Under the pieces are notes generated by a model. The model made no database searches. It saw only the letters and a program-made list of their open reading frames with translations, and was not told the origin of the DNA. Made by a program: the position numbers and the translations under genes. Of a stretch of 64,000 bases of DNA, positions 1-64,000 are shown piece by piece; position 1 is the first letter of the stretch, and every line of letters starts with the position of its first letter. Source of the stretch: Paludisphaera mucosa (lineage in GTDB: Bacteria > Planctomycetota > Planctomycetia > Isosphaerales > Isosphaeraceae); NCBI RefSeq assembly GCF_029589435.1, contig NZ_JARRAG010000002.1, positions 4,960,001 to 5,024,000 of the forward strand, read 5' to 3'.

Positions 1-2666
1 CGCTTCCAGAACGTGTAGAGGCTGCGGCGGTACAGGCCGTCGCCCCGGTCGGGCACGTACTTCTTGGTGTTGCTCTCGGGCATGGCGACGGCCTCCCACA
101 CGCCCTCGGGCTGGTAGGGCCGGACGCTCGGGCCGCCGACCTTGCCGACGAGCAGGCCGGACGCGGCCAGGGCGTAGTCGCGGACGACTTCGGCGTCCAT
201 GCGGAACCGCGGCCCCCGCGAGAGCAGGCGGTTCGACGGGTCCTTCTCCAGCTTCTCCGGGCTCGCCGCGGCCGACTGGCGGTAGGCCGACGACGTCACC
301 AGCAGCTTGTAGAACCGCTTGACGTCCCAGCCCGACTCGCGGAACTCGACCGCCATCCAGTCGAGCAGCTCGGGGTGGCTGGGGAGCTCGCCGCTGACGC
401 CCAGGTCGCCGGTCGTGCGCACGAGGCCCTGGCCGAAGACCTCCTGCCAGAAGCGGTTGACCGTCACGCGGGCGGTCAGCGGGTGTTCGGGCCGCAGCAG
501 CCACTGGGCGAACCCCAGCCGGTTGCGGGGCAGCTCCTCGGGCATAGGGGGGAGGGCGGCCGGCGTGTGGGGCTTGAGGGGATCCCGGCGCTGGTCGTAC
601 TGGCCCCGGAAGAGCAGGAAGGCGGCGGCCTCCTCGGTCTTCTCCTGCATGACGTAGGCGATCGTGCCGCGGGCCGAGATGTCGGCCTTCTCCTTCTCCA
701 GGGCGGCGAGCTTCGCCCGCAGGTCGCGGGCGGCCGGGTCGCGGGCGGCGAGCCACCAGGCGTAGACCGCGTCGGCCTCGGCGGCGGGCCGCTTGTCGGC
801 GGGCTTCGCGATCAGGGCCCAGGCCCGGCCCAGGCCGGCCAGGTCGGCGACCTCGGAGTCGGGGAGGGTCCGGGCGTGGACGCGGACGTCGGCGATACCG
901 ACGGTCATGAGCCTGTCCGAGGTCTGCCGGCGGCCGACCCGGAGCGCGACGCCCGTGCGGATCGTCCCCTTGAGGTCGTCGTTCGTGACCGTCGCCGTCC
1001 GGGGGGAGCCGTCGACGTAGATCTTCACGCCGGCCCCCTTCCCCTTGCCGTCGTAGGTGACGAACACGTGGGTCCAGGCCTCGACCGGGACGTCCTCCGC
1101 GGTCATGACCCGCAGCGCGTCGGAGGGCCAGTCGCTGACGATGTGCGTCCCCACCTTGCGGCCGGCGACCCACAGGTCCCAGCCGCGGTGGCGGTTCGGG
1201 TCGTCCATCCGGGCGAGCACCGCGCCGGTCGCGCCTTCCTTGGGGAGCTTGATCCAGGCGCCGAACGAGAAGCCCTGGTCCCTCTCGAAGTCGCCGGCCT
1301 CGGCCGACTCGAAGACGACCCGGGGGGCGTCGTCGCCGCGGGCCGGCAGGCCGACGCTCAGCTTGAGGTCGGCCGCGGGGAGCATCGCGGCCAGGGCGTC
1401 GGGCGTCTGGGGGCCGAGCCAGGCGTCGAACCCGGCCCGGGCGGCCTGGGCGCGGGCGTCGACCTCGGACTTGGCCGCGGCGATCAGGCCCGGCAGCGCC
1501 TGCCAGCGGGGGGCGTCCTCGGCGCGGGGCACGGGGAGGATCGGGGCCGAGTCCTTCACGTTGCCGTCGTAGGCGGGCTGCGTGATGTTGTTGAAGAAGG
1601 CCGACAGCTCGTAGAACTCCTTCTGGGGGATCGGGTCGAACTTGTGGTCGTGGCAGACCGCGCAGCCGACGGTCAGCCCCAGGAAGACCTGCCCCACGGT
1701 CTCGGTCCGGTCGCGGGTGTAGCCGACCAGGTTCTCCTCGGCGATCGTCCCCCCCTCGTTGGTCGACATGGCGCAGCGGCTGAAGCCCGAGGCCACCTGC
1801 TGGGCGAGCGTGCGGTCGGGGAGCAAATCGCCGGCGAGCTGCTCGATCGTGAAGCGGTCGAACGGCATGTTGGCGTTGAAGGCCTCGATGACCCAGTCGC
1901 GGTACGACCACATCTCGCGGTAGTTGTCGAAGTGGAAGCCGTGGGTGTCGGCGTAGCGGGCGGCGTCGAGCCAATAGCGGCCCCGGTGCTCGCCCCAGGC
2001 CGGCGACTGCAGCAGCACGTCGACGTACTTCTCGTAGGCGTCGGGCGCGGCGTCGGCGACGAACGCCTCGACCTCGGCCGGCTTCGGGGGCAGGCCCGTC
2101 AGGTCCAGGCTCAGGCGGCGGGCGAGAGTCCGGCGGTCGGCCTCGGGGGCCGGCTTCAGGCCTTTGGTTTCGAGCGCCGCCAGGACGAAGGCGTCGATCG
2201 GCGTGCGGCCCCACGAGCCGTCGGCGACCTGGGGCGGGGCGGGACGCACGGGCGCGATCAGCGACCAGTGGGGCTGGTACTCGGCCCCGCCGGCGATCCA
2301 GCGCTTGAGGACGTCCTTCTGCGCGGCGGTCAGGGTCTTGTGCGAGGTCGGCGGGGGCATCACCTCGTGCTTGTCGGCCGAGTCGATGCGCTCGACCAGG
2401 GTGCTCTCGTCGGGCTTGCCGGGCTCGACGGCGCCCGCCTCGACGGCGGCCTCGCGCTTGTCGAGCCGGAGGTCGGCCTTGCGGGCGGCGGAGTCGGGGC
2501 CGTGGCAGGCGAAGCAGTTCTCCGCCAGGATCGGCCGGACGTCCCGGTTGTAGACGAGGCCGTCGTCGGCCTGCGCAGCCGCGGGGCCGGCGAGGGCCGC
2601 GGCCAGGCCGAGCGCCCAGGGCGCGACGACGCGGGCGGCGACGGAGGAACCTTGCGGTCGACTCAT
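1..2666 (-). CDS. PSCyt1/DUF1549/DUF1553 planctomycete cytochrome-type protein (3' end outside window)
   Basis: The reading frame is open from an ATG at 2666 to the window edge, so 888 codons are seen and the C-terminus is missing. A signal peptide (about residues 1-33) is followed by a c-type heme motif CFACH (C51, C54, H55) typical of PSCyt1. Next come a DUF1549 (PSCyt2) region, a LamG/concanavalin-like insert (about 430-560), and the start of DUF1553 (PSD1), recognisable from NRFWQEVFGQGLV and the final RRSLYTFWK. GGGAG lies 8 bases before the ATG. These large secreted proteins are nearly specific to Planctomycetes; a role in extracytoplasmic electron transfer or polysaccharide processing is proposed but not proven. 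The partner gene often found next to them (DUF1501) would lie outside the window. Confidence 0.9.
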   Translation of the reverse strand, partial: MSRPQGSSVAARVVAPWALGLAAALAGPAAAQADDGLVYNRDVRPILAENCFACHGPDSAARKADLRLDKREAAVEAGAVEPGKPDESTLVERIDSADKHEVMPPPTSHKTLTAAQKDVLKRWIAGGAEYQPHWSLIAPVRPAPPQVADGSWGRTPIDAFVLAALETKGLKPAPEADRRTLARRLSLDLTGLPPKPAEVEAFVADAAPDAYEKYVDVLLQSPAWGEHRGRYWLDAARYADTHGFHFDNYREMWSYRDWVIEAFNANMPFDRFTIEQLAGDLLPDRTLAQQVASGFSRCAMSTNEGGTIAEENLVGYTRDRTETVGQVFLGLTVGCAVCHDHKFDPIPQKEFYELSAFFNNITQPAYDGNVKDSAPILPVPRAEDAPRWQALPGLIAAAKSEVDARAQAARAGFDAWLGPQTPDALAAMLPAADLKLSVGLPARGDDAPRVVFESAEAGDFERDQGFSFGAWIKLPKEGATGAVLARMDDPNRHRGWDLWVAGRKVGTHIVSDWPSDALRVMTAEDVPVEAWTHVFVTYDGKGKGAGVKIYVDGSPRTATVTNDDLKGTIRTGVALRVGRRQTSDRLMTVGIADVRVHARTLPDSEVADLAGLGRAWALIAKPADKRPAAEADAVYAWWLAARDPAARDLRAKLAALEKEKADISARGTIAYVMQEKTEEAAAFLLFRGQYDQRRDPLKPHTPAALPPMPEELPRNRLGFAQWLLRPEHPLTARVTVNRFWQEVFGQGLVRTTGDLGVSGELPSHPELLDWMAVEFRESGWDVKRFYKLLVTSSAYRQSAAASPEKLEKDPSNRLLSRGPRFRMDAEVVRDYALAASGLLVGKVGGPSVRPYQPEGVWEAVAMPESNTKKYVPDRGDGLYRRSLYTFWK

Positions 2667-3034
2667 ATCGGGTCTCCCTCGTGGCGGAGGTTCTCGGCGG
2701 GGCCGGCGGGCCGGGGCGCGGGGGTTGGGGCGGGGCTCCCGGGCTCGGGAGGCCGGCGCCGATCGTCCGGGAGCAGGCGCGGGGTCTTCGCACGACCGGC
2801 CGGGCCGGGGCGGCCGCGGACTCATCGATCCCGATCCTATCCGATCCGACCGCCCCCCCGCCACCGAATTTCGGCCCGACGGCGATCGACCCGCGCGTTG
2901 AACCGGGGTCGGCGATCGGTTCCAATGGACCTCCCCGCCCCCTCCGGCTCGAAGCGGAAGCCGGGGGACGCGGCGAGCGTCGCCGCGCGGCGACGCGCCT
3001 CTCCCACCCCGCCCCACCTTCCCGGAAGCTGCTC
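2667..3034. other. Divergent intergenic region, no gene seen
   Basis: This 368-base spacer separates two divergent genes. The left half is extremely G-rich. The right half contains repeated GATC-type words around 2826-2850. It should hold promoters for both genes, but I cannot pick convincing -35/-10 pairs. No RNA gene or supportable small ORF is seen. Confidence 0.5.
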
Positions 3035-4150
3035 ATGAATCCGTCCCGCATCGCGATCGCGGCCCTGGCCTTCGCCGCGGCGGCCGCCGGCGTCGTCGCC
3101 CGCGCCCAAGACGCCCCGAAGCCCGCGACGAAGACGAAGAACGTCGTCCTGGTGATGTCCGACGGCCTCCGCTGGCAGGAGGTCTTCGGCGGCGCCGACC
3201 CGGCCCTGATCAACAAGAAGGACGGCGGCGTGGCCGAGGTCGAGGCGGTCCAGGCCGCCTACGGCCAGGAGACGCCCGAGGCCCGCCGCGAGGCCCTCCT
3301 CCCGTTCCTCTCGAAGGTCGTCGCCAAACAGGGGCGGCTGTACGGCGACGTCGGCAACGAATGCCGCGTGACCAACGGCAAGAACTTCTCGTACCCCGGC
3401 TACAATGAGGTCTTCACCGGCTTCGGCGACCCCCGCATCGACAGCAACGACAAGTTCAACAACCCCAACGTCACCGTCTTCGAGTGGCTCGACGCCAAGC
3501 CCGACTTCCGGGGCAAGGTCGCCGCTTACGGCACCTGGGACGTCTTCCCCTACATCCTCAACCGCGAGCGCAGCGGGATGAAGATCGTCGCCTGCTGGGA
3601 GCCCCCCACGGGCGAGGGGCTCACGCCCCAGGAGAAGCTGCTGGGCGAGATCAACGCCAACGTCCACCGGCTCTGGTCCGACTGCGGCTACGACGCCTTC
3701 AGCTTCTACGCCGCGCTCGAGAACCTCAAGCGCGAGAAGCCCCGCGTCACCTTCATCGGCCTGGGCGAGACCGACGAGTTCGCCCACGCCGGCCGCTACG
3801 ACCACTACCTGACCTCGGCCCACAAGTTCGACGCCTCCATGAAGCTCCTGTGGGAGACCTTGCAGGCCATGCCCGAGTACAAGGACTCGACGACCCTGAT
3901 CCTCACCGCCGACCACGGCCGCGGCGACGCCCCCTCCGAGTGGAAGAGCCACGGCGAGAAGATCAAGGGCTCCGAGCGGATCTGGGTCGGCGTCCTCGGC
4001 CCCGACACCCCCCCGAAGGGCGACGCCACGCTCACCACCGCCGACCAGAACCAGCTCGCCGCGACCCTCGCCGCCCTGCTCGGCGAGGACTACAACGCCT
4101 ACCAGCCCAAGGCCGGCCCGGTCATCTCGTCGGCTTTCGGCCGCCCCTGA
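3035..4150 (+). CDS. Secreted alkaline-phosphatase-superfamily hydrolase
   Basis: The product is 371 aa, starting at the ATG in front of a clear signal peptide (MNPSRIAIAALAF..., to about residue 25); the frame is open further upstream but without signal-peptide character. The mature part begins with VVLVMSDGLRWQEVFGG (metal ligand D43), the hallmark of a planctomycete phosphodiesterase/alkaline phosphatase-like family. The nucleophile region reads NFSYPGYNE, with Ser119 where related NPP enzymes have Thr. Later metal-binding motifs are GETDEFAHAGRYDHY and TADHGRG. It probably hydrolyses a phosphate mono- or diester outside the cytoplasm; the substrate is not inferable. It converges on the aminotransferase gene, with a strong hairpin between them. 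Confidence 0.82.
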   Translation: MNPSRIAIAALAFAAAAAGVVARAQDAPKPATKTKNVVLVMSDGLRWQEVFGGADPALINKKDGGVAEVEAVQAAYGQETPEARREALLPFLSKVVAKQGRLYGDVGNECRVTNGKNFSYPGYNEVFTGFGDPRIDSNDKFNNPNVTVFEWLDAKPDFRGKVAAYGTWDVFPYILNRERSGMKIVACWEPPTGEGLTPQEKLLGEINANVHRLWSDCGYDAFSFYAALENLKREKPRVTFIGLGETDEFAHAGRYDHYLTSAHKFDASMKLLWETLQAMPEYKDSTTLILTADHGRGDAPSEWKSHGEKIKGSERIWVGVLGPDTPPKGDATLTTADQNQLAATLAALLGEDYNAYQPKAGPVISSAFGRP

Positions 4151-4164
4151 CGCTCGAGAAGACG

Positions 4165-4202
4165 CGACCTTCATCGTCTCCCATCGGAGACGATGAAGGT
4201 CG
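4165..4202. terminator. Perfect 17-bp inverted repeat with 4-base loop between convergent genes
   Basis: The arms 4165-4181 and 4186-4202 are exact reverse complements around the loop CATC (4182-4185). It lies 15 bases after the stop of the phosphatase-like gene and before the 3' end of the opposing aminotransferase gene. No T-run follows on either strand, so if it ends transcription it is not a classic U-tract terminator. A bidirectional stop or mRNA 3'-end stabiliser is the likeliest role. Confidence 0.65.
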
Positions 4203-4251
4203 TCGGGGCGCGGAACTCATGATCGATCCGGAGCGAGTCGAAATGCGAGAG

Positions 4252-4312
4252 CCCTCATCCGGCACTGAAGGATCGCGATCCCCGCGAGGGGGGGAGGGCC
4301 TTGATAGGATGA
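4252..4312. repeat. Intergenic GC-rich palindromic repeat, copy A
   Basis: This non-coding element starts CCCTCATCCGGC, carries a core cccgcgaggggggg (4281-4294) and ends ...GGATGAG, so the ends form an imperfect inverted repeat. Related elements with the same core lie at 29506-29553 (opposite orientation) and 30999-31042. It looks like a dispersed REP-like sequence. Confidence 0.45.
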
Positions 4313-4330
4313 GCCGGGGGCGGGCCCTGC

Positions 4331-5614
4331 TCAGCGCAGGGCTTCCTTGAGGCCGCGGAGGATGTAGCGGTTCTCGGAGCGGGTGCGCGAGGCGACGCGG
4401 ATGAACCGGCCGGGCTCGAGGCCCTTCTTGTCGTCGCAGGCGCGGGTGTAGATGCCGCGGCGGACTAGCAGGCGGCAGACCAGGTCCTCGGCGGTCATGT
4501 CGTCGCGGCGCAGCTCGACCAGCGCGAAGTTGGCGTGGGTCGGGTAGACGTGGACGCCCGGCAGGGTCGTCAGCGCCTTGAAGAACCGCCGCGAGTGGCG
4601 GACGTAGTGGACCCGTTTGCGCTCATAATCGGCCTGGAACTCGGGCCGCGAGTAGAGGTCGAAGAAGTACTCGGCCAGGCCCGACGAGTTCCACAGGTAG
4701 CCGTTGTCGAGCAGCGCCTTGACGCGGTCCGGGGCCATCACGGCGTAGCCGGCGCGGATGCCGGCGACGCCGAAGTCCTTGGACATGCTCTTCACGACCA
4801 TCACGTTCGGGAACCGGTCGATCTCGCGGGTCAGGCTGCGGAAGGCGAAGCCGTCGCCCTCGCAGGCGAAGTGGATGAAGCTCTCGTCGACCAGGATGTT
4901 GGGGACGTCGGCCAGCTCTTCCAGCAGGGCCACGAGCTTGGCGTACGGGATGTAGCCGCCGTCGGGGTTGTTGGGGTTGATGAGCACGATCGTGTCGGGC
5001 CGCTCCCGACGCACCGTCTGGATGTACTCGCCGAGGTCGAGGCGGAAGTCGTCCTCCTTGCGCAGGACGTTGTAGACGACCTCGGTGTCGGGGCGGACGA
5101 ACTCGTGGTAGGGGGAGAACGTCGGCAAGTTGACCAGGATCTTGCCGCCGGTGAAGCGGTGGAGGATCGCCTGGATGATCTCGATGGCGCCGTTGCCGAT
5201 GAACAGGCGGTCGGTCGCCAGCCCCAGGCCGTTCGCCAGCTTGTCGGCGATGACCCGGTTCTGCGACGGGTAGAACTCCAGGAGCTTGCGGAGCTTGCCG
5301 GGCCGGATCACCTCGCGGTAGAGGTTGTCGAGGAACAGCTCGGTGGCGTAGGGGTTCGACAGGAAGCAGGCGTCGACCCGCATCCGCAGCTCGGGGATCA
5401 GCTTGAGGATGGTCGGCGCGCTCGGGGAGTGCGACCCGGCCTCCTTCTTGAGGTGCTTGATCCGGTCGGCGAGGGCCGACTCGCGGGGCGACAGCGGCCC
5501 CCGGCGGATCACCGGCCGCACGTGGGCCTCGAGCCAGCGGGCCGAAACGCCCAGGTCGAACGGCCGGGGCCTCCGCGTCTTCAGCCGATCCGGTGTCTGA
5601 CCGATCACGTCCAC
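4331..5614 (-). CDS. Class I/II PLP-dependent aminotransferase (HisC/CobD-like, COG0079 type)
   Basis: The product is 427 aa, cytoplasmic, with no signal peptide. Fold-type I motifs are in order: GNGAIEII (cofactor phosphate cup, about 140-147), LPTFSPYHEF, NPNNPDGG (N216), VDESF (D243), and SMSKDFGVAGIRAGY with the Schiff-base lysine K279 and R287. It resembles histidinol-phosphate aminotransferases and threonine-phosphate decarboxylases but is about 60-70 residues longer at the N-terminus, and no his or cobalamin genes flank it. The substrate is therefore open; a role in amino acid or sugar amination is plausible. The gene stands alone. Confidence 0.85.
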   Translation of the reverse strand: MDVIGQTPDRLKTRRPRPFDLGVSARWLEAHVRPVIRRGPLSPRESALADRIKHLKKEAGSHSPSAPTILKLIPELRMRVDACFLSNPYATELFLDNLYREVIRPGKLRKLLEFYPSQNRVIADKLANGLGLATDRLFIGNGAIEIIQAILHRFTGGKILVNLPTFSPYHEFVRPDTEVVYNVLRKEDDFRLDLGEYIQTVRRERPDTIVLINPNNPDGGYIPYAKLVALLEELADVPNILVDESFIHFACEGDGFAFRSLTREIDRFPNVMVVKSMSKDFGVAGIRAGYAVMAPDRVKALLDNGYLWNSSGLAEYFFDLYSRPEFQADYERKRVHYVRHSRRFFKALTTLPGVHVYPTHANFALVELRRDDMTAEDLVCRLLVRRGIYTRACDDKKGLEPGRFIRVASRTRSENRYILRGLKEALR

Positions 5615-6018
5615 CTCGTTTGGGTCTCAGGCGAGCCGCGCGCCGGCGGCTTCGGTCGGCGAGGAGAGAGGCGAAATCGACAAGGCCCCTCGGGGCGTCC
5701 CGGAGCGAAGGGGCGGGGACGGGGACCAGATCGGGTCGAGCGTCGCCGCGCCGTCCAGGGTCCTAAAGTTCATCCTAGGACCTGGAGGGCTTCTCAGCAA
5801 GCACCTCGATCTTTCCGCGGTCCTTCACGATCGCGACGTCGCGGCGGGCCGGCCCCGGGTCGTCTCGCCCCCGGCGATCGCCGCCGACCCCGAACCCACC
5901 CGGCGAGCCGACGTTACGACCCGACGCGAGGGGTGATCGACCGCCGCGGGGCGACCCGCTTGCCGGCGTCCGGCCTTCGGGGTATTGTCGCGCCCTCACC
6001 CGTTAGAGGGCATCCCGC
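5615..6018. other. Intergenic region, no supported gene; small hairpin at 5755-5785
   Basis: This 404-base spacer lies upstream of two divergent genes. At 5755-5785 CCAGG-G-TCCTA and TAGGACCTGG form a stem with one bulged base around AAGTTCATCC. Short frames across the region have low-complexity Arg/Gly/Pro translations. Promoters for both neighbours are expected here but not resolved. Confidence 0.45.
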
Positions 6019-6396
6019 ATGATACCTAAGGATTTAACGTGCATCGCAGCCTTTGGGCCGGGGGGATTCCGGCTCACCTATCCCGCGGGGGTCGGGATCG
6101 TACTACTCATGGCCATGACGGGCGTCTGGCTCGCCTCACTCGTTTGGCTGTTCCATCGCCTCCGCACCCGACATGCTTCGGTCTATGGGAAGATCGGCAC
6201 TCCCAGCCTCTTCTGGGACAATTCCCCCCGCTCAGGGCTTTCGTTCCTCAGATTTCTCTATTCCTCGGGCCCTCGCGAACTTCCCGACGGTGAGGCGTTC
6301 CGGGTCATCTGCTTCCTTCGCGTCTTCATCGTTTTCTATTTCGTCGTCTTCCTCGTTACCGGGGTCTTGGTCTGGTCGGGCGGCCCGCGGCCCTGA
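6019..6396 (+). CDS. Small two-helix membrane protein, function unknown
   Basis: The product is 125 aa. A first hydrophobic segment (about 22-45) and a second near the C-terminus (about 97-118, FLRVFIVFYFVVFLVTG) flank a polar middle with the peculiar string LFWDNSPRSGLSFLRFLYS. GAGGG lies about 9 bases before the ATG. Codon use is visibly less GC-biased than in neighbours, with many TT- and TC-ending codons. I do not recognise the family. The hydrophobic pattern and ribosome-binding site support a real gene. It is monocistronic, in front of the ceramidase-like gene. Confidence 0.6.
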   Translation: MIPKDLTCIAAFGPGGFRLTYPAGVGIVLLMAMTGVWLASLVWLFHRLRTRHASVYGKIGTPSLFWDNSPRSGLSFLRFLYSSGPRELPDGEAFRVICFLRVFIVFYFVVFLVTGVLVWSGGPRP

Positions 6397-6628
6397 GGCC
6401 TGCCAGTCGCTTGGGCCCGGCCAGCTGTACCTGGGGTCACTCCTCGGAACGGACGAAATCGTACGCTAAGGTCTTGGCTCGTCCGCACCGATGGGCAGGC
6501 GAAGCTGACGAAGGGGGCGTCGCATTCCAAGCTTCCAAACGTAATCCCCGGTCAGGATGATACGGCCCCGCCCGCCTCCGTCAATCGCGTCCCCGATCCT
6601 CGACACCCCAACCCGACCCGGTGCCACC

Positions 6629-8110
6629 ATGCGGACACATCGACGTTCCTGGATGACGGCGGCCCTGGCGACGCTCGCCTGGGCGACCTTCCCCGAGGCT
6701 CAGGCTGCGGACCGGGCCTTCCGCGCGGGGGCGGCGGCCGTCGACGTGACGCCCTTCCTCGACGACCCGATCGTCGGCAACTACGTGGCGCCGCCGGCGG
6801 CCCACGTCCACGACCCGCTGCACGCGCGGGCGCTCGTGCTCGACGACGGCTCCACCCGGCTCGCGTTCGTGCTCGTCGACAGCGTGGGGATCACCCGCGA
6901 GGTGCTCGACGCCGCGCGCAAGCTCGCGGCCGAGAAGGCGGGGTTGCCGCCGGGGAATATCCTGGCCGCGGCGACGCACACGCATTCGGCCACCCGTGGA
7001 GGCTCGAAGGAGTTCCTCAAGCCGGACGCGGTACCCTCGGAGTACGCGCGGATCCTGTCCCGCCGCATCGCCGACGCGATCCGCCTCGCCGCCGGCAACC
7101 TGGCGCCGGCGAAGGTGGGCTGGGGGACCGTCGACGCCCCCGAACACCTGTTCAACCGCCGTTGGCTCCTCAAGGCCGGCGAGACCGTTCCGAACCCGTT
7201 CGGCGGCCTGGACCGCGCGGTGATGAACCCCGGGCGGCATCCCAAGATCCACGAGCCGGCCGGGCCGACCGACCCGCAGGTCGCGTTCCTGGCCGTGCAG
7301 GCCCCGGACGGGCGGCCGATCGCGCTCCTGGCGAACTACTCACTGCACTACGTCGGCGGGGTCCCGGCCGGGCACGTCTCGGCCGACTACTTCGCGGTCT
7401 TCGCTCGCAAGGTCGGCGAGCGGCTGGGCGTCGACCCGCTCCGCGACCCCCCGTTCGTCGGCGTCCTGTCGAACGGCACGAGCGGCGACGTCAACAACAT
7501 CGACGTCCAGGGGCCCCCGCCCGCGACGCCCCCGGGCCCGTACGAGCAGATGGACCGCGTCGCCGACGACCTGGCGAACCGCGTCGCCGGGACGTACCGC
7601 GGCGTCGCCTTCCGCGACTGGGTCCCGCTGGCCGCGGCGCATCGCGAGCTGGTCCTGAAGGCCCGCAGGCCGACGCCCGAGCAGCTCGACTACGCCCGCA
7701 AGATCCTGGCCAAACCCGAGGACGCCCCCCGGGCCCACGGCCTGGAGCGCATCTACGCCGAGCGGACGCTCGCGCTCGCCGACGCCCCCGACGAGGTCTC
7801 GATCATGCTCCAGGCCTTCCGCGTCGGCGACCTGGGCATCGCCGCCATCCCGTTCGAGGTCTTCACCGAGATCGGCCTGGAGATCAAGGCGAAGAGCCCC
7901 TTCAAGCCGACGTTCACCATCGAGCTGGCCAACGGCCTCTACGGCTACCTGCCCAGCCCTCGCCACTTCGCGATCGGCGGCTACGAGACCTGGATGGGGA
8001 CCAACTTCGTCGAGCCCGAGGCCTCCCCCAAGATCGTCGCCACCCTCCTCGACCTGTTCGCCGCCCTCGACGCCGGCCGCACGCCGGCGTCGAGGGCGCC
8101 TGCGCCTTGA
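6629..8110 (+). CDS. Secreted neutral/alkaline ceramidase-like hydrolase
   Basis: The product is 493 aa. The chosen ATG opens a signal peptide (MRTHRRSWMTAALATLAWA, cleavage near AQA); 24 upstream in-frame codons lack signal character. The start AGAAAVDVTPF, the zinc-region THTHSATRGG and the later SNGTSGDVNNID are those of the neutral/alkaline non-lysosomal ceramidase family, which in Planctomycetes is expanded and often of unknown substrate. Family members hydrolyse an N-acyl amide using zinc and a serine. The length fits the catalytic domain alone, without the C-terminal Ig-like domain of true neutral ceramidases. Activity on ceramide is therefore only a family guess. Confidence 0.8.
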   Translation: MRTHRRSWMTAALATLAWATFPEAQAADRAFRAGAAAVDVTPFLDDPIVGNYVAPPAAHVHDPLHARALVLDDGSTRLAFVLVDSVGITREVLDAARKLAAEKAGLPPGNILAAATHTHSATRGGSKEFLKPDAVPSEYARILSRRIADAIRLAAGNLAPAKVGWGTVDAPEHLFNRRWLLKAGETVPNPFGGLDRAVMNPGRHPKIHEPAGPTDPQVAFLAVQAPDGRPIALLANYSLHYVGGVPAGHVSADYFAVFARKVGERLGVDPLRDPPFVGVLSNGTSGDVNNIDVQGPPPATPPGPYEQMDRVADDLANRVAGTYRGVAFRDWVPLAAAHRELVLKARRPTPEQLDYARKILAKPEDAPRAHGLERIYAERTLALADAPDEVSIMLQAFRVGDLGIAAIPFEVFTEIGLEIKAKSPFKPTFTIELANGLYGYLPSPRHFAIGGYETWMGTNFVEPEASPKIVATLLDLFAALDAGRTPASRAPAP

Positions 8111-8345
8111 TTCCGATGCGAGCACGCCCCCCTCGCGTCGAACCGCCGCGCCCGAACCGCCGGCGTGGCGCCGCTCCGACCGATCGACCCCTCGACTTAT
8201 CTCCTCATCCTCACCCTTTCCTTCCAATCGTCCTCTGTGGTACAGAGGAGCCCCGGGGAGATCGAGGCGGGCCGGAGACGGCCCAGGAGAGCGAATCCTC
8301 GTCGCCGGCTTCCCGGGGCGAGGCATCACTTTCGGGAGGATGCGG

Positions 8346-9356
8346 ATGTCCGTGATCGACGCGTGGGTCGCCCCGGCGGCCAGGCAGGCGCTGACCCGTC
8401 AGCAGGTCGACCTCGGCCCGCTCGGGGACGAGGACGTCGAGATCCAGGTCGAGTCCTGCGGCCTGTGCCATTCCGACCTTTCGGTGTGGGCCGACGACTG
8501 GGGGGTCACCCAGTACCCCGCCGTACTGGGCCACGAGGCGGTCGGCCGGGTGGTCGATGTCGGGCGGGCCGCCAAGGGGATCCAGGTCGGCCAGCGCGTG
8601 GGCGTCGGCTGGAACGCCGGGAGCTGCATGCACTGCCGCCCGTGCCTCTCGGGCGACCAGCACCTCTGCGCCGAGGTCCAGGCGACGATCGTCGGCCGCC
8701 GGGGCGGGTTCGCCAGCCGCGTCCGTTCGCACTGGGCCTGGACGATCCCGATCCCCGAAGGGCTGCCGGCCGGCGAGGCCGGGCCGCTCCTCTGCGGCGG
8801 GATCACCGTCTTCAACCCGCTGGCCCTGTACGCCCTACCGACGAGCCGGGTCGGGGTGGTGGGGATCGGCGGTCTCGGGCACATGGCGCTGAAGTTCGCG
8901 GCGGCTTACGGCTGCGACGTGACCGCGTTCACCTCCAACCCGGGCAAGTTCGAGGAGGCCCGCGGCTTCGGGGCCCACCACGTCGTCGCGACCCGCGATT
9001 CCGAGGAGGTCCGCAAGCTGGGCCGGAGCCTGGACCTGCTGCTCGTCACCACGAACGTCCCGCTCGACTGGGACGCCATGCTGTCGACCCTCGCCCCGAA
9101 GGGCCGGATGCACGTCGTGGGCGCGGTGCTGGAGCCGATCCCCGTGGCGGTGTTCCCGATCCTGTTCAAGCAGGCGAGCGTGTCGGCGTCCCCCACCGGC
9201 CCGCCGGTCGCGATCGCGACGATGCTCGAGTTCGCGGCCCGGCACGGCGTCGCCCCGACCACCGAGCACTTCCCGATGAGCCGGATCAACGAGGCGCTCG
9301 AGCGGCTGCAAGCGGGCAAGGCGCGCTATCGGATCGTCCTCGACGCCGACTTCTAG
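8346..9356 (+). CDS. Zinc-dependent alcohol dehydrogenase (cinnamyl-alcohol-dehydrogenase/YahK type)
   Basis: The product is 336 aa, cytoplasmic. Catalytic-zinc ligands C41 (GLCHSD), H63 (GHE) and C150 are present. The four structural-zinc cysteines C94-x2-C97-x2-C100-x7-C108 are intact. The dinucleotide motif is GIGGLG (173-178). This pattern fits NADP-dependent medium-chain dehydrogenases that reduce aldehydes. Two ATGs lie 6 bases apart; the second is chosen because GGGAGG (8334-8339) is 6 bases before it and abuts the first. It converges on the GH127 gene with 27 bases between stops. The substrate is unknown. Confidence 0.88.
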   Translation: MSVIDAWVAPAARQALTRQQVDLGPLGDEDVEIQVESCGLCHSDLSVWADDWGVTQYPAVLGHEAVGRVVDVGRAAKGIQVGQRVGVGWNAGSCMHCRPCLSGDQHLCAEVQATIVGRRGGFASRVRSHWAWTIPIPEGLPAGEAGPLLCGGITVFNPLALYALPTSRVGVVGIGGLGHMALKFAAAYGCDVTAFTSNPGKFEEARGFGAHHVVATRDSEEVRKLGRSLDLLLVTTNVPLDWDAMLSTLAPKGRMHVVGAVLEPIPVAVFPILFKQASVSASPTGPPVAIATMLEFAARHGVAPTTEHFPMSRINEALERLQAGKARYRIVLDADF

Positions 9357-9383
9357 CCCGGGGGCCGTTCGCCGGGGCGAGGG

Positions 9384-11861
9384 TCATCGCTCGGTCGGGG
9401 CCGGGGACACCTGCCACTGGAGGATCCCGGCCGACAGGCCCGGCTGGAGCTTCGCCTCGATGCGGAGCGCCGTCGTCTCGACGGGCTCGAACTCGACCGT
9501 GTTGGGCGCGTCCAGCTTCGTGCCGTATTCGCCGCGAACCCGGACGGGCTCCCAGGAGCCGTCGGGCTTGCGGAAGACCATCCGCCAACTCGCCGGCGGG
9601 GCGCAGTGGCGGCCGAGCCGGTGGTCGTCCCACCAGTAGACGCTCGCGGAGCCGACGGCCCGCGGCCGGCCGAAGTCGTACTGGGCCCACTCGTCCGTCC
9701 CCCTGCGGTCCCACCAGGTGAACCGCTTCCGCTTCTCGTCCGACGAGCCCTTCGGCGCGACGCCGTCGTTCATCGCGTCCACCGTGTCGCCGACGAAGCA
9801 GTGCGAGGCCGTCGGGGTGGCGAGCGACGCGATCGTCGCGGGCTGCGCACCGGACGGGGCGGTCGGCGCCCAGACGATCATCTCGGCGGGGCCGCGATTC
9901 GCGTTCGCGTGGTAGGGGACGGCGACCGCCTCGACGTCGACGGGCGCTCCGCCGTCGACCGGCAGGCGGCCGGCCCCGGCGCGGAGGATCGTCACGCCGC
10001 CGAGCAGGTCGGGACGCCGTTCGGCGGCGATGGGCTTGCCCTCCGGGAGGAACAGGTCCCGGACCCGGCCCTGGTTGTCGGGGGACTCCAGGCAGTAGAC
10101 GATCGGCCCGCGCATGAGGGCGACCCGGCCGCGATCGCTCTCGACGCGCGGGTCGGCGGCGACGCGACGCGTCGGCATGTCCATGTGGACGTCGATCGCG
10201 TCGCCCGCGCGCCACTCGCGATGGATGACCGCGTAGCCGCGGACGATCGGCGGCGCGGCGACGGGTCGGCCGTTGACGGCGACGCGGAAGGCGTCCGGCC
10301 CGGCCGCCGGCGTGGTGTAGAGGCCGCCGTTCATCGCGCCGCCGCGACACCAGGCGGGGACGCGGATGCGGACGTCGAACGTCGCCGGCCGCTCGGGATC
10401 GACGGCCAGCCGGACGTCCCCCTCCCACGGGTAGTTCGTCGTCTGGACGAGGCCGAGCCGCGTCCCCGGCTCGCCGCCGAGGTCGATCCGGGCGAGCGAA
10501 CCGATGAAGAGGTTGACGTAGACCCCTTCGCCGTCCTGGGCGTAGATGGCGCCGGGTAGCGCCCCCATGAGCTTCAGGAACATCGGCGGGCAGCATGGGC
10601 AGCCGTGCCAGGACCACCGGGCGCGATCCCGGCCGGCCTCCAGGGGGTTCTCGTAGAAGTAGGCGTCCCCGTGCAGCGAGACGCCGGCGAGGGCTCCGTT
10701 GTAGAGCGAGCGTTCCAGCTCGTCGACCTTCGGGGCGTCGCCCGTGGCGAGGAATAGATTGTCGTCGAGAAAGGCGCACCCGACCGCGGCGCAGGTCTCC
10801 AGGTAGCCGTCGTTCGGCAGCACGAAGTCGCCGCCGAACTTCTCGTCCTTGGCGATCGCTCCGACGCCGCCGGTGATGTACAGGCGGCGGGTGACCATGT
10901 TGCTCCAGAGGCGGTCGGCCGCCTGGATGTAAGGAGGCTGATCGGCCGCGACGCCGAACGCGGCGACGCCCGAGGCGAGAAGCACGGCCCGCACGGCGTG
11001 ACCTTCGATCGTCGCCTGCTGCAGCACCGGGAGATGGTCCTGGCCGTACTCGGCGAAGTCTCGCCGGCCCTCGTGATGGCCGCGGGCGTCGATCCAGAAG
11101 CGGGCGAGGTCGAGATAGCCCTTCTCGTCGACCGGGACGCCCAGGTCCTTCTTGAGCCCGGGGCGGTCCCGGAACAGCTCGTACAGGCGGACGAACGACT
11201 CCTCGCCCAGCGCGTGGCCGGGGATGATGTTCTTCCGCGGCGGAGGTCCCATCAGCGCGATCATGCCGTTCGCCGCCCGCACGGCCGTGGCGAGCAGCTT
11301 CGTCTTGCCCGTGGCGCGTTCGTAGTGGACGCCGGCCTCCACGAGGCAGCCGATGTTATACAGGTCGTGCTGCTGGCGGTCGTCGCCGCCGTCCTGGCCC
11401 CAGCGGTGCGAGGGCTCGCGCATCTGCGTGTACGTGTTGATGTATCCGTCGGGGTCGCGCGCCGCGGCCGCGGCGATCCGGTCGATGTAGCCGTCGATCT
11501 TCGCCTCCAGGTCGGGGGCGGGCTCCTGCGCCATCAGGTCGGCCGCGCCCCGGATCATCTCGTAGATCAGCCCGTCGTACCACGGCGGCCCGCCGTGGGG
11601 GGCGTCCAGCTCGCCGCGGGCGACGTGGTCGAAGTTCCGGAGGGCGCCGTCCTTCTCGAACTTGTCGAAGCCGTCGGCGACCGTCACCGTCCGCCAGGTC
11701 TTGAGCTTCGGGGCCCAGAAGGCGTCGTCGATCTTCACGCGGGCGAGGGGGACGTGCGCGAGCCGCGCGGCCGGGGGCTCGGCCGCGGCGGCCGACGTCG
11801 CCGCCAAGGCCCACGCGATCAGGGCGGACAGGGGACGCCCGAGTCGATGCACGACGCTCAT
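9384..11861 (-). CDS. Secreted GH127-family beta-L-arabinofuranosidase-like glycosidase (copy 1)
   Basis: The product is 825 aa. AGGAG sits 7 bases before the ATG that opens a signal peptide (to about residue 27); 17 codons upstream are in frame but less likely. The (alpha/alpha)6 domain starts with VKIDDAFWAPKLKTWR. The zinc site of GH127 is visible as E355-T-C357 and C423-C424 in GCPCCPP; by analogy with HypBA1, C423 is the nucleophile. Beta-sandwich domains follow, and the last ~130 residues (about 690-820) look like a discoidin/F5-F8-type carbohydrate-binding region. It likely releases L-arabinofuranose or a related sugar from plant glycans. A paralog lies at 31073-33460. Confidence 0.88.
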   Translation of the reverse strand: MSVVHRLGRPLSALIAWALAATSAAAAEPPAARLAHVPLARVKIDDAFWAPKLKTWRTVTVADGFDKFEKDGALRNFDHVARGELDAPHGGPPWYDGLIYEMIRGAADLMAQEPAPDLEAKIDGYIDRIAAAAARDPDGYINTYTQMREPSHRWGQDGGDDRQQHDLYNIGCLVEAGVHYERATGKTKLLATAVRAANGMIALMGPPPRKNIIPGHALGEESFVRLYELFRDRPGLKKDLGVPVDEKGYLDLARFWIDARGHHEGRRDFAEYGQDHLPVLQQATIEGHAVRAVLLASGVAAFGVAADQPPYIQAADRLWSNMVTRRLYITGGVGAIAKDEKFGGDFVLPNDGYLETCAAVGCAFLDDNLFLATGDAPKVDELERSLYNGALAGVSLHGDAYFYENPLEAGRDRARWSWHGCPCCPPMFLKLMGALPGAIYAQDGEGVYVNLFIGSLARIDLGGEPGTRLGLVQTTNYPWEGDVRLAVDPERPATFDVRIRVPAWCRGGAMNGGLYTTPAAGPDAFRVAVNGRPVAAPPIVRGYAVIHREWRAGDAIDVHMDMPTRRVAADPRVESDRGRVALMRGPIVYCLESPDNQGRVRDLFLPEGKPIAAERRPDLLGGVTILRAGAGRLPVDGGAPVDVEAVAVPYHANANRGPAEMIVWAPTAPSGAQPATIASLATPTASHCFVGDTVDAMNDGVAPKGSSDEKRKRFTWWDRRGTDEWAQYDFGRPRAVGSASVYWWDDHRLGRHCAPPASWRMVFRKPDGSWEPVRVRGEYGTKLDAPNTVEFEPVETTALRIEAKLQPGLSAGILQWQVSPAPTER

Positions 11862-12143
11862 CGCATGTCTCCTGAGTTTCGCGAGCCGCTCGGCTTCGCA
11901 AGGCGCGGCCACGACCTGCCGCTCGCTTGCGACCCCCTGCGGCTCGGCCGGGCTTGGCCGACCGCCCCCGCGGGGGCGGTCGGCGATATTGTAACGCGAG
12001 CGGCTCCCGGATCATGCAGGCGAGACCGGACGACGAGACGCCGGACGGAGCGGCAGGCCCCAAGCTTCTCGACTCGCGACGGTCGTCCGGATAGAGTGCG
12101 GAAACGACACATGTCCAAACGCGACGGCCGAGGAAGGTGGACG

Positions 12144-12779
12144 ATGGGCGATCGAATCGGAACCGGCCTGCGACGGCGGGCCGCGGCGGGACTGGCGGCG
12201 GTCGCGGCCCTGGCGGCCTCGGCGGCGCCCGAGCGTTGGGATTTCGAGCGCGACGCCGTCGGCGCGGCGGCGAGGGGAATCCGCGCCGAGGTCGGCCGTT
12301 GGGAGGTCGCCGAGGCCGGCGGCTCGCACGTCCTGGCCCAGCGGGCCGAGAGCCCGAAGCCGACGTTCAACGTCGCCCTCGTCGACGGGACGAGCTATCG
12401 GGACGTCGACCTCTCGGTGCGCGTGCGGGCCGACGCCGGGGCGATCGACCAGGGGGGCGGGATCGTCTGGCGGGCGAAAGACCGGGACAATTACTACGTC
12501 GCCCGCTACAATCCCATGGAGGACAACCTCCGGGTGTACAAGGTCGAGTCGGGGCGGCGGACCCAGCTCGACCACGCCGACGCCCCCGGCGACAAGAACT
12601 GGCACACCCTGCGGATCGTCATGACGGGCCGCGAGATCACCGGCTGGCTCGACGGCGTCAAGCTCCTCGTCGCCGAGGATTCCACCTTCCCCGACGCCGG
12701 CCGCATCGGCCTGTGGTCGAAGTCCGACGCCCGCTCCTCCTTCGACGACCTGACCGCGACCGTCGTCGCGACCCCCTGA
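12144..12779 (+). CDS. Secreted LamG/concanavalin-like domain protein (DUF1080-related)
   Basis: The product is 211 aa. Of two ATGs (12111 and 12144) the second is chosen because AGGAAGGTGG lies just before it and the protein then begins with a compact signal peptide (MGDRIGTGLRRRAAAGLAAVA...). The mature part is one jelly-roll domain with YRDVDLSVRVRADAG, GGGIVWRAKDRDNYYVARYNP, WHTLRIVMTGREITGWLDG and GRIGLWSKSDARSSFDDL, typical of the DUF1080/3-keto-disaccharide-hydrolase-like or LamG fold. It may bind or process carbohydrate in the periplasm. It is followed after 36 bases by a small membrane protein gene, probably co-transcribed. Confidence 0.75.
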   Translation: MGDRIGTGLRRRAAAGLAAVAALAASAAPERWDFERDAVGAAARGIRAEVGRWEVAEAGGSHVLAQRAESPKPTFNVALVDGTSYRDVDLSVRVRADAGAIDQGGGIVWRAKDRDNYYVARYNPMEDNLRVYKVESGRRTQLDHADAPGDKNWHTLRIVMTGREITGWLDGVKLLVAEDSTFPDAGRIGLWSKSDARSSFDDLTATVVATP

Positions 12780-12815
12780 ACCCACCGACCCGCCCGATCT
12801 CGGAGACGCCGACTC

Positions 12816-13100
12816 ATGTCCAGACGCGGGATCACGCTCGTCGGCCGTCGCGGCGGCAAGGCCGTCGTCAACTGGCCCGTCTTCTGGCTCGTCCAGGCCA
12901 TGATCTTCGGCGTGCAGGCGATCGGCCTGGTCGCCGTCGCGCTCTACGTCGCCGACCCCGTGCGGTCGGGCCTGATCGTCTTCATGTCCGCGATCATCGC
13001 CTTCAACTTCCTGCTCCTCGCCAAGCGGACCCAGGAGATGCTGGCCACGCCCGCCGAACAGCTCCCGGAGCTGTCCCCCCGCGAGCCGGCCGGCGGCTGA
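12816..13100 (+). CDS. Small two-helix membrane protein, function unknown
   Basis: The product is 94 aa with two adjacent transmembrane helices (about 20-45 and 51-68) joined by a short ADPVRSG turn, a basic N-terminus (MSRRGITLVGRRGGK) and a polar, Pro/Glu-rich C-terminal tail. GGAG lies about 10 bases upstream of the ATG. It probably forms an operon with the LamG-like gene in front. I do not recognise a family and assign no function. Confidence 0.6.
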   Translation: MSRRGITLVGRRGGKAVVNWPVFWLVQAMIFGVQAIGLVAVALYVADPVRSGLIVFMSAIIAFNFLLLAKRTQEMLATPAEQLPELSPREPAGG

Positions 13101-13138
13101 TTTTCCGCCGCGCGCGGACAAAACCCCGCCGCCGACAA

Positions 13139-13154
13139 TGCATTAAATAATGCA
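13139..13154. promoter_or_regulatory. AT-rich palindrome upstream of DUF1559 gene, possible operator
   Basis: TGCATT-AAAT-AATGCA is a perfect inverted repeat inside an AT-rich island (about 13134-13172) of otherwise very GC-rich DNA. A -10-like CATAAT follows at 13163-13168. It lies about 117 bases before the DUF1559 start and could be a regulator-binding site or promoter part. There is no functional evidence. Confidence 0.3.
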
Positions 13155-13270
13155 AATGATTCCATAATTCGTGAAACCGCAAGTCGTTGGGCGATTGGTC
13201 CGCGGGGGCGCGGCGATTGCGTCGAGGGGACCGAGGTCGCAGCCACGCCCTCACCTTTCGAGGCCCGTCC

Positions 13271-14296
13271 ATGAGACGCCCCCGCGGTTTCACGCTCATC
13301 GAGCTTCTCGTCGTCATCGCGATCATCGCCGTGCTGATCGCCCTGCTGCTGCCGGCCGTGCAGGCGGCGCGCGAGGCGGCCCGGCGGATCCAGTGCACGA
13401 ACAACCTCAAGCAGATGGGGCTGGCGCTGCACAACTACGTGTCGGCCGTCGGGGCGCTGCCGATGACGCTGTCGATCTCCGGGACCGGGACGACCGTAAC
13501 CTGGACGAACTCGTGGGGCGCGCACGCGCGGGTGCTGTCGTTCGCGGAGCGGTCGAACCTGTTCGACGCCTGCAACTTCGCCGTCGACATGCAGACGCCG
13601 ATGAACACCACGGCGACCGCCGTCGTGACCCCGTTCCTGATCTGCCCGAGCGAGATCAAGCCGTCGACGCGGGCGACGACGACCGGGGCCCCGTACGGCA
13701 TCGCCAACTACGCCTATTGCGGCGGCGACTGGTTCGTCTGGGGCGGCTTCGGCGGCGCGACCCGGAACCGGACCGCCTTCGGAGTGAACCAGAGCCGGAG
13801 CCTCGCGGAGTTCACCGACGGCACGAGCAACACCCTGTTCATGTCCGAGGGGAAAGCCTACCTGACGTACTACCGCGACTGCCCGACCTTCAGCATCGTC
13901 AACGACCCGAACAACGTGCCGGGCCCGGACGCCGACCCGTACGCGGTCGTGCCCGAATACCTCGGCGGCTGCGCCCTGCGGGTCGAGGAGGGGCGGACGC
14001 AGTGGTTCGAGTCGGGCGTCCACCACAACGGATTCACCACCGCCTGGCCGCCCAACAAGAAGACCCCGGGCGGGCCCAACAGGATCTACGCCGACGTCGA
14101 CGTCAACTGCAGCCGCGAGAAGCTCGGCCGGCCGTCGTTCGCCGCCGTGACCGCCCGCAGCTACCACGCCGGCGGCGTTAACGCCCTGATGGCCGACGGT
14201 TCCGTCCGCTTCGTCAAGGACTCCATCAACGGCTGGACCTGGCGCGCCCTGGGCAGCGTCGCCGGCGGCGAGGTGGTCTCGGCGGACGCGTACTGA
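13271..14296 (+). CDS. DUF1559 pseudopilin-like protein (cassette 1)
   Basis: The product is 341 aa. It starts with a type IV prepilin-like leader [28 protein letters not shown], where G-F-T-L-I-E is the prepilin peptidase cleavage/methylation signature, followed by [26 protein letters not shown]. The DUF1559 domain fills the rest and ends with the H-x9-DG motif ([17 protein letters not shown]) and the tail [10 protein letters not shown]. Such proteins are hugely expanded in Planctomycetes and are thought to be surface or pseudopilin components, but their work is unknown. A small lipoprotein gene follows after 35 bases, an arrangement repeated twice more in this window. Confidence 0.92.
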
Positions 14297-14331
14297 CCGA
14301 CGTCCGCGTTCGACAGGAGAAGGGTTCGTTC

Positions 14332-14712
14332 ATGCGTCGGACTGCGAACGTGCTGATGATCATCGCGTCGACGGCCGCGGCGGGCTGCGGGGGCCCGGGG
14401 ACGACGGCGAAGGCGCCGCCGGTCGACGAGGCGCGGAGGCATCTGGTGACGGCGCTCGACGCCTGGAGGGCGGGGAAGGTGAAGGGGCTGGCCTCGGCGT
14501 CGCCGCCGATCCGGTTCGTCGACCCCGACCAGGCGGCCGGCGCGAGGCTCGACGGCTACAAGCCCGGGGACGACCCGACGACGGTCGACCACGTCGTCGA
14601 CTATCCGGTCGAGCTGACGATCACGGACAGGAAGAAGGCGACGCGGACGGTCCAGGCCGCGTACCAGGTCGTCGCGGAGCCCGCGCTCGCGGTGCTCCGC
14701 AACGACCCGTGA
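14332..14712 (+). CDS. Small lipoprotein downstream of DUF1559 (cassette 1)
   Basis: The product is 126 aa with an 18-residue lipoprotein signal ending in the lipobox TAAAGC (Cys19) then GGPGTTAKA. The mature part is a short alpha/beta-looking domain (DEARRHLVTALDAWRAGK; YPVELTITDRKKATRTVQAAYQVV) without a recognised family. AGGAGAAGG precedes the ATG. It is probably anchored in a membrane by the lipidated cysteine and co-transcribed with the DUF1559 gene. It converges on the M61 peptidase gene with 16 bases between. Confidence 0.7.
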   Translation: MRRTANVLMIIASTAAAGCGGPGTTAKAPPVDEARRHLVTALDAWRAGKVKGLASASPPIRFVDPDQAAGARLDGYKPGDDPTTVDHVVDYPVELTITDRKKATRTVQAAYQVVAEPALAVLRNDP

Positions 14713-14728
14713 AGGCGGCGGCGACGGC

Positions 14729-16597
14729 TCACTCGCCGAGCCAGGCCTTGCGGTGGGCCTTCTGGGCGTCGCTCGCGTCGGGGAGGACCTCGAGCGTCCA
14801 GTCGCGCGGGGGCTCCAGGCCGAAGGCGATTTCCAGGCGCTGGAAGCGGTCGCGGCGGGCGATGAGGACGGAGACCTTGTCGCCGGGGCGGAAGGCCTCC
14901 AGCCGCTTCGACCACTGGCCGGGCGGGATGCGGTCCTCGCCGACGCCCAGGATCTCGTCGCCGACGTTGAACCCGGCGTCGAACCCGGGGGTCTCGCGCT
15001 TCACCTGGCTCACCATCAGGCGGCCGTCCTCGACCTTGGTCGTCAGGCCCAGCCAGGCCTTGGCCGGCTTGTCCTTGTCGGCTTCGGCCTTCTTGTCGGG
15101 CTTGTCCCGGCCGAAGCGGAGGCCGTACCAGCCGCAGGCCTCGGCGTAGTCGAGCTCGTCGGTGGTCCGCAGCGCCCGCCGGAAGAAGTCGCCGAGGTCC
15201 GCGCCGGCGACCTCGGCGGCCGTCTTCTGGAATTCCTCGGCGGTGAAGCCCCGGTCGCCCGAGTAGCGCGAATAGGCCAGGCGCATCACGTCGTCGAGGC
15301 TCTTGGCGCCGTCGGTGGCCTTCCGGATCCGGGCGTCGAGCAGGAAGGCGACGACGGCGCCCTTGACGTAGTAGCTGACCTGGGTGTTCGGGGTGTTCTC
15401 GTCGCGGCGGTAGAACTTGATCCAGGCGTCGTACGACGACTCCTCCAGCGGCTGCACCAGCCGCCCCGGCGTGGTCTGGAGCCGCTCGATATCGTTGATC
15501 GTCCGGTCCTCGCCGGCCGAGGGCGGGTCGCCCGCGAGGTACTCGGCGAGGCTGCACAGGCCGGCCCGGCGGACGATGAGACGGTCGTAATAGCTGGTGA
15601 TCCCCTCGGCGACCCAGAGGCTCGGCGTGTGGACCTCGTTCTCGTAGTCGAACGGGCCCAGCTCCCGGGGCCGCAGCCGCTTGACGTTCCAGGTGTGGAA
15701 GAACTCGTGGGCGACGAGGTTCAGCCAGGCGAGGTAGCTGGCCCGCGTGCGGGTGGCCCAGCGGCTGCCCATCAAGACCGTCGAGTTCTTGTGCTCCAGG
15801 CCGCCGCCGGCCTCGCCCAGGATGTTGAAGAAGACGTAGCGCTCGTAGGGGAGCGAGCCCCAGAAGGCCTTCTCGGCGCGGACGATCGCCTCGACGTCGC
15901 GGGCCGACCGCGGGCCGTCCCACAGGCCCCCCTCGCCCTCGTTCAAGAGGACGTGGGGGACGCCGTCGACGGTGAACTCGTAGATCGCCGGGCTGCCGGC
16001 GTAGAGGGGGCTGTCGACCAGGTCGTCGTAGTCGGCGGCGACGTAGTGGTGCGGCTTGCCCCCGGGCGCGGCGCGGAGGCTCGTGACGCTCTGCTTCCAG
16101 CCCTGCGCCGGGTCGACGACGACCTCGTGGGGGCGGGCGACGCCGTCGGCGAGGGTCAGGAAGGTCGCCGCCCCCTGGAGCATCGCGAAGGCGGAGTCGA
16201 TCCAGTTCGCCTGCACGGCCATCGTCCGGCCGTAGACGCGATAGCTCAGGACCACCTCGTCGGCCCCGCCGGTCGCGACCTTCCAGCGGTTCTTGCGGCT
16301 CTTGACGGCCTCCAGGGCCGAGCCGTCGGCCTTGCGGGCGACGAGGTTCTCGACCCCCTTGGCGTACTCGCGGACCAGGTACGAGCCCGGCGTCCAGACC
16401 GGCATCATCAGCTCGACCTCGGCCTTGCCGGCGGCCGGGATGCGGGCCTCGACCTCCACGTAATGCGTCTGGGGCGCGGGGAACCGCAGGAAATAGCGGA
16501 TCGGTTCGGCCCCGAGGGCCTCCGAGGCGGTGAGCGTCGTCATGAAGCACCAGAGTAACAGGGTCGACGGCGAAGGCCGCCGGATCTTCCAGGACAT
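14729..16597 (-). CDS. M61 (glycyl aminopeptidase-type) metallopeptidase with PDZ domain
   Basis: The product is 622 aa, secreted (signal peptide to about residue 30). The N-terminal beta domain (about 32-210) precedes a gluzincin catalytic domain with HEFFHTW (H297, H301) and third zinc ligand E331 in WVAEGITSYYD; GLEHKNS (about 267-272) is also typical of M61. A PDZ domain occupies about 520-590 (WLGLTTKVEDG, GFDAGFNVGDEILGV). Length and order match the bacterial M61 family, which cleaves N-terminal Gly/Ala from peptides. GAGG lies close before the ATG. It is monocistronic. Confidence 0.9.
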   Translation of the reverse strand: MSWKIRRPSPSTLLLWCFMTTLTASEALGAEPIRYFLRFPAPQTHYVEVEARIPAAGKAEVELMMPVWTPGSYLVREYAKGVENLVARKADGSALEAVKSRKNRWKVATGGADEVVLSYRVYGRTMAVQANWIDSAFAMLQGAATFLTLADGVARPHEVVVDPAQGWKQSVTSLRAAPGGKPHHYVAADYDDLVDSPLYAGSPAIYEFTVDGVPHVLLNEGEGGLWDGPRSARDVEAIVRAEKAFWGSLPYERYVFFNILGEAGGGLEHKNSTVLMGSRWATRTRASYLAWLNLVAHEFFHTWNVKRLRPRELGPFDYENEVHTPSLWVAEGITSYYDRLIVRRAGLCSLAEYLAGDPPSAGEDRTINDIERLQTTPGRLVQPLEESSYDAWIKFYRRDENTPNTQVSYYVKGAVVAFLLDARIRKATDGAKSLDDVMRLAYSRYSGDRGFTAEEFQKTAAEVAGADLGDFFRRALRTTDELDYAEACGWYGLRFGRDKPDKKAEADKDKPAKAWLGLTTKVEDGRLMVSQVKRETPGFDAGFNVGDEILGVGEDRIPPGQWSKRLEAFRPGDKVSVLIARRDRFQRLEIAFGLEPPRDWTLEVLPDASDAQKAHRKAWLGE

Positions 16598-16845
16598 ACC
16601 AACCTCGCTCTCGTTCCGGTCGTCTCCCTGGCGGCCGCGGACGCCCCGGCCCCCGCGATTCTAAGGCTTCCGGCGGCTTCGGGGAACCCGCCGGGGCGGA
16701 CCGAGGGGCGAGCGCCCGCAAGCCGGACTCCCGGAAATCGCCGCGGATCGTCACAAAACCACCCCGACCGTGCGTCCTTGGCAGGTGGAACGGCGGGAGA
16801 TCGCCCGCGTACAACGCTTGAAGCGCACCTGTTGGAGGAACAGTC

Positions 16846-17265
16846 ATGGTCCGGACGGCATTGGCTCTCGTGGTGGGCATCGGCGTCGGGGTCGTCGGCA
16901 TGGCCGCGGCTCACGACGAGGGCGAGAAGGTGGCCGTCGTCTTCGAGGGGGAGATCGCCGAGAAGCTGGACGGCAAGGCGGCGAAGGCGACGTTCGTCGA
17001 GGTGACGATCGGGCCGGGCGAGGAGGGCGCCCCCCATCGCCACCCCGGCCCCGGGTTCGGGTACGTCTTGGAGGGCGAGTATGAGTGGGCCGTCGACGAC
17101 CAGCCGGCCAGGGTGCTCAAGGTCGGCGAGACGTTCTACGAGCCGACCGGGTGCCTGCACCGCGTATCCCGAAACCCGGCCGCGAAGGGGAAGACCCGCG
17201 TCCTCGCCGTGGTCTTGCAGCCGAGGGACTCCGGGCCGATCGCCGTCCCGGAACCGAAGAAGTGA
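16846..17265 (+). CDS. Exported small cupin-domain protein
   Basis: The product is 139 aa. A hydrophobic N-terminus (MVRTALALVVGIGVGVVGMAAA) suggests export. One cupin barrel follows, with motif 1 APHRHPGPGFGYVLEGEYEW (two metal-binding His and the Glu) and motif 2 ETFYEPTGCLHRVSRN (His). It may be a metal-dependent dioxygenase-like or sugar-binding protein; these exported single-domain cupins have no settled role. GGAGG lies 6 bases before the ATG. The SDR gene follows after 65 bases on the same strand, probably in one unit. Confidence 0.78.
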   Translation: MVRTALALVVGIGVGVVGMAAAHDEGEKVAVVFEGEIAEKLDGKAAKATFVEVTIGPGEEGAPHRHPGPGFGYVLEGEYEWAVDDQPARVLKVGETFYEPTGCLHRVSRNPAAKGKTRVLAVVLQPRDSGPIAVPEPKK

Positions 17266-17318
17266 GTGGCGGGCGGTGCCGGAGGGGCCGGTCGTCGAGG
17301 TCGGAATTTCGAACTACT

Positions 17319-17333
17319 GGGAGGTGAAACTTG
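17319..17333 (+). promoter_or_regulatory. Strong ribosome-binding site fixing a TTG start
   Basis: GGGAGGTG (17319-17326) lies 4 bases before the TTG at 17331. No ATG or GTG gives a better N-terminus, and translation from TTG begins exactly at the Rossmann motif KIVVIGGSGLIG, so TTG is the start. Confidence 0.75.
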
Positions 17334-18080
17334 AAGATCGTGGTCATCGGCGGCAGCGGACTCATCGGATCGAAGCTCGTGAAGATCCTGCGGCAGGGAG
17401 GCCACGAGGTCGTGGCGGCGTCCCCCTCCTCGGGCGTCGACGCCCGCACCGGCGAGGGGCTGGCCGGGGCGCTCGCGGGCGCCGCGGTCGTCGTCGACGT
17501 GGCGAACTCGCCGTCGTTCGAGGACCGGGCCGTCCTGGAGTTCTTCGAGACGACGGGGCGGAACCTGCTCGCCGCGGAGGCCGTCGCCGGGGTGGGCCAC
17601 CACGTCGCGCTGTCGGTCGTCGGCGCCGACCGCCTCCCAGCCAGCGGATACCTCCGCGCGAAGGTGGCGCAGGAGGACCTGATCAGGGCCTCCGCGATCC
17701 CCTATACGATCCTTCGCGCGACCCAGTTCTTCGAGTTCGCGGGGGGGATCGCCCAATCGGCCGACGACGGCGGGACGATCCGCCTGCCGCACGCCCACGT
17801 CCAGCCCATCGCCTCGGACGACGTCGCCGCCGCGCTCGCCGAGGTCGCCGTCGCGGCGCCGCGGAACGGCGTCGTCGAGCTGGCGGGCCCCGAGCCGATC
17901 CCGCTCGACGACCTGATCCGACGCTACCTGGAGGCGAGGCGCGACCCCCGGGAGGTGGCCACGGACGCGCACGCCCGCTACTTCGGCGCCGAGCTGGACG
18001 ACCGGAGCCTCACTCCCGGCGACGGCCCCATCCTCGGTGCGACGCGTTTCGACGAGTGGCTCGCACGCTCCGCCTCGTGA
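17331..18080 (+). CDS. NmrA-like/atypical short-chain dehydrogenase (NAD(P)-binding)
   Basis: The product is 249 aa, cytoplasmic, initiated at TTG. The N-terminal GGSGLIG (residues 7-13) is the dinucleotide-binding glycine motif of atypical SDRs. Further family features are VVVDVANSPSFED, the strand HHVALSVVGADRLP, GYLRAKVAQEDLIRAS, and PYTILRATQFFEF. The classical YxxxK is reduced to a GYLRAK pattern, as in NmrA-type proteins that may act as redox sensors or epimerase-like enzymes. It follows the exported cupin gene and probably shares its transcript. The substrate is unknown. Confidence 0.82.
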   Translation: MKIVVIGGSGLIGSKLVKILRQGGHEVVAASPSSGVDARTGEGLAGALAGAAVVVDVANSPSFEDRAVLEFFETTGRNLLAAEAVAGVGHHVALSVVGADRLPASGYLRAKVAQEDLIRASAIPYTILRATQFFEFAGGIAQSADDGGTIRLPHAHVQPIASDDVAAALAEVAVAAPRNGVVELAGPEPIPLDDLIRRYLEARRDPREVATDAHARYFGAELDDRSLTPGDGPILGATRFDEWLARSAS

Positions 18081-18168
18081 TCCGCCAGGGGGCCCGCGGA
18101 GGCGGATCGCTGCGGCGAGAGTCCTAATAACGTCGTCGTATATCCATGACAATCAAAGATCAACATGC

Positions 18169-18198
18169 TTGACGACCGGCGCGCGGGCGGGGTATGCC
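18169..18198 (+). promoter_or_regulatory. Candidate sigma-70-type promoter for the DUF1559 gene (cassette 2)
   Basis: TTGACG (18169-18174) and TATGCC (18193-18198) are separated by 18 bases, within and after a local AT-rich stretch, about 90 bases before the DUF1559 start. The -35 is good and the -10 mediocre, so this is tentative. Confidence 0.3.
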
Positions 18199-18284
18199 GG
18201 AACCTGCGGTCCACGTCCGTCCGCGTCCCGTCGTGCCCCGATCCCATCTCCGCAATCGTGCGGAATCGTCATGGAGATTATGCC

Positions 18285-19355
18285 ATGCGCCCCCGACGCA
18301 TGAGCGGATTCACGCTCATCGAGCTGCTCGTCGTCATCGCGATCATCGCGGTTCTGATAGCCCTCTTGCTCCCCGCCGTGCAGGCGGCGCGCGAGGCCGC
18401 CCGGCGGTCGCAGTGCGTCAACAACCTGAAGCAGATCGGCCTGGGCATGCACAACTACCACAGCACCACCAACAGCTTCCCCCAGGGGGCGTCGAAGAAC
18501 GCCAAGAACTGGGCGGGGGACAGCGACCTGATCTGGGCTTCGTGGGGCGCCAACGCGCTCTTGCTCCCCTACCTGGAGCAGTCGGCCCTCTACAGCGCGG
18601 CCAACTTCGCGTGGGGGATCAACCCCTACGGCGACCCGTGCTACTACATCAACAGCACGGTCGCCAACACCCGGCTCAACGCCTTCCTCTGCCCGTCGGA
18701 CGCCAACGCCGGTCGGCCGAACATCAACAACTATTACGCCTCGGTGGGCACGACGACCGACTTCATGACCAACGACTGCTGGGGGAACATCAACCCCAAC
18801 TGCAAGCCGACCGGCAGCACCGGCGTCTTCACCTACTTCATGACGTACGGGATCGCCGACATCACCGACGGCACGGCCAACGCGGTCGCCTATTCCGAGT
18901 CGCTGACCGGCAAGGAGAACGTCGGCAACCAGTACCGCGGCAACAGCACGCGGGGCGTCGCCGACCCCGGGATCGTGATGTACAACGCCGCGACCCGTCC
19001 CGACCTGATCCTCAAGGGCCTCCAGAACTGCGCCGATGCGTTCAAGAACAACCAGAAGATCGCCACCAACAAGGGCCAGCTCTGGGGCTTCGGGGCGCGG
19101 GCGTACTCGCTCTTCCAGACGATCCAGGCCCCCAACGACAGCCAGTTCAAGTTCGGCTCGTGCCAGTTCGGCTGCGACGACTGCGGGCTCGACCAGTCCT
19201 GGTCGGTCGGGGCCCAGAGCAACCACTCGGGGGGCGTGAACGTCCTCTTCGCCGACGGCTCGGTCCGGTTCGTCAAGGACTCGGTCGCCCGGCCGACCTG
19301 GTGGTCGCTGGGCACCCGCGACAGCGGCGAGGTCGTAGGCTCGGACAGCTACTGA
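18285..19355 (+). CDS. DUF1559 pseudopilin-like protein (cassette 2)
   Basis: The product is 356 aa. The chosen ATG is 8 bases after GGAG and gives [17 protein letters not shown]; an ATG five codons later is possible. The prepilin-type leader, the helix [26 protein letters not shown], the H-x9-DG motif (NHSGGVNVLFADGSVRF) and the C-terminal tail SGEVVGSDSY are all present. It has more Cys and Asn than cassette 1 (CQFGCDDCGLD). Secretion and pseudopilin-like assembly are inferred from the leader. A very small lipoprotein gene follows after 72 bases and then a terminator. Confidence 0.92.
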   Translation: MRPRRMSGFTLIELLVVIAIIAVLIALLLPAVQAAREAARRSQCVNNLKQIGLGMHNYHSTTNSFPQGASKNAKNWAGDSDLIWASWGANALLLPYLEQSALYSAANFAWGINPYGDPCYYINSTVANTRLNAFLCPSDANAGRPNINNYYASVGTTTDFMTNDCWGNINPNCKPTGSTGVFTYFMTYGIADITDGTANAVAYSESLTGKENVGNQYRGNSTRGVADPGIVMYNAATRPDLILKGLQNCADAFKNNQKIATNKGQLWGFGARAYSLFQTIQAPNDSQFKFGSCQFGCDDCGLDQSWSVGAQSNHSGGVNVLFADGSVRFVKDSVARPTWWSLGTRDSGEVVGSDSY

Positions 19356-19427
19356 TCCTGATCCTGAGGCGGGCCGGCCGACGCGAGATCCGTCCCCAGT
19401 CCGGCGAGAACCGAATCGAGGTTGTGC

Positions 19428-19646
19428 ATGCGAGCGTTCCGAATCGTCTCCCTCTCCGCATCGATCCTCGCGCTCACGGGCGCGCTGGCCCTGTTCGCCC
19501 TCCCCGGCTGCGACGGCGGCGGCGACGGCGAACAGGCGTCGCCCATCAACAAGGCGGAGTCCGAGAGCCAGGCCAAGGCGTACGAGCAGTTCGCCCTGAC
19601 CAAGAAGGGGGGCCGCCCCCCCGCCAAGGCCGCCCCCAAGCCCTGA
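19428..19646 (+). CDS. Very small lipoprotein downstream of DUF1559 (cassette 2)
   Basis: The product is 72 aa starting MRAFRIVSLS; a TTG two codons earlier is less likely. The signal sequence ends in the lipobox LPGC (Cys26) followed by DGGGDGEQAS, and the mature peptide is only about 45 residues ending PPAKAAPKP. It resembles the short lipoproteins commonly found after DUF1559 genes in Planctomycetes. The mature part is too short for an enzyme, so a structural or partner role to the DUF1559 protein is an inference from position only. Confidence 0.65.
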   Translation: MRAFRIVSLSASILALTGALALFALPGCDGGGDGEQASPINKAESESQAKAYEQFALTKKGGRPPAKAAPKP

Positions 19647-19702
19647 CCTAACTGAGCGGGCGGATGATCTCGCCCGAGAACGAGCCGGAAGGAAGAGGAC
19701 CG

Positions 19703-19742
19703 AACGGCGGGCCACCCCCTGGGGAGGTCCGCCGTTTTCTTT
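19703..19742 (+). terminator. Rho-independent terminator
   Basis: AACGGCGG (19703-19710) pairs with CCGCCGTT (19729-19736), with an inner CCCC/GGGG pairing, and the stem runs directly into TTTTCTTT (19735-19742). It ends the DUF1559-lipoprotein unit on the plus strand. Confidence 0.8.
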
Positions 19743-19772
19743 GCGCCCGGCCGAGGAATCCGGGGAACCTGG

Positions 19773-19802
19773 TTTATTTGCGAAATTTGCGCGACCTATA
19801 CT
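19773..19802 (+). promoter_or_regulatory. Candidate promoter of the small secreted repeat protein
   Basis: TATACT (19797-19802) is a good -10 hexamer in an AT-rich patch just after a terminator and 58 bases before the next start codon. The -35 side (TTTATT, 18-base spacing) is weak. Position supports an independent transcription unit. Confidence 0.35.
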
Positions 19803-19860
19803 ATATGGGCAAGCGGAGTCGTCTGCTTCGAGATTTGAGCACCAGAAGAGGGAAGCACCC

Positions 19861-20310
19861 ATGTTGAGGACATCGTGGATCGCGCTGGGGATCGTGGGCC
19901 TTGTCGGCCTCTCGGCGCAGGCCTCGGCTCAGGAGATCGTCGGCCAGCCGTCCCCCTACCCGATCGCCGGGCCCATCGCCGACGGTACGATCATCGGCAC
20001 GCCCAGCCCCGTGATCGGCGACGGCGTGATCGTGGGCTCGCCCATGGGCGGGGCGATCGAGGGGACGATCATCGGCTCGCCGAGCCCGATCTACCTCGGG
20101 GGTCCGTCGACGTCGCAGTCGGGGCCGATCCACCCTTACAGCTATTACATCGACTTCCCCAACCCCGCGCGGACGTACGTCCCGTACGGCCCGTCCGACA
20201 CCTTCACGTACCAGGGCCAGGCGTACGGCCACGCCTACGACCGCTGGACGTGGTCGGCCATGTCCGGCGCCTCGCCGGGCCTCGGTCGGTACTACCAGAT
20301 CCTGCACTGA
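19861..20310 (+). CDS. Small secreted protein with repeated (D/E)GxIxGxPxx motifs, unknown
   Basis: The product is 149 aa with a signal peptide (cleavage near ASAQE, about residue 22). The first half of the mature chain repeats short units: DGTIIGTPSP, DGVIVGSPMG and EGTIIGSPSP. The second half is aromatic-rich (YSYYIDFPNPARTYVPYG; YGHAYDRWTW). It has its own likely promoter and a GAGGGAAG ribosome-binding site. I do not recognise a family. Composition suggests an extracellular or envelope structural protein, which is inference. Two strong hairpins follow the stop. Confidence 0.65.
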   Translation: MLRTSWIALGIVGLVGLSAQASAQEIVGQPSPYPIAGPIADGTIIGTPSPVIGDGVIVGSPMGGAIEGTIIGSPSPIYLGGPSTSQSGPIHPYSYYIDFPNPARTYVPYGPSDTFTYQGQAYGHAYDRWTWSAMSGASPGLGRYYQILH

Positions 20311-20327
20311 GCCGCCCCGAAGGGCCG

Positions 20328-20369
20328 GATGAGGGTCGCGGCGCTTCGCGAGGGCCCGCGCCCCTCATC
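20328..20369. terminator. 14-bp imperfect hairpin after the small secreted protein gene
   Basis: GATGAGGG-t-CGCGG (20328-20341) pairs with 20356-20369 with one mismatch around a 14-base loop. It lies 18 bases after a stop codon, between convergent genes, without a T-run. It is probably a bidirectional terminator or a REP-like element; its GATGAGGG ends recall the dispersed repeat at 4252-4312. Confidence 0.5.
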
Positions 20370-20403
20370 GTCGTCATTCCCCCCGAACTCCGACGACCCA
20401 GAT

Positions 20404-20433
20404 CTGCCGCCGGGCGCCTTCTCCCGGCGGCAG
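20404..20433. terminator. Perfect 11-bp GC hairpin between convergent genes
   Basis: CTGCCGCCGGG (20404-20414) and CCCGGCGGCAG (20423-20433) are exact reverse complements around an 8-base loop. It sits 25 bases beyond the 3' end of the S41 protease gene on the opposite strand, so it may stop that transcript, and it follows another hairpin for the plus-strand gene. Confidence 0.55.
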
Positions 20434-20458
20434 AAGGACGAGCCCGAGACCGGCGACC

Positions 20459-23400
20459 TCATTTGGCCTCGGCCGGTCGGCGGACGCGGATGGGGAGGGC
20501 GGGGGCCGCGGGGCGTTTCGGGGGCGGGGATTTTTCCAGGGCTTCGAGGATCATCTCGATGGCCTTGTCGAGCTGGGGGTCCTTGCCGGCGGCGACGAGG
20601 GCGGGGTCCTGCTCGACGTCGACGTCGGGCGGGACGCCGATGTTCTCGATGATCCAGCCGTCCTCGGTGAAGTTGGCGAGGTTGGGCGCGGTGACGCCGC
20701 CGCCGTCCATGAGGACGGGCATGTCGGTGATGCCGACGACGCCGCCCCAGGTCCGCTTGCCGACGAGCGGGCCGAGGCCGAACTTGCGGAACATCCAGGG
20801 GAGGACGTCGCCGCCGGAGCCGGCCGTCTCGTCGATGAGCATGACCTTGGGCCCCAGGATCGTCGCGTTGGGCGAGCGCTGGGCCTCGCCGAATCGGGCC
20901 GCCCAGTAGGCGATCAGGGGGCGGCGCAGCAGGGTGATGTAATAGTCGGCGATCTGGCCGCCGCCGTTGAACCGCTCGTCGACGATCACCGCGTCCTTGT
21001 CGGCCTGCGGGAAGAAGTAGCGCTTGAAGTACGAGAAGCCGGGCTCGGCCGTGTTGGGGACGTAGATGTACGCGGCCCGGCCCTGGGTCCGCTCGTGGAC
21101 CTTCCGCAGGTTCCCCTCGACCCACGCCCGGTTGCGCAGGGCCGACTCGTCGGCGATGGGCTCGACGACGACCGTGCGCGACTCGGAGCCGTCGGCCTTG
21201 GGGCCGACCTTCAGCTCGGTCCGGCGGCCGACGGTCCCCTCGAAGGGCTTGTAGACCTCGGCGTCGGCCTTCACGTCGCGGCCGTCGACGGCCAGCAGGT
21301 AGTCGCCGACCTTGACGTCGACCCCGGGGGCGGCCAGGGGGGCGCGAAGGGTCGGATCCCAGAACGCGCCGCCGTAGATCGTCTTGAACTTGTAGCGGCC
21401 GTCGGCGACCTGATAGTCGGCGCCGAGCAGGCCGACGGGGACCTTCTTGGGCTCGTACAGCCGCTCGCCGCCGCCGAGATAGCTGTGGCCGACGGACAGC
21501 TCGCTGAGCATCCAGCGGATGACCCGGTTGAGGTCGGTCCGCGTCGCCAGGTGGGGCAGGAAGGCCTCGTATTTGGCCCGGACGGCGTCCCAGTCGGCCC
21601 CGTGCATGTTGGGGGCGTAGAAGTGGTCGCGGTTGATCCGCCAGGCCTCGTGGAACATCTGCGGCCACTCGGCGCGGGGGTCGATGGCGATCGAGACGGC
21701 GGCGACCGCGCCGATCGCGCCGTCGCCCTTGGCGAACTTGCCGGCGTCGACGACCCCGACGACGTCGTCGGCCCGGTACAGGATCTTCTTGCGGTCGGCC
21801 GAGATCCGGAAGTCGGCGATCCCCTCGGCGAGCGTCTGCTCCTCGCGGGTCTTGAGGTCGAACCGCCGCAGCGAGGTCTTGGCCCCGCCCCCCTCCTGGA
21901 TCGGCCGCGCGACCGGCCGGTGGAGGTAGTAGACCTGGCCCTCGTCGCCCGCCGCCACGTTCGCGATCAGGCCCTCCGCCGCCGGCAGGGGGATGATCCG
22001 GCCCGAGATCCCGTCCAGGTCGATCACCACCGGCTTCACAGGCTTCGGCGGCTCCGCGTCGGGCGCGTCCTTCTTGTCCTTGTCGGCCTCGTCCTTCTTC
22101 GCCTTCTCCTTGTCGTCCTTCGGCTTGTCCTTGTCTTTATCCTTGCCCTTCTCCTCGTCGCCCTCCTCGTCGCTCTCCTTGAGGAGCGGGTTCGGCGTCG
22201 CCTTCTGGAGGCTGACGAGGTAGAGGGTCGACGAGACGGGGGCGTCGGTCGAGGACTGGTCGAACGAGTTCTTGACCGGGCCGGCGTCGGTCGAGGCCGC
22301 GAAGTATAAGTATTTCCCGCCGACGTCGAAGGCGGGGACGCCGGCCTCGACGAGGCCGTCGGTCAGCGGGAAGGTCTTGTCCTGGTCGAGCGAATAGAGG
22401 CCGATCGTCCGGATGCCCGCCCGGGTGTCGATGGTGTAGGCGAGCCACTTCGAGTCGGGCGACCAGCGCCCGGCGGGGATGTCGTCGAGCCCGAAGAAGG
22501 GCTCGTTCGCGACCTTCTTGACGGCGGACGAGGACAGGTCGATGTAGGACAGGGCCTTGGCGTTGTCGACGTAGGCGATCTTCTTCGAGTCGGGCGACCA
22601 GACGGGGTCCTGGTAGTAGCCCGGCCCGTGCAGGGGGTACACGGCGACCTCGCCCTTGCCGTCCTGGGGCCGGACGTGCAGCGCGTACTCGCCGGAGGCG
22701 TCGCTGAAGTAGGCGATCGACTTGCCGTCGGGCGACCAGATCGGCGAGCGTTCGTGGACGCCGGGAGTGTCGGTCAGGTTGCGCGGATCCCCCTTCTTGG
22801 CCGGCACGGTCACGATCTCGCCGCGATACTCCAGCACGAGCCGCTTGCCGCTGGGCGAGACGTCGGCCCCTCGCACCAGCTTGGGGTTCGAGGCCCGCCG
22901 GGGCCGGGCCTCGGCCAGGTCGGCGGCCACCGCCACCTTCAGCCGGGTCGACGCCTTCTTCGCGGGGTCGTAGACGTGGAGGTAGCCCGCCTGCTCGTAG
23001 ATCACCTTCCCCGCGCCGGCGGAGGCGGAGTCGATCGGGAAGTCCTGGTGGTCGGTCAGCCGCGCGACGGCCTTCGTCGCGGGGTCGAACGAGAAGAGGT
23101 TGAACTCGCCGTCGCGGTCGGAGAGGAAGTAGACGAGCGGGCCGACCCACATGGGCATGGTGTCGTTGCAGCCGCCGGCCGGCTTGGGGATCTCGACGTG
23201 CGAGAGGTCCGCGAGCTTGAGCACCCAGATCCGCGAGGCCGTGCCGCCGCGGTAGTTCTTCCACTGCCGGAACCGCTCGGCGATCGGCGTGTAGGCCAGC
23301 GACGCGCCGTCGGGCGAGAGCGCGCCCATGTCGGCCGAAGGGGCGGGGAGCCGCTCGGGCGCGCCGCCGGCCGGGGCGACGGCGAAGAGCTGGGCGTGGC

Positions 23401-23821
23401 GGTTCGTGAACACCTCGCGCTGCGACGCGAAGAGGACCTTGCCGTCGGGCGTGAAGCCGCGGACGAGGTCGTCTCCCGGGTGCCAGGTCAGCCGCCGGGG
23501 CTCGCCGCCGGCGGCCGGGACGACGTAGACGTCGACGTTGCCGTCGTACGAGGCCGAGAACGCGATCGTCTCGCCGTCGGGCGAGATCCGGGGGTTCGTC
23601 TCCGCCCCCGGGTGCGACGTCAGCCGCCGCGCGTGCGCGCCGTCCTCGTCGGCCGTCCAGACGTCGTCCGCGTAGACGAACGCGATCCGCCCCGGCGCGA
23701 TCGCCGGCGCCGCCAGCATCCGCGTGTCTGACGTGTCCACCGCGCGGGCCCGGCCCGCCAGCAGCCCTGCGAGCAAGCCCCCGATGATCCCCAACTTCCG
23801 CCCCGCGCGGCTCGACTTCAT
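20459..23821 (-). CDS. Tricorn-like S41 family protease with WD40-like propellers
   Basis: The product is 1120 aa with a signal peptide (about 1-27). An N-terminal six-bladed propeller (SPDGETIAFSA, TPDGKVLFAS) and a second one (SPDGKSIAYFS, SPDSKKIAYVD, SPDSKWLAYTI) precede a Lys/Asp/Glu-rich insert (about 547-592). The C-terminal half has the core tricorn C1 region with H779 in SVGHSYLGGG, a PDZ-like domain (about 810-890), and the S41 nucleophile S1002 in DETAGSGGD; E1059 is at the right distance to complete the charge relay. Exported tricorn homologs degrade peptides, the propellers gating access. GGAGG lies 7 bases before the ATG. It is monocistronic. Confidence 0.9.
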   Translation of the reverse strand: MKSSRAGRKLGIIGGLLAGLLAGRARAVDTSDTRMLAAPAIAPGRIAFVYADDVWTADEDGAHARRLTSHPGAETNPRISPDGETIAFSASYDGNVDVYVVPAAGGEPRRLTWHPGDDLVRGFTPDGKVLFASQREVFTNRHAQLFAVAPAGGAPERLPAPSADMGALSPDGASLAYTPIAERFRQWKNYRGGTASRIWVLKLADLSHVEIPKPAGGCNDTMPMWVGPLVYFLSDRDGEFNLFSFDPATKAVARLTDHQDFPIDSASAGAGKVIYEQAGYLHVYDPAKKASTRLKVAVAADLAEARPRRASNPKLVRGADVSPSGKRLVLEYRGEIVTVPAKKGDPRNLTDTPGVHERSPIWSPDGKSIAYFSDASGEYALHVRPQDGKGEVAVYPLHGPGYYQDPVWSPDSKKIAYVDNAKALSYIDLSSSAVKKVANEPFFGLDDIPAGRWSPDSKWLAYTIDTRAGIRTIGLYSLDQDKTFPLTDGLVEAGVPAFDVGGKYLYFAASTDAGPVKNSFDQSSTDAPVSSTLYLVSLQKATPNPLLKESDEEGDEEKGKDKDKDKPKDDKEKAKKDEADKDKKDAPDAEPPKPVKPVVIDLDGISGRIIPLPAAEGLIANVAAGDEGQVYYLHRPVARPIQEGGGAKTSLRRFDLKTREEQTLAEGIADFRISADRKKILYRADDVVGVVDAGKFAKGDGAIGAVAAVSIAIDPRAEWPQMFHEAWRINRDHFYAPNMHGADWDAVRAKYEAFLPHLATRTDLNRVIRWMLSELSVGHSYLGGGERLYEPKKVPVGLLGADYQVADGRYKFKTIYGGAFWDPTLRAPLAAPGVDVKVGDYLLAVDGRDVKADAEVYKPFEGTVGRRTELKVGPKADGSESRTVVVEPIADESALRNRAWVEGNLRKVHERTQGRAAYIYVPNTAEPGFSYFKRYFFPQADKDAVIVDERFNGGGQIADYYITLLRRPLIAYWAARFGEAQRSPNATILGPKVMLIDETAGSGGDVLPWMFRKFGLGPLVGKRTWGGVVGITDMPVLMDGGGVTAPNLANFTEDGWIIENIGVPPDVDVEQDPALVAAGKDPQLDKAIEMILEALEKSPPPKRPAAPALPIRVRRPAEAK

Positions 23822-23946
23822 CCGTCGCCTCCCGGCTTCCCGATCCTCGTTGCGTCGGCTTCAAGAAGACCAGGCTATCCGCGCGGCGCACGCCCTGCCA
23901 GACGCGACAGCCGCTTCCCCCCGGCGACCCCGTGAGCGGACTCGGC

Positions 23947-24828
23947 TCACCGAGGCGTGACCTCGCCCCCGCGCAGGAACTCGACGAGCCGGCGGTTCAC
24001 CCGGTCGGGCTCCTCGTGCTGGATCCAGTGGGTGGCCTCTTCGAAGAACTCCAGCTCGCCCCGGTCGCACAGGTCGAGGCTCGCCTCGGCGATTCCGCGC
24101 TCCAGGAATCGGTCGCCGGCGCCCCACAGGACGAGGGTCGGTACCGTCACGCGCCGGTCGGGGCCGAACGAGGGGCCGTATCGCAGCAGGGCCCGGTACC
24201 AGTGGATCATCGCCGTGATCGCGCCCGGCCGCGACCAGGCCGCGCGGTAGGCGTCGAGATCGGCTTCGCTGAACGTCCCCGGGCGGCTGGTGCTGAGCAG
24301 GCTCTCGGTCAGCATCCGCCAGTTCTTCCGGCGGCACAGGGCCTCAGGCAGCCAGGGAGTCTGGAAGAAGAAGACGTACCAGCTCTTCATCAGTTGCCGA
24401 GGCGAGCCGAGCAGGTAGCGCCGCGAGGCGGCCGGGTGCGGGGCGTTGAGGATGGCGAGCCGTTCCACCCGCTCGGGGTTTCGGGTCGCGACCCACCAGG
24501 CGACGATCCCGCCCCAGTCGTGGCCCACCAGCGCGGCGCGGGGGCGGCCCGTCGATTCGATCAGCCCAATCACATCGTCGGCGAGGGTGTCGAGCGCGTA
24601 GGCGGAGACCGGCCCCGGCTTGTCGCTCGCATCATACCCGCGCTGGTCGGGCGCCAGCACGCGGAGCCCGGCCTCGGCCAGCGGCCCGATCTGCCGCCGC
24701 CAGCACAGCCAGGTCTCGGGGAAGCCGTGCAGCAGGATCACCGGCGGCCCGTCCTCCGGCCCCGCCTCGACGACGTGGAGGCTCAGGCCGTTCGTCGAGG
24801 TCGCGACGTGCCGCAAGGGATCGCTCAT
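23947..24828 (-). CDS. Epoxide-hydrolase-like alpha/beta hydrolase
   Basis: The product is 293 aa, cytoplasmic. HGFPE (34-38) forms the oxyanion hole. The nucleophile elbow is GHDWGG with D104, an aspartate as in epoxide hydrolases and haloalkane dehalogenases. D239 (GAGDRF) and H267 (THWIQHEEP) complete the triad. Y151 and Y211 in the lid region match the two tyrosines that activate the epoxide, so epoxide hydrolase is favoured over dehalogenase. The stop of the GH-A-like gene lies 19 bases downstream of its start region, so the two same-strand genes may be linked in the order glycosidase then this gene. Confidence 0.85.
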   Translation of the reverse strand: MSDPLRHVATSTNGLSLHVVEAGPEDGPPVILLHGFPETWLCWRRQIGPLAEAGLRVLAPDQRGYDASDKPGPVSAYALDTLADDVIGLIESTGRPRAALVGHDWGGIVAWWVATRNPERVERLAILNAPHPAASRRYLLGSPRQLMKSWYVFFFQTPWLPEALCRRKNWRMLTESLLSTSRPGTFSEADLDAYRAAWSRPGAITAMIHWYRALLRYGPSFGPDRRVTVPTLVLWGAGDRFLERGIAEASLDLCDRGELEFFEEATHWIQHEEPDRVNRRLVEFLRGGEVTPR

Positions 24829-24847
24829 GTCGTTTCCACGGGCCTCG

Positions 24848-26491
24848 TCACTTCGCGGGCTTCGACGTCCCGGTCAGCTTGTAGATCGCGCGCCACTTGG
24901 GGGTGTCGAGCTGGTCGACGTCCTCGCTCAGGCCCCAGCAGCCGTAGCGGCTGGCCGTGCTGATGTGGGCGAAGTACATGTAGAGGCCGCCTCCGCGGTC
25001 GAACCAGTTGTCGACGGCGTCGTGGAGCAGGAGCGGCTCCATCGCGGGGAGTCGGTTGGCGCGGATGCGGTTGGCGACGTTCGTGGGGTCGCCGCCGCCG
25101 ACGTCGGGGCCGATCTCGTACTGGCAATGCTGCAGGCGGTACCGGTCGGCGATCTTGCGGATCTTCTCGCGGTTGGCGAGGTTCTCGTCGGAGTTGGCCC
25201 GCATGGCCGCGACGAGCTGCTCCGGGGTCGCGTCTTTCGCCGCTTTAGCGACGTTGTAGTACGACGCGTCGGCGAGGCCGAAGAAGTGGTCGCGGGGCTC
25301 GCCGTAGGTCGCCTTCACCCAGGCGAGGACGTCGGCGAAGTGGGGCTCCGCGGAGATCGCCCACGAGGCGTAGATCGGCCGGATGCGGTCGGCCTGATCC
25401 TGGCCGAAGACCTCGCGGAACGTCTTGCCGATCTCGACGAGCCGCTTGGCGTGCCGGCGGTGGGTCCAGATCTCCTCGTCCTTCGAGCCGTCGGCGTTCA
25501 GCGGCGAGCCGCCGCGCTTGGCCTCGTCGATCGCCGCGAGCTTGTTGTAGATGTACTGCGGGAAGCCGAAGTTCCAGACCTCGTTCGAGTGCTCGATGTA
25601 GAGCTTCAGCCCCGGCTTCAGCTCGGCCTTGAGGAACCGGGCCAGTTCGCGGACGTAGCCGTCGGTGGCGGCGACCGGGACGTTGATCCAGAGGTCCTTG
25701 CCGGTCTCGTTCGCCAGGGCCGCGACGTACTCCCAGGCGACGCCGTACTTGCCCTGGGGCGTCCCGGACTGGGTCGCGTAGTCGGCCGGCCGGCGGTCGG
25801 CCCATTCGAGGGCGTGGTGGCCGGTGTCGCCGTAGAAGCCGGGGTTGTGGTTGGTGTCGAGCCAGTCCATGTAGCGGAGCGCGGCGAACGGGCGGAGGCT
25901 GTTGAGGAACTCGTTCGTGAAGACCTGCTTGGTATCGGCCGGATAGCCGGGCCGGATGATGCGGAGGCCGGAGATCCCCGAGCCTTCGGAGGCCTTCGGG
26001 TCACGCCGGGTCTTGGTGAACGAGACGACCAGGATGCCGCACGCCTTGGGGACGACGATCCGGCCGGTGGTCGCGTTCGTCTTCGCGTCGTACCGCACGC
26101 CCTCGACCCTGCAGCCGGGCCCCTCGGCGATGGCGACCTCGGCCCGGCCCTGGAGCGTGAACGGATACGAGCCGCCCCAGTCGGGCTGGTAGGCGTCGGG
26201 GTCGTCGATCGGCGGGGCCCAGGCGAACGCCGGGCGGACGTCGAACAGGACGGTCCTGGCGTCGGTCGTCGGCCAGCCCTTGGCGTCGACGGGCGCGTCG
26301 CCCTCGCCCTGCGCCTTCATCCAACCCCGAAGCGTCTTCGCCAGGTCCACGAACGGCCGCGCTCGGCCGCCGTCGCCGAGGCCGTCCAGCTCCACGCCCA
26401 CCTGCTTCGCATGCGGCGTCGGCTGCGCGATCGCGTCGCCCGCCCAGGCCGCCCCCAGGACCACCACCGCGACCCACCACGCGCCCTTCAT
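24848..26491 (-). CDS. Secreted clan GH-A-like glycoside hydrolase ('cellulose-binding' planctomycete family)
   Basis: The product is 547 aa. The ATG chosen follows GGGAGG and opens a signal peptide (MKGAWWVAVVVLGAAWAGDAIA); about 100 codons upstream are in frame but Arg-rich and non-coding in character. After a beta-rich N-terminal part (about 60-180) a TIM barrel is likely: IEHSNEVWNF carries an N-E pair (E304) like the acid/base of clan GH-A, and HCQYEIGP (E459) fits the nucleophile. Many planctomycete proteins of this type are named cellulose-binding without biochemical proof. The substrate is unknown. Confidence 0.72.
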   Translation of the reverse strand: MKGAWWVAVVVLGAAWAGDAIAQPTPHAKQVGVELDGLGDGGRARPFVDLAKTLRGWMKAQGEGDAPVDAKGWPTTDARTVLFDVRPAFAWAPPIDDPDAYQPDWGGSYPFTLQGRAEVAIAEGPGCRVEGVRYDAKTNATTGRIVVPKACGILVVSFTKTRRDPKASEGSGISGLRIIRPGYPADTKQVFTNEFLNSLRPFAALRYMDWLDTNHNPGFYGDTGHHALEWADRRPADYATQSGTPQGKYGVAWEYVAALANETGKDLWINVPVAATDGYVRELARFLKAELKPGLKLYIEHSNEVWNFGFPQYIYNKLAAIDEAKRGGSPLNADGSKDEEIWTHRRHAKRLVEIGKTFREVFGQDQADRIRPIYASWAISAEPHFADVLAWVKATYGEPRDHFFGLADASYYNVAKAAKDATPEQLVAAMRANSDENLANREKIRKIADRYRLQHCQYEIGPDVGGGDPTNVANRIRANRLPAMEPLLLHDAVDNWFDRGGGLYMYFAHISTASRYGCWGLSEDVDQLDTPKWRAIYKLTGTSKPAK

Positions 26492-26735
26492 GTCCGCCCT
26501 CCCGGCTTCGCATCCGAAATTCCGCGACGTCGCTCGTCGTTCATCGTCGATGCGCATGAGGGTAACCGCCCGCCGGGTCGGACGCCAGGGACCCCAGCCG
26601 TCGCCGGCTTCTTCAACCCCGCCCGGGGGATCGGGAAACGTCGCGTCCGTCGGGTCGTCGACATAATTGACGGAAAGCGCCGAACTTGTTTCGTACAATC
26701 TCGTCCGATCGCCACCCACCCTCCCGGAGCCTCTC

Positions 26736-27179
26736 ATGTATCGCACGATCCGAACGGCCGGACTCCTCCTGATGGCCTTATCCACGCTCGCGCCCACAAC
26801 CGACGCCGAGGAGAAGGCGGCGACGGTCGAAGGGGCCTGGAGGCAGGTCGAGCAGAAGAACGGCGGGGCCCCGTCCTACGAGAGACCTCCAAGCGGGACG
26901 GTGATGACCGACTACATCGTCGGCGGTCGGTTCGTCTGGATCATCGTCAGGGACGGGAAGGCCGTAAGCCTGGCCGGCGGTCGCTACAAGGTCGAGAAGG
27001 ACAAGTTCACCGAGATCGTCGAATACGCGAACGGCGGGGAGGCGGTCGATTCGTTCGTGGGCAAGTCGTTCGAGTTCACCGTCAAGATCGAGGGCGACAC
27101 GCTCACCAAGATCGGGACGATCCAGGTGAATGGCCAGGACTACGAGATCGACGAGAAATGGGAGCGGTGCAAACCCTGA
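26736..27179 (+). CDS. Small secreted lipocalin-like protein
   Basis: The product is 147 aa; the ATG chosen (CGGAG 8 bases upstream) opens a signal peptide MYRTIRTAGLLLMALSTLAPTTDA. The mature part begins VEGAWRQVEQKNGG and runs as alternating beta strands (GTVMTDYIVGGRFVWIIV, GGRYKVEKDKFTEIVEYA, FEFTVKIEGDTLTKIGTIQVNG, YEIDEKWERC), the pattern of lipocalin-like domains frequent in planctomycete exported proteins. It probably binds a small ligand or is structural. It is divergent from the GH-A-like gene and monocistronic. Confidence 0.68.
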   Translation: MYRTIRTAGLLLMALSTLAPTTDAEEKAATVEGAWRQVEQKNGGAPSYERPPSGTVMTDYIVGGRFVWIIVRDGKAVSLAGGRYKVEKDKFTEIVEYANGGEAVDSFVGKSFEFTVKIEGDTLTKIGTIQVNGQDYEIDEKWERCKP

Positions 27180-27266
27180 TGGACGGCCCGCCGAGGAGCC
27201 GCCTCGCAAATCCGGACGCGACCCTCCCGCCGGCGATCGGCGCGTCGCGCCGACGAAGGCCCGTCT

Positions 27267-27704
27267 TCAGGAGGGCCGTCCGTCGATCAGGGCGCGGTAC
27301 TTGGGGTCCTCGTCCACGAAGACGGCCTCGTCCTCGATGAGGAAGGCGAGGCGGAGCTGCTCGGCGGCGCGGGGGAGGTCGTCGAGTTCGAAGAGGCACT
27401 GGCCGAGGCGGAGGTGGAGGAAGGCGTTGCCGGCGCCGCCGGGGAGGGTCAGGGCGCGGGCGAGGTCGACGCGGCCGGCGGCGTAGTGGCCCTGGAGGAA
27501 CTTCGTGTAGCCGATGTTCCCCAGGATCCAGGCCGAGCCCTCCTGCTCCTCGGCCGGGTCGTCGAGCAGCTCCCAGGCGGCCTCGTAGGCCTCGAGGGCC
27601 TTGGCGAAGCTCCCCGCCTCGGCGAGGTCCACGCCCAGGTCGCACAGCTCCTCGATCTCGGCGTCGACGTCGCCGGGCTCGAACTCGGCCTCGAACTCGG
27701 TCAT
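27267..27704 (-). CDS. Small TPR-repeat protein
   Basis: The product is 145 aa, cytoplasmic, acidic. Three helical pairs of TPR type are visible: LGVDLAEAGSFAKALEAYEAAWELL, WILGNIGYTKFLQGHYAAGRVDLARAL and LHLRLGQCLFELDDLPRAAEQLRLAFLI. GAGG lies 8 bases before the ATG. It is the last gene of the thioredoxin-rpe-TPR operon, 14 bases after rpe. It may be a scaffold; nothing more specific can be said. A frame upstream of the ATG runs through rpe in another phase and is not coding. Confidence 0.75.
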   Translation of the reverse strand: MTEFEAEFEPGDVDAEIEELCDLGVDLAEAGSFAKALEAYEAAWELLDDPAEEQEGSAWILGNIGYTKFLQGHYAAGRVDLARALTLPGGAGNAFLHLRLGQCLFELDDLPRAAEQLRLAFLIEDEAVFVDEDPKYRALIDGRPS

Positions 27705-27718
27705 GAGGGCGTCCTCGC

Positions 27719-28405
27719 TCACAGGCCGACGGAGCGCGCCAGCCGCTTCAGCCCCGCGGTGGGGCCGTCGGCGGCGCCGTAGACGGACGAGCCGGCGACC
27801 AGCACCCGCGCGCCGGCCTCGACGAGCCTCGGCGCGGTCTCGGGGTCGACGCCGCCGTCGACCTCCAGCTCGCAGGCGGGCTGGGCCTCGTCGATCATAT
27901 GTCGAATCGTCTGGATCTTCTTGAGCGTCCCGGGCAGGAACGCCTGGCCGCCGAAGCCGGGGTTGACGGTCATCGCCAGGACGAGGTCCAGGTCGGCGAC
28001 GACCTCTTCGAGCATCACCGCGGGCGTCGCCGGGTTGATCGCGACCCCCGCCTTGAGGCCCAGCTCCTTGATGCGCTGGATCGTGCGGTTCAGGTGGATC
28101 GCGCCCTCGACGTGGACGATCAGGGTGTTGATCCCGGCCGCGGCGAAGGCGTCGAGGAATTCGTCGGGCGCGTGGATCATTAGGTGGGCTTCGAGGGGCA
28201 GCTTGGTGACGGGCCGCAGCCATCTCACCAGCACCGGGCCGAACGTGATGTTGGGCACGAACCGGCCGTCCATCACGTCGACGTGGATCCGGTCGGCGCC
28301 GGCCGCCTCGACCTCGCGCACCTGCTCCGCCAGCCGGGACAGGTCGGCCGAGAGGATCGACGGGGCGATCTTGATCCGGTTGTCGTCGTCGGGTCGGGGG
28401 ATCAT
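27719..28405 (-). CDS. rpe: Ribulose-phosphate 3-epimerase
   Basis: The product is 228 aa, the usual length. It interconverts D-ribulose 5-phosphate and D-xylulose 5-phosphate in the pentose phosphate pathway. Family signatures in order are IAPSILSADLSRL, HVDVMDGRFVPNITFGP (His/Asp metal ligands), LEAHLMIHAP, VHVEGA, GVAINPATP, MTVNPGFGGQAF (phosphate loop) and VDGGVDPETAP. The gene lies 48 bases after the thioredoxin/YbbN gene and 14 bases before the TPR gene, so the three are probably one operon. Confidence 0.96.
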   Translation of the reverse strand: MIPRPDDDNRIKIAPSILSADLSRLAEQVREVEAAGADRIHVDVMDGRFVPNITFGPVLVRWLRPVTKLPLEAHLMIHAPDEFLDAFAAAGINTLIVHVEGAIHLNRTIQRIKELGLKAGVAINPATPAVMLEEVVADLDLVLAMTVNPGFGGQAFLPGTLKKIQTIRHMIDEAQPACELEVDGGVDPETAPRLVEAGARVLVAGSSVYGAADGPTAGLKRLARSVGL

Positions 28406-28453
28406 CGCGGGGTCTCCGTGCGATGCGATCGGGCCGGTTCGTGTCGTGTCGTG

Positions 28454-29335
28454 TCAGAGTGCGAACGAGAGCCGGCGGCGGTATTCGAAGGCCAGCTCGG
28501 AGTCGTCGGGGAGGAGCTGGAAGACGGCGACCATCAGCTTGCGGGCGGCCTCGCCGGTCCCCTTGCGGTCGCGTTCGACGAGGTCCAACGCGATCGCCAG
28601 CGCCTCGTCGTACCGGCCGGCGGAGGCGAGGGACTCGGCCAGGCGGAGCCGCAGCGTCTTGTCGGCCGGGTCGGCGTCGGCCCGGGCGCGGGCGGAGTCG
28701 ACGTCGGAGGCGCCCTCGGACTGGGCCTTCAGGACCAGCTCGGCCTTGAGCTTCTCGGCCTCGGGCTCCATGAAGCCCCGCCGCTCCAGCTCCAGGACCG
28801 CGGCCTGCGCCTCCTCGATGCGGCCGGCCGCCAGGGCCAGGCGGCCCAGGCCGACGCGGGCCGGGCCCAGCTCGGGGTCGAGCGCCAGGGCCTCGGCGAA
28901 GCGGGCCCCGGCGGCCTCCGGGTCGGACGCCTCCAGCGCGCGGGCCTCGGCGACGAGGGTCTCGGCCTGCGAGGGGAGCAGGCGGTCGATCCACTGGCGG
29001 AGGAACGCCTCCGACTGGACGCCGGCGAAGCTGTCGAGGATCTGGCCGTCGCGGACGCCGAAGACGCTGGGGATCGACCGCACGCGCAGGTTCGCGGCGA
29101 TCTCGGGCGAGCGGTCGGAGTCGACCTTCGCTAGCACGAACCGGCCGTCGTACTCCCGCGCCAGCTTCTCCAGCACCGGGCCCAGCAACTTGCAGGGGCC
29201 GCACCACGTCGCCCAGACGTCGACCACGACCGGCACCGACTTCGAACGCTCGACGACGTCGGCCGCGAACGTCGCCGTCGTCGCGTCGAGGATGTACGGG
29301 GAGGGGTCGGCGGTCGGGGCGGAGGTGTCGTTCAT
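28454..29335 (-). CDS. Thioredoxin domain-TPR protein (co-chaperone YbbN/CnoX type)
   Basis: The product is 293 aa. The start is the ATG giving MNDTSAPT; a longer frame upstream covers repeat DNA. The thioredoxin domain (about 15-120) has the active site WCGPC (C45, C48), so unlike E. coli YbbN both cysteines are present and redox activity is expected. The C-terminal half has TPR-like helices and the TPR_19/20 pattern ARVGLGRLALAAGRIEEAQ and LRLAESLASAGRYDEALA. It likely protects proteins from oxidation and hands them to chaperonins. It is the first gene of the operon with rpe. Confidence 0.88.
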   Translation of the reverse strand: MNDTSAPTADPSPYILDATTATFAADVVERSKSVPVVVDVWATWCGPCKLLGPVLEKLAREYDGRFVLAKVDSDRSPEIAANLRVRSIPSVFGVRDGQILDSFAGVQSEAFLRQWIDRLLPSQAETLVAEARALEASDPEAAGARFAEALALDPELGPARVGLGRLALAAGRIEEAQAAVLELERRGFMEPEAEKLKAELVLKAQSEGASDVDSARARADADPADKTLRLRLAESLASAGRYDEALAIALDLVERDRKGTGEAARKLMVAVFQLLPDDSELAFEYRRRLSFAL

Positions 29336-29872
29336 GGTCGCAATGCGCCGGCTGGGGTCGACGGGGATGGACCGTCCACGCGGGAAGACGGGCGGGCCCT
29401 CGCCCGCGAGTTCCATCATACGGCCCACGCCCCGCGCGGGGAACCGCCCAAGCCATCGACGGTCGTGCGACGAAGGCCTTCGGAGGGCGGTCGTGAACCA
29501 CAAGATCCCCCCCTCGCGGGGGAAGGTGGCCGGAACGGCCGGATGAGGGGGGGACGAGCACGCAAGCCGTCGGCCCATCGTGTCTCGGAATCGCGAATCC
29601 CGACGGGGCCTCGCTCGACCTCCCCCTTGTATGTTGAAAGGCGCCTTGAGATGGCTTCACATTGCAAGGGGACGCGAGGCGGCAGACCGACACCCCCTGG
29701 GCCCTCGGAGGCCGTGGATGAGCACGGGGCGCCGCCCCGCACTTCAACGCCGCGTCGCCGAGCCCGGACGGTCGAGCGGCCTTCGAGGCCGCATGGCAGG
29801 GAGGGGCCGCGCGACGCACCCGAGCCGAGGCCCACGCCCGGGCCGAGGGCCCGGGCCCGAGAGGATCGCACG
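29336..29872. other. Intergenic region with REP-like element, no gene seen
   Basis: The 537 bases between the thioredoxin gene start and the IS110 remnant hold one GC-rich palindromic element (29506-29553). The only AT-richer patch is around 29625-29675, which may be the decayed left end or promoter of the insertion sequence. Frames crossing the region are Arg/Pro-rich and not supported. Confidence 0.5.
29506..29553. repeat. Intergenic GC-rich palindromic repeat, copy B
   Basis: Two short hairpins lie side by side: CCCCC-ctcg-cGGGGG and GGCCG-gaa-CGGCC, followed by GGATGAGGGG. Read on the minus strand it shares the order CCCTCATCCGGC ... CCCGCGAGGGGG with copy A at 4252-4312, and the core with copy C at 30999-31042. 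Confidence 0.45.
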
Positions 29873-30516
29873 ATGGAGGCTCCCATCCCGGAGACGTTCG
29901 TCGGTGTCGACGTGTCCAAGGCCGAGCCGGCCGTCGCCGTCGGCGACGACGGCCCGGCGTTCACCCTGCCCAACACGCCCGAGGGCCACGCCGGGCTGGC
30001 CGCCCGGCTCTCGCCCCTGCGGCCCCGGCCGCGGCCCGGCGCCGCCGCCCGCGAGCTGGAGGCGCTGCTGGCCCGCCGCCAGCTGGCCGGCATGCGGACG
30101 ATGGAGGCCGACCGGCCGGCCGCGACGCCGTCGCGGCGGGTGGCCCGCGACCTGGAGGCGCACGTCCGCCGGCTCGAGTCGCACCTCGAGGGCGTCGACC
30201 GCGAGCTGGACGAGAAGATCCGATCGAGCCCGGCCTGGCGCGAGAAGGACGACCTGCTGCGCGAGGCGCCGGGGATCGGCCCGGTCCTGAGCCGGACGCT
30301 CCTGGCCGCCCTGCCCGAACTGGGCCGGCTGACCGGCGGCCGGATCGCGGCCCTGGTCGGCGCGGCGCCGATGGCCGCCGAGAGCGGCGCGTGGCGGGGC
30401 CGCCGGCGGATCCAGGGGGCCGCAAGCCGGTCCGCGACGCCCTGTACATGGCCGCCCTCTCGGCCCGCCGCTTCAACGCCCCGCTGCGGGCGTTCGGCAC
30501 GGCGCAGGCCCGATAG
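29873..30516 (+). pseudogene. IS110-family transposase remnant (internal deletion, frameshift, truncated end)
   Basis: The start FVGVDVSKAEPAVAV is the first DEDD strand of IS110 transposases. After about 55 residues the sequence jumps to AAARELEALLARRQLAGM, so roughly 90 residues carrying the other catalytic acidic residues are missing. The Transposase_20 part (EAPGIGPVLSRTLLAALPEL; RIAALVGAAPMAAESGAWRGRR) is present. At the G-run 30415-30419 one G is lost; restoring it gives GRKPVRDALYMAALSARRFN, the family sequence. The C-terminus ends where an oppositely oriented transposase fragment begins (about 30495). It cannot be functional. Confidence 0.85.
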
Positions 30517-30903
30517 ACGGCCGAGACGCACAGGACGGTCATCCGGTCGCCCGGCGAGGTCGCGTCGACCGCCAGGGCCAGGGGCCCGTCCCCCCCAGCC
30601 GGAGAGGGCCCACTCCAGCAGCGGGCCGAAGCAGGCCTCCGGGTCGAGATCGCGGCGGGACCGCCCGCGCTTCGAGGCGGCCGGGCGGTAGAACTCGCGG
30701 AGCCGCTGGCGGACCGTGCCGGCCCCGACGCCCAGCAGGGCCGCCAGGTGGATCGACACGCGGTCCAGGCCGCCGGAGCGGGCCAGGACCATGCCGAAGC
30801 TGTACCAGGCCAGGACACGGGCCTGGCAGGTCGAGAGCCCGGGGAACCGGCTCGCGACGCGGTCGGCCCACTGGCAGAGTGGCTCGGGGCGGGGCAGGGA
30901 TCC
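30495..30903 (-). pseudogene. Fragment of a second DDE-type transposase, frameshifted
   Basis: On the minus strand a chain reading LPRPEPLCQWADRVASRF, VLAWYSFGMVLARSGGLDRVS, VRQRLREFYRPAASKRG and DLDPEACFGPLLEWALSGWGG matches, from memory, the N-terminus of a transposase common in Planctomycetes. An extra G in the run 30590-30596 shifts frame, after which GPLALAVDATSPGDRMTVLCVSAVYRACAVP continues the same protein up to the first catalytic Asp region. The chain then stops at the junction with the IS110 remnant. The C-terminal two thirds are absent. Confidence 0.7.
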
Positions 30904-30998
30904 TCCCGGTCGATGGGCGGACAGCCGTGGTAAGCCGTCCGCTGTAAACCGGGCCCGTGCCCCGTCTCATACCCCTCTGCCATAAGTCGAGCAAAATA

Positions 30999-31042
30999 CC
31001 TCCCCCTGCAAGCCCGCGAGGGGGGAAGGCCGTCGGGGGAGG
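30999..31042. repeat. Intergenic GC-rich palindromic repeat, copy C
   Basis: CCTCCCCC (30999-31006) and GGGGGAGG (31035-31042) are perfect inverted ends around a core cccgcgaggggggaagg that also occurs in copies A and B. It lies 30 bases beyond the 3' end of the second GH127 gene and may act as its terminator. Confidence 0.45.
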
Positions 31043-31072
31043 CCCCGGCCGTCGACCTTCAGGAAGCGTCGC

Positions 31073-33460
31073 TCAGTCGTCGGCCTCTTCCACCTTCCAC
31101 TCGTGGACGCCGGCGGCCCAGCCGGGCTGGAGCTGGACGACGAGGCGGAGGGCGTCGGTGGCGACGGGGGCGAAGTCGACGGCGTTCCAGGCGTCCTTGG
31201 CGACGCCGTAGGGGGCCGTCGCGGCGACGGGCTTCCAGGCGTCGCCGTCGCGGTACTCGATGCGCCACGAGGCGGGGATGCGGCACTCGCCGCGGCCCGC
31301 GTCGTCGAACCAGTAGGCCTTCGCGCCCCGGATCGTCCGGGCCGCGGGCCAGGTGTATTGCACCCATTCCTCGGTCCCCTTGCGGGGCCACCAGTGGCAG
31401 TTGGCGACGGGCTGGTCGCCGCTGCTCGCGGGCTCGACGCCGTCGCGGACGGCCTCGGGCTGGCAGTTGGAGTTGACGTGCGACATCGACACCCGCGCCC
31501 CCTTCTCGCCGGGGCCGGCGAGCGTCGCCTGGGGCTCGACGGGCAGCCAGACCTTCATCGGGCCGGGCTTGCGGTTGTCCCACGCGTAGTACGGGACGGC
31601 CCGGATCGGGGCTGGCTCGCCGGCGGGGGCGGCCTGGTAGAGCGTGCGGTCCCAGGGCAGGTCGGGGCTGGTCCGGGCCGTCCCCTCCAGCACGACCACG
31701 CCGCCGAGCAAGTCGGGCGCCTTCTCCGCCACCACCGCGGCGTCGCGCGGCAGGTAGAGCGACGCCAGGTCGGCCTCGTTGTCGACGGCCTCCACGCAGT
31801 AGACGATCGGCCCGCGCTGGAGGGCCAGCCGGCCGGCGTCGGCCTCGACGTTCGGGTTGGCGGCGACGCGCCGCACGGGCATCGGCAGGTCGAGCGTCGC
31901 GACGTCGCCCGGCTTCCACGTCCGGGCCACCACGAGGTAGCCGCGCTCGACCGGCGGCGACGAGACCGGCTCGCCGTCGACGGCGACCGTGGCGCCCTGG
32001 CACCAGCCGGGCACGCGGAGCCGCAGCGCGAAGGTCGTCGGCCCGTCGACCTTGGGCTTGAGCGTCACCTTGCCGTCCCAGGGGTAGTCGGTCTCGACGT
32101 CCACGACGGCGGCATGGCCGTTGAACGAGGCCTTGACCGACCCCTGGATGTACAGGTTGACCCAGAGCGCCTCGGCGTCGACGGCGTAGGCGTAGCCGCC
32201 CAGCGCGGCCAGGGTGCGGGTGACGTTGGGCGGGCAGCAGGCGCAGCTGAACCAGTCGGCGCGGTGGTGGCCGCCGTCGCTCTCCAGCGGGTTGACGTAG
32301 AAGAACCGCCTGCCGTCGAGCGCGACGCCCGCCAGCACGCCGTTGTACAGCGAGCGCTCGACGACGTCGGCGTAGCGCGCGTCGCCGTAGAGCAGGGCGA
32401 GGCGGTGGTTCCACTGGGCCAGCGCGATCGAGGCGCAGGTCTCCTGGTAGGCCGTGCGGTTGGGCAGGTCGTAGTCGTGCGTGAAGCCCTCGTTGGCGGC
32501 GCTCGGGCCGATGCCGCCGGTGATGTACATGTTCTTCTCGGTCGTGTTCCGCCAGACCCGGCGGATCATCTTCAGGAGCGCGGGGTCGCCGGTCCGGGCG
32601 GCGACGTCGGTGGCCCCGCTGAGCAGGTACGCGGCGCGGACGGCGTGGCCCTTGATGTTCTTGTGGTCGCAGATCGGCACGTCGTCCTGCCAGTACGCGC
32701 CGTCGTAGCGGGCCGGATCCTCGTGATGCTCCTCGGCGAAGAACTTGCGGCCCCGGCTCTCGATGAAGAAGCGGGCGAGCTGGAAGTAGCGGTCGTCGCC
32801 GGTCGCCTTCGCGAGCTTGACGAGCGCCAGCTCGACCTCGGGGTGCCCGCAGTAGCCCATCCGCTTGCCGGGCCCGAAGGTGGCGTCGATGTGGTCGGCC
32901 AGCTTGACGGCGACGTCCAGGAAGTTCCGCTTGCCGGTCGCCTGGAAGTGGGCGACGGCCGCCTCGAACATGTGCCCGGCGCAGTAGAGTTCGTGCTGGT
33001 CGCGGAGGTTGGTCCAGCGGCGCTCGGGCGCGTTGACGGTGAACCAGGTGTCGAGATAGCCGTCGGACTGCTGCGCGGCGGCGATCCTGGCGACGACGTC
33101 GTCGACCTGGGCGTCGAGGTCCGGGTCGGGGTGGGTGGCCAGCGAGTACGAGGCGGCTTCGAGGGCCTTGTACAGGTCGGAATCCATGAAGACGGGGCCG
33201 TGGTAGCCCTCGCGGGCCTTCTTCGCGGCCAGGTCCAGGTTGGCGATGTTGCCGTACTCCGCGAGCTTCGCCAGGCTGAGCGGGATCGAGGCCGTGCGGT
33301 TCGTCTCGCGCCGGGGGGCCCAGAAGGCGTCGGCGATCGCGACGTCGGTGAACGGCACCCCCTTCAGCTTCGCGAGGGGCTCGTCGGCCCCCCGGGCCGG
33401 CGCGGCGACGGCCCCCAGGCCGATCAACGCGCAGCAGGCCAGCGACCGTAGACTCGTCAT
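31073..33460 (-). CDS. Secreted GH127-family beta-L-arabinofuranosidase-like glycosidase (copy 2)
   Basis: The product is 795 aa. The start is the ATG opening a signal peptide (MTSLRSLACCALIGLGAVAAPARG), after AAGGAAC; the longer upstream frame is Arg-rich. The domain begins FTDVAIADAFWAPRRETNR. Zinc/catalytic residues E340-T-C342 and C408-C409 (FSCACCPP) are intact. Beta domains and a C-terminal carbohydrate-binding-like region (about 680-795; WVQYTWPAARTIRGAKAYW) follow. It keeps the same architecture as the copy at 9384-11861 but with clearly divergent sequence, so it is an old paralog with perhaps another linkage specificity. Confidence 0.9.
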   Translation of the reverse strand: MTSLRSLACCALIGLGAVAAPARGADEPLAKLKGVPFTDVAIADAFWAPRRETNRTASIPLSLAKLAEYGNIANLDLAAKKAREGYHGPVFMDSDLYKALEAASYSLATHPDPDLDAQVDDVVARIAAAQQSDGYLDTWFTVNAPERRWTNLRDQHELYCAGHMFEAAVAHFQATGKRNFLDVAVKLADHIDATFGPGKRMGYCGHPEVELALVKLAKATGDDRYFQLARFFIESRGRKFFAEEHHEDPARYDGAYWQDDVPICDHKNIKGHAVRAAYLLSGATDVAARTGDPALLKMIRRVWRNTTEKNMYITGGIGPSAANEGFTHDYDLPNRTAYQETCASIALAQWNHRLALLYGDARYADVVERSLYNGVLAGVALDGRRFFYVNPLESDGGHHRADWFSCACCPPNVTRTLAALGGYAYAVDAEALWVNLYIQGSVKASFNGHAAVVDVETDYPWDGKVTLKPKVDGPTTFALRLRVPGWCQGATVAVDGEPVSSPPVERGYLVVARTWKPGDVATLDLPMPVRRVAANPNVEADAGRLALQRGPIVYCVEAVDNEADLASLYLPRDAAVVAEKAPDLLGGVVVLEGTARTSPDLPWDRTLYQAAPAGEPAPIRAVPYYAWDNRKPGPMKVWLPVEPQATLAGPGEKGARVSMSHVNSNCQPEAVRDGVEPASSGDQPVANCHWWPRKGTEEWVQYTWPAARTIRGAKAYWFDDAGRGECRIPASWRIEYRDGDAWKPVAATAPYGVAKDAWNAVDFAPVATDALRLVVQLQPGWAAGVHEWKVEEADD

Positions 33461-33677
33461 GAGGTTGTTCCTTGAAGAGGAATGGGCGAGGGGCCGTCGG
33501 GGGCGATCGACGCGCCGGCGCGGCCATCTTACGACGATAGCCCTCCCCGCGCGGGGACGACACCCCCGACCCGATCCGACGCAGGTCCTTGCGGGCGTGG
33601 ATGCCGCACGGCGATAATCCCGGGCGTCGCGTCGCAAGGCCGGGGGTCGGTCGACGTCGCGCGGGGGAGGACCGACG

Positions 33678-34682
33678 ATGCGTCATCGGATCGCGGGTGC
33701 CTGGGTCGTCGCGGGGATGGTGGTCGCGGCCTGGTCGGTCGACGTCGCGCGCGGACAATCGGCGGCGGCGACGCCGCTGGTGGAGGCGCGCAAGGGGTTC
33801 AAGCCGAAGCTCGTCGCGCGGGGCGTGGACCGCGACCCCGTGCCCGACCCGCCGTCGGGGACGTTCCTCAAGGTGACGTATCCGGCCAAAGCCGGGGCCC
33901 TGTCGGCCTACCTGACCCCGGACCCGAAGGACGGCGCGAAGCACCCGGCGATCGTCTGGATCACCGGCGGCGATTGCAATTCGGTGGGCGACGTCTGGTC
34001 GTCGGCCGATTCGGCGAACGACCAGACGGCCGCCGCGTATCGCCAGGCCGGGATCGTCATGATGTTCCCCGCGCTCCGGGGCGGGAACGACGGGCCGGGG
34101 ACGAAGGAGGGCTTCCTCGGCGAGGTCGACGACGTGCTCGCCGCGACCGACCTCCTGGCCAAACAGCCCTACGTCGACCCGTCGCGGATCTACCTCGGCG
34201 GCCACAGCACGGGCGGCACGCTCGTCATGCTGGTCGCCGCCTCGACCGACCGCTACCGCGGCGTCTTCTCGTTCGGCCCGGTGGACGACGTCGCCGGCTA
34301 CCCGCCCGTCTTCCTCCCGTTCGACGTCGCCAACCCCCGCGAGATCCAGCTGCGCTCTCCCATCAACTGGCTGGACTCGATCCGGAGCCGGACGTTCGTC
34401 TTCGAGGGCAAGGATGGCAATATGCCCTCCCTCCAGGCGATGCAGGCCGCGTCGAAGAACCCCCTCGTCAGCTTCCACCCCGCGGCGAGCGGCGACCACT
34501 TCTCCATCCTCGCGCCGATCAACGCGAAGCTCGCGCAGAAGATCCTCGCCGATACCGGCCCGAACACCAACATCGCGATCGCCGCCGCCGACCTCGAAGT
34601 CCGCGCCCCGGCGCCGCCCCCCGCCCGCGTGCGCCGACCCGCCTCGCCCCTGCGCCGTCGGGGCCCCGGCACGCGGCGGTGA
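33678..34682 (+). CDS. Secreted alpha/beta hydrolase (dienelactone hydrolase/prolyl-oligopeptidase-like)
   Basis: The product is 334 aa with a signal peptide (to about residue 26). The triad is visible: S177 in GGHSTGG, D246 in EGKDGN and H274 in SGDHFS. The oxyanion strand AIVWITGGDCNSVGD and the segment FPALRGGNDGPG fit S9/dienelactone-hydrolase-type esterases. The last ~30 residues (PAPPPARVRRPASPLRRRGPG) are Pro/Arg-rich and unlike the domain. GGAGG lies 8 bases before the ATG. It is divergent from the GH127 gene, so together they may act on esterified glycans, which is inference. Confidence 0.8.
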   Translation: MRHRIAGAWVVAGMVVAAWSVDVARGQSAAATPLVEARKGFKPKLVARGVDRDPVPDPPSGTFLKVTYPAKAGALSAYLTPDPKDGAKHPAIVWITGGDCNSVGDVWSSADSANDQTAAAYRQAGIVMMFPALRGGNDGPGTKEGFLGEVDDVLAATDLLAKQPYVDPSRIYLGGHSTGGTLVMLVAASTDRYRGVFSFGPVDDVAGYPPVFLPFDVANPREIQLRSPINWLDSIRSRTFVFEGKDGNMPSLQAMQAASKNPLVSFHPAASGDHFSILAPINAKLAQKILADTGPNTNIAIAAADLEVRAPAPPPARVRRPASPLRRRGPGTRR

Positions 34683-34855
34683 CGCCCGGCCGGCCGCCGG
34701 GGCCCCGGAGAAACCCCGCACGAATCCCGGATTCCTGGAACCATCGCCCGCCGCGGTTGTTCTAATTGGATGCGGAAGCGTCGGGTCGGCGTGATCCAGA
34801 TATCTCGTATCGATCGAGACGCCGCCGCCCGCTCGCTCCGGGAGCCCTCCGCGCC

Positions 34856-36361
34856 ATGACCTGGAAAGCCGTCGCACTCGCAACGACCCTCGCCGCGTCG
34901 ACGTCCGGGGTCGTCGCGACGCTCGCCCGCGTCGTGGAAGAGCCTCCCGTCCAGGCCGCAGCCCCGAAGGACGCCGCGGACGTCCGCACGGCGGAGGCCC
35001 GGCCCGCTACGATCCGGTCGAAAGTCGGGGTTAAGGGCCTCGTCGCGCCGACGAGGAGGTTTCCGCTCACATGCTCGGGCTCCGGACTGGAACGGATCGT
35101 CTCCATCCTTCCTTCAGGGACGAAGGTCCGGAAGGGGGACGTCGTCGTCGAACTCGACTCGAAGGACTTACAGGAAAAGCTGATCGAGCGGAAGATCGCG
35201 ACGCAGAAGGCCGAGGCCGCCTATGAGGAAGCCAAGCTGGCCCGCGAGATCGCCGAGATCGGCGTCAAGGAATACGAGGACGGCATCTACCCGCAAGACC
35301 GGGCGGCCGCCCAGGGGGAGATCAAGCTGGCCGAGGCCGACCTCGCCCGATCCCGGCGGGAGGCGGAGCGGCTGAAGGCCCTGCGCGAGGAGTCGGCTCG
35401 CTTGCTGGAGAAGCAAGGGGGGGCGAAAACGCCCATCGATGTCCAGGCCGACGAGCAGGCGGCCAATCGCCTGACTGCCGCCGACCTCACGTCCCTGAAA
35501 GCGGGCCTCGCCCTGGAGCAGGCGCAGGCGAAGCTCGAAGTCCTGGAGAAATTCACGCGAGGCGTCAAGATCAAGGAGTGCCGGTCTCGGTTCGAAAAGG
35601 CCTTCGTCGAGGAGAAGGTGAAGGAGCAGGAACTGGCGATCGAGCGGGAGCACGAAGAGTCCGTCGAGCGAGAGCGGGGCGCCTACAAGCTGCGTTCCCC
35701 CGTCGACGGGGTCGTCGCCGAGGCGAAGCCATCGACGGCCGGTCGCCTGCGTGCGGGGACCGAGGTCTGGCGGGGCTGCACGCTCGCCTACGTCCAGGGG
35801 CCCGACGGCCGTCTGGCGCCGCAGGCCAGGGTCCCCGAATCCCGAATCGGGGTGATTCGGAAGGGGCAGCCGGCCCAGGTGACCCTGGTCGACGGCCTGG
35901 TGAGCGACGCCCCGCTGGCCGGGACGGTCGAGTCGATCGCCGCGTCGCCCGACCCGTTGAATCGGCTGGAGGGGGAAGACGAGGCCCTCGTCAGCGTCTG
36001 GATCAAGCTCACCGAGCCCCCCGCGGCCCGGCTGATGGCGGGGCAGAAGGCAGACGTCGTCATCACCGTGGACGCCCCGAAAGACGCGCTCGGCGTGCCG
36101 GCGGGGGCCCTGGTCTGGTACGACGGCGCGCACCACGTCGGCATCCCGGGGGCCGACGGCGCGATCGCGTGGCGCGAGGTGGTCGTCGGCCTCTCCAACG
36201 GCGAGACGACCGAGATCCGCTCGGGCCTCAAGCCGGGCGAGGCCGTGGTCGTCGAGCCCGGCCGGCACCTCTCCGACGACCAGCGCCGGCGGATCTCGAT
36301 CGCCCCGCCCCCGGCCGAACGGGCCCTGCCGGCCTTTCCGCCGGGCGACGGCCCTGGATGA
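34856..36361 (+). CDS. Membrane-fusion/periplasmic adaptor protein, tandem copy 1
   Basis: The product is 501 aa. An N-terminal hydrophobic segment (MTWKAVALATTLAASTSGVVATLA) anchors or exports it. The barrel-sandwich half-motif GSGLERIVSILPSGTKVRKGDVVVELD is followed by a long coiled-coil hairpin (about 100-290) and the second half AYKLRSPVDGVVAEAKP. A beta-barrel (RIGVIRKGQPAQVTLVD) and membrane-proximal domain end in GLKPGEAVVVEPGRHLSDDQRRRISIAPPP. This is the HlyD/RND adaptor layout. No pump or outer-membrane channel gene is adjacent. It is duplicated immediately downstream together with its leader DNA. Confidence 0.85.
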   Translation: MTWKAVALATTLAASTSGVVATLARVVEEPPVQAAAPKDAADVRTAEARPATIRSKVGVKGLVAPTRRFPLTCSGSGLERIVSILPSGTKVRKGDVVVELDSKDLQEKLIERKIATQKAEAAYEEAKLAREIAEIGVKEYEDGIYPQDRAAAQGEIKLAEADLARSRREAERLKALREESARLLEKQGGAKTPIDVQADEQAANRLTAADLTSLKAGLALEQAQAKLEVLEKFTRGVKIKECRSRFEKAFVEEKVKEQELAIEREHEESVERERGAYKLRSPVDGVVAEAKPSTAGRLRAGTEVWRGCTLAYVQGPDGRLAPQARVPESRIGVIRKGQPAQVTLVDGLVSDAPLAGTVESIAASPDPLNRLEGEDEALVSVWIKLTEPPAARLMAGQKADVVITVDAPKDALGVPAGALVWYDGAHHVGIPGADGAIAWREVVVGLSNGETTEIRSGLKPGEAVVVEPGRHLSDDQRRRISIAPPPAERALPAFPPGDGPG

Positions 36362-36517
36362 GCGGGCGGGCCTGATGGAACCCAGGTCGGAATTCCGGAT
36401 TCCTGGATGCGGCGGCCGAGGCGGGTGTTCTACTGGATTCGGCGGCGTCGAATCGGCGCGATCGAGATGTCTTGCTTCGGGCGTCGTCTTTCGCTCGTTC
36501 CGGGAGCCCTCCGAGCC

Positions 36518-37984
36518 ATGATCAGCAAAGCCCTCGCCGTCCTGTCGACCCTGGCCGCGACGGCGTCGGCCGTCGTGGCGACGTCCGCCTTCAACGTCGT
36601 CGAGGAGCCTCCCGCCCGGGCCGCGGCGGCGATCGCGACCGTCGAGGCCCGGCCCGTCCCGATCCGGGTGGAGGTCCGGGCGAAGGCCAGGCTCACGGCG
36701 TCGGGGAGGACGGCCCTGTACTCTCCGGTGGAGGGACGCGTCCGGATCGTCTCCATCCTCCCCTCCGGGACGAAGGTCAAGACAGGAGACATCGTCGTCG
36801 AGCTGGACGCGGCGGACCTCCGGGAGTCGCTCTTCAAACAGACGATCGCGAGCCAGGCGGTCGAGCTTACGTATGAGCAGGCCAAGCTGGCCCGCAATCT
36901 CGCCGAGATCGACGTCCAGATGTACGAGCAGACGGTCTATGCCCAAGAGAAGGCGGGGGCCCTTCAGAAGGTGCAGCTCGCCGAGGCCGATCTGGCCCGA
37001 TCCGAGAAACAGGCGGAGCGGATGAAGCGGTTCCACGAGCTGTCGGCCCAGTTGCTGGAGAAGCGAGGGGAGGCCAAAACGCCTCTCGACGTGCTGGCCG
37101 ACCAGGAGCTGGGCGATCGCCTGACTTACTCCGATCTGAACCTGAAGAAGGACCGGTTCGCCCTGGAACTGGCCCGGTCCGAGCTCGAACTCCTGGAGAA
37201 ATTCACCCATCCCAAGGTGACGAAGGAACACCAATTCCGCGTCGAGAAGGCCCGTTCGGATGAGGAGGCGGGCAAGAGGAAACTAAGTTGGGAGAAGGAA
37301 AAGGCGACGAGGCTTGAGCGACAGATCGCCCAATGCTCGATCCGCTCGCCCATCAACGGGGTCGTCGTCGAGGCGCAGACGAGGGGCGGCGGTCGCTTGA
37401 AGGCGGGGAGCCAGGTCCTGGAGGCGCAGATGCTCGCCCTCGTCCAGGCTCCCAACGGCCGGCTGATGGCGGAGGCGATGGTCCCGGAGTCGCGGATCGA
37501 CCTTCTCGAACGCGGTCAGCCCGCGAAAGTCGTCGTCCCCGGAGGATCGACGCTGGACGGTACCATCGAGTCGATCGCCTCGTGGCCCGATCGGTCGAGC
37601 CAGGACGGGCCGGGTGAGACGCTCTTCGCCGTTCAGATCACGTTGCCGGACCCGCCCCCGTCGGTCCGGCTCCGGTCGGGGCAGGGGGTGGAGGCCGTCT
37701 TCGCGGTCGACGCCCCGGAAAGGGCGCTCGGCGTGCCGACGAAGGCCCTGCTCTGGTACGACGGCGCGTTCCACGTCGGCGTTCGAGGGGCCGCCGGCGA
37801 CGTCGAATGGCGCGAGGTCGTCCCCGGCCTCTCGAACGCCGAGACGACCGAGGTCCGCTCGGGCCTGACATCGGGCGAGGCCGTCGTCGTCGGCCCCGAC
37901 CCGCACCTCTCCGACGACCAGCGCCGGCGGATCTCGATCGCCCCGCCTCCGGCCGACTTGGCGTTGTCGGCCGAGGGCTCTTGA
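36518..37984 (+). CDS. Membrane-fusion/periplasmic adaptor protein, tandem copy 2
   Basis: The product is 488 aa with the same order as copy 1: hydrophobic N-terminus (MISKALAVLSTLAATASAVV), lipoyl-like half EGRVRIVSILPSGTKVKTGDIVVELD, coiled coil (about 95-280), second half QCSIRSPINGVVVEAQT, beta-barrel, and the almost identical end HLSDDQRRRISIAPPP. The leader GGGAGCCCTCCGxGCC before the ATG is shared with copy 1. The coiled-coil region diverges most. Its stop is 12 bases from the stop of the opposing phosphodiesterase gene. No transporter partner is seen in the window. Confidence 0.85.
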   Translation: MISKALAVLSTLAATASAVVATSAFNVVEEPPARAAAAIATVEARPVPIRVEVRAKARLTASGRTALYSPVEGRVRIVSILPSGTKVKTGDIVVELDAADLRESLFKQTIASQAVELTYEQAKLARNLAEIDVQMYEQTVYAQEKAGALQKVQLAEADLARSEKQAERMKRFHELSAQLLEKRGEAKTPLDVLADQELGDRLTYSDLNLKKDRFALELARSELELLEKFTHPKVTKEHQFRVEKARSDEEAGKRKLSWEKEKATRLERQIAQCSIRSPINGVVVEAQTRGGGRLKAGSQVLEAQMLALVQAPNGRLMAEAMVPESRIDLLERGQPAKVVVPGGSTLDGTIESIASWPDRSSQDGPGETLFAVQITLPDPPPSVRLRSGQGVEAVFAVDAPERALGVPTKALLWYDGAFHVGVRGAAGDVEWREVVPGLSNAETTEVRSGLTSGEAVVVGPDPHLSDDQRRRISIAPPPADLALSAEGS

Positions 37985-37996
37985 TGGGCTTCGGCG

Positions 37997-39337
37997 TCAC
38001 CTCGGCTCGACGAGGAACTCGGTCAGCACGCGGCCGGTCGGGTTCTCCAGGGGGACGCCCAGAAGTCGCGCGATGGTGGGGGCGACGTCGACGTTCTCGA
38101 TGGAGGGGAGCTTCGCGCCTGGCTTGACGCCCGAGCCCGAGGCGACGAACAGGGCGTTCATCTTGGGCTCGGTCGCGAGGAAGCCGTGGCTCCCCTTCTG
38201 GGAGTGCTCCTGGACGAGCGAATCGCCGGCCACGCCGCCGGCGACGCCGTAGCCGTCTTGGGCGGCGACGATCATGTCGGCCATGCCGGGGTGGTCTTCC
38301 GGCCTGGGCAGGCCGTAGCGCGAGAAGTCGGCGGGGTCGAGCACCGCCGCGACGCCCTCGGCGCCTTCAAACAGGCGATGCACCGTCTTGCGGTCCTCGT
38401 CCTTCGTGGCCGGGTGGGTCAGGTAGACCATGCCGATGCCCCCCTCGGGGACGACGTACACTCGCGCGGCGGTCACCTTGTCGTCCTTCTCGGTCAGAAG
38501 GCCCTCCTTGCGGAGGATCGCGTTGGGACGCAGGGTTTTGGAATGGGCGATGAACCCGTGGTCGGCCACGACGAACACCGTGGTCTTCTCGCGGAGCCCG
38601 GCGTCGTCGACGGCCTGGACCACCTTGCCGACGAGGGCGTCGAGCTTGCCCGCCACGATGCGGCCCTGGGGCGTGTTGGGCCCGTGCTGGTGGTGGGTCG
38701 AGTCGAGTTCGAGGAGGTGGAGGGTCAGCAGGTTCGGCTTGCGCTCGCGGAAGACCCGGGCGGCGACCTCGGCCCAGATCTCGTCGCGGCCCGCGCCGCC
38801 GCCTCGCTCGAACGCCTCGACCTGGCCCGCTTTCTCGATCTCGGCCCTGAGGCGTGGCGTGGCGTGGGCGAGCGACCGGGGGACGTCGGGCCAGTTGTCG
38901 TCGATGCTCGCGGACCCGGCGGTGCAGGGCCAGTTGATCGCGGCCGAGGTCAGGCCCTTCGCCTTGATCAGGTCGAACAGCAGCGGGATGCGGACCAGCT
39001 CGTCCTGCGTCCGCTCGGCCGCGACGACGGTGGGGGCGCCCGCCTCGCGCCTCGGCAGGCCGTTGAACAGGACGCCGTGCTTCTCGGGGCGGACGCCCGT
39101 CATCAGCGTCGTGTGGTTCGGCCAGGTGACCGACGGGTTGGCGACGTGCATGCCCTCGGCCGTCGAGGCCCCGGCGTCGCGGAGGCCGCGGATCACCGGC
39201 AGCGAGACCTCGGGGTCGTCGAGGTACCAGGCCGGGAATCCGTCGAGCGAGATCACCACGACGTGCCGGTCCGTCCCGGCCGACGCCCGGCCGGTCGTCG
39301 CCAGCGCCAGCATCGCGAGGCCCAAAAATCGCAGCAT
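37997..39337 (-). CDS. Secreted NPP-like type I phosphodiesterase (alkaline-phosphatase superfamily)
   Basis: The product is 446 aa with a signal peptide (to about residue 20). ISLDGFPAWYL (D32) and the nucleophile segment PSVTWPNHTTLMTG with T71 and N74 are characteristic of nucleotide pyrophosphatase/phosphodiesterases. Further metal ligands lie in DSTHHQHGP, VADHGF and GSHGFL. It likely cleaves phosphodiester or pyrophosphate bonds outside the cytoplasm, perhaps to scavenge phosphate. It is monocistronic and convergent with the adaptor gene. Confidence 0.87.
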   Translation of the reverse strand: MLRFLGLAMLALATTGRASAGTDRHVVVISLDGFPAWYLDDPEVSLPVIRGLRDAGASTAEGMHVANPSVTWPNHTTLMTGVRPEKHGVLFNGLPRREAGAPTVVAAERTQDELVRIPLLFDLIKAKGLTSAAINWPCTAGSASIDDNWPDVPRSLAHATPRLRAEIEKAGQVEAFERGGGAGRDEIWAEVAARVFRERKPNLLTLHLLELDSTHHQHGPNTPQGRIVAGKLDALVGKVVQAVDDAGLREKTTVFVVADHGFIAHSKTLRPNAILRKEGLLTEKDDKVTAARVYVVPEGGIGMVYLTHPATKDEDRKTVHRLFEGAEGVAAVLDPADFSRYGLPRPEDHPGMADMIVAAQDGYGVAGGVAGDSLVQEHSQKGSHGFLATEPKMNALFVASGSGVKPGAKLPSIENVDVAPTIARLLGVPLENPTGRVLTEFLVEPR

Positions 39338-39557
39338 GAGACCTGAAACTCCATCGATACGTGGGTGCGTCGGCCCGTCCCGGCGCGACGCCGGGCGGGC
39401 CTCGCAAGCGTACCGACCTCGGGCCGCCCGAGGAAGGCCCGGGGAGGCCCCGCGGGCGAGTCACCCGAAAACTTCATGCGGCGACGGGCCGACGCCGGCG
39501 ACGTCGTGCTCGATGAGCCTTCAAGCCGTCTCGCGGCCGCCGAGGTCGACGTTCCGT

Positions 39558-41960
39558 TTACGAGCGGCCGGACGACGAGAGCACTGCGAGCCCCTGGGGG
39601 TCTGTCGCGTTCAGCCGCTGGAATCCGCCGACGGACGCCCAGCGCCAGACGCCGTACGGGCCGAAGTCGACGTAGAGCCAGCCGTCGGACGCGGCGGCGA
39701 GCCCCTCGGCGTCGGCCGGGTTCAAGAGCTGAAATCCGCCCTGCGACCAGGACCAAAGGCCGCCGGGCCCGTAGTCGATGAAGAGCGTCCCGCCGGGCCC
39801 GGCCGCGAGGCCCTGGGGGTCGGCGGCGTGCACCTGGAAGAAGCCTCCGGCGTCGGTCCAGAGCCAGAGGCCGTACGCGCCGTAGTCGACGTAGAGCGTC
39901 CCGGCGGGGCCGGCGGCGAGGCCCTGGGGGTCGGCGGTGTTCAGTTGCCGGAAACCGGCCGAGGCGGTCCAACGCCAGAGTCCGTACGCGCCGTAGTCGA
40001 CGTACAGGTCGCCCGACGGGCCCGGCGCGAGTCCCTGGGGGTCGGCCGCGCTCAACTCCCGGAAACCGGCGGCGGCGGTCCAGCGCCAGAGGCCGTACGC
40101 GCCGTAGTCGACGAATAGCGAGCCGTCGCCGCCGGTCGCCAGCCGCTCCGGGTCGGCCGGGCCCAGCGCCTGGAAGCCGCCGGCCTCGGACCAGCGCCAG
40201 AGGCCGTACGCGCCGTAGTCGACGTAAAGCCAGCCGTCGGCGGCGACGGCGAACCCCTGCGGGTCGGCCGTGTTGAGCTGTCTCCAGCCGCCGGCCTCGG
40301 ACCAGCGCCAGAGGCCGAACGCGCCGTAGTCGACGTACAGAGGGTTCAGGTTCGGCGGCGGCGTGGGGATCGTCTGGGTGATCGTCAGGGCGTAGTCCTG
40401 GCCCTGGCTGCGGGAGCCGGCGATCGTGTACTCGCCGTCAGCGTGGATGACCTGGAATCCGGGGTCGGTGATCGACTCGTGGAGGGCGACGACGGCCGGG
40501 CCCACGGCGCGGGCCAGGCGGATGTAGTACGGGCCCGTCGCCTGGGCGATGAACGTCGTCGTGCCATACGACGAGGCTCCGCTCATGGCCGCGACCTTGC
40601 GTCCCGAGGCGTCGTAGATCGTGGCGATGGTCGCGCCGGGGAGGCCGCCGCCGGCGGGGAGGGCCGTCGTGATCGCGTAGGTGGCCCCGGCGAAGGCGTC
40701 GATCCGGTAGACGTCGGCCGGGACGCCGGCGAGCGTCGTCGTGCGCGAGTAGGTCCCGCCGGCGAAGGCGACGGCCTGCGCGGCCGCGGCGATGTCGTGC
40801 GGCTCGTCGCCGGCGCGGCCCGTCAGGGTGGCTTCGAGATGGAACGACGTCGAGGCCGCGATCGCCGACGTGGGCGTCGTGAACGTGTAGCCGCTCTGCC
40901 CGGCCGTGCTCGCGCCGATCCAGTACCGTCCGCCGGTCGTGAACGTGTAGGTGAGGTCTTCCTTGCCGGGCGCGGCCGAGGTGTTGTTGTTCTGGAGGAC
41001 CACGCCGCCGGAGTCGTTGAAGATCTTGAGGTAGCTGTCCACGCCCTGCTCGCCGGCCGTCGAGCCGTCGAAGGTGCGGAGGTGCAGCGTGTCGCCGGCC
41101 AGGACGTCGAGCCGCATCAGGTAGACGCCCCGCGACGGGATCACCTCGACCTGCGCCGAGCCGTCGCCCTGGCCGCCGGTGAACAGGTCGAGGTCGCGGT
41201 CGAAGCGGGGGGTCGCCGTCGCCACGGTCCAGCCGAAGTCCTCCAGGAAGCCCCATTCCAGGGCCGTCAGGTCGTTCCGCTCGCCCTGGTTCGTGACCGG
41301 GTTCATGATCGAGGGGACCTGGGCGGCGACGTGCGACCCGACCATCGGCACGGCCGCGCCGCCGTGCGCCGCCTCGGCGTCGGGCCCGGTGAAGGCGCCG
41401 CCCTGGAGGAAGCGGGCGAACGTCGGCTGGCTCGACAGGAACCCCAGCGCGTGCAGGAACTCGTGGCGCGCCACCGTGACGAAGTCGACCTCGTCGTTGG
41501 TCAGGCCCGACGTCGTGGGGCCGAAGAACCAGCTCGTGCCGCCGTCGAACTTCAGGTAAGCGATGTCGGGCGCGTAGTCGTTCGCCCCCTGGCCCCGCAT
41601 CCCATTGTTCGTGCCGCTCGTGAAATAACTGCCCCCCTGGGCCACGCTGCCGTCGGTCAGGGTGTCGCCGTAGGCGTAGACCTTGACGACGTCGGCCGGG
41701 ACGCTCGTCGTGACGACCCGGCTCCCGCCGGCCGTCGCCAGCGGATACGCGGCCGAGGGGACCGCCGCCAGCGAGTCGCCCAGCCGCGCGGCGATCGCGC
41801 CCAGGGTGGATTCCAGGAGGGCCCGGCGATCGGCGGTGAAGAACCCCGAGGAGTCGAGCGAGTAGTCGAACGCCAGCGACACCGCCATGAGCCGGCGGTC
41901 TTCCAACTCCTCGCACCCCGGCGCGCGGCCGCGCCGCCGGATCCGTCCCCTCGTCGTCAT
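39558..41960 (-). CDS. Secreted metzincin-like metalloprotease with PPC domains and seven C-terminal repeats
   Basis: The product is 800 aa. The N-terminus has ELEDRRLMAV, a motif typical of exported planctomycete giant and surface proteins. A zincin domain (about 40-250) carries HEFLHALGFLSS (H166, E167, H170). The usual metzincin third ligand at H+10 is Ser176, but H199 or H210 lies before a Met-turn SIMNP (M219), the leishmanolysin-like arrangement with a distant third His. Two pre-peptidase C-terminal-like beta domains follow (about 260-530). Residues 541-799 are seven ~37-residue repeats of the type LYVDYGAYGLWRW...GGFxxLxxADPQGLA. GGGGGAC precedes the ATG. It is divergent from the PVC cytochrome gene. 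Confidence 0.85.
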   Translation of the reverse strand: MTTRGRIRRRGRAPGCEELEDRRLMAVSLAFDYSLDSSGFFTADRRALLESTLGAIAARLGDSLAAVPSAAYPLATAGGSRVVTTSVPADVVKVYAYGDTLTDGSVAQGGSYFTSGTNNGMRGQGANDYAPDIAYLKFDGGTSWFFGPTTSGLTNDEVDFVTVARHEFLHALGFLSSQPTFARFLQGGAFTGPDAEAAHGGAAVPMVGSHVAAQVPSIMNPVTNQGERNDLTALEWGFLEDFGWTVATATPRFDRDLDLFTGGQGDGSAQVEVIPSRGVYLMRLDVLAGDTLHLRTFDGSTAGEQGVDSYLKIFNDSGGVVLQNNNTSAAPGKEDLTYTFTTGGRYWIGASTAGQSGYTFTTPTSAIAASTSFHLEATLTGRAGDEPHDIAAAAQAVAFAGGTYSRTTTLAGVPADVYRIDAFAGATYAITTALPAGGGLPGATIATIYDASGRKVAAMSGASSYGTTTFIAQATGPYYIRLARAVGPAVVALHESITDPGFQVIHADGEYTIAGSRSQGQDYALTITQTIPTPPPNLNPLYVDYGAFGLWRWSEAGGWRQLNTADPQGFAVAADGWLYVDYGAYGLWRWSEAGGFQALGPADPERLATGGDGSLFVDYGAYGLWRWTAAAGFRELSAADPQGLAPGPSGDLYVDYGAYGLWRWTASAGFRQLNTADPQGLAAGPAGTLYVDYGAYGLWLWTDAGGFFQVHAADPQGLAAGPGGTLFIDYGPGGLWSWSQGGFQLLNPADAEGLAAASDGWLYVDFGPYGVWRWASVGGFQRLNATDPQGLAVLSSSGRS
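39561..40340 (-). repeat. Seven tandem ~111-bp coding repeats
   Basis: The DNA word gccgtagtcgacgta recurs with a spacing of 111 bases (108 once) through the 3' end of the metzincin gene. Repeats 2-5 are the most alike; repeats 6 and 7 drift (IDYGPGGLWSW, VDFGPYGVWRW). Each unit encodes 36-37 residues with conserved VDYG, LWRW and ADPQGLA blocks, most consistent with the blades of a small propeller. Confidence 0.85.
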
Positions 41961-42179
41961 GGCGTCCCCCCGCGAGCCCGGCGTGCGCAGCCTTCCCGCT
42001 CCCACGAGCGCTACCAGGAATCCTAGCTCATCGTTCCCCGACCGTCCCAGCTCGGTCCGCGGATTTCCGGCGGCCGGCTCGATGCCCGGACGAATCAGGT
42101 CGGCGGTTGACGCACGGGCCGCCGAGCCGCTACAACAGATAAGCTGACGCTTGAACATTCTCTCTTGGATTCGTCTCCC

Positions 42180-45100
42180 ATGATGCGCGTGCGATGGCTG
42201 CAGGGCGTGGTCGGTCTGGCGGGCTGGGCGTGGCTGGCGGCCGCGGCGGTCGGCGGGGAGTCGCCCGCGGCGGGGGCGGGGCGGAAGCTCGTCGTGCCCG
42301 AGGGGTTCGCGATCGAGCGGGTCGCGGGGGCGCCGCTGGTGGACCGGCCGATCACGGCGGCGTTCGACGAGCGGGGGCGGCTGTACGTGGCCGACTCGTC
42401 GGGGTCGAACGAGAAGGTCGAGATCCAGCTCGAGAAGAAGCCGCACCGCATCGTCCGGCTCGAGGACGAGGACGGCGACGGCGTGTTCGACGCCCGGACC
42501 GTCTTCGCCGACGGCATGATGTTCCCCGAGGGGACGATGTGGCTGGACGGCTCGCTCTACGTCGCCGCCCCGCCCAGCATCTGGAAGCTCACCGACACGG
42601 ACGACGACGGCGTGGCCGACGAGCGCGTCGAGTGGTTCCAGGGCAAGACCCTTACCGGCTGCGCCAACGACCTGCACGGGCCCTACCCGGGCCTCGACGG
42701 CCGCGTCTACTGGACCAAGGGGGCGTTCGCCCAGCAGACCTACGGGCGGCCGGGCAAGGAGCCGTTCGTCACCAACGCGGCGCACGTCTTCCGGGCCCGG
42801 CCCGACGGCTCGGAGATCGAGCCCGTGCTGACCGGCGGCATGGACAACCCGGTCGACGTCGCGTTCAGCCCCGGCGGCGAGCGGTTCCTGACCTCGACCT
42901 TCCTGCAGCAGCCCGGCGGCGGCTTCCGCGACGGCCTGATCCACGCGGTCTACGGCGGCGTCTGGGGCAAGGTGAACCGCGTGCTCGACGCGCCCGCCCA
43001 CAAGTGGAGCGGCCCCGGCGTCATGCCGGCGCTGCTGCACATGGGACCCGCCGCCCCCTCCGGGCTGACCTGCGTCGAGTCGACGGCGCTGGGCGAGGGG
43101 TTCCAGGACAACCTGTTCGCCTGCTACTTCAACCTACACAAGGTCGGCCGGCACGTCCTGACGCCGTCGGGGGCGACTTACGCGACCAAGGATGAAGACT
43201 TCATCACGAGTCCCGACCTGGACTTCCACCCGACCGACGTGATCGAGGACGCCGACGGCAGCCTGATCGTGGTCGACACCGGCGGCTGGTACAAGCTCTG
43301 CTGCCCGACCTCGCAGCTCTCCAAGCCCGACGAGCTGGGGGGCGTGTACCGGGTCCGCCGCAAGGGCTCCCCCAAAATCGCCGATCCCCGCGGGCTGCGG
43401 GTCGAGTGGAAGAAGCTGGGCCCGGTGGACCTCGCCGCGCTGCTCTGCGACTCGCGGCCGACCGTCCGCCGCCGCGCCGCGGCGGCGCTCGGGGCGCTCG
43501 GAGGCGGGGCCCTGCCGGCCCTGTCCGACGTCGCCCAGCGGTGCCGCGTCGTCGAGGGCCGGCGCAACGCGGTCTGGGCTTCGGCCCGGATCGAGGGCCC
43601 TGAAGCCCGAGCCGTGGCCCGCGTCGGCCTGACCGACGGCGACGAGTCGGTGCGCCAGGCCGCCGCCAACGTCGTCAGCCTGACCCGCGACGCCGATGCG
43701 CTGCCGCTCCTGGTGGCGATGCTGGAGGGCCCCTCGCTGCTCAACCGCCGCGTCGCGGCCGAGGCCCTGGGACGGATCGGCGACAAGGCGGCGATCGACG
43801 CCCTCCTCCAGGCGCTCGACGACTCGGCGGCCGACGACCGCTTCCTGCACCACGCGCTGACCTACGCCCTGATCCAGATCGGCGACCCGCCGGCCACGGC
43901 CGTGGGGCTCCGCTCGGCCAGCCCGAGGGTGAGGCGCGCGGCCCTGATGGCTCTCGACCAGATGGACGGCGGCGGCCTCGACGCCCGCAAGACCGCCGCG
44001 CTCCTGGCCGACCCCGACCCCGGCGTCAAGGAGGCCGCCGCGTGGATCATCGGCCGCCGCCCCGAGTGGGGCCAGGACCTCGCCGGGTTCTTCGGCGACC
44101 GCCTGAGCCGCGAGGACCTCGCCCCCGCCGACCGCGCGACGATGGAGGGCCAACTCGCCCGCAACGCCGCCGCGCCGGCCGTCCGCGACCTGCTCGCCGC
44201 GACCGTCTCGACCCCCGACGCCGGCGTCCCGGCCCGGCTGAGCGCCCTCAAGGCGATGGCCCAGGTCCGCGCGAAGGAGATCCCCGAGGCCTGGATCGCC
44301 GGCCTGGCCGCGACCCTCGCCGGCCCCGACGCGGTCGTCGCCCGCCAGGCCGTGGCGACGGCCCGCGCCCTGGCCCCGCCTCCCGAGAAGGGGCAGGCCC
44401 TGACGGCCCCGCTGCTGGCCCTGGCCGGCCGCCCCGACTTCCCCGCCGACGGCCGCCTCGAGGCCCTCGCCGCGGTCCCCGGCGGCCTGGCGAGCGTCGC
44501 CCCCGACACCTTCGCCTTCCTGACCTCGAAGCTCGACCCCGAGGGGACGGTCGCCGCCCGCGGCCTGGCGTCCGACGTCCTGGCCCGCGCCAGGCTCGCG
44601 CCCGAGCAGCTCGCCGCGCTGGTCGAGGCGCTCGGCGGCGCCGGACCGCTCGAGGTCGACCGCCTGCTGACGGCCTTCGACGCCCAGGCGGACGACGCGC
44701 TCGGCGTCAAGCTGGTCGAGGCCCTGGCCGGCTCGTCGGCCCTGTCGAGCCTGCGGGTCGACGCGCTCAAGACCCACCTGGCGAAGTTCGGCCCGGCGAC
44801 GCACAAGGCGGCCGAGTCCCTGTACAACCGGCTCAACGCCGACGCCGGCAAGCAGCAGGCGCGGCTCGACGACCTGCTGGGCAAGATGAGCAGCGGCGAC
44901 GTCCGCCGCGGCCAGCTCGTCTTCCAGGGCGAGAAGTCCGCCTGCACGACCTGCCACGCCATCGGCTACCGCGGCGGCGACGTCGGCCCCGACCTGACCC
45001 GAATCGGCGGCGTCCGCACCGAGCGCGACCTGCTGGAGGCCGTCCTCTACCCCAGCGCCAGCTTCGTCCGCAGCTACGAGCCCGTGGTCATCGCCACCGC

Positions 45101-45311
45101 CGACGGCAAGGTGGTCAACGGGCTCTTGAAGTCTGAGACGCCGGACGAGTACGTGCTGGTCACCGGCGCCAACCAGACCGCCCGCATCCCCCGCGGCGAC
45201 GTCGAGGAGATCCGCCCCGGCACGGTCTCGGTCATGCCCGCCGGCCTCGATCAGCAACTCTCCCCCCAGGACCTCGCCGACCTCGTCGCGTTCCTGAGGG
45301 CGTGCAAATAG
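42180..45311 (+). CDS. PVC-type propeller / HEAT / cytochrome c protein
   Basis: The product is 1043 aa with a signal peptide (to about residue 25). Domain 1 (about 35-400) is a glucose/sorbosone-dehydrogenase-like propeller of the 'membrane-bound dehydrogenase' type (VPEGFAIERVAG, GRLYVADS, FSPGGERFLTSTF). Domain 2 (about 430-880) is HEAT repeats. Domain 3 is the PVC heme-binding domain with CTTCH (C922, C925, H926) and GGDVGPDLTRIGG. Such proteins are characteristic of Planctomycetes-Verrucomicrobia and probably oxidise a sugar or alcohol and pass electrons to the heme; the substrate is unknown. A second ATG directly follows the first. Confidence 0.92.
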   Translation: MMRVRWLQGVVGLAGWAWLAAAAVGGESPAAGAGRKLVVPEGFAIERVAGAPLVDRPITAAFDERGRLYVADSSGSNEKVEIQLEKKPHRIVRLEDEDGDGVFDARTVFADGMMFPEGTMWLDGSLYVAAPPSIWKLTDTDDDGVADERVEWFQGKTLTGCANDLHGPYPGLDGRVYWTKGAFAQQTYGRPGKEPFVTNAAHVFRARPDGSEIEPVLTGGMDNPVDVAFSPGGERFLTSTFLQQPGGGFRDGLIHAVYGGVWGKVNRVLDAPAHKWSGPGVMPALLHMGPAAPSGLTCVESTALGEGFQDNLFACYFNLHKVGRHVLTPSGATYATKDEDFITSPDLDFHPTDVIEDADGSLIVVDTGGWYKLCCPTSQLSKPDELGGVYRVRRKGSPKIADPRGLRVEWKKLGPVDLAALLCDSRPTVRRRAAAALGALGGGALPALSDVAQRCRVVEGRRNAVWASARIEGPEARAVARVGLTDGDESVRQAAANVVSLTRDADALPLLVAMLEGPSLLNRRVAAEALGRIGDKAAIDALLQALDDSAADDRFLHHALTYALIQIGDPPATAVGLRSASPRVRRAALMALDQMDGGGLDARKTAALLADPDPGVKEAAAWIIGRRPEWGQDLAGFFGDRLSREDLAPADRATMEGQLARNAAAPAVRDLLAATVSTPDAGVPARLSALKAMAQVRAKEIPEAWIAGLAATLAGPDAVVARQAVATARALAPPPEKGQALTAPLLALAGRPDFPADGRLEALAAVPGGLASVAPDTFAFLTSKLDPEGTVAARGLASDVLARARLAPEQLAALVEALGGAGPLEVDRLLTAFDAQADDALGVKLVEALAGSSALSSLRVDALKTHLAKFGPATHKAAESLYNRLNADAGKQQARLDDLLGKMSSGDVRRGQLVFQGEKSACTTCHAIGYRGGDVGPDLTRIGGVRTERDLLEAVLYPSASFVRSYEPVVIATADGKVVNGLLKSETPDEYVLVTGANQTARIPRGDVEEIRPGTVSVMPAGLDQQLSPQDLADLVAFLRACK

Positions 45312-45329
45312 GTTCGACGTCGGGGCCGG

Positions 45330-47144
45330 TCATCCGGAAGGTCGGCGCCGCGCCCGGCGGCGCCAGACCTCGATCGGGCCGAAGCGGGCGTCGGCCTTGT
45401 ATTCGTCCCGGATGACCTGCGTCAGCCGCCTCAGCGGCAGGCGCGTCTGGTCGTCGGCCTCGGAGGGGACCCAGACGACGACCGAGTCCTCTCCCGCCTG
45501 TCGAAGCTCGCGGGCGAACTGCTCGTCCAGGTCCTCGCGGATCATCCACATCCAGGTGATCCCGGCCTCCACCCGGAACGGGGAACGGCGGCCCGCGGGG
45601 CCGTTGACGGGCGGCAGCGGCATCTGCTTCAGGACGTTGGCCACGATCGTGTCGGGGCCGGTCTTCTCGCGCAGGTGCTGCAAGAGGCGCTGATAGTCGT
45701 CCCAGGGATAGTTCGGGGCGCGGGTGGGCGAGAACCAGACCCAGGCGCCCGGCGGCACGTCCGGCCAGCCCGAGCGGACCGCGGCGCGGATCGCGTCGAG
45801 CGAGGCCGGGAAGCTGCAGTTGTAGGGCTCACGCGTGGGGACCGACTCGTACAGCAGCAGCAGGACCGCGAGCAGCCCGAGGAACGTTCGACGCCCGACC
45901 CCCGAGCTTTCGACAGCGCGGATGCACCAGGCCACGGGCAGGGCCCAGGCGATGGCCTCGACCAGCGTCAGCGGGGTCTTCAGGTATTCATGCGCGACCG
46001 GGGAGAGGGGACGGTAGGCCAGCACGCCCACCACCGCCGTCAGCCATACGCGGGCCAGGTTCTTCAACGGCCCGCGGACGCTCAGCGCCGTCAGGGAGGC
46101 CAGCAGGGCCGCCGTCGTGGGCCGGCCGAGTTCCTCGCCCAATAGCTCGATCGCGCGGGCCGGCGTGAACGTGCTGTAAGGCCCGCCGTAAGAGACCACG
46201 CGCAGACCCCGGACGAGGTCGTCCAAGACGCCGGCGATCGCCAGCGGGGCGAAGCCCGCCGCCACGAACAGGGCGAAGGCGAAGGCCCATTCCGCCAGCC
46301 TCGCCGCGCCCGCCCGCAGGCTCGACGGCTCATCCTCCCCGTCCCCCAGCAAGGTTGCGAGGCCCAGCGCGGGGAGGAAGAGGACGACTTGCGGGCGGAT
46401 GGTGAACGCCGTCGCCGTCAGCAGGGCGGAAATCCAGCGTCCCCTCCGTCCCGGCCACGCCTGGAGCGTCAAAAGAGCCAGCGTCCCCCCGAGCCCCGCG
46501 TGCCAGTCCCGCTCGGCCACGAGCTCGATCTGCATGTCGAAGTAGGCGGCGAGGAAGACGAAGTATGAGAACATCCCCGGGAGCAGGGCGCCCAGCCGCT
46601 TTCGGCTCCAGCCCAGGAGGGTGCCGCCGAGCGTCAAGAGGGCCGCCGCGTCCACCATGTAGAAGACGCCGGGGCGACCCCGGCCGAACACCTTGCCGAG
46701 GATCCAGTGCAGGTAGATGTGGCCGGGGAAATTGAACGCCCGGACGTCGCGATAGGGCAGCTCCCCCGCTTCCCAGGACATCTCGAAGACCGCGTAATTG
46801 TCGACGTCCCGGCACCAGGGCCAGAAGGGGTAGTGGGGGAGCCACGCGGCCATCCGGACGCACGTCCAGGCCGCGAGCCCGAGGAAGAGCCCGCGCCGGA
46901 TCGCCCACGAGGAGGCGGCGTCGAGGCGATCGAGGGCCCCGCCCCAGCGCGCGTCGGTCCCGCGACGCCGCACCCACTCCTCGATCAGGAGTCGCCCGAA
47001 AAGGACGGCCCCGAAGGCCCACTCGACCGGGTGGTTCAAGACCACGCGCGGCAGCATGAGGGGGAGCACGTCGCGGGCCAGCGACGCCGCGATCAGGGCC
47101 CCGGCGGCCCCTGCCGCCAGCAGGACCAATCGCAGGATTTTCAC
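45330..47144 (-). CDS. Polytopic GT-C-like glycosyltransferase/membrane protein
   Basis: The product is 604 aa. The start is taken as GTG at 47144 because GGGGGGAG lies 6 bases before it; an ATG 8 codons upstream has no clear ribosome-binding site. About ten hydrophobic helices run from residue 5 to about 430. The first large loop has DVDNYAVFEMSWEAGELPYRDVRAFNFPGHIYLHW, an acidic loop of the GT-C (GT39/ArnT-like) kind. The last ~170 residues are soluble. It probably transfers a sugar from a polyprenyl carrier at the outer face of the membrane; acceptor unknown. It is convergent with the PVC cytochrome gene (18 bases between). Confidence 0.65.
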   Translation of the reverse strand: MKILRLVLLAAGAAGALIAASLARDVLPLMLPRVVLNHPVEWAFGAVLFGRLLIEEWVRRRGTDARWGGALDRLDAASSWAIRRGLFLGLAAWTCVRMAAWLPHYPFWPWCRDVDNYAVFEMSWEAGELPYRDVRAFNFPGHIYLHWILGKVFGRGRPGVFYMVDAAALLTLGGTLLGWSRKRLGALLPGMFSYFVFLAAYFDMQIELVAERDWHAGLGGTLALLTLQAWPGRRGRWISALLTATAFTIRPQVVLFLPALGLATLLGDGEDEPSSLRAGAARLAEWAFAFALFVAAGFAPLAIAGVLDDLVRGLRVVSYGGPYSTFTPARAIELLGEELGRPTTAALLASLTALSVRGPLKNLARVWLTAVVGVLAYRPLSPVAHEYLKTPLTLVEAIAWALPVAWCIRAVESSGVGRRTFLGLLAVLLLLYESVPTREPYNCSFPASLDAIRAAVRSGWPDVPPGAWVWFSPTRAPNYPWDDYQRLLQHLREKTGPDTIVANVLKQMPLPPVNGPAGRRSPFRVEAGITWMWMIREDLDEQFARELRQAGEDSVVVWVPSEADDQTRLPLRRLTQVIRDEYKADARFGPIEVWRRRARRRPSG

Positions 47145-47158
47145 GGACGTCTCCCCCC
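47142..47158 (-). promoter_or_regulatory. Ribosome-binding site fixing a GTG start
   Basis: On the minus strand GGGGGGAG (47158-47151) is 6 bases before GTG (47144-47142). The protein then starts VKILRLVLLAAG, directly at the first membrane helix, which favours GTG over the ATG at 47168. Confidence 0.6.
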
Positions 47159-47337
47159 GAGCTTGCATTCGCCCGCCGGCGTCGGGCCCCATTTTATCGC
47201 GAGGGCCCCGGGGACGTCGACGCGGCCGTTCGCCCGATGGGCCCTTTGACCGGAAGCGGCCGCACGCTAGGCTGAGATCGAGGTGCCGCCGCGGTCGCGG
47301 CCGGGGTCTGAAAGTCGTCCTCGGGGAGGGTCGGGCC

Positions 47338-49338
47338 ATGAATCGCGAGCGAGGCGGTCGGATGGGGCGGCGGGATTTCCTGGCCTCGGCGGCGGGGGCC
47401 TCGGCGTATTCGCTGTTCGTGTTCGCGGACGGGGATGCCGAGGCTCGTGCGGCGACGGATCGGACGCCCGACGCGATCCGGGGGGCCTTCGAGACGATCG
47501 CGCCGGTCGATCCCCAGGCGGTCAAGCGGCGGTTCGAGGGCGAGCCGAACATGACGCTCGTGGACCTGACGTGCGACCTTCTCGTCGCCGGCGGCGGGCC
47601 GGCCGGCGTCTGCGCGGCGCTCTCGGCGGCGAGGAACGGGGCGAAGGTCGTGCTGGTTCAGGACCGCTCGCGGCTCGGCGGCAACTCGTCGAGCGAGGTC
47701 AAAATGCACATCGTCGGCGCCAACATGCACCAGGGCCGACCCGGCTGGCGCGAGGGCGGGATCATCGAGGAGCTGCGCCTCGACGACGCCGCGAACAACC
47801 CGCAGCGCTCGTGGGAACTGTGGGACCTGCTCCTCTACGACAAGGTCGTCTCCGAGCCCAACATCACCCTCATCCTCGACGCCTCCGTCTGCGCGGCCGA
47901 CGTGGTCGACGGCCGGATCGAGCGGGTTCTGGCCCGCTGCGACAAGACCGAGCATCTCTACCGCATCGCCTGCCGGTACGCCGCCGACTGCACCGGCGAC
48001 TCCCGCCTGGCGCTCGAGGCCGGCGCGACGATCCGTTGGGGCCACGAGGGCCGCGACGAGTTCAAGGAGTCGCTCGCCCCCCACGAGCCGAGCCGCGAGA
48101 CGCTCGGCTCCAGCGTCCTGTTCACCGCCCGCGACCACGGCAAGCCGATGCCCTACAAGGCGCCCGCCTGGGCCCGGAAGATCGGGGCCGGCCAGCTCAA
48201 GCATCGCGGCGTCGGCAAGACGAGCTGGGAATACGGCTACTGGTGGATCGAGTGGGGGGGCGGCCGCGACACCATCCGCGACAACGAGCGGATCCGCTTC
48301 GAGCTGCTGTCGATCGTCACTGGCGTCTGGGACCACATCAAGAACTCGGGCGAATACCCCGCGGCGGCGAGTTGGGCGATGGACTGGGTCGGCATGATGC
48401 CCGGCAAGCGCGAGAGCCGCCGCATCGAGGGCGACCACGTGCTCTGCCAGAACGACGTGATGGGCTTCAGCCCCGAGTTCGACGACGCCGTCGCCATCGG
48501 CGGCTGGGGCCTCGACGAGCACCCGGCGTCCGGCTTCGACGACCCCGAGGTCCCGCCGTTCCTGAGCATCAAGCTGGCGGAGGTCTACAACATCCCGCTG
48601 CGTTCGCTCTACAGCAAGGACGTCGCGAACCTGTTCATGGCCGGCCGCAACGCCAGTTGCAGCCATGTCGCCTTCACGTCCACGCGCGTCATGGCCACCT
48701 GCGCCGTGATGGGCCAGGCCGCCGGGACCGCCGCCGCGGTGTGCTCCCATTACAACCTCGCCCCGCGCGAGCTGTACCGCGACAAGCCCCGGCTGAGGGA
48801 GCTGCAGCAGACGCTGCTTCGCGACGACCAGACGATCAAGAACCTCAAGAACGCCGACCCCGCCGACGTGGCCCCGCTCGCCCGGGCGACGGCGTCGGCG
48901 GCGACCGAGCCCTCGAAGCCCGAGCACGTGCTGGACGGGTTCGTCCGCGACATGTCAGGCGAGCTCGAACACCGCTGGTCGGCCCCCGTCACCCCCGACG
49001 GCGCGTGGCTCGAACTGGCCTGGCCCGAGCCCCGGACGATCCGCCGCGTCCAGCTCACCTTCGACTCGGGTTTCCACCGCGAGCTGACCCTGACCGCCTC
49101 CGACGCCCACAACGCCCAGATGATCCGCGCCCCCCAGCCCGAGACGATCCGCGACTATCGGATCGTCGTCGAGAGCCCCGGGGGCGAGCGCGTCGAGGTC
49201 GCCCGCGTCGAGGGGAACCACCAGCGCCTCCGCCGCCACGACTTCGCCCCCGTCGCGGCCGCCCGGCTCCGCATCGAAATCGCCGCCACCAACGGCTCCG
49301 ACACCGCCCGCATCTACGAGGTCCGCGCCTACGGTTGA
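47338..49338 (+). CDS. Tat-exported FAD-dependent oxidoreductase (FAD_oxidored family)
   Basis: The product is 666 aa. GGGGAGG precedes the ATG. A twin-arginine-type leader MGRRDFLASAAGASAYS (RR at 11-12) indicates folded export with bound cofactor. The FAD motif is LLVAGGGPAGVCAALSAARNG (GGGPAG at 85-90) followed by DRSRLGGNSSSEV, typical of the FAD_oxidored family; a second FAD contact is NLFMAGRNASCSHVAFTSTRVM. The C-terminal ~130 residues (about 530-666) form a beta-sandwich like carbohydrate-binding modules. It probably oxidises a sugar- or polyol-like substrate in the periplasm. It is divergent from the GT-C-like gene. Confidence 0.83.
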   Translation: MNRERGGRMGRRDFLASAAGASAYSLFVFADGDAEARAATDRTPDAIRGAFETIAPVDPQAVKRRFEGEPNMTLVDLTCDLLVAGGGPAGVCAALSAARNGAKVVLVQDRSRLGGNSSSEVKMHIVGANMHQGRPGWREGGIIEELRLDDAANNPQRSWELWDLLLYDKVVSEPNITLILDASVCAADVVDGRIERVLARCDKTEHLYRIACRYAADCTGDSRLALEAGATIRWGHEGRDEFKESLAPHEPSRETLGSSVLFTARDHGKPMPYKAPAWARKIGAGQLKHRGVGKTSWEYGYWWIEWGGGRDTIRDNERIRFELLSIVTGVWDHIKNSGEYPAAASWAMDWVGMMPGKRESRRIEGDHVLCQNDVMGFSPEFDDAVAIGGWGLDEHPASGFDDPEVPPFLSIKLAEVYNIPLRSLYSKDVANLFMAGRNASCSHVAFTSTRVMATCAVMGQAAGTAAAVCSHYNLAPRELYRDKPRLRELQQTLLRDDQTIKNLKNADPADVAPLARATASAATEPSKPEHVLDGFVRDMSGELEHRWSAPVTPDGAWLELAWPEPRTIRRVQLTFDSGFHRELTLTASDAHNAQMIRAPQPETIRDYRIVVESPGGERVEVARVEGNHQRLRRHDFAPVAAARLRIEIAATNGSDTARIYEVRAYG

Positions 49339-49348
49339 GCCGGCCCGT

Positions 49349-51118
49349 TCAGGGCTCGACCAGCAAGGTCAGCCCGCGGATCCGGAACCGGCAACGACGG
49401 TTGTCGGGCTGGAGCCGGATCCGGCCCACCGGCTCGTCGATCCAGACGGTCACGGTGCGGTCCTCCCCGGTCGGCAGGTTCCAGTCGCCGAACTGCGTCT
49501 CGGGGGCGTCGTAGCGGTCGTTGGGCCGCCAGGCGAGCCGGAACCGGGCGGGCGCGCCGTCGTCGTTGCGGTGGTCGTAATGCACCCGCACGCCGGCCAC
49601 ACGGAGGGGTGTCGGGAGGTCGAAACGGATCCAGGGGTCGGCGCCCGTCGCGATGAAAACGCCATCCTCCCAGCGCCCCATGCGGACGTCGGTCGGGACC
49701 AGCTCGACTGGGCGTTCCCGGAACGTGGGATCGGGTCGTACGCGCCGGAACGGGCCGATCTCCGCGTCTCGGAGCATCGTGAAATACTCGTGCAGCGCCT
49801 GTTGCGAGGGGTGGAGGAAGGGGACGTGGCGGCGCACGAGGCGGAAGAGGGGGGCGCCGGAGTCGCGCTCGCGGTCGAAGTCCGCGGCCTCCGCCCGGGC
49901 GACGCGGCCGGCTTCGAGGGCCTCCTTCGCGTTGGGCCAGAACAGGACGCAGGACGTCGCGAAGAGGGCCGCGGGCGCGAGCTGGCGGAGCAGGCGGCCG
50001 CCGTGGAATCGGAAGGCCAGGAAGGCGGTCGTCAGCACCGGCGCGGCGAGCGTGACGTAACGAAGCTGCAGGCCGGACTCGGCGCCCTCGCCGGAGCGTC
50101 CCCAGCCCGTGGCGAGGGCGAGCAGCCCCGCCGAGCCGAGCATGGCGAGCAGGCCCCCGATCCCCGACCGCTCGGCCGGACGCCGGATCCAGGCCGCCAG
50201 CAGCGTCGCCGCCGCCGCGAGCGCCAGGGCCGACGAGGCGCCTCCCGCCCACAGCCAGTGGTCGACCCCGGCCGGCCCCAGGGCCGTCGCCAGGAACTGG
50301 AGCGTCGCCCGCAGGACCGCCCCCGGGCCGCCCGGGGGGGCGTGGTGGCTCGGGGCGGAATAGCCACGGAGGTAGAAGACCCCCAGCAGCGTCGCGGGCG
50401 CCGCGCAGGCCGCGATCGCGGCCGCGCGGCGGCGGCAGTGCGGCCGTCCCGACTTCCACTCGTCCCACGAGCGCGCCGCGAGCCAGAGCAGCGGCGCGGG
50501 GAGGAGCATCAGTCCGCCCGCGTTGCAAAGCGGCATGACCGCCAGGCACGCGCCGAAGGCCGCCGCACGGCCGAGGCCTGGCCCCCCTCGCAGGCCCGCG
50601 ACGAGGGCCGTCGCCGCGCAGTGCAGCGAGATCGGCAGCACGAACGTGATCTGGATCGCCCAGAGCAGGTTGTGGTGATGGCCCAGGTGGAGCAGGGCGA
50701 GGGGCAGGAACGCGTCGGCGTACCTCCGACCTCCGGGCGCCCGGCCGGCGGCGGCGAGCAGGGCGGCGGCCCCCGCCGCGAGCAGCAGCACGATCAGGAC
50801 CATCACCGGCCGGGGGTCGGCGCCGGCACACCGGAAGACGCCCAGCAGCACGAGCCGCGCGATCGGGATCCGATGTTCGCTGTGCTGCGACCAGAGCCAT
50901 TCGAGCGTGATCGCGCTCGCGCCGCAGAGTTGCGGGGCGACCGCGTAATCGTCCCAGCGCGGCACGTCCGCTCCGAACCGGGCCACGTATCCCAGGGCGA
51001 CCAGCGAGGCGGCGGCCCAGACGGACCAGACGAAGATCGCCGCGGCGCTCCCGAATCGGAGGCGAGTGGGCGAGGGTCGTCCCTCGGCCTCGGTGCCCTC
51101 TCCCGGCGTCATACGCAT
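49349..51118 (-). CDS. Polytopic GT-C-like membrane protein with C-terminal beta domain
   Basis: The product is 589 aa (587 if the second ATG at 51112 is used; GAGGG is better spaced for that one). About ten hydrophobic helices span residues 25-410. The first loop RWDDYAVAPQLCGASAITLEWLWSQHSEHRIP contains the W-D-D-Y acidic pattern seen in GT-C-like proteins. After the membrane part, residues about 450-589 are beta-rich (WIRFDLPTPLRVAGVRVHYD; TVWIDEPVGRIRLQPDN) and look like a carbohydrate-binding sandwich. The family is not certain; a sugar transferase acting at the outer membrane face is likely. It converges on the FAD oxidoreductase gene, 10 bases apart. Confidence 0.6.
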   Translation of the reverse strand: MRMTPGEGTEAEGRPSPTRLRFGSAAAIFVWSVWAAASLVALGYVARFGADVPRWDDYAVAPQLCGASAITLEWLWSQHSEHRIPIARLVLLGVFRCAGADPRPVMVLIVLLLAAGAAALLAAAGRAPGGRRYADAFLPLALLHLGHHHNLLWAIQITFVLPISLHCAATALVAGLRGGPGLGRAAAFGACLAVMPLCNAGGLMLLPAPLLWLAARSWDEWKSGRPHCRRRAAAIAACAAPATLLGVFYLRGYSAPSHHAPPGGPGAVLRATLQFLATALGPAGVDHWLWAGGASSALALAAAATLLAAWIRRPAERSGIGGLLAMLGSAGLLALATGWGRSGEGAESGLQLRYVTLAAPVLTTAFLAFRFHGGRLLRQLAPAALFATSCVLFWPNAKEALEAGRVARAEAADFDRERDSGAPLFRLVRRHVPFLHPSQQALHEYFTMLRDAEIGPFRRVRPDPTFRERPVELVPTDVRMGRWEDGVFIATGADPWIRFDLPTPLRVAGVRVHYDHRNDDGAPARFRLAWRPNDRYDAPETQFGDWNLPTGEDRTVTVWIDEPVGRIRLQPDNRRCRFRIRGLTLLVEP

Positions 51119-51170
51119 CGTCCCTCGGGGACGTCGGCGGTCGGCGTGAACGCATGCCGCGCGGTCGGCA

Positions 51171-51578
51171 TCAACGGGCCTCCTGGCCCGGGTAGCGGAT
51201 GCACCACGTCCGACGCCGGGCCGAATCGACCAGGTCCGCCAGCCGTATGGGAACGTGCGGCACCCGCGACCACCACGGCGGGTCGAGGAGCCATAGTAGG
51301 TTGCAACCCTCGGGGCCGCTATGGTGCTCCCACCGGAACCCCGTCATGTCCACCTCGAATTGCTTGCTGAAATCCTCGACGAACTCCCAGACGTCATCCC
51401 CGTAGATGCGGGCGGCGACGACCAGGTCCGCCTGCTCGGGCGTGCCCCGCGGGAGCCACGGAAGCTGTTCGGCCACGAGTCGTCGCACCCGGCGTTCCAG
51501 GTCGTCCGGTTCCAAGGGGCACGGCTCCGAGAGGATACCGGGGCGGACGCCGTCGATGCACCAATCCAGATTAACCAA
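51171..51578 (-). CDS. DUF1493-like small protein downstream of patatin
   Basis: The product is 135 aa, soluble and acidic. The pattern RIYGDDVWEFVEDFSKQFEVDMTGFRWEHHSGPEG ... VPIRLADLVDSARRRTW fits the DUF1493 family as I know it, whose helix order recalls acyl carrier proteins; the phosphopantetheine-accepting Ser is replaced here by Asp in GDDV, so carrier function is doubtful. The best start is TTG at 51578, 22 bases after the patatin stop; no strong ribosome-binding site is seen, so translational coupling or another start inside the patatin end is possible. It is probably co-transcribed with the patatin gene. Confidence 0.62.
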   Translation of the reverse strand: MVNLDWCIDGVRPGILSEPCPLEPDDLERRVRRLVAEQLPWLPRGTPEQADLVVAARIYGDDVWEFVEDFSKQFEVDMTGFRWEHHSGPEGCNLLWLLDPPWWSRVPHVPIRLADLVDSARRRTWCIRYPGQEAR

Positions 51579-51600
51579 CCGTCGATTCGAATGAGATCGA

Positions 51601-54411
51601 CTACTGGCCGGAGGTGGACGTTCGGGGCGCCTCGGCGGCCTCGCGGATCGCGCCGCCGCGGGAACGCCACCAGTCGAGGAGGGCTGCGAACCGCAGGTGA
51701 TTCCGCAGGCGGCCGGTCTGTCGATCCGCCGAGACGTTCTCCATGTTGCGACGGATGCCCTCGTATTCGACCGGATCCAGGTACCAGTTCAGGGTCTCGA
51801 CGTTCGGGGCGTTCGAGACGACCGGGCTGGTGTCGCACGTGAAGACGACGGTGCGGAAGAATCCGGCGTCGGGGCTCAGCGCCTTGAAGGTCTCGTGCAG
51901 GCCGTTGAGCTGGGCGTCGTTGCGGAAGTACATCGACGAGTCTCGCGCCTGGGCGATCCCCTCGAACGGGATCGCCAGCGCCTGCAGCCCGCCGACGGCG
52001 AGGCCGACGGCCTTCGGCACGGCCTCGAGCAGCGACTCGATGCGGCTCCACACCGACCTCGATTCCACGGCGCCCGACGCCAGGACGTTCCGGTCGAGCT
52101 TCTTGAGCCGGGCCTCGTTCGGGAACGCGCGGACCTGGACGAACAGGACGCCCGAGGTGTTCTCGGCGAGCCAGCGGGCGTGGCTGGCGATCCAGGCGCT
52201 GGCGAGGTTGACGCCGTAGTTGTCGTAATAGCCCGCGTCGACGACGTGTCGCGGCGGGTACGTCGGCAGCACCACGGTCGACGTCACGTACGGGAACGTG
52301 GCGCTCATCCTCACGGCGCTCGCCAGCCGGACCCGGGGCCGGCTCGACTCGAAGAGGCGGAAGAACTCGACGGCCGAGATCGACGACTGGGCCGGGTATT
52401 CGAGGTCGTAGTCGTCGGGCTCCTTGCCCTGCTGCTCGAGGAAGTCCTGCGCCAGCCGGGCGTGGTCGGCCATGATGACCGAGCGGCCGGCGTTGGACGC
52501 GAGGTCGGCGAGCGGCTGGTTGCTGATCAGGAGCCGCCGGCCGTCCTCGGACATCATCGGCGAGAAGACGATCGAGGGGATCCGGCCGGCCTCCTCGCCC
52601 TTCAGAAGGTCGGCGAACGTCAGGTTGATCCCCGCGTCGACCCCGGCCCAGGCGTCTTCGAGGGCGTCGCCGCGGTTCCGCATCGCGCGGGGGATCAGCG
52701 CGTTGGGGACGAAGTCGCGGAAGGCGATCTGCCAGGCGATCGGCGTGAGGTAGTCGGGCGGGACCTTGCGGGCGCCTTTCGTCCCGGGCGGCCCGCCCGG
52801 CATGCCCCGGCCGTGGACCTGGTCGGCGACGAATCGCGCCGCGCCGAGCATCCCGCCCGAGGCGCCGGCGATCAGCCGGACGTGGTGCGGGAAGTCCTCG
52901 AAGACGCCGTCGAGGTACCCCAGCACCGTCTCGGTCCAGACGCCCGCGCGGAGCGCGCCGCCGCTCGCGGCGACCACCACGAGGATCGGCCGGCGGCCCG
53001 TACCCTCGAACGACCCCCTCCAGTTCTTGAGCAGGTCCAGCCGCCGCGTCGTCGCCTCCGTCGCGGCGGCGGGCGTCATCCTGGCCCTCTGGAATTCCTG
53101 CAGGTCCACGACCCCGCGATACCAGTCGGGCTTGGAAACGACCGACGCCAGGTGCCGGCTGTACTGGTCGGTCGCCGACGGATAAAGGTTTTCGAGGTCC
53201 CGGAGCTGCACCTCGTAATCGAGCGCCCCGCCCGCCGACAAGAGGGCGGCGAGCACGGCCCCGAAGGCGATCCGCGTGGCCCAGGAGCGCGTCCCCATCC
53301 AGGTCGCGGCGGTCGCCAGCACGCCCAGCGCCACGCACATCGAGAACGCGGCCGGGAAGAGGCGATACGTCCACCTCAGGCCCGGCGCGGCGGCCCACCA
53401 CTCGTCCACGTATGAGGCGAGGAAGACGAGCGTGAGGATGATGATGATGTTCTTCATATTGGCGTGCGGATCGAGCCTGTCGCGGTCGAGCCCCCGCCGC
53501 GAGGCCCGCCGCCGGATGGCGTGCCACAACGCGTGCAACCGGGTCGGCGCGCGGGACCCGGCGAGGAGCGCGACCGCCATGACCCCGGCGGCGAGCCCCC
53601 CCAGCCAGGGCCAGTCGACGATGCCGGGGACGACCCCCCCCTGCGGCCCCCGCGCGCGGAGCAGCACCGGCCGCGCCACCGGGATGAGGGCTGGGAGCGC
53701 CAGCGCCAGCAGCGCCGGCAGGCCCGCGACGCCCAGGAACCATCGCAACCGCCGGATCGCGTCGAGGCCCGCCCCGCCGGCCGCGGGCTCAGGCGCGGGC
53801 GGCGACGGGGCGGGGCCGGGGGCCTCCTGCAAGGCCGGGGCGGTCGCCGTCGGCCTCAAGGCGAGCGGGGCCGGCAGGCCGCTAGCCTCCAGGGCCGGGA
53901 AGAAACGCGTCCAGATCTGCCGGCCGGGCTCGTGGCGATGGACCTCGTAGTCGCGGATGAACAGCAGGTAGAGCATCCAGTAGGTGAAGATCGTCACCCC
54001 GAACGCCGCCCGCAGGCGGACCGAAGGGTCGAAATGCCAGAAGAGCCCGGGCATGCCGACGCCGGCCAGGCCGCCATAGACGATCCAGTAGACCAGCCCG
54101 AATTCGGCCGCGATCAGCAGGCCGGAGAGGCTCGACTGGCAGAGCGACCACAAGGCCGGCACGAATCGCCCGAAGCCGAGCAGGGCGAGCGCGAACACGA
54201 GGACGATCACCGTCTGCTGGCCGTTCTCGACCATCGCCGCGGCCGGGTCGTCCTTCCCGGCCAACTTCGGCGCGAGCTCGGGTGCGAACGAATACAGCGC
54301 GTGCAGGCACCACGGGGCGAGGACCAACAACCCTGGGATGAGGACGAACGGGAGCCGGTTCCAGGTCCCGAGGCGGCCCCGGACCATCGCCAGCGCGAGG
54401 GGCTCGGACAT
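51601..54411 (-). CDS. Membrane-anchored patatin-like phospholipase
   Basis: The product is 936 aa; the ATG chosen lies 6 bases after GGAG. Residues about 20-430 hold some seven to nine hydrophobic helices with a Pro/Ala-rich linker (about 190-215). The patatin domain starts near 470 with the oxyanion loop AASGGALRAG. The dyad is S518 in GASGG and D725 in DAGYYDN. It ends near 900. It should hydrolyse acyl esters of membrane lipids at the cytoplasmic face. Most bacterial patatins are 300-400 aa and soluble, so the large membrane module is notable. A DUF1493 gene follows after 22 bases. Confidence 0.85.
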   Translation of the reverse strand: MSEPLALAMVRGRLGTWNRLPFVLIPGLLVLAPWCLHALYSFAPELAPKLAGKDDPAAAMVENGQQTVIVLVFALALLGFGRFVPALWSLCQSSLSGLLIAAEFGLVYWIVYGGLAGVGMPGLFWHFDPSVRLRAAFGVTIFTYWMLYLLFIRDYEVHRHEPGRQIWTRFFPALEASGLPAPLALRPTATAPALQEAPGPAPSPPAPEPAAGGAGLDAIRRLRWFLGVAGLPALLALALPALIPVARPVLLRARGPQGGVVPGIVDWPWLGGLAAGVMAVALLAGSRAPTRLHALWHAIRRRASRRGLDRDRLDPHANMKNIIIILTLVFLASYVDEWWAAAPGLRWTYRLFPAAFSMCVALGVLATAATWMGTRSWATRIAFGAVLAALLSAGGALDYEVQLRDLENLYPSATDQYSRHLASVVSKPDWYRGVVDLQEFQRARMTPAAATEATTRRLDLLKNWRGSFEGTGRRPILVVVAASGGALRAGVWTETVLGYLDGVFEDFPHHVRLIAGASGGMLGAARFVADQVHGRGMPGGPPGTKGARKVPPDYLTPIAWQIAFRDFVPNALIPRAMRNRGDALEDAWAGVDAGINLTFADLLKGEEAGRIPSIVFSPMMSEDGRRLLISNQPLADLASNAGRSVIMADHARLAQDFLEQQGKEPDDYDLEYPAQSSISAVEFFRLFESSRPRVRLASAVRMSATFPYVTSTVVLPTYPPRHVVDAGYYDNYGVNLASAWIASHARWLAENTSGVLFVQVRAFPNEARLKKLDRNVLASGAVESRSVWSRIESLLEAVPKAVGLAVGGLQALAIPFEGIAQARDSSMYFRNDAQLNGLHETFKALSPDAGFFRTVVFTCDTSPVVSNAPNVETLNWYLDPVEYEGIRRNMENVSADRQTGRLRNHLRFAALLDWWRSRGGAIREAAEAPRTSTSGQ

Positions 54412-54714
54412 GTTGGTCTCCCGTCTCCCCGCCCGGGCTCGAGGGGGGCGCGAGCCGCCCGCCGAGCCGCGGCGGAAGGCCTGACTCGAAGCCTCGGTCT
54501 TGCGAACGATCTTCTTGATTGTGCGTGTCGAGTTGAATTCGGACAAGGATAAAAATGGACAATTCATACAAGAATCGTGCCATTGTTAGTATCAAGAAGG
54601 CTGTACGGTCCCCGGCGTCGCCGGCCGGGAGACGAACGCGGACGCTTCGGGTATAAGGGTGAAACCTCTCGACGACTCCTCCCCGCCGCGACGACCGATC
54701 CGACCGGAGCCTGC
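54412..54714. other. Divergent promoter region, AT-rich
   Basis: The 303 bases between the patatin gene and the divergent secreted-protein gene include one of the most AT-rich stretches of the window (about 54500-54600). Promoters for both genes probably lie here, but several overlapping TTG... and TAT-like words prevent a single assignment. No gene is supported. Confidence 0.45.
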
Positions 54715-56157
54715 ATGATCCCGATCCGACCGCTGCTGGCGGCCCTGATGACGCTCACGGCCGCGGCGCCGCTCGGCGCCTCCGAGAAGACGTTCGCCCG
54801 GCGCGGGTATTACATCACGTTCATGCGGATGCCGACCTACGACCTGAAGGATTGGCGGCGGATCGTCGACGCGGTGCGCGACGACGGCGGCGACACGCTG
54901 CTGCTCTGGGTCGCGGGCGGGTTCCGGTCGAAGAAATATCCGATCACGTGGGCCTATAACCAGGAGCATGAAAACGTCCGCGCCGATTTCGTCCGCGAGC
55001 TGATCGGCCACGCGCACGTGCGGGGCGTGAAGGTGCTGCTGGGCTTCACGCCGTTCGGCTACGACGGGGTGAATCGGTACGCGCTGGAGCATCCCGAGCT
55101 GAAGGCGGTCGGGCCCGACGGCGGGCCGACGGCCCCGTTCGGGATCGGCTGCTGGGGGTGGAACCTCTGCCCGTCGAAGGCCGAGTCGCAGCGCTTCATG
55201 CTCGACTACGCGCGCGAGATGATCTTCGACTTCTACCCGGACGCCGACGGCCTCTTGATCGAGTCGTCCGACTACGCGGCGTGCCGCTGCCGGGACTGCG
55301 GAAGCCGGTATTTCGAGCGCGAGTTCGCCTTCGTGAAGGCGATCTCCGACGAGCTCTGGGCGCGGAAGCCGGGAGCGGAAATCGTCGTCTACCCGCATTA
55401 CTTCTCCGGGGCCGAGGCGCCCGGCCTGGGGGTGCGCGGGGCGACCCTGCCGTTCGACCCGCGGTGGTCGCTCATGTTCACGCCGCACAGCGCGCACCCC
55501 GAGCCGGCGCTGATCGCGAAGGCCCGGGCGAGCCTGTGGTCGGACGACTCGCCCTCGCGGCGCGGGCCTCGCGAGATCCAGGCCAACGCCCGCCGCGCGC
55601 GTCGCGAGGGGATGAACGGCTACGTCCCCTCGCTGGAGGCGTTCACGTTCGTCGCCGACGCGGCCGAAGAGGCCCAGGAGTGGCTCAAGGGGGAGCGGCA
55701 GGTCCCGCTCGGCTTCGGCTGGCTCGCGCCCGGCGACCCTCCCTACGACGAGATCCTCCAGCGCGTCAACCGGATCGCCTACCGCGAGTTCGCCCGCGAC
55801 CCCGACATGGATTTCGCGGCGTTCGAGCAGATCGTCGGCCGCGAGCTGCTCGGCTCGACGAAGCCCGCCGACGTCGCCGACCTCCTGACGCTCCAGGCGC
55901 TCTTCAACGCCGACCGGACCTGGTGCCAGCCGGCGCCGATCACCTGCCCGGACCGCGTACGCGCCATGGCCGCTCGGGACGAGCTGACCGCCGCGAGACG
56001 CGCCGAGCTGCGAGCCGGCCTCGACCGTCTCCGCGCCCTGGAGACGCGTCATCGCGAACCGAAGTCCGGCGGCGAGCGGGAACTCCTCCGCATCGCCCGA
56101 TGGGTCCTCGACCGCTGGGACGGACCGGAAGGAAAGCTCCTACACGATGGGGGTTGA
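54715..56157 (+). CDS. Secreted TIM-barrel-like glycosidase-type protein, family not recognised
   Basis: The product is 480 aa; the ATG after CCGGAG opens a signal peptide (MIPIRPLLAALMTLTAAAPLGA). The mature chain has alternating strand-helix elements with motifs YYITFMRMPTYDLKDWRRIVDAV, GGDTLLLWVAGGF, GVKVLLGFTPFGYDG and DADGLLIESSDYAACRCRDC, then KPGAEIVVYPHYFSG. This resembles (beta/alpha)8 glycoside hydrolases, with E/D residues at strand ends such as IESSDY. The compact C-x-C-x2-C cluster (CRCRDCG) is unusual in this place. No close family comes to mind, so function stays open. Confidence 0.65.
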   Translation: MIPIRPLLAALMTLTAAAPLGASEKTFARRGYYITFMRMPTYDLKDWRRIVDAVRDDGGDTLLLWVAGGFRSKKYPITWAYNQEHENVRADFVRELIGHAHVRGVKVLLGFTPFGYDGVNRYALEHPELKAVGPDGGPTAPFGIGCWGWNLCPSKAESQRFMLDYAREMIFDFYPDADGLLIESSDYAACRCRDCGSRYFEREFAFVKAISDELWARKPGAEIVVYPHYFSGAEAPGLGVRGATLPFDPRWSLMFTPHSAHPEPALIAKARASLWSDDSPSRRGPREIQANARRARREGMNGYVPSLEAFTFVADAAEEAQEWLKGERQVPLGFGWLAPGDPPYDEILQRVNRIAYREFARDPDMDFAAFEQIVGRELLGSTKPADVADLLTLQALFNADRTWCQPAPITCPDRVRAMAARDELTAARRAELRAGLDRLRALETRHREPKSGGERELLRIARWVLDRWDGPEGKLLHDGG

Positions 56158-56480
56158 GAAGATTCCGCGGCCCCGCTTGACGACGCCCATCGACGCCCTG
56201 CGCCGCGGTAGACCCGGCGAATCGACGCAGGTGCACAAACTCGGCCGGCGATGTTGACAAAGTCTTTAACATTCGCCAGGATACCTCTATTCATCAATGC
56301 CTATGCGAATGCTTGGTGTCTCCTGATCCCGTCGGGTCCCCCTTCCCGGCGGCTCGCACCCGAGTTCCCGTCCGGCGGCTGCGTCGGGGCGGGTTTTTGA
56401 TTTCGCGCGAACAGGACGGTCCCGACGCCCGCACCGGGCCGTGGCGAGGCCGCTTTCCGCATCCCAGGAGTCGTCCCGCC
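56158..56480. other. Intergenic region with candidate promoter, no gene seen
   Basis: This 323-base spacer contains an AT-rich stretch (about 56248-56312) with a perfect -35 TTGACA at 56254-56259; the best -10 options (CAGGAT at 17 or GGATAC at 19 bases) are imperfect. The rest, up to the DUF1559 start, is an untranslated leader of about 180 bases without recognised structure. Confidence 0.4.
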
Positions 56481-57434
56481 ATGGTGCGCAAGTCCCGTTC
56501 CGGCTTCACGTTGATCGAGCTTCTGGTGGTGATCGCCATCATCGCGGTCCTGATCGCGCTCCTGCTGCCGGCCGTCCAGGCGGCGCGCGAGGCCGCCCGC
56601 CGGATGCAGTGCACGAACAACCTGAAGCAGCTGGGCCTGGCGCTGCACAACTATCACGACGTGCACGGCCAGTTCCCCATGGGGGCGCAGGGCCGCAACC
56701 CGGTGACGGGCCTCTACGATATGGCCTTCCCGAATCGCCAGCCGTTCGTCGTGGCGTTGCTGCCGTTCTACGAGCAGGGCAACCTGTACTCCTCGTACAA
56801 CGCGTCGGTCGGCTTCAACCTGGGTGACAACCTGACGACGCGGCTCATCCCGATCTCGGCCTATCAGTGCCCGTCCGACCAGACGCAGATCTTCCACCAG
56901 ACGGTCGCGGGCGTCCTCATCGACTTCGAGGTGAAGGGGAACTACGGGCTCAATTGGGGTACGAGCACCTACTGGGACCAGGGGATGGGCAACGGCCGGC
57001 AGGCCGCCCCGTTCTACATCGGCTACGGCGCCCGGATCGCGGCGGTCACCGACGGGACGTCGAACACGCTGGCGATGACGGAAATGCTGCAAGCCCCGTC
57101 GCCGGCCGGCCCCAGTTCGGTCATCGACCGCCGCGCCCGGCTCTGGAACGACGACAGCGCGGGCTACACCCTCATGACCCGGTTCGGTCCGAACAGCCGC
57201 CTGCCCGACTTCAGCACCTGCTACAACGACCCCGCGAAGGGGCTGCCTTGCACCAACAACACGGTTACATCCAACGACTTCTACATGGGGGCCCGGAGCC
57301 GGCATCCCGGGGGCGTCGTCGGCCTGCTCTGCGACGGCTCCGTCCGCTATTTCAAGGACTCGGTGAACATCCCGACGTGGATGGCGCTGAGCACCAGCAA
57401 CGGCGGCGAGGTGATCTCCAGTGACGCTTATTGA
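56481..57434 (+). CDS. DUF1559 pseudopilin-like protein (cassette 3)
   Basis: The product is 317 aa, starting [20 protein letters not shown] after AGGAG (11 bases). The prepilin-type leader and helix [28 protein letters not shown] are nearly identical to cassettes 1 and 2, the middle diverges, and the end has H-x9-DG ([17 protein letters not shown]) and the tail [10 protein letters not shown]. The next gene, a lipoprotein, overlaps its stop by 14 bases, so translation is probably coupled. A sulfatase gene follows in the same direction. Confidence 0.92.
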
Positions 57435-57906
57435 CCACCGGCGATCGCGGCGAGGGGTCGTCCGCCTGGCGGCCCTCGCGACGGCGATGGCGGGCTGCTG
57501 GGGCTGCGGCGGGGAGGCCGATCCGTATCAGCGATTCCCCGTCCACGGGACGGTCCAGCTCGACGGCAAGCCCCTCAAGGCCGGGACGATCAATTTCGTC
57601 CCCGGCGGGCCCGGGGCGTCCGGCACCGCCGAGATCGTGGACGGGGCGTTTCTCCTGGGTGTCGCCGAAGGGCTGAGCCCCGGCGGCTACCGGGTGGAGG
57701 TCTACAGCTCCCAACCGACCGGGCGGAAGGTCCCGAACCCCGACGACCCCGGCGCGCAGATCGACGAGACCCTCAGCCTCGTCGACCGCCGCTACAACGT
57801 CGCATCGACGCTCAAGGCCGAGATCCCGGCCGGCGGCGCCAAGGAGCCGCTCTCGTTCGACGTCACCTCGCCGGCCCCGACCTCCGCCAAATCGAAGCGA
57901 CGCTGA
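57421..57906 (+). CDS. Lipoprotein with transthyretin/carboxypeptidase-regulatory-like domain (cassette 3)
   Basis: The product is 161 aa from a GTG that overlaps the DUF1559 gene by 14 bases. The leader [26 protein letters not shown] ends in a lipobox-like AMAGC (Cys26). The mature part has [23 protein letters not shown], then [27 protein letters not shown], the pattern of the short transthyretin-like lipoproteins that follow many DUF1559 genes in Planctomycetes. It is probably a surface-anchored beta-sandwich. The sulfatase gene starts 22 bases after its stop. Confidence 0.8.
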
Positions 57907-57928
57907 CGCTCCGCCCGGAGTCGACCAC

Positions 57929-59311
57929 GTGCACCCGCCGGCCGCCCGCCTCGTCCTCGCCCTGCTGCTGCTCGCCCCGATCCGATTCGCCGCCGCGCAG
58001 GCTGTCCCGGACGGAGTCGAGGCGCGCCCGAACATCGTGCTGATCATGGCCGACGACCTCGGCTACGGGGCGCTGGGCTGTTACGGCCAGGAGAAGGTCA
58101 AGACTCCCCGGCTCGACCGGATGGCCGCCGAGGGCCTGCGTTTCACGCAGGCCTACGCCGGGAGCTGCATGTGCGCGCCGTCGCGGGCCGCGCTGATGCT
58201 CGGCGTGCATACGGGGCGCACGCCGGTGCGCAGCAATTCCGACCCCGGGCTCCGCGCCCAGGACCAGGGGCGGACCATCGCCTCGGTGCTGCAACGCGCC
58301 GGGTACGCCACCGGCGGCTTCGGCAAGTGGGGCCTGGGCGACGCCGACTCGCCCGGGGCGCCCTGGCGGCAGGGGTTCGACCTATTTTACGGGTTCCTCG
58401 ACCAGACCCACGCCCATTTCCACTACACCGACCACCTGTTCCGGAACGACCGCCGCGTCGAGATCCCCGAGAACCGCGAGGACCGCCGCGTCCGGTACGC
58501 GCCCGACGCGATCGTCGCCGAGGCCCTGGGCTTCATCCGGGCCAATCGCGAGCGGCCCTTCTTCGCCTACCTCGCCGTCACGCCGCCGCACGCCGAGATC
58601 GACGCGCCCGAGGATTCGATCGCCCCCTATCGCGGCGCCTTCCCCGAGACCCCGTTTCCGGGCGGCCACTACGCGGCCCAGCCGACCCCCCGCGCCGCCT
58701 ACGCCGGGATGGTGAGCCGGCTCGACGGCGACGTCGGCCGCGTCCTCGAACTGCTGAAAGAATTGGGGCTGGACGAGAAGACCCTCGTCATCTTCACCAG
58801 CGACAACGGCCCGATCACGGCCGGCGGGGCCGACCCGGCGTTCTTCCGCAACGCCGGCCCCCTGCGCGGCCTGAAGTTCTCGTTCTACGAGGGCGGGATC
58901 CGCGTCCCATTGATCGTCCGCTGGCCCGGCCGCGTGCCGGCGGGCCAGGTCACAGACGCCGTGTGGTCGCTCGTCGACATCCATCCGACGGCCGCCGCCC
59001 TCGCGGGCGCCGAACCTCCCGAAGGCCACGAACTTCAGGGGCGGTCGGCCCTGCCCACCTTCTTCGGCGCACACCACCCCCCCCGCGACGAGCCCCTCTA
59101 CTGGGAGACGCCCGTCGCCCAGCCTCGCGCGGGGCTCGCGCAGGCGGGTCGCATCGGCCCTTACAAGGGAATCGTCACGGGTCCCAACGTCCCGCTGGAG
59201 GTCTACGACCTCGACGCCGACCCCGCCGAATCGCGCGACCTCGCCCCCGGCCGTCCCGATCTGGTGCGGTCGTTCCGAGAGCTGTTCGCGCGCGAACACC
59301 GCGAGCCCTGA
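57929..59311 (+). CDS. Secreted type I sulfatase
   Basis: The product is 460 aa from GTG (GGAG 8 bases upstream) with a signal peptide (to about residue 24). PNIVLIMADDLGYGALGCYG supplies D42 and D43. The formylglycine site is C82-A-P-S-R (CAPSRAALM), the classic Cys-type sulfatase signature needing a maturing enzyme, none of which is in the window. GKWGLGD and TSDNGP complete the metal site. It likely removes sulfate from carbohydrate or an aryl ester. It may be read through from the DUF1559-lipoprotein pair. Confidence 0.92.
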   Translation: MHPPAARLVLALLLLAPIRFAAAQAVPDGVEARPNIVLIMADDLGYGALGCYGQEKVKTPRLDRMAAEGLRFTQAYAGSCMCAPSRAALMLGVHTGRTPVRSNSDPGLRAQDQGRTIASVLQRAGYATGGFGKWGLGDADSPGAPWRQGFDLFYGFLDQTHAHFHYTDHLFRNDRRVEIPENREDRRVRYAPDAIVAEALGFIRANRERPFFAYLAVTPPHAEIDAPEDSIAPYRGAFPETPFPGGHYAAQPTPRAAYAGMVSRLDGDVGRVLELLKELGLDEKTLVIFTSDNGPITAGGADPAFFRNAGPLRGLKFSFYEGGIRVPLIVRWPGRVPAGQVTDAVWSLVDIHPTAAALAGAEPPEGHELQGRSALPTFFGAHHPPRDEPLYWETPVAQPRAGLAQAGRIGPYKGIVTGPNVPLEVYDLDADPAESRDLAPGRPDLVRSFRELFAREHREP

Positions 59312-59387
59312 TCCGGGCCCGAGGCCCGTCCGACGACGCGTCTCGGCGCGGGGACTTCTCTCGAACCGATCGCATCGCCGTCGGGCG

Positions 59388-61703
59388 TCATTTGGGAGCC
59401 AACCGCGCGAGGGATTCGTGGGCGCCCCTCCAGCCGTCGCGGGCCGCCTTGCGGTGGTCGGCGTCGGCCGTGTCATCCTCCACCAGGCGGTCGAAGAGGC
59501 TCGCGGCCTTGCCGAAGTTCTCCTTCGCGAGCCCCAGCATCGCGCGCGACTCCAGGTAGCGGCCTCGCGTGATCAGGCCGAAGCCATGTCCCAGGGTGAG
59601 GTCGACGGCGCCCGGCTGCAGCTCCAGGGCCCTCTCGAAGTGGCCGATCGCGGCCGTGAAGCAGGATTCCGCCTCCGTTTCCTGCCGCTGCTCCCGGATC
59701 TTGCCGAGATCGACGAGCACCCAGCCGAGGCTGTGTTCGGCCCACGACCAGAGGACGGCGACCCCGAAGGTCTGCTTCTGGCTCGCGGAGAGACGTTCGA
59801 ACAGCCCCACGGCCCGGCCCAGCCGCTCGGCGGCCTCCTTGCGGCTGGCCTCGTCGGCGACGTGGGTCGAGGTGCGTAGCGCCTCGCCGAGATCCTTGGA
59901 CCCCGACGCCAGGGCGACCTTGTAGCGAGGGTTGTCGACGAAGTCGCGATCGAGGCCCGAGAACAGCTCGCAGGCCCTCCGCATGTGGCTCAAGGCCTCT
60001 TCGCGACGCGAGGGGTAGTCGGCCGAGCCCTTGTCCGGCAGCAGGCCGAGACCCGCGTTCCCCCTGCCGACCAGGGCCCAGGCCAGGCTCTCGTCGTGCG
60101 CCCGGATCCTCAGCAGGGAGCCCGCCTTCAGGCTTTCGAAAACCCTGCAGGCCTCGACGAAATGCCGCTGCGCGCCGGCGAAGTCGCGGGTTTGCAGGCA
60201 CAGCCGCCCGTTATTGTTGTTGAGCCAACCGGCCTCGACGCTCTGGGGATCGGCGAGTTCGGCGGCCCTCTTGAAGTATTCGGAGGCGACGGTCGGGTCG
60301 GTGGCCGAATTGCCGAGCAGCGTCAGCGCCCCCACGAGCGCGTTTCGGCATTCGTCCTTGGGGAGGGAGGGGGTGCCCAGGAGCGGCTCGAGGAGGTCGA
60401 CCGCGACCTTCAGGTCGGCCTCGGCGGCGTCCGACTTGAGCTGCGTCACCCGCTGCTGCGCGATGTGCTGCTCGCCGCGCCCCATGTAGGAGCTGCCCAG
60501 ACCCCAGCGGATCCTCGGGGCCTCGGGATGCAGCCCGTGCTGTCGGTCGAACCGCCGGATCGCGTCGCCGTAGCTCGCGATCGCCGCCGGGGGGCCCTTC
60601 TCCAGGTCGACCATGATTCGGGCCATCTCGAGGTACGCCTCGGCGACGTCCCGTTCGACCTCGTCGCTGACGTTCGGGAAGTGGGAAGCCCGGTCCAGGA
60701 GGCCGTCGAAGAGCCCCTCCGCCGATTCGAGGAGCTTCGCCCGGGTCTTCGAGAGCGCGGGGTGGTTCTGCAGGGCGACGTCCTCGCGGACGGTCCGCCC
60801 GAACGCTTGCAGCCCCTTCGCCGTCGCCGAGGCGTACGATTCCAGCGAGCGGTGCGCCTCCCTCGCGTTCGCGTTCGCCGTGGTGATCCAGTAGACCGGG
60901 AATCCCACGGCCACCGCGACGACGCCGCCGTAGGCCGCCAGCTTGATCGGATCCGCCGAGGTGAGCAGGAAGTGCTGCAACGGCGTGAGGGGGCTCGCCG
61001 TGCGCTCGCTGTGGCCGAGGACCTGGGAGTAGCCCGCCAGGAGGGGGAGCCACTGCCGCTTCATGAACCAGTCGTCCGGGGCCGTCGAACCATCGGGGTC
61101 GCCCCAGGGTTGGAAATAGCCGCCGTGCCCGAACTTGTAGAAGCGGTTCGTGAAATCCCTGTCCTGCAGGCCGGTGAACCCGATCCTCCCGGCCATCCCG
61201 GTGAGCAGGATGAACAGCTGGGTCACGAGGAGCACGTCGTCTTCCGTCCCGCACTCGTTGATCACGCGCCGGACCACCCCCTTCGCCTTCAGGTCGTCCC
61301 AGGGGAAGTTCACCTTCAGGACGCTCCCGGCCAGGATCACCGTGTCGATCTTGACGGCTTCCGAGCGGGAGAGCGAGGCGATGGCCCGCGCGGCGATGTA
61401 GGTGCCGAAGCTGTGCGCGACGACGTCGATCCGGGCGTCGGGGTGACGCCGGGCCAGGTCGCGCAAGGAGCGGCGGAAGAGCCGGACGCGGATCCAGCGG
61501 AGGAACGGGACGGCGTACGAGATCAGCGAGAGGACGCCGTACCGGAAGTGCTTGAACTCGACGCCGGGCTCCGTGACCAACTTCTCGAGCCGCTCCTGCC
61601 ACTCGCCGAACGTCCGGATGCCGTGCAGGGTCAGGATGATATGGGCCGGGGGGGCGACCTGCGGCGGGACGTCGCCCGCCGGCGGCGATGGCAGGGTCGA
61701 CAT
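59388..61703 (-). CDS. Alpha/beta-hydrolase - transmembrane - TPR fusion protein
   Basis: The product is 771 aa; the ATG follows CGGAGAG (8 bases), while the longer frame upstream lacks support. Residues about 20-235 form an esterase/lipase-type domain: ILTLHGIRTFGEWQERLEKL (oxyanion HG at 27-28), nucleophile S98 in VVAHSFGTYIAARAI, and a likely catalytic H193 in FGHGGYF. One hydrophobic helix (about 256-274, YGGVVAVAVGFPVYWI) precedes some 480 residues of TPR-like helices (for example EAYLEMARIMVDLEKGPPAAIASYGDAI and WLNNNNGRLCLQTRDFAGAQRHFVEA). There is no signal peptide, so the hydrolase probably faces the cytoplasm and the TPR part may lie outside. The function is unknown; a signalling or effector role is possible. 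Confidence 0.75.
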   Translation of the reverse strand: MSTLPSPPAGDVPPQVAPPAHIILTLHGIRTFGEWQERLEKLVTEPGVEFKHFRYGVLSLISYAVPFLRWIRVRLFRRSLRDLARRHPDARIDVVAHSFGTYIAARAIASLSRSEAVKIDTVILAGSVLKVNFPWDDLKAKGVVRRVINECGTEDDVLLVTQLFILLTGMAGRIGFTGLQDRDFTNRFYKFGHGGYFQPWGDPDGSTAPDDWFMKRQWLPLLAGYSQVLGHSERTASPLTPLQHFLLTSADPIKLAAYGGVVAVAVGFPVYWITTANANAREAHRSLESYASATAKGLQAFGRTVREDVALQNHPALSKTRAKLLESAEGLFDGLLDRASHFPNVSDEVERDVAEAYLEMARIMVDLEKGPPAAIASYGDAIRRFDRQHGLHPEAPRIRWGLGSSYMGRGEQHIAQQRVTQLKSDAAEADLKVAVDLLEPLLGTPSLPKDECRNALVGALTLLGNSATDPTVASEYFKRAAELADPQSVEAGWLNNNNGRLCLQTRDFAGAQRHFVEACRVFESLKAGSLLRIRAHDESLAWALVGRGNAGLGLLPDKGSADYPSRREEALSHMRRACELFSGLDRDFVDNPRYKVALASGSKDLGEALRTSTHVADEASRKEAAERLGRAVGLFERLSASQKQTFGVAVLWSWAEHSLGWVLVDLGKIREQRQETEAESCFTAAIGHFERALELQPGAVDLTLGHGFGLITRGRYLESRAMLGLAKENFGKAASLFDRLVEDDTADADHRKAARDGWRGAHESLARLAPK

Positions 61704-61875
61704 GAGGCTCTCCGAAAAGTTTATTAAATGGCCGAGATGTCGATCCCTTTCGTTGTAAAACGATCGATTCCGACTTTCAAGCCATGATTTTCGGGATCGT
61801 CGCGAAGTCGATCGGCCCGGGCCCGCGGCCGCCGCGTCGAGTTCTCGACCATGCAAGATCGAGCAACATTCGACG

Positions 61876-63351
61876 CTACCGGCTCGCCCGCTTGCGCCCG
61901 CCGGCGACGGCGGCGTTCATGAGCCTGCGCCAGGGCTGGAAGAGCGGCGCGGTCTCGGCGGCGGTGGCGCGGGGAGAGACGTTCGAGGAGTCGAAGGCCC
62001 GGTAGATCGGCGCGGCGAGCCCCGGGTCGAAGTCGGGGTTGGGCGTGTTGGCCTGGGCGTCGACGGAGCTGCGCCAGGCGGCGAATTTCGCCCGCATCGC
62101 GCGGGCGCGGGATGGGTCGCGGCCGGCGAGGTCGGACTGCTCGCCCGGGTCGGCGGCGAGGTCGTACAATTCGAGGCGGCCGTCCTCGTAATGCTCGATC
62201 AGCTTCCAGTCGCCCTCGCGGAGCGAGCCGGCGGGGCGGCTCCCCTGGTTGGTGTAGTGCGGGAAGTGGAACGGGAAGGCCCGCGGCGGGGCGGGGGGGC
62301 CGCCGCGGAGCCGGGCGGCGAGGCTCACGCCGTCGAGGCCCGGCTCGGCCGGCGGCGGGCCGCCGCAGAGTTCCATCAACGTCGGCGTGAAATCCAAATT
62401 CACGGTCGGCTCGGCGATCGTCGCGGGCGAAATGCGGCCGGGCCAGGCGACGATCAGGGGCACGCGCAGGCCGCCCTCGTAGAGGTAGCCCTTGCCGGCG
62501 CGGAAGGGGGTGTTGTGGGTCGCGGGGGCGTCGCCGCCCTCCAGGACGTGCAGGCCGCCGTTGTCGGACGTGAAGACGACGATCGTCTTGCCGGCGAGCC
62601 CCTGGCGCTCGACCGCGGCGAGGATCATGCCGACCGTGTCGTCGAGAGTCTCGATCATCGCCGCGTACGTCGGGTTGTAGGCGTCGCGATGCTTCGCGAC
62701 CAGTTCGGGCTTCGCGGCCAGGCGGATGTGCGGGTTGTGGTGGGCGATGTAGAGGAAGAACGGCCCGTCCTTCTTCCGCTCCAGGAACTCGACCGCCCGC
62801 CGCGTGATCGCGTACTCGTTCTTCCCCCCCTCGGTCGCGGAGGGCTCGGAGTCGGTCGGCGGCAGAAAGGCCTCGTCGAAGCCCTGGTCGACGGGCGCGG
62901 AGCCGGGGGCGTCGCCCAGGTGCCACTTGCCGAAGATGCCCGTCGCATAGCCCAGGCCCTTGAACCGCTCGGCCAGGGTCACCTCGGAGCCGGGCAAGGC
63001 CATGGCGATCTGAGGATGGAGGAGCTTCTGCGAGGGGGCGTCGGGCCGGCCCGGCAGGAAGGTCGTCAGGTGCAGCCTCGCCGGCGACTTGCCCGTCATC
63101 AGGGCGGCGCGCGACGCCGAGCAGATCGAGAGCCCGCAATACGCCGAGGTGAACCGCGCCCCCCGCGTCGCGAGCCGGTCCAAATTGGGCGTCGCGTGGT
63201 CCTTGCGGCCGTAGCAGGCGAGGTCGTTGATCCCCAGGTCGTCGGCCAAAATGAAGACGACGTTGGGCCGTTCGTCGGCAATGGCGACGCGCGACGACGA
63301 GACCAGTGCCAGGGTGATGAGCAGGGCGGGCAGGGCTCGCGGCGGATTCAT
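61876..63351 (-). CDS. Secreted type I sulfatase (Cys-x-Ala variant site)
   Basis: The product is 491 aa with a signal peptide (to about residue 26). PNVVFILADDLGINDLACYG gives the metal aspartates. The modification site is C77-S-A-S-R81, where Ala replaces the usual Pro of C-x-P-x-R, a variant known in other sulfatases. GKWHLGD, HHNPH, FTSDNGG and GKGYLYEGGLRVPLIV complete the fold. The C-terminal ~60 residues extend beyond the usual end. It is probably a carbohydrate or aryl sulfatase. It lies upstream of and on the same strand as the hydrolase-TPR gene (172 bases apart). Confidence 0.92.
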   Translation of the reverse strand: MNPPRALPALLITLALVSSSRVAIADERPNVVFILADDLGINDLACYGRKDHATPNLDRLATRGARFTSAYCGLSICSASRAALMTGKSPARLHLTTFLPGRPDAPSQKLLHPQIAMALPGSEVTLAERFKGLGYATGIFGKWHLGDAPGSAPVDQGFDEAFLPPTDSEPSATEGGKNEYAITRRAVEFLERKKDGPFFLYIAHHNPHIRLAAKPELVAKHRDAYNPTYAAMIETLDDTVGMILAAVERQGLAGKTIVVFTSDNGGLHVLEGGDAPATHNTPFRAGKGYLYEGGLRVPLIVAWPGRISPATIAEPTVNLDFTPTLMELCGGPPPAEPGLDGVSLAARLRGGPPAPPRAFPFHFPHYTNQGSRPAGSLREGDWKLIEHYEDGRLELYDLAADPGEQSDLAGRDPSRARAMRAKFAAWRSSVDAQANTPNPDFDPGLAAPIYRAFDSSNVSPRATAAETAPLFQPWRRLMNAAVAGGRKRASR

Positions 63352-63434
63352 GAGGGGGTTCTCCGGGAGGTCGAGGCCGACGTGGACGGCCGCCGCATTC
63401 TACCCGACTCCGCCCTATGATTGATGACGGCCGC

Positions 63435-64000
63435 TCAGACCCCCGCGTTCGAATACATCGACGGCGCCTCGGCGTTCGCGGCGATCATGGGGTACTTGGG
63501 CGGACGGGCGGTGGTGTGCGTGGCGATCCGTCCCGAGAAGAGCCGCCGGGTCCACCCGGAGCCGCCCCAGATGGAGCGAAGCAGCCCGAGCTGGCCCAGC
63601 GCCTGGTACATCAGCCGGAACTTCCAGACGTCGTCGCGCTTCTTGAATAGGTCGCGGACGAAGTTGAGGGGGTTGTAGAACACGGCGTACGCCGCGAACA
63701 TGTTGGCCTGCTTGCGCCAGGGATGGCGGCTGCCCGTCGTGAGGCAGTGGTTGCCGTCGAAATGGCGGTCGCCGACGACCTCGCCGTCGACCTCGCTCAT
63801 GAGCAGGCCGTCCTCGAAGTACTGCTCGTAGCTCTTCGAGCCGACCATGGGCGTCAGGAAGGTGATCTGCATGCTGACGGCGCCCGCCCGGCGCAGGAAC
63901 CGCACCTGGTTCAAGAGGCCGTAGAGGCCCTTGAAGGTGAACAGCGGCTGCTCGTCGTGGTGCATGATCATGGGCATCGGGGCGATGGCCTGGTCGAGCA
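63435..64000 (-). CDS. C-terminal part of a B12-binding radical-SAM-like protein (5' end outside window)
   Basis: The frame is open from the window edge to a stop at 63435 (188 codons seen). MPMIMHHDEQPLF, then ITFLTPMVGSKSYEQYFEDGLLMSEVDGEVV, DGNHCLTTGSRHPWRKQANMF and YAVFYNPLNFVRDLFKK resemble the C-terminal region of B12-dependent radical SAM proteins of the hopanoid HpnJ/HpnR sort. The cobalamin domain and the CxxxCxxC cluster would lie outside the window, so this is a recollection of family sequence, not proof. It is not a protein starting at the internal ATG near 63977, since the frame continues upstream. Confidence 0.55.
   Translation of the reverse strand, partial: LDQAIAPMPMIMHHDEQPLFTFKGLYGLLNQVRFLRRAGAVSMQITFLTPMVGSKSYEQYFEDGLLMSEVDGEVVGDRHFDGNHCLTTGSRHPWRKQANMFAAYAVFYNPLNFVRDLFKKRDDVWKFRLMYQALGQLGLLRSIWGGSGWTRRLFSGRIATHTTARPPKYPMIAANAEAPSMYSNAGV

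Follow-up and report, generated by a model that had tools for sequence, protein, structure and literature searches.

The question raised by this locus is what a putative metalloprotease gains from a C-terminal array of seven repeats, and to which known proteins the two parts are related. The gene occupies positions 39558-41960 of the window (the whole stretch of 64,000 nucleotides that was analysed, from a genome of 8.2 Mb), as the preliminary description had correctly reported, and lies on the minus strand, a point which that description had left out; all the features located below are on this strand too. It encodes 800 residues, probably an exported metalloprotease with a C-terminal propeller, and is backed by same-genus homologues: the best homologue per genome is 55-69% identical and was found in all five other genomes of the genus. 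Because the reading frame stays open further upstream, the start, the ATG at 41960, was picked by the LEDRRLMA motif (residues 19-26). When 17-19 kb were compared, both flanking genes were kept in two of the five relatives (L094 and L096) and not in L093 or L097, while the matches of L095 to the window neighbourhood lay only among genes further off. Since the flanks are kept in only two of five relatives, we claim no functional neighbour in the sense of an operon.

The catalytic domain covers approximately residues 27-251 (41208-41882). It contains HEFLH at residues 166-170 (41451-41465), which would supply two zinc ligands and the catalytic Glu, followed by H210 (41331-41333) as the probable third ligand and by M219 (41304-41306) in a Met-turn, SIMNP. 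For a MAFFT alignment, we took the search matches with a locus, giving 26 proteins: the window protein, six from the same genus and 19 from other planctomycete genomes (G005:C40 and G047:C1:5694511 are among the protease matches left out). H166, E167, H170, G173 and H210 are invariant in this alignment (26 of 26), the third His lies 38-43 residues past HEXXH in every protein, and position 219 holds Met in 20 proteins, Leu in five and Phe in one. The preliminary description had proposed unusual zinc ligands and had pointed to H199 and H210 together with a Met-turn. H210 and M219 withstand the comparison, but H199, present in just two of the 26 proteins, does not stand as a ligand; H210 accounts for the site, the arrangement H166/H170/H210 is a regular HEXXH-X39-H, and the idea of unusual ligands is rejected. 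Matrixins (M10) carry their third His at a fixed short spacing, HEXXHXXGXXH. In the window protein, the corresponding stretch reads HEFLHALGFLS, with Ser where the matrixins have that His, so the earlier observation that neither His nor Asp occupies the tenth position after the first His was right.

The predicted fold points in the same direction as the distant third His. AlphaFold modelled residues 27-540 with a mean pLDDT of 87 and a pTM of 0.66. VIA, which re-aligns the candidates of Foldseek (the absence of a family from its list is uninformative) and in which rows less than 1 Z apart count as tied, placed leishmanolysin 1lml first for the catalytic model (Z 15.5, 2.8 Å, 199 residues, 16% identity), with MMP catalytic domains well below at Z 8.6-9.8. 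Leishmanolysin was not among the best 50 Foldseek matches of the 514-residue model and reached first place after the re-alignment. Together with the invariant H210, the modelled fold upholds the leishmanolysin-like assignment that had been proposed from the letters.

Sequence profiles place the protein less firmly. NF038122 (metallo_LGF) scores 36.4-39.6 bits, or 31.6 by genome search, against a cut-off of 80, and is matched by 25 of the 26 aligned protease domains at E up to 1. Pfam M10 gives 14 bits against a cut-off of 24, and some homologues outside the genus exceed that cut-off (for example L017 and L029). Pfam Peptidase_M8 was not listed for the window protein up to E 10; a Peptidase_M8 search of its own genome was empty, and the control of that search was likewise silent. 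A profile made from the protease alignment found weak karilysin and MMP matches around HEXXH, karilysin being the best (E 8e-5), and leishmanolysin was not among the best 60 of its 105 matches. Matches to an alphavirus capsid protein (phmmer E 0.29, Pfam E 0.11) and the other sub-threshold Pfam rows of the window protein were taken as chance. Members of M8 have conserved cysteines that form disulfides. The only Cys among the 800 residues of the window protein is at position 16, and for this reason, together with the missing M8 profile match, we do not file it in M8. Judged by its conserved ligands and its predicted fold, it would work like a leishmanolysin-type metzincin outside M8, and we infer that it carries out proteolysis. 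No propeptide is visible, because the modelled catalytic domain begins directly after the export motif.

This motif closes the Arg-rich N-terminus (residues 1-26, 41883-41960), which ends in LEDRRLMA and resembles PF07595, a planctomycete extracellular-type motif; its Pfam score in the window protein, 12.6 bits, is below the cut-off of 25.5. The L, E and R of the motif are conserved in at least 90% of the 26 aligned proteases, and an LE.R-type motif occurs in 36 of the 41 propeller-tail proteins described below. The motif suggests that the window protein is probably exported. Between the catalytic domain and the tail lie two predicted beta-sandwiches resembling PPC or collagen-binding domains. 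The first (approximately residues 252-383, 40812-41207) matched the extra N-terminal region of DeCLIC, 6v4s (VIA Z 10.2, 3.0 Å, 103 residues), and the second (approximately residues 384-531, 40368-40811) matched the ColH collagen-binding domain, 3jqw (Z 12.5, 2.6 Å, 109 residues). Pfam PPC is above its cut-off in five of the six same-genus homologues, with its best stretch in the first domain in two and in the second domain in three. A Pro-rich linker joins the second sandwich to the seven repeats.

The tail comprises residues 541-800 (39561-40340). Its repeats start at residues 541, 578, 615, 652, 689, 726 and 762 and are 37, 37, 37, 37, 37, 36 and 39 residues long, the last taking in the C-terminus. 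At the DNA level, TRF reported an array with a period of 111 bp and 6.8 copies at 39586-40337 (score 621, rising to 725 when the period is doubled), and no other array in the window scores above 79. The repeats had been called seven and near-identical; the number is right and recurs in each of the six homologues extracted from the genus, but the blades of the window protein share only 0.50-0.78 identity (median 0.59). Blades 3-5 are most alike (protein identity 0.70-0.78). For the ten pairs among blades 1-5, with blades 6 and 7 left out, DNA identity is 0.70-0.82 and the agreement of codons for the same amino acid is 57-86%; since the codon bias of high G+C DNA alone could yield such agreement, we do not claim a recent duplication of blades. 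Blades at the same position in different proteins share 0.55 identity, hardly above the 0.54 between different blades of one protein; when both position and protein differ, the value is 0.49.

From eight aligned sequences, AlphaFold predicted for the tail 28 strands in seven groups of four (pLDDT 93.6, pTM 0.90), in agreement with the single seven-bladed propeller anticipated in the preliminary description. The strand count and the matches of the model to closed rings suggest that the ring is closed. Each unit opens at strand B, and a strand A is the final element of the chain; to complete the ring, this last strand would have to join the first blade. Among 975 chains aligned by VIA, lectins of the Photorhabdus PLL/PHL group take the first 18 places (Z 22.3-23.7, 2.3-2.5 Å, 250-253 residues), the top row having Z 23.7 at 2.3 Å over 250 residues of the predicted model. 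Next come an S9 carboxypeptidase in row 19 (22.0) and the lectin CV39L in row 20 (21.5), and RCC1, WD40 and other propellers follow at 21.5 or less; because the carboxypeptidase ties with the lowest-scoring of the 18 PLL/PHL matches (22.3), the lectins lead by a modest margin. Foldseek ranked virginiamycin B lyase, a propeller enzyme, first for the tail, and a Laccaria tectonin at rank 34.

The kinship of the blade was sought by sequence. The repeats had been taken for a tectonin-type propeller; this assignment found no support, since Pfam listed no tectonin family for the tail up to E 10 and the sequence kin found were NHL and VCBS/FG-GAP propellers. A search with PF19193 was empty, and its control was also silent. 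Pfam NHL scores 27.8 bits for the isolated tail against a cut-off of 20 (18.4 for the whole protein) and is listed for seven of the eight aligned tails at E up to 10. Pfam SSL_N and DUF6960 are each listed for seven of the eight tails at the same limit. Against the PDB, the tail profile found weak NHL propeller matches (E 0.003-0.1), with Pizza and PknD at E 0.003-0.005.

In a search of 392 genomes of the phylum, where at most six candidates per genome were scored and weak cases may be missed, the tail profile matched 14 genomes, its own included. Beyond its own genome, twelve matches are weak (E 4e-5 to 9e-4), the NHL-like planctomycete matches lying at E 1e-4 to 1e-3, and the thirteenth is strong: L053 in G399 (E 2.7e-16). 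L053 belongs to the VCBS/FG-GAP proteins (PF01839, 47.3 bits), and seven repeats of the shape VIIDFG-GIW...W..L....P..I..GD.DGNGQDD were counted in it by eye. Its two best matches in the family genomes are Paludisphaera tails (E 4e-15 and 2e-14; 36-37% identity). In the phylum sample, its self-match aside, L053 scored best against VCBS-type proteins in G262 (E 3e-34) and G069 (E 8e-20), followed by tails of the window's own genome (E 3e-14). As the better matches of L053 are VCBS-type proteins, the tail is a side branch and not the closest kin of L053. An alignment of two-blade profiles gave 94.8% probability over 70 columns for the tail and the VCBS set (L053 and L111), 86.1% over 36 columns, about one blade, for the NHL-like set, and 0.2% for the FG-GAP repeats of the protease homologues, a comparison biased because L053 and the NHL-like set were chosen as matches of the tail profile and L111 as a match of L053.

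One difference lies in loop AB. As described in PMC8023676, VCBS/FG-GAP blades carry a DxDxDG motif in loop AB that is not universal in the supercluster. In the repeats of the tail, this calcium loop is cut down to x-DG or similar and is about five residues shorter. The 81 matches of FG-GAP_3 that were listed for the genome do not include the tail. VCBS/FG-GAP blades also have G and W in loop CD; at the putatively equivalent positions of the tail, G occurs in 85% of the blades of seven-bladed tails and 71% of those of eight-bladed tails, and the next residue is most often F (40%) or W (47%). By sequence, then, the tail sits between NHL and VCBS/FG-GAP propellers and is without the VCBS calcium loop. 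We read it as related to VCBS blades but lacking their calcium loop, and as having an A-B hairpin of NHL-like kind, and the change would have run from VCBS-type blades to the calcium-loop-free tail.

What is new here is that this C-terminal propeller is specific to Paludisphaera within its family: the tail profile matches six of 45 Isosphaeraceae genomes, namely all six of Paludisphaera against none of the 39 others. A scan of contigs gave five loci, which belong to Paludisphaera soli JC670 and to Planctomycetales bacterium 71-10; no relative of the tail beyond the genus was confirmed in the viral contigs or plasmids searched, and we found no account of a genus-private C-terminal propeller in the open-licence papers that our searches listed. 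The six genomes (G000-G005) contain 11, 4, 1, 10, 10 and 5 tails. Counted with a model built from these same 41 intact tails, 15 have seven blades and 26 have eight, and no other number occurs; left out were L042, a copy disrupted by stop codons, and L031 4119-5414, which is part of the L011 protein, and a weak match at G001:C1:4723524 (L092) had no ORF with three or more blades. The tail forms the extreme C-terminus in 41 of 41 proteins, with 0-18 residues after the last blade. Blade number goes with the upstream domain: by Pfam over all 41, Calx-beta precedes 24 of the 26 eight-bladed tails and none of the 15 seven-bladed ones, which belong to seven proteases, three Big_9 proteins, two PPC-like proteins, one CAP protein and two proteins without a family. 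The eight-bladed set may share one ancestor, and the relation is therefore an association and not 41 independent events. The same propeller on dozens of Paludisphaera proteins looks like a shared attachment device.

Outside the genus, the protease often carries other tails. Read from loci with about 1.5 kb of flanks, the 19 outside homologues carry in place of this tail FG-GAP repeats in nine cases, Calx-beta in four, DUF11 in two and none of these in four; L016, L023 and L036 reach the end of the locus inside the gene, and their tails may therefore be cut. With FG-GAP repeats in nine of 19, a propeller behind this protease recurs, from a different family.

Overall, we propose that the window protein is an exported zinc endoprotease and that its genus-specific tail tethers exported proteins to a surface or matrix glycan, a reading drawn from sequence, predicted models and analogy to which we give a probability of about one half. 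The export motif would direct the protein out of the cell. The HEXXH helix and the distant H210 would hold zinc, with M219 under the metal, and E167 would activate a water for the cleavage of peptide bonds, the ligands being assigned from conservation. The two PPC/collagen-binding-like sandwiches may serve as spacer or substrate-binding domains, as their fold suggests, and the propeller would hold the protein to its surface or matrix glycan. A lectin or anchoring role of the tail is plausible from the predicted fold and from analogy, and a glycan is the most likely target of the tethering.

Propellers also act as protein-protein scaffolds. The tail might be a docking propeller through which the exported proteins share one surface receptor or secretion component, in the manner of dockerins or type IX C-terminal domains and with no sugar involved. 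Its invariable C-terminal position behind varied N-terminal partners suits this explanation, as does the strong conservation at the core of the blade (D 97%, G 96% and 100%, and W 95% in the blades of seven-bladed tails). However, the kept positions could well be structural, the mean identity by blade position between proteins (0.31-0.55) is low for one common partner, and rings of seven and eight blades would present different faces; we regard docking as doubtful. A mainly structural tail, which would cap exported proteins with a stable, protease-resistant piece and bind nothing specific, would fit the very regular blades, the near absence of Cys (zero or one after the LE.R motif in each of the 36 motif-bearing proteins) and the restriction to one genus of the family, but the FG-GAP repeats of nine outside homologues suggest that the propeller has a task there, and we consider such a cap unlikely. 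It is very improbable that the catalytic part has degenerated into an inactive metzincin and serves as a binding domain, since H166, E167, H170 and H210 are kept in all 26 aligned proteins and the window protein has every ligand and the Met, even though the Met-turn residue is replaced in six of the 26 and the scores lie under the NF038122 and Pfam M10 cut-offs.

Returning to tethering by the tail, we speculate further that Paludisphaera evolved its own docking propeller from a calcium-loop-free offshoot of VCBS type, in two sizes tied to their partners, and uses it for the private tethering of dozens of exported proteins; this is a tentative extension, possible rather than probable. The tail on the protease would fill the place that FG-GAP propellers take in other planctomycetes, and the genus would therefore possess a private tethering system. 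The ties to partners in this scenario are eight blades behind Calx-beta and seven behind protease, CAP, Big_9 or PPC-like regions. How exported proteins are placed on the unusual envelope of planctomycetes is poorly understood. The ligand of the tail, once found, would show where a whole set of proteins goes. Rows of seven or eight related blades only within one genus, tied to the upstream domain, also make the set a natural experiment in blade number, relevant to a question already raised in print (PMC9218822): how a propeller that has just been amplified arrives at its number of blades. The catalytic part adds a bacterial relative of leishmanolysin in its predicted fold, apparently without propeptide or disulfides.

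Compared with known systems, the protease is closest to leishmanolysin/gp63 (MEROPS M8), a surface enzyme of parasites, which shares HEXXH, the distant third His and the Met-turn and is the first VIA match. In contrast, the window protein is bacterial, carries a propeller tail, is only 16% identical, and has no Pfam M8 match, a single Cys and no visible propeptide region. With NF038122 (metallo_LGF), it aligns around HEXXHxLGF, but its score is under the cut-off of 80. The predicted tail shares seven four-stranded blades with the Photorhabdus PLL/PHL lectins, whereas its blades measure 36-37 residues and a PDB search with its profile, taken to E 10, listed none of the PLL lectins. The fucose site of PHL is formed by two Trp between blades (PMC5584973). 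Among VCBS/FG-GAP propellers, L053 is the only strong match of the tail outside the genus (phylum sample, at most six candidates per genome), yet loop AB of the tail is x-DG, about five residues shorter than DxDxDG. Likeness to NHL propellers (PknD, streptogramin B lyase and the designed Pizza proteins) is seen in the isolated tail scoring above the Pfam NHL cut-off, but the profile alignment spans 36 columns, about one blade. A functional analogue may be Mep72 of Pseudomonas aeruginosa, a metzincin that bears carbohydrate-binding domains in tandem at its C-terminus and degrades itself more slowly in the presence of alginate (PMC4334185); it leaves the cell by type II secretion, and its binding domains are cut off on export. 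Like Mep72, the window protein would be an exported metzincin with a carbohydrate-binding C-terminus, although the domains of Mep72 are of CBM type and the tail of the window protein is a predicted propeller. Since Mep72 sheds its binding domains on export, the tethering that we propose for the Paludisphaera tail need not be permanent.

Two genes flank the protease gene, both assigned by eye: a putative alkaline-phosphatase-superfamily enzyme (window 37997-39337, minus strand) and a putative large protein with HEAT and cytochrome-c motifs (window 42165-45311, plus strand). Both are retained next to the protease in two of the five relatives. Two adjacent copies of the protease gene were also observed in one relative (G003:C13:18625-23651; loci L011, L031 and L095).

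A single propeller tail, that of the protease, was found in the G002 genome, compared with 10-11 tails each in the source genome (G000), G003 and G004, which indicates that expansion of the tail differs strongly between lineages. In the source genome, a tandem array of six genes, all on the same strand, occupies positions 2748-15868 of locus L037 (G000:C2:4498000-4517500), and every one of the six combines Calx-beta with an eight-bladed tail. A similar array of six is present in G004 (locus L082). One propeller-tail gene copy, at positions 2722-3658 of locus L042, is broken by stop codons.

Ordinary FG-GAP propellers are also numerous in the source genome: a genome-wide search that scored 150 of 170 candidates listed at least 81 FG-GAP_3 matches, and the propeller tail of the protease coincides with none of those listed. 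A further VCBS variant with LIVDFG repeats (locus L111, positions 1-2088, phylum-sample genome G262) is closely similar to L053, the VCBS/FG-GAP protein strongly matched by the tail profile outside the genus, and possibly represents a bridge family.
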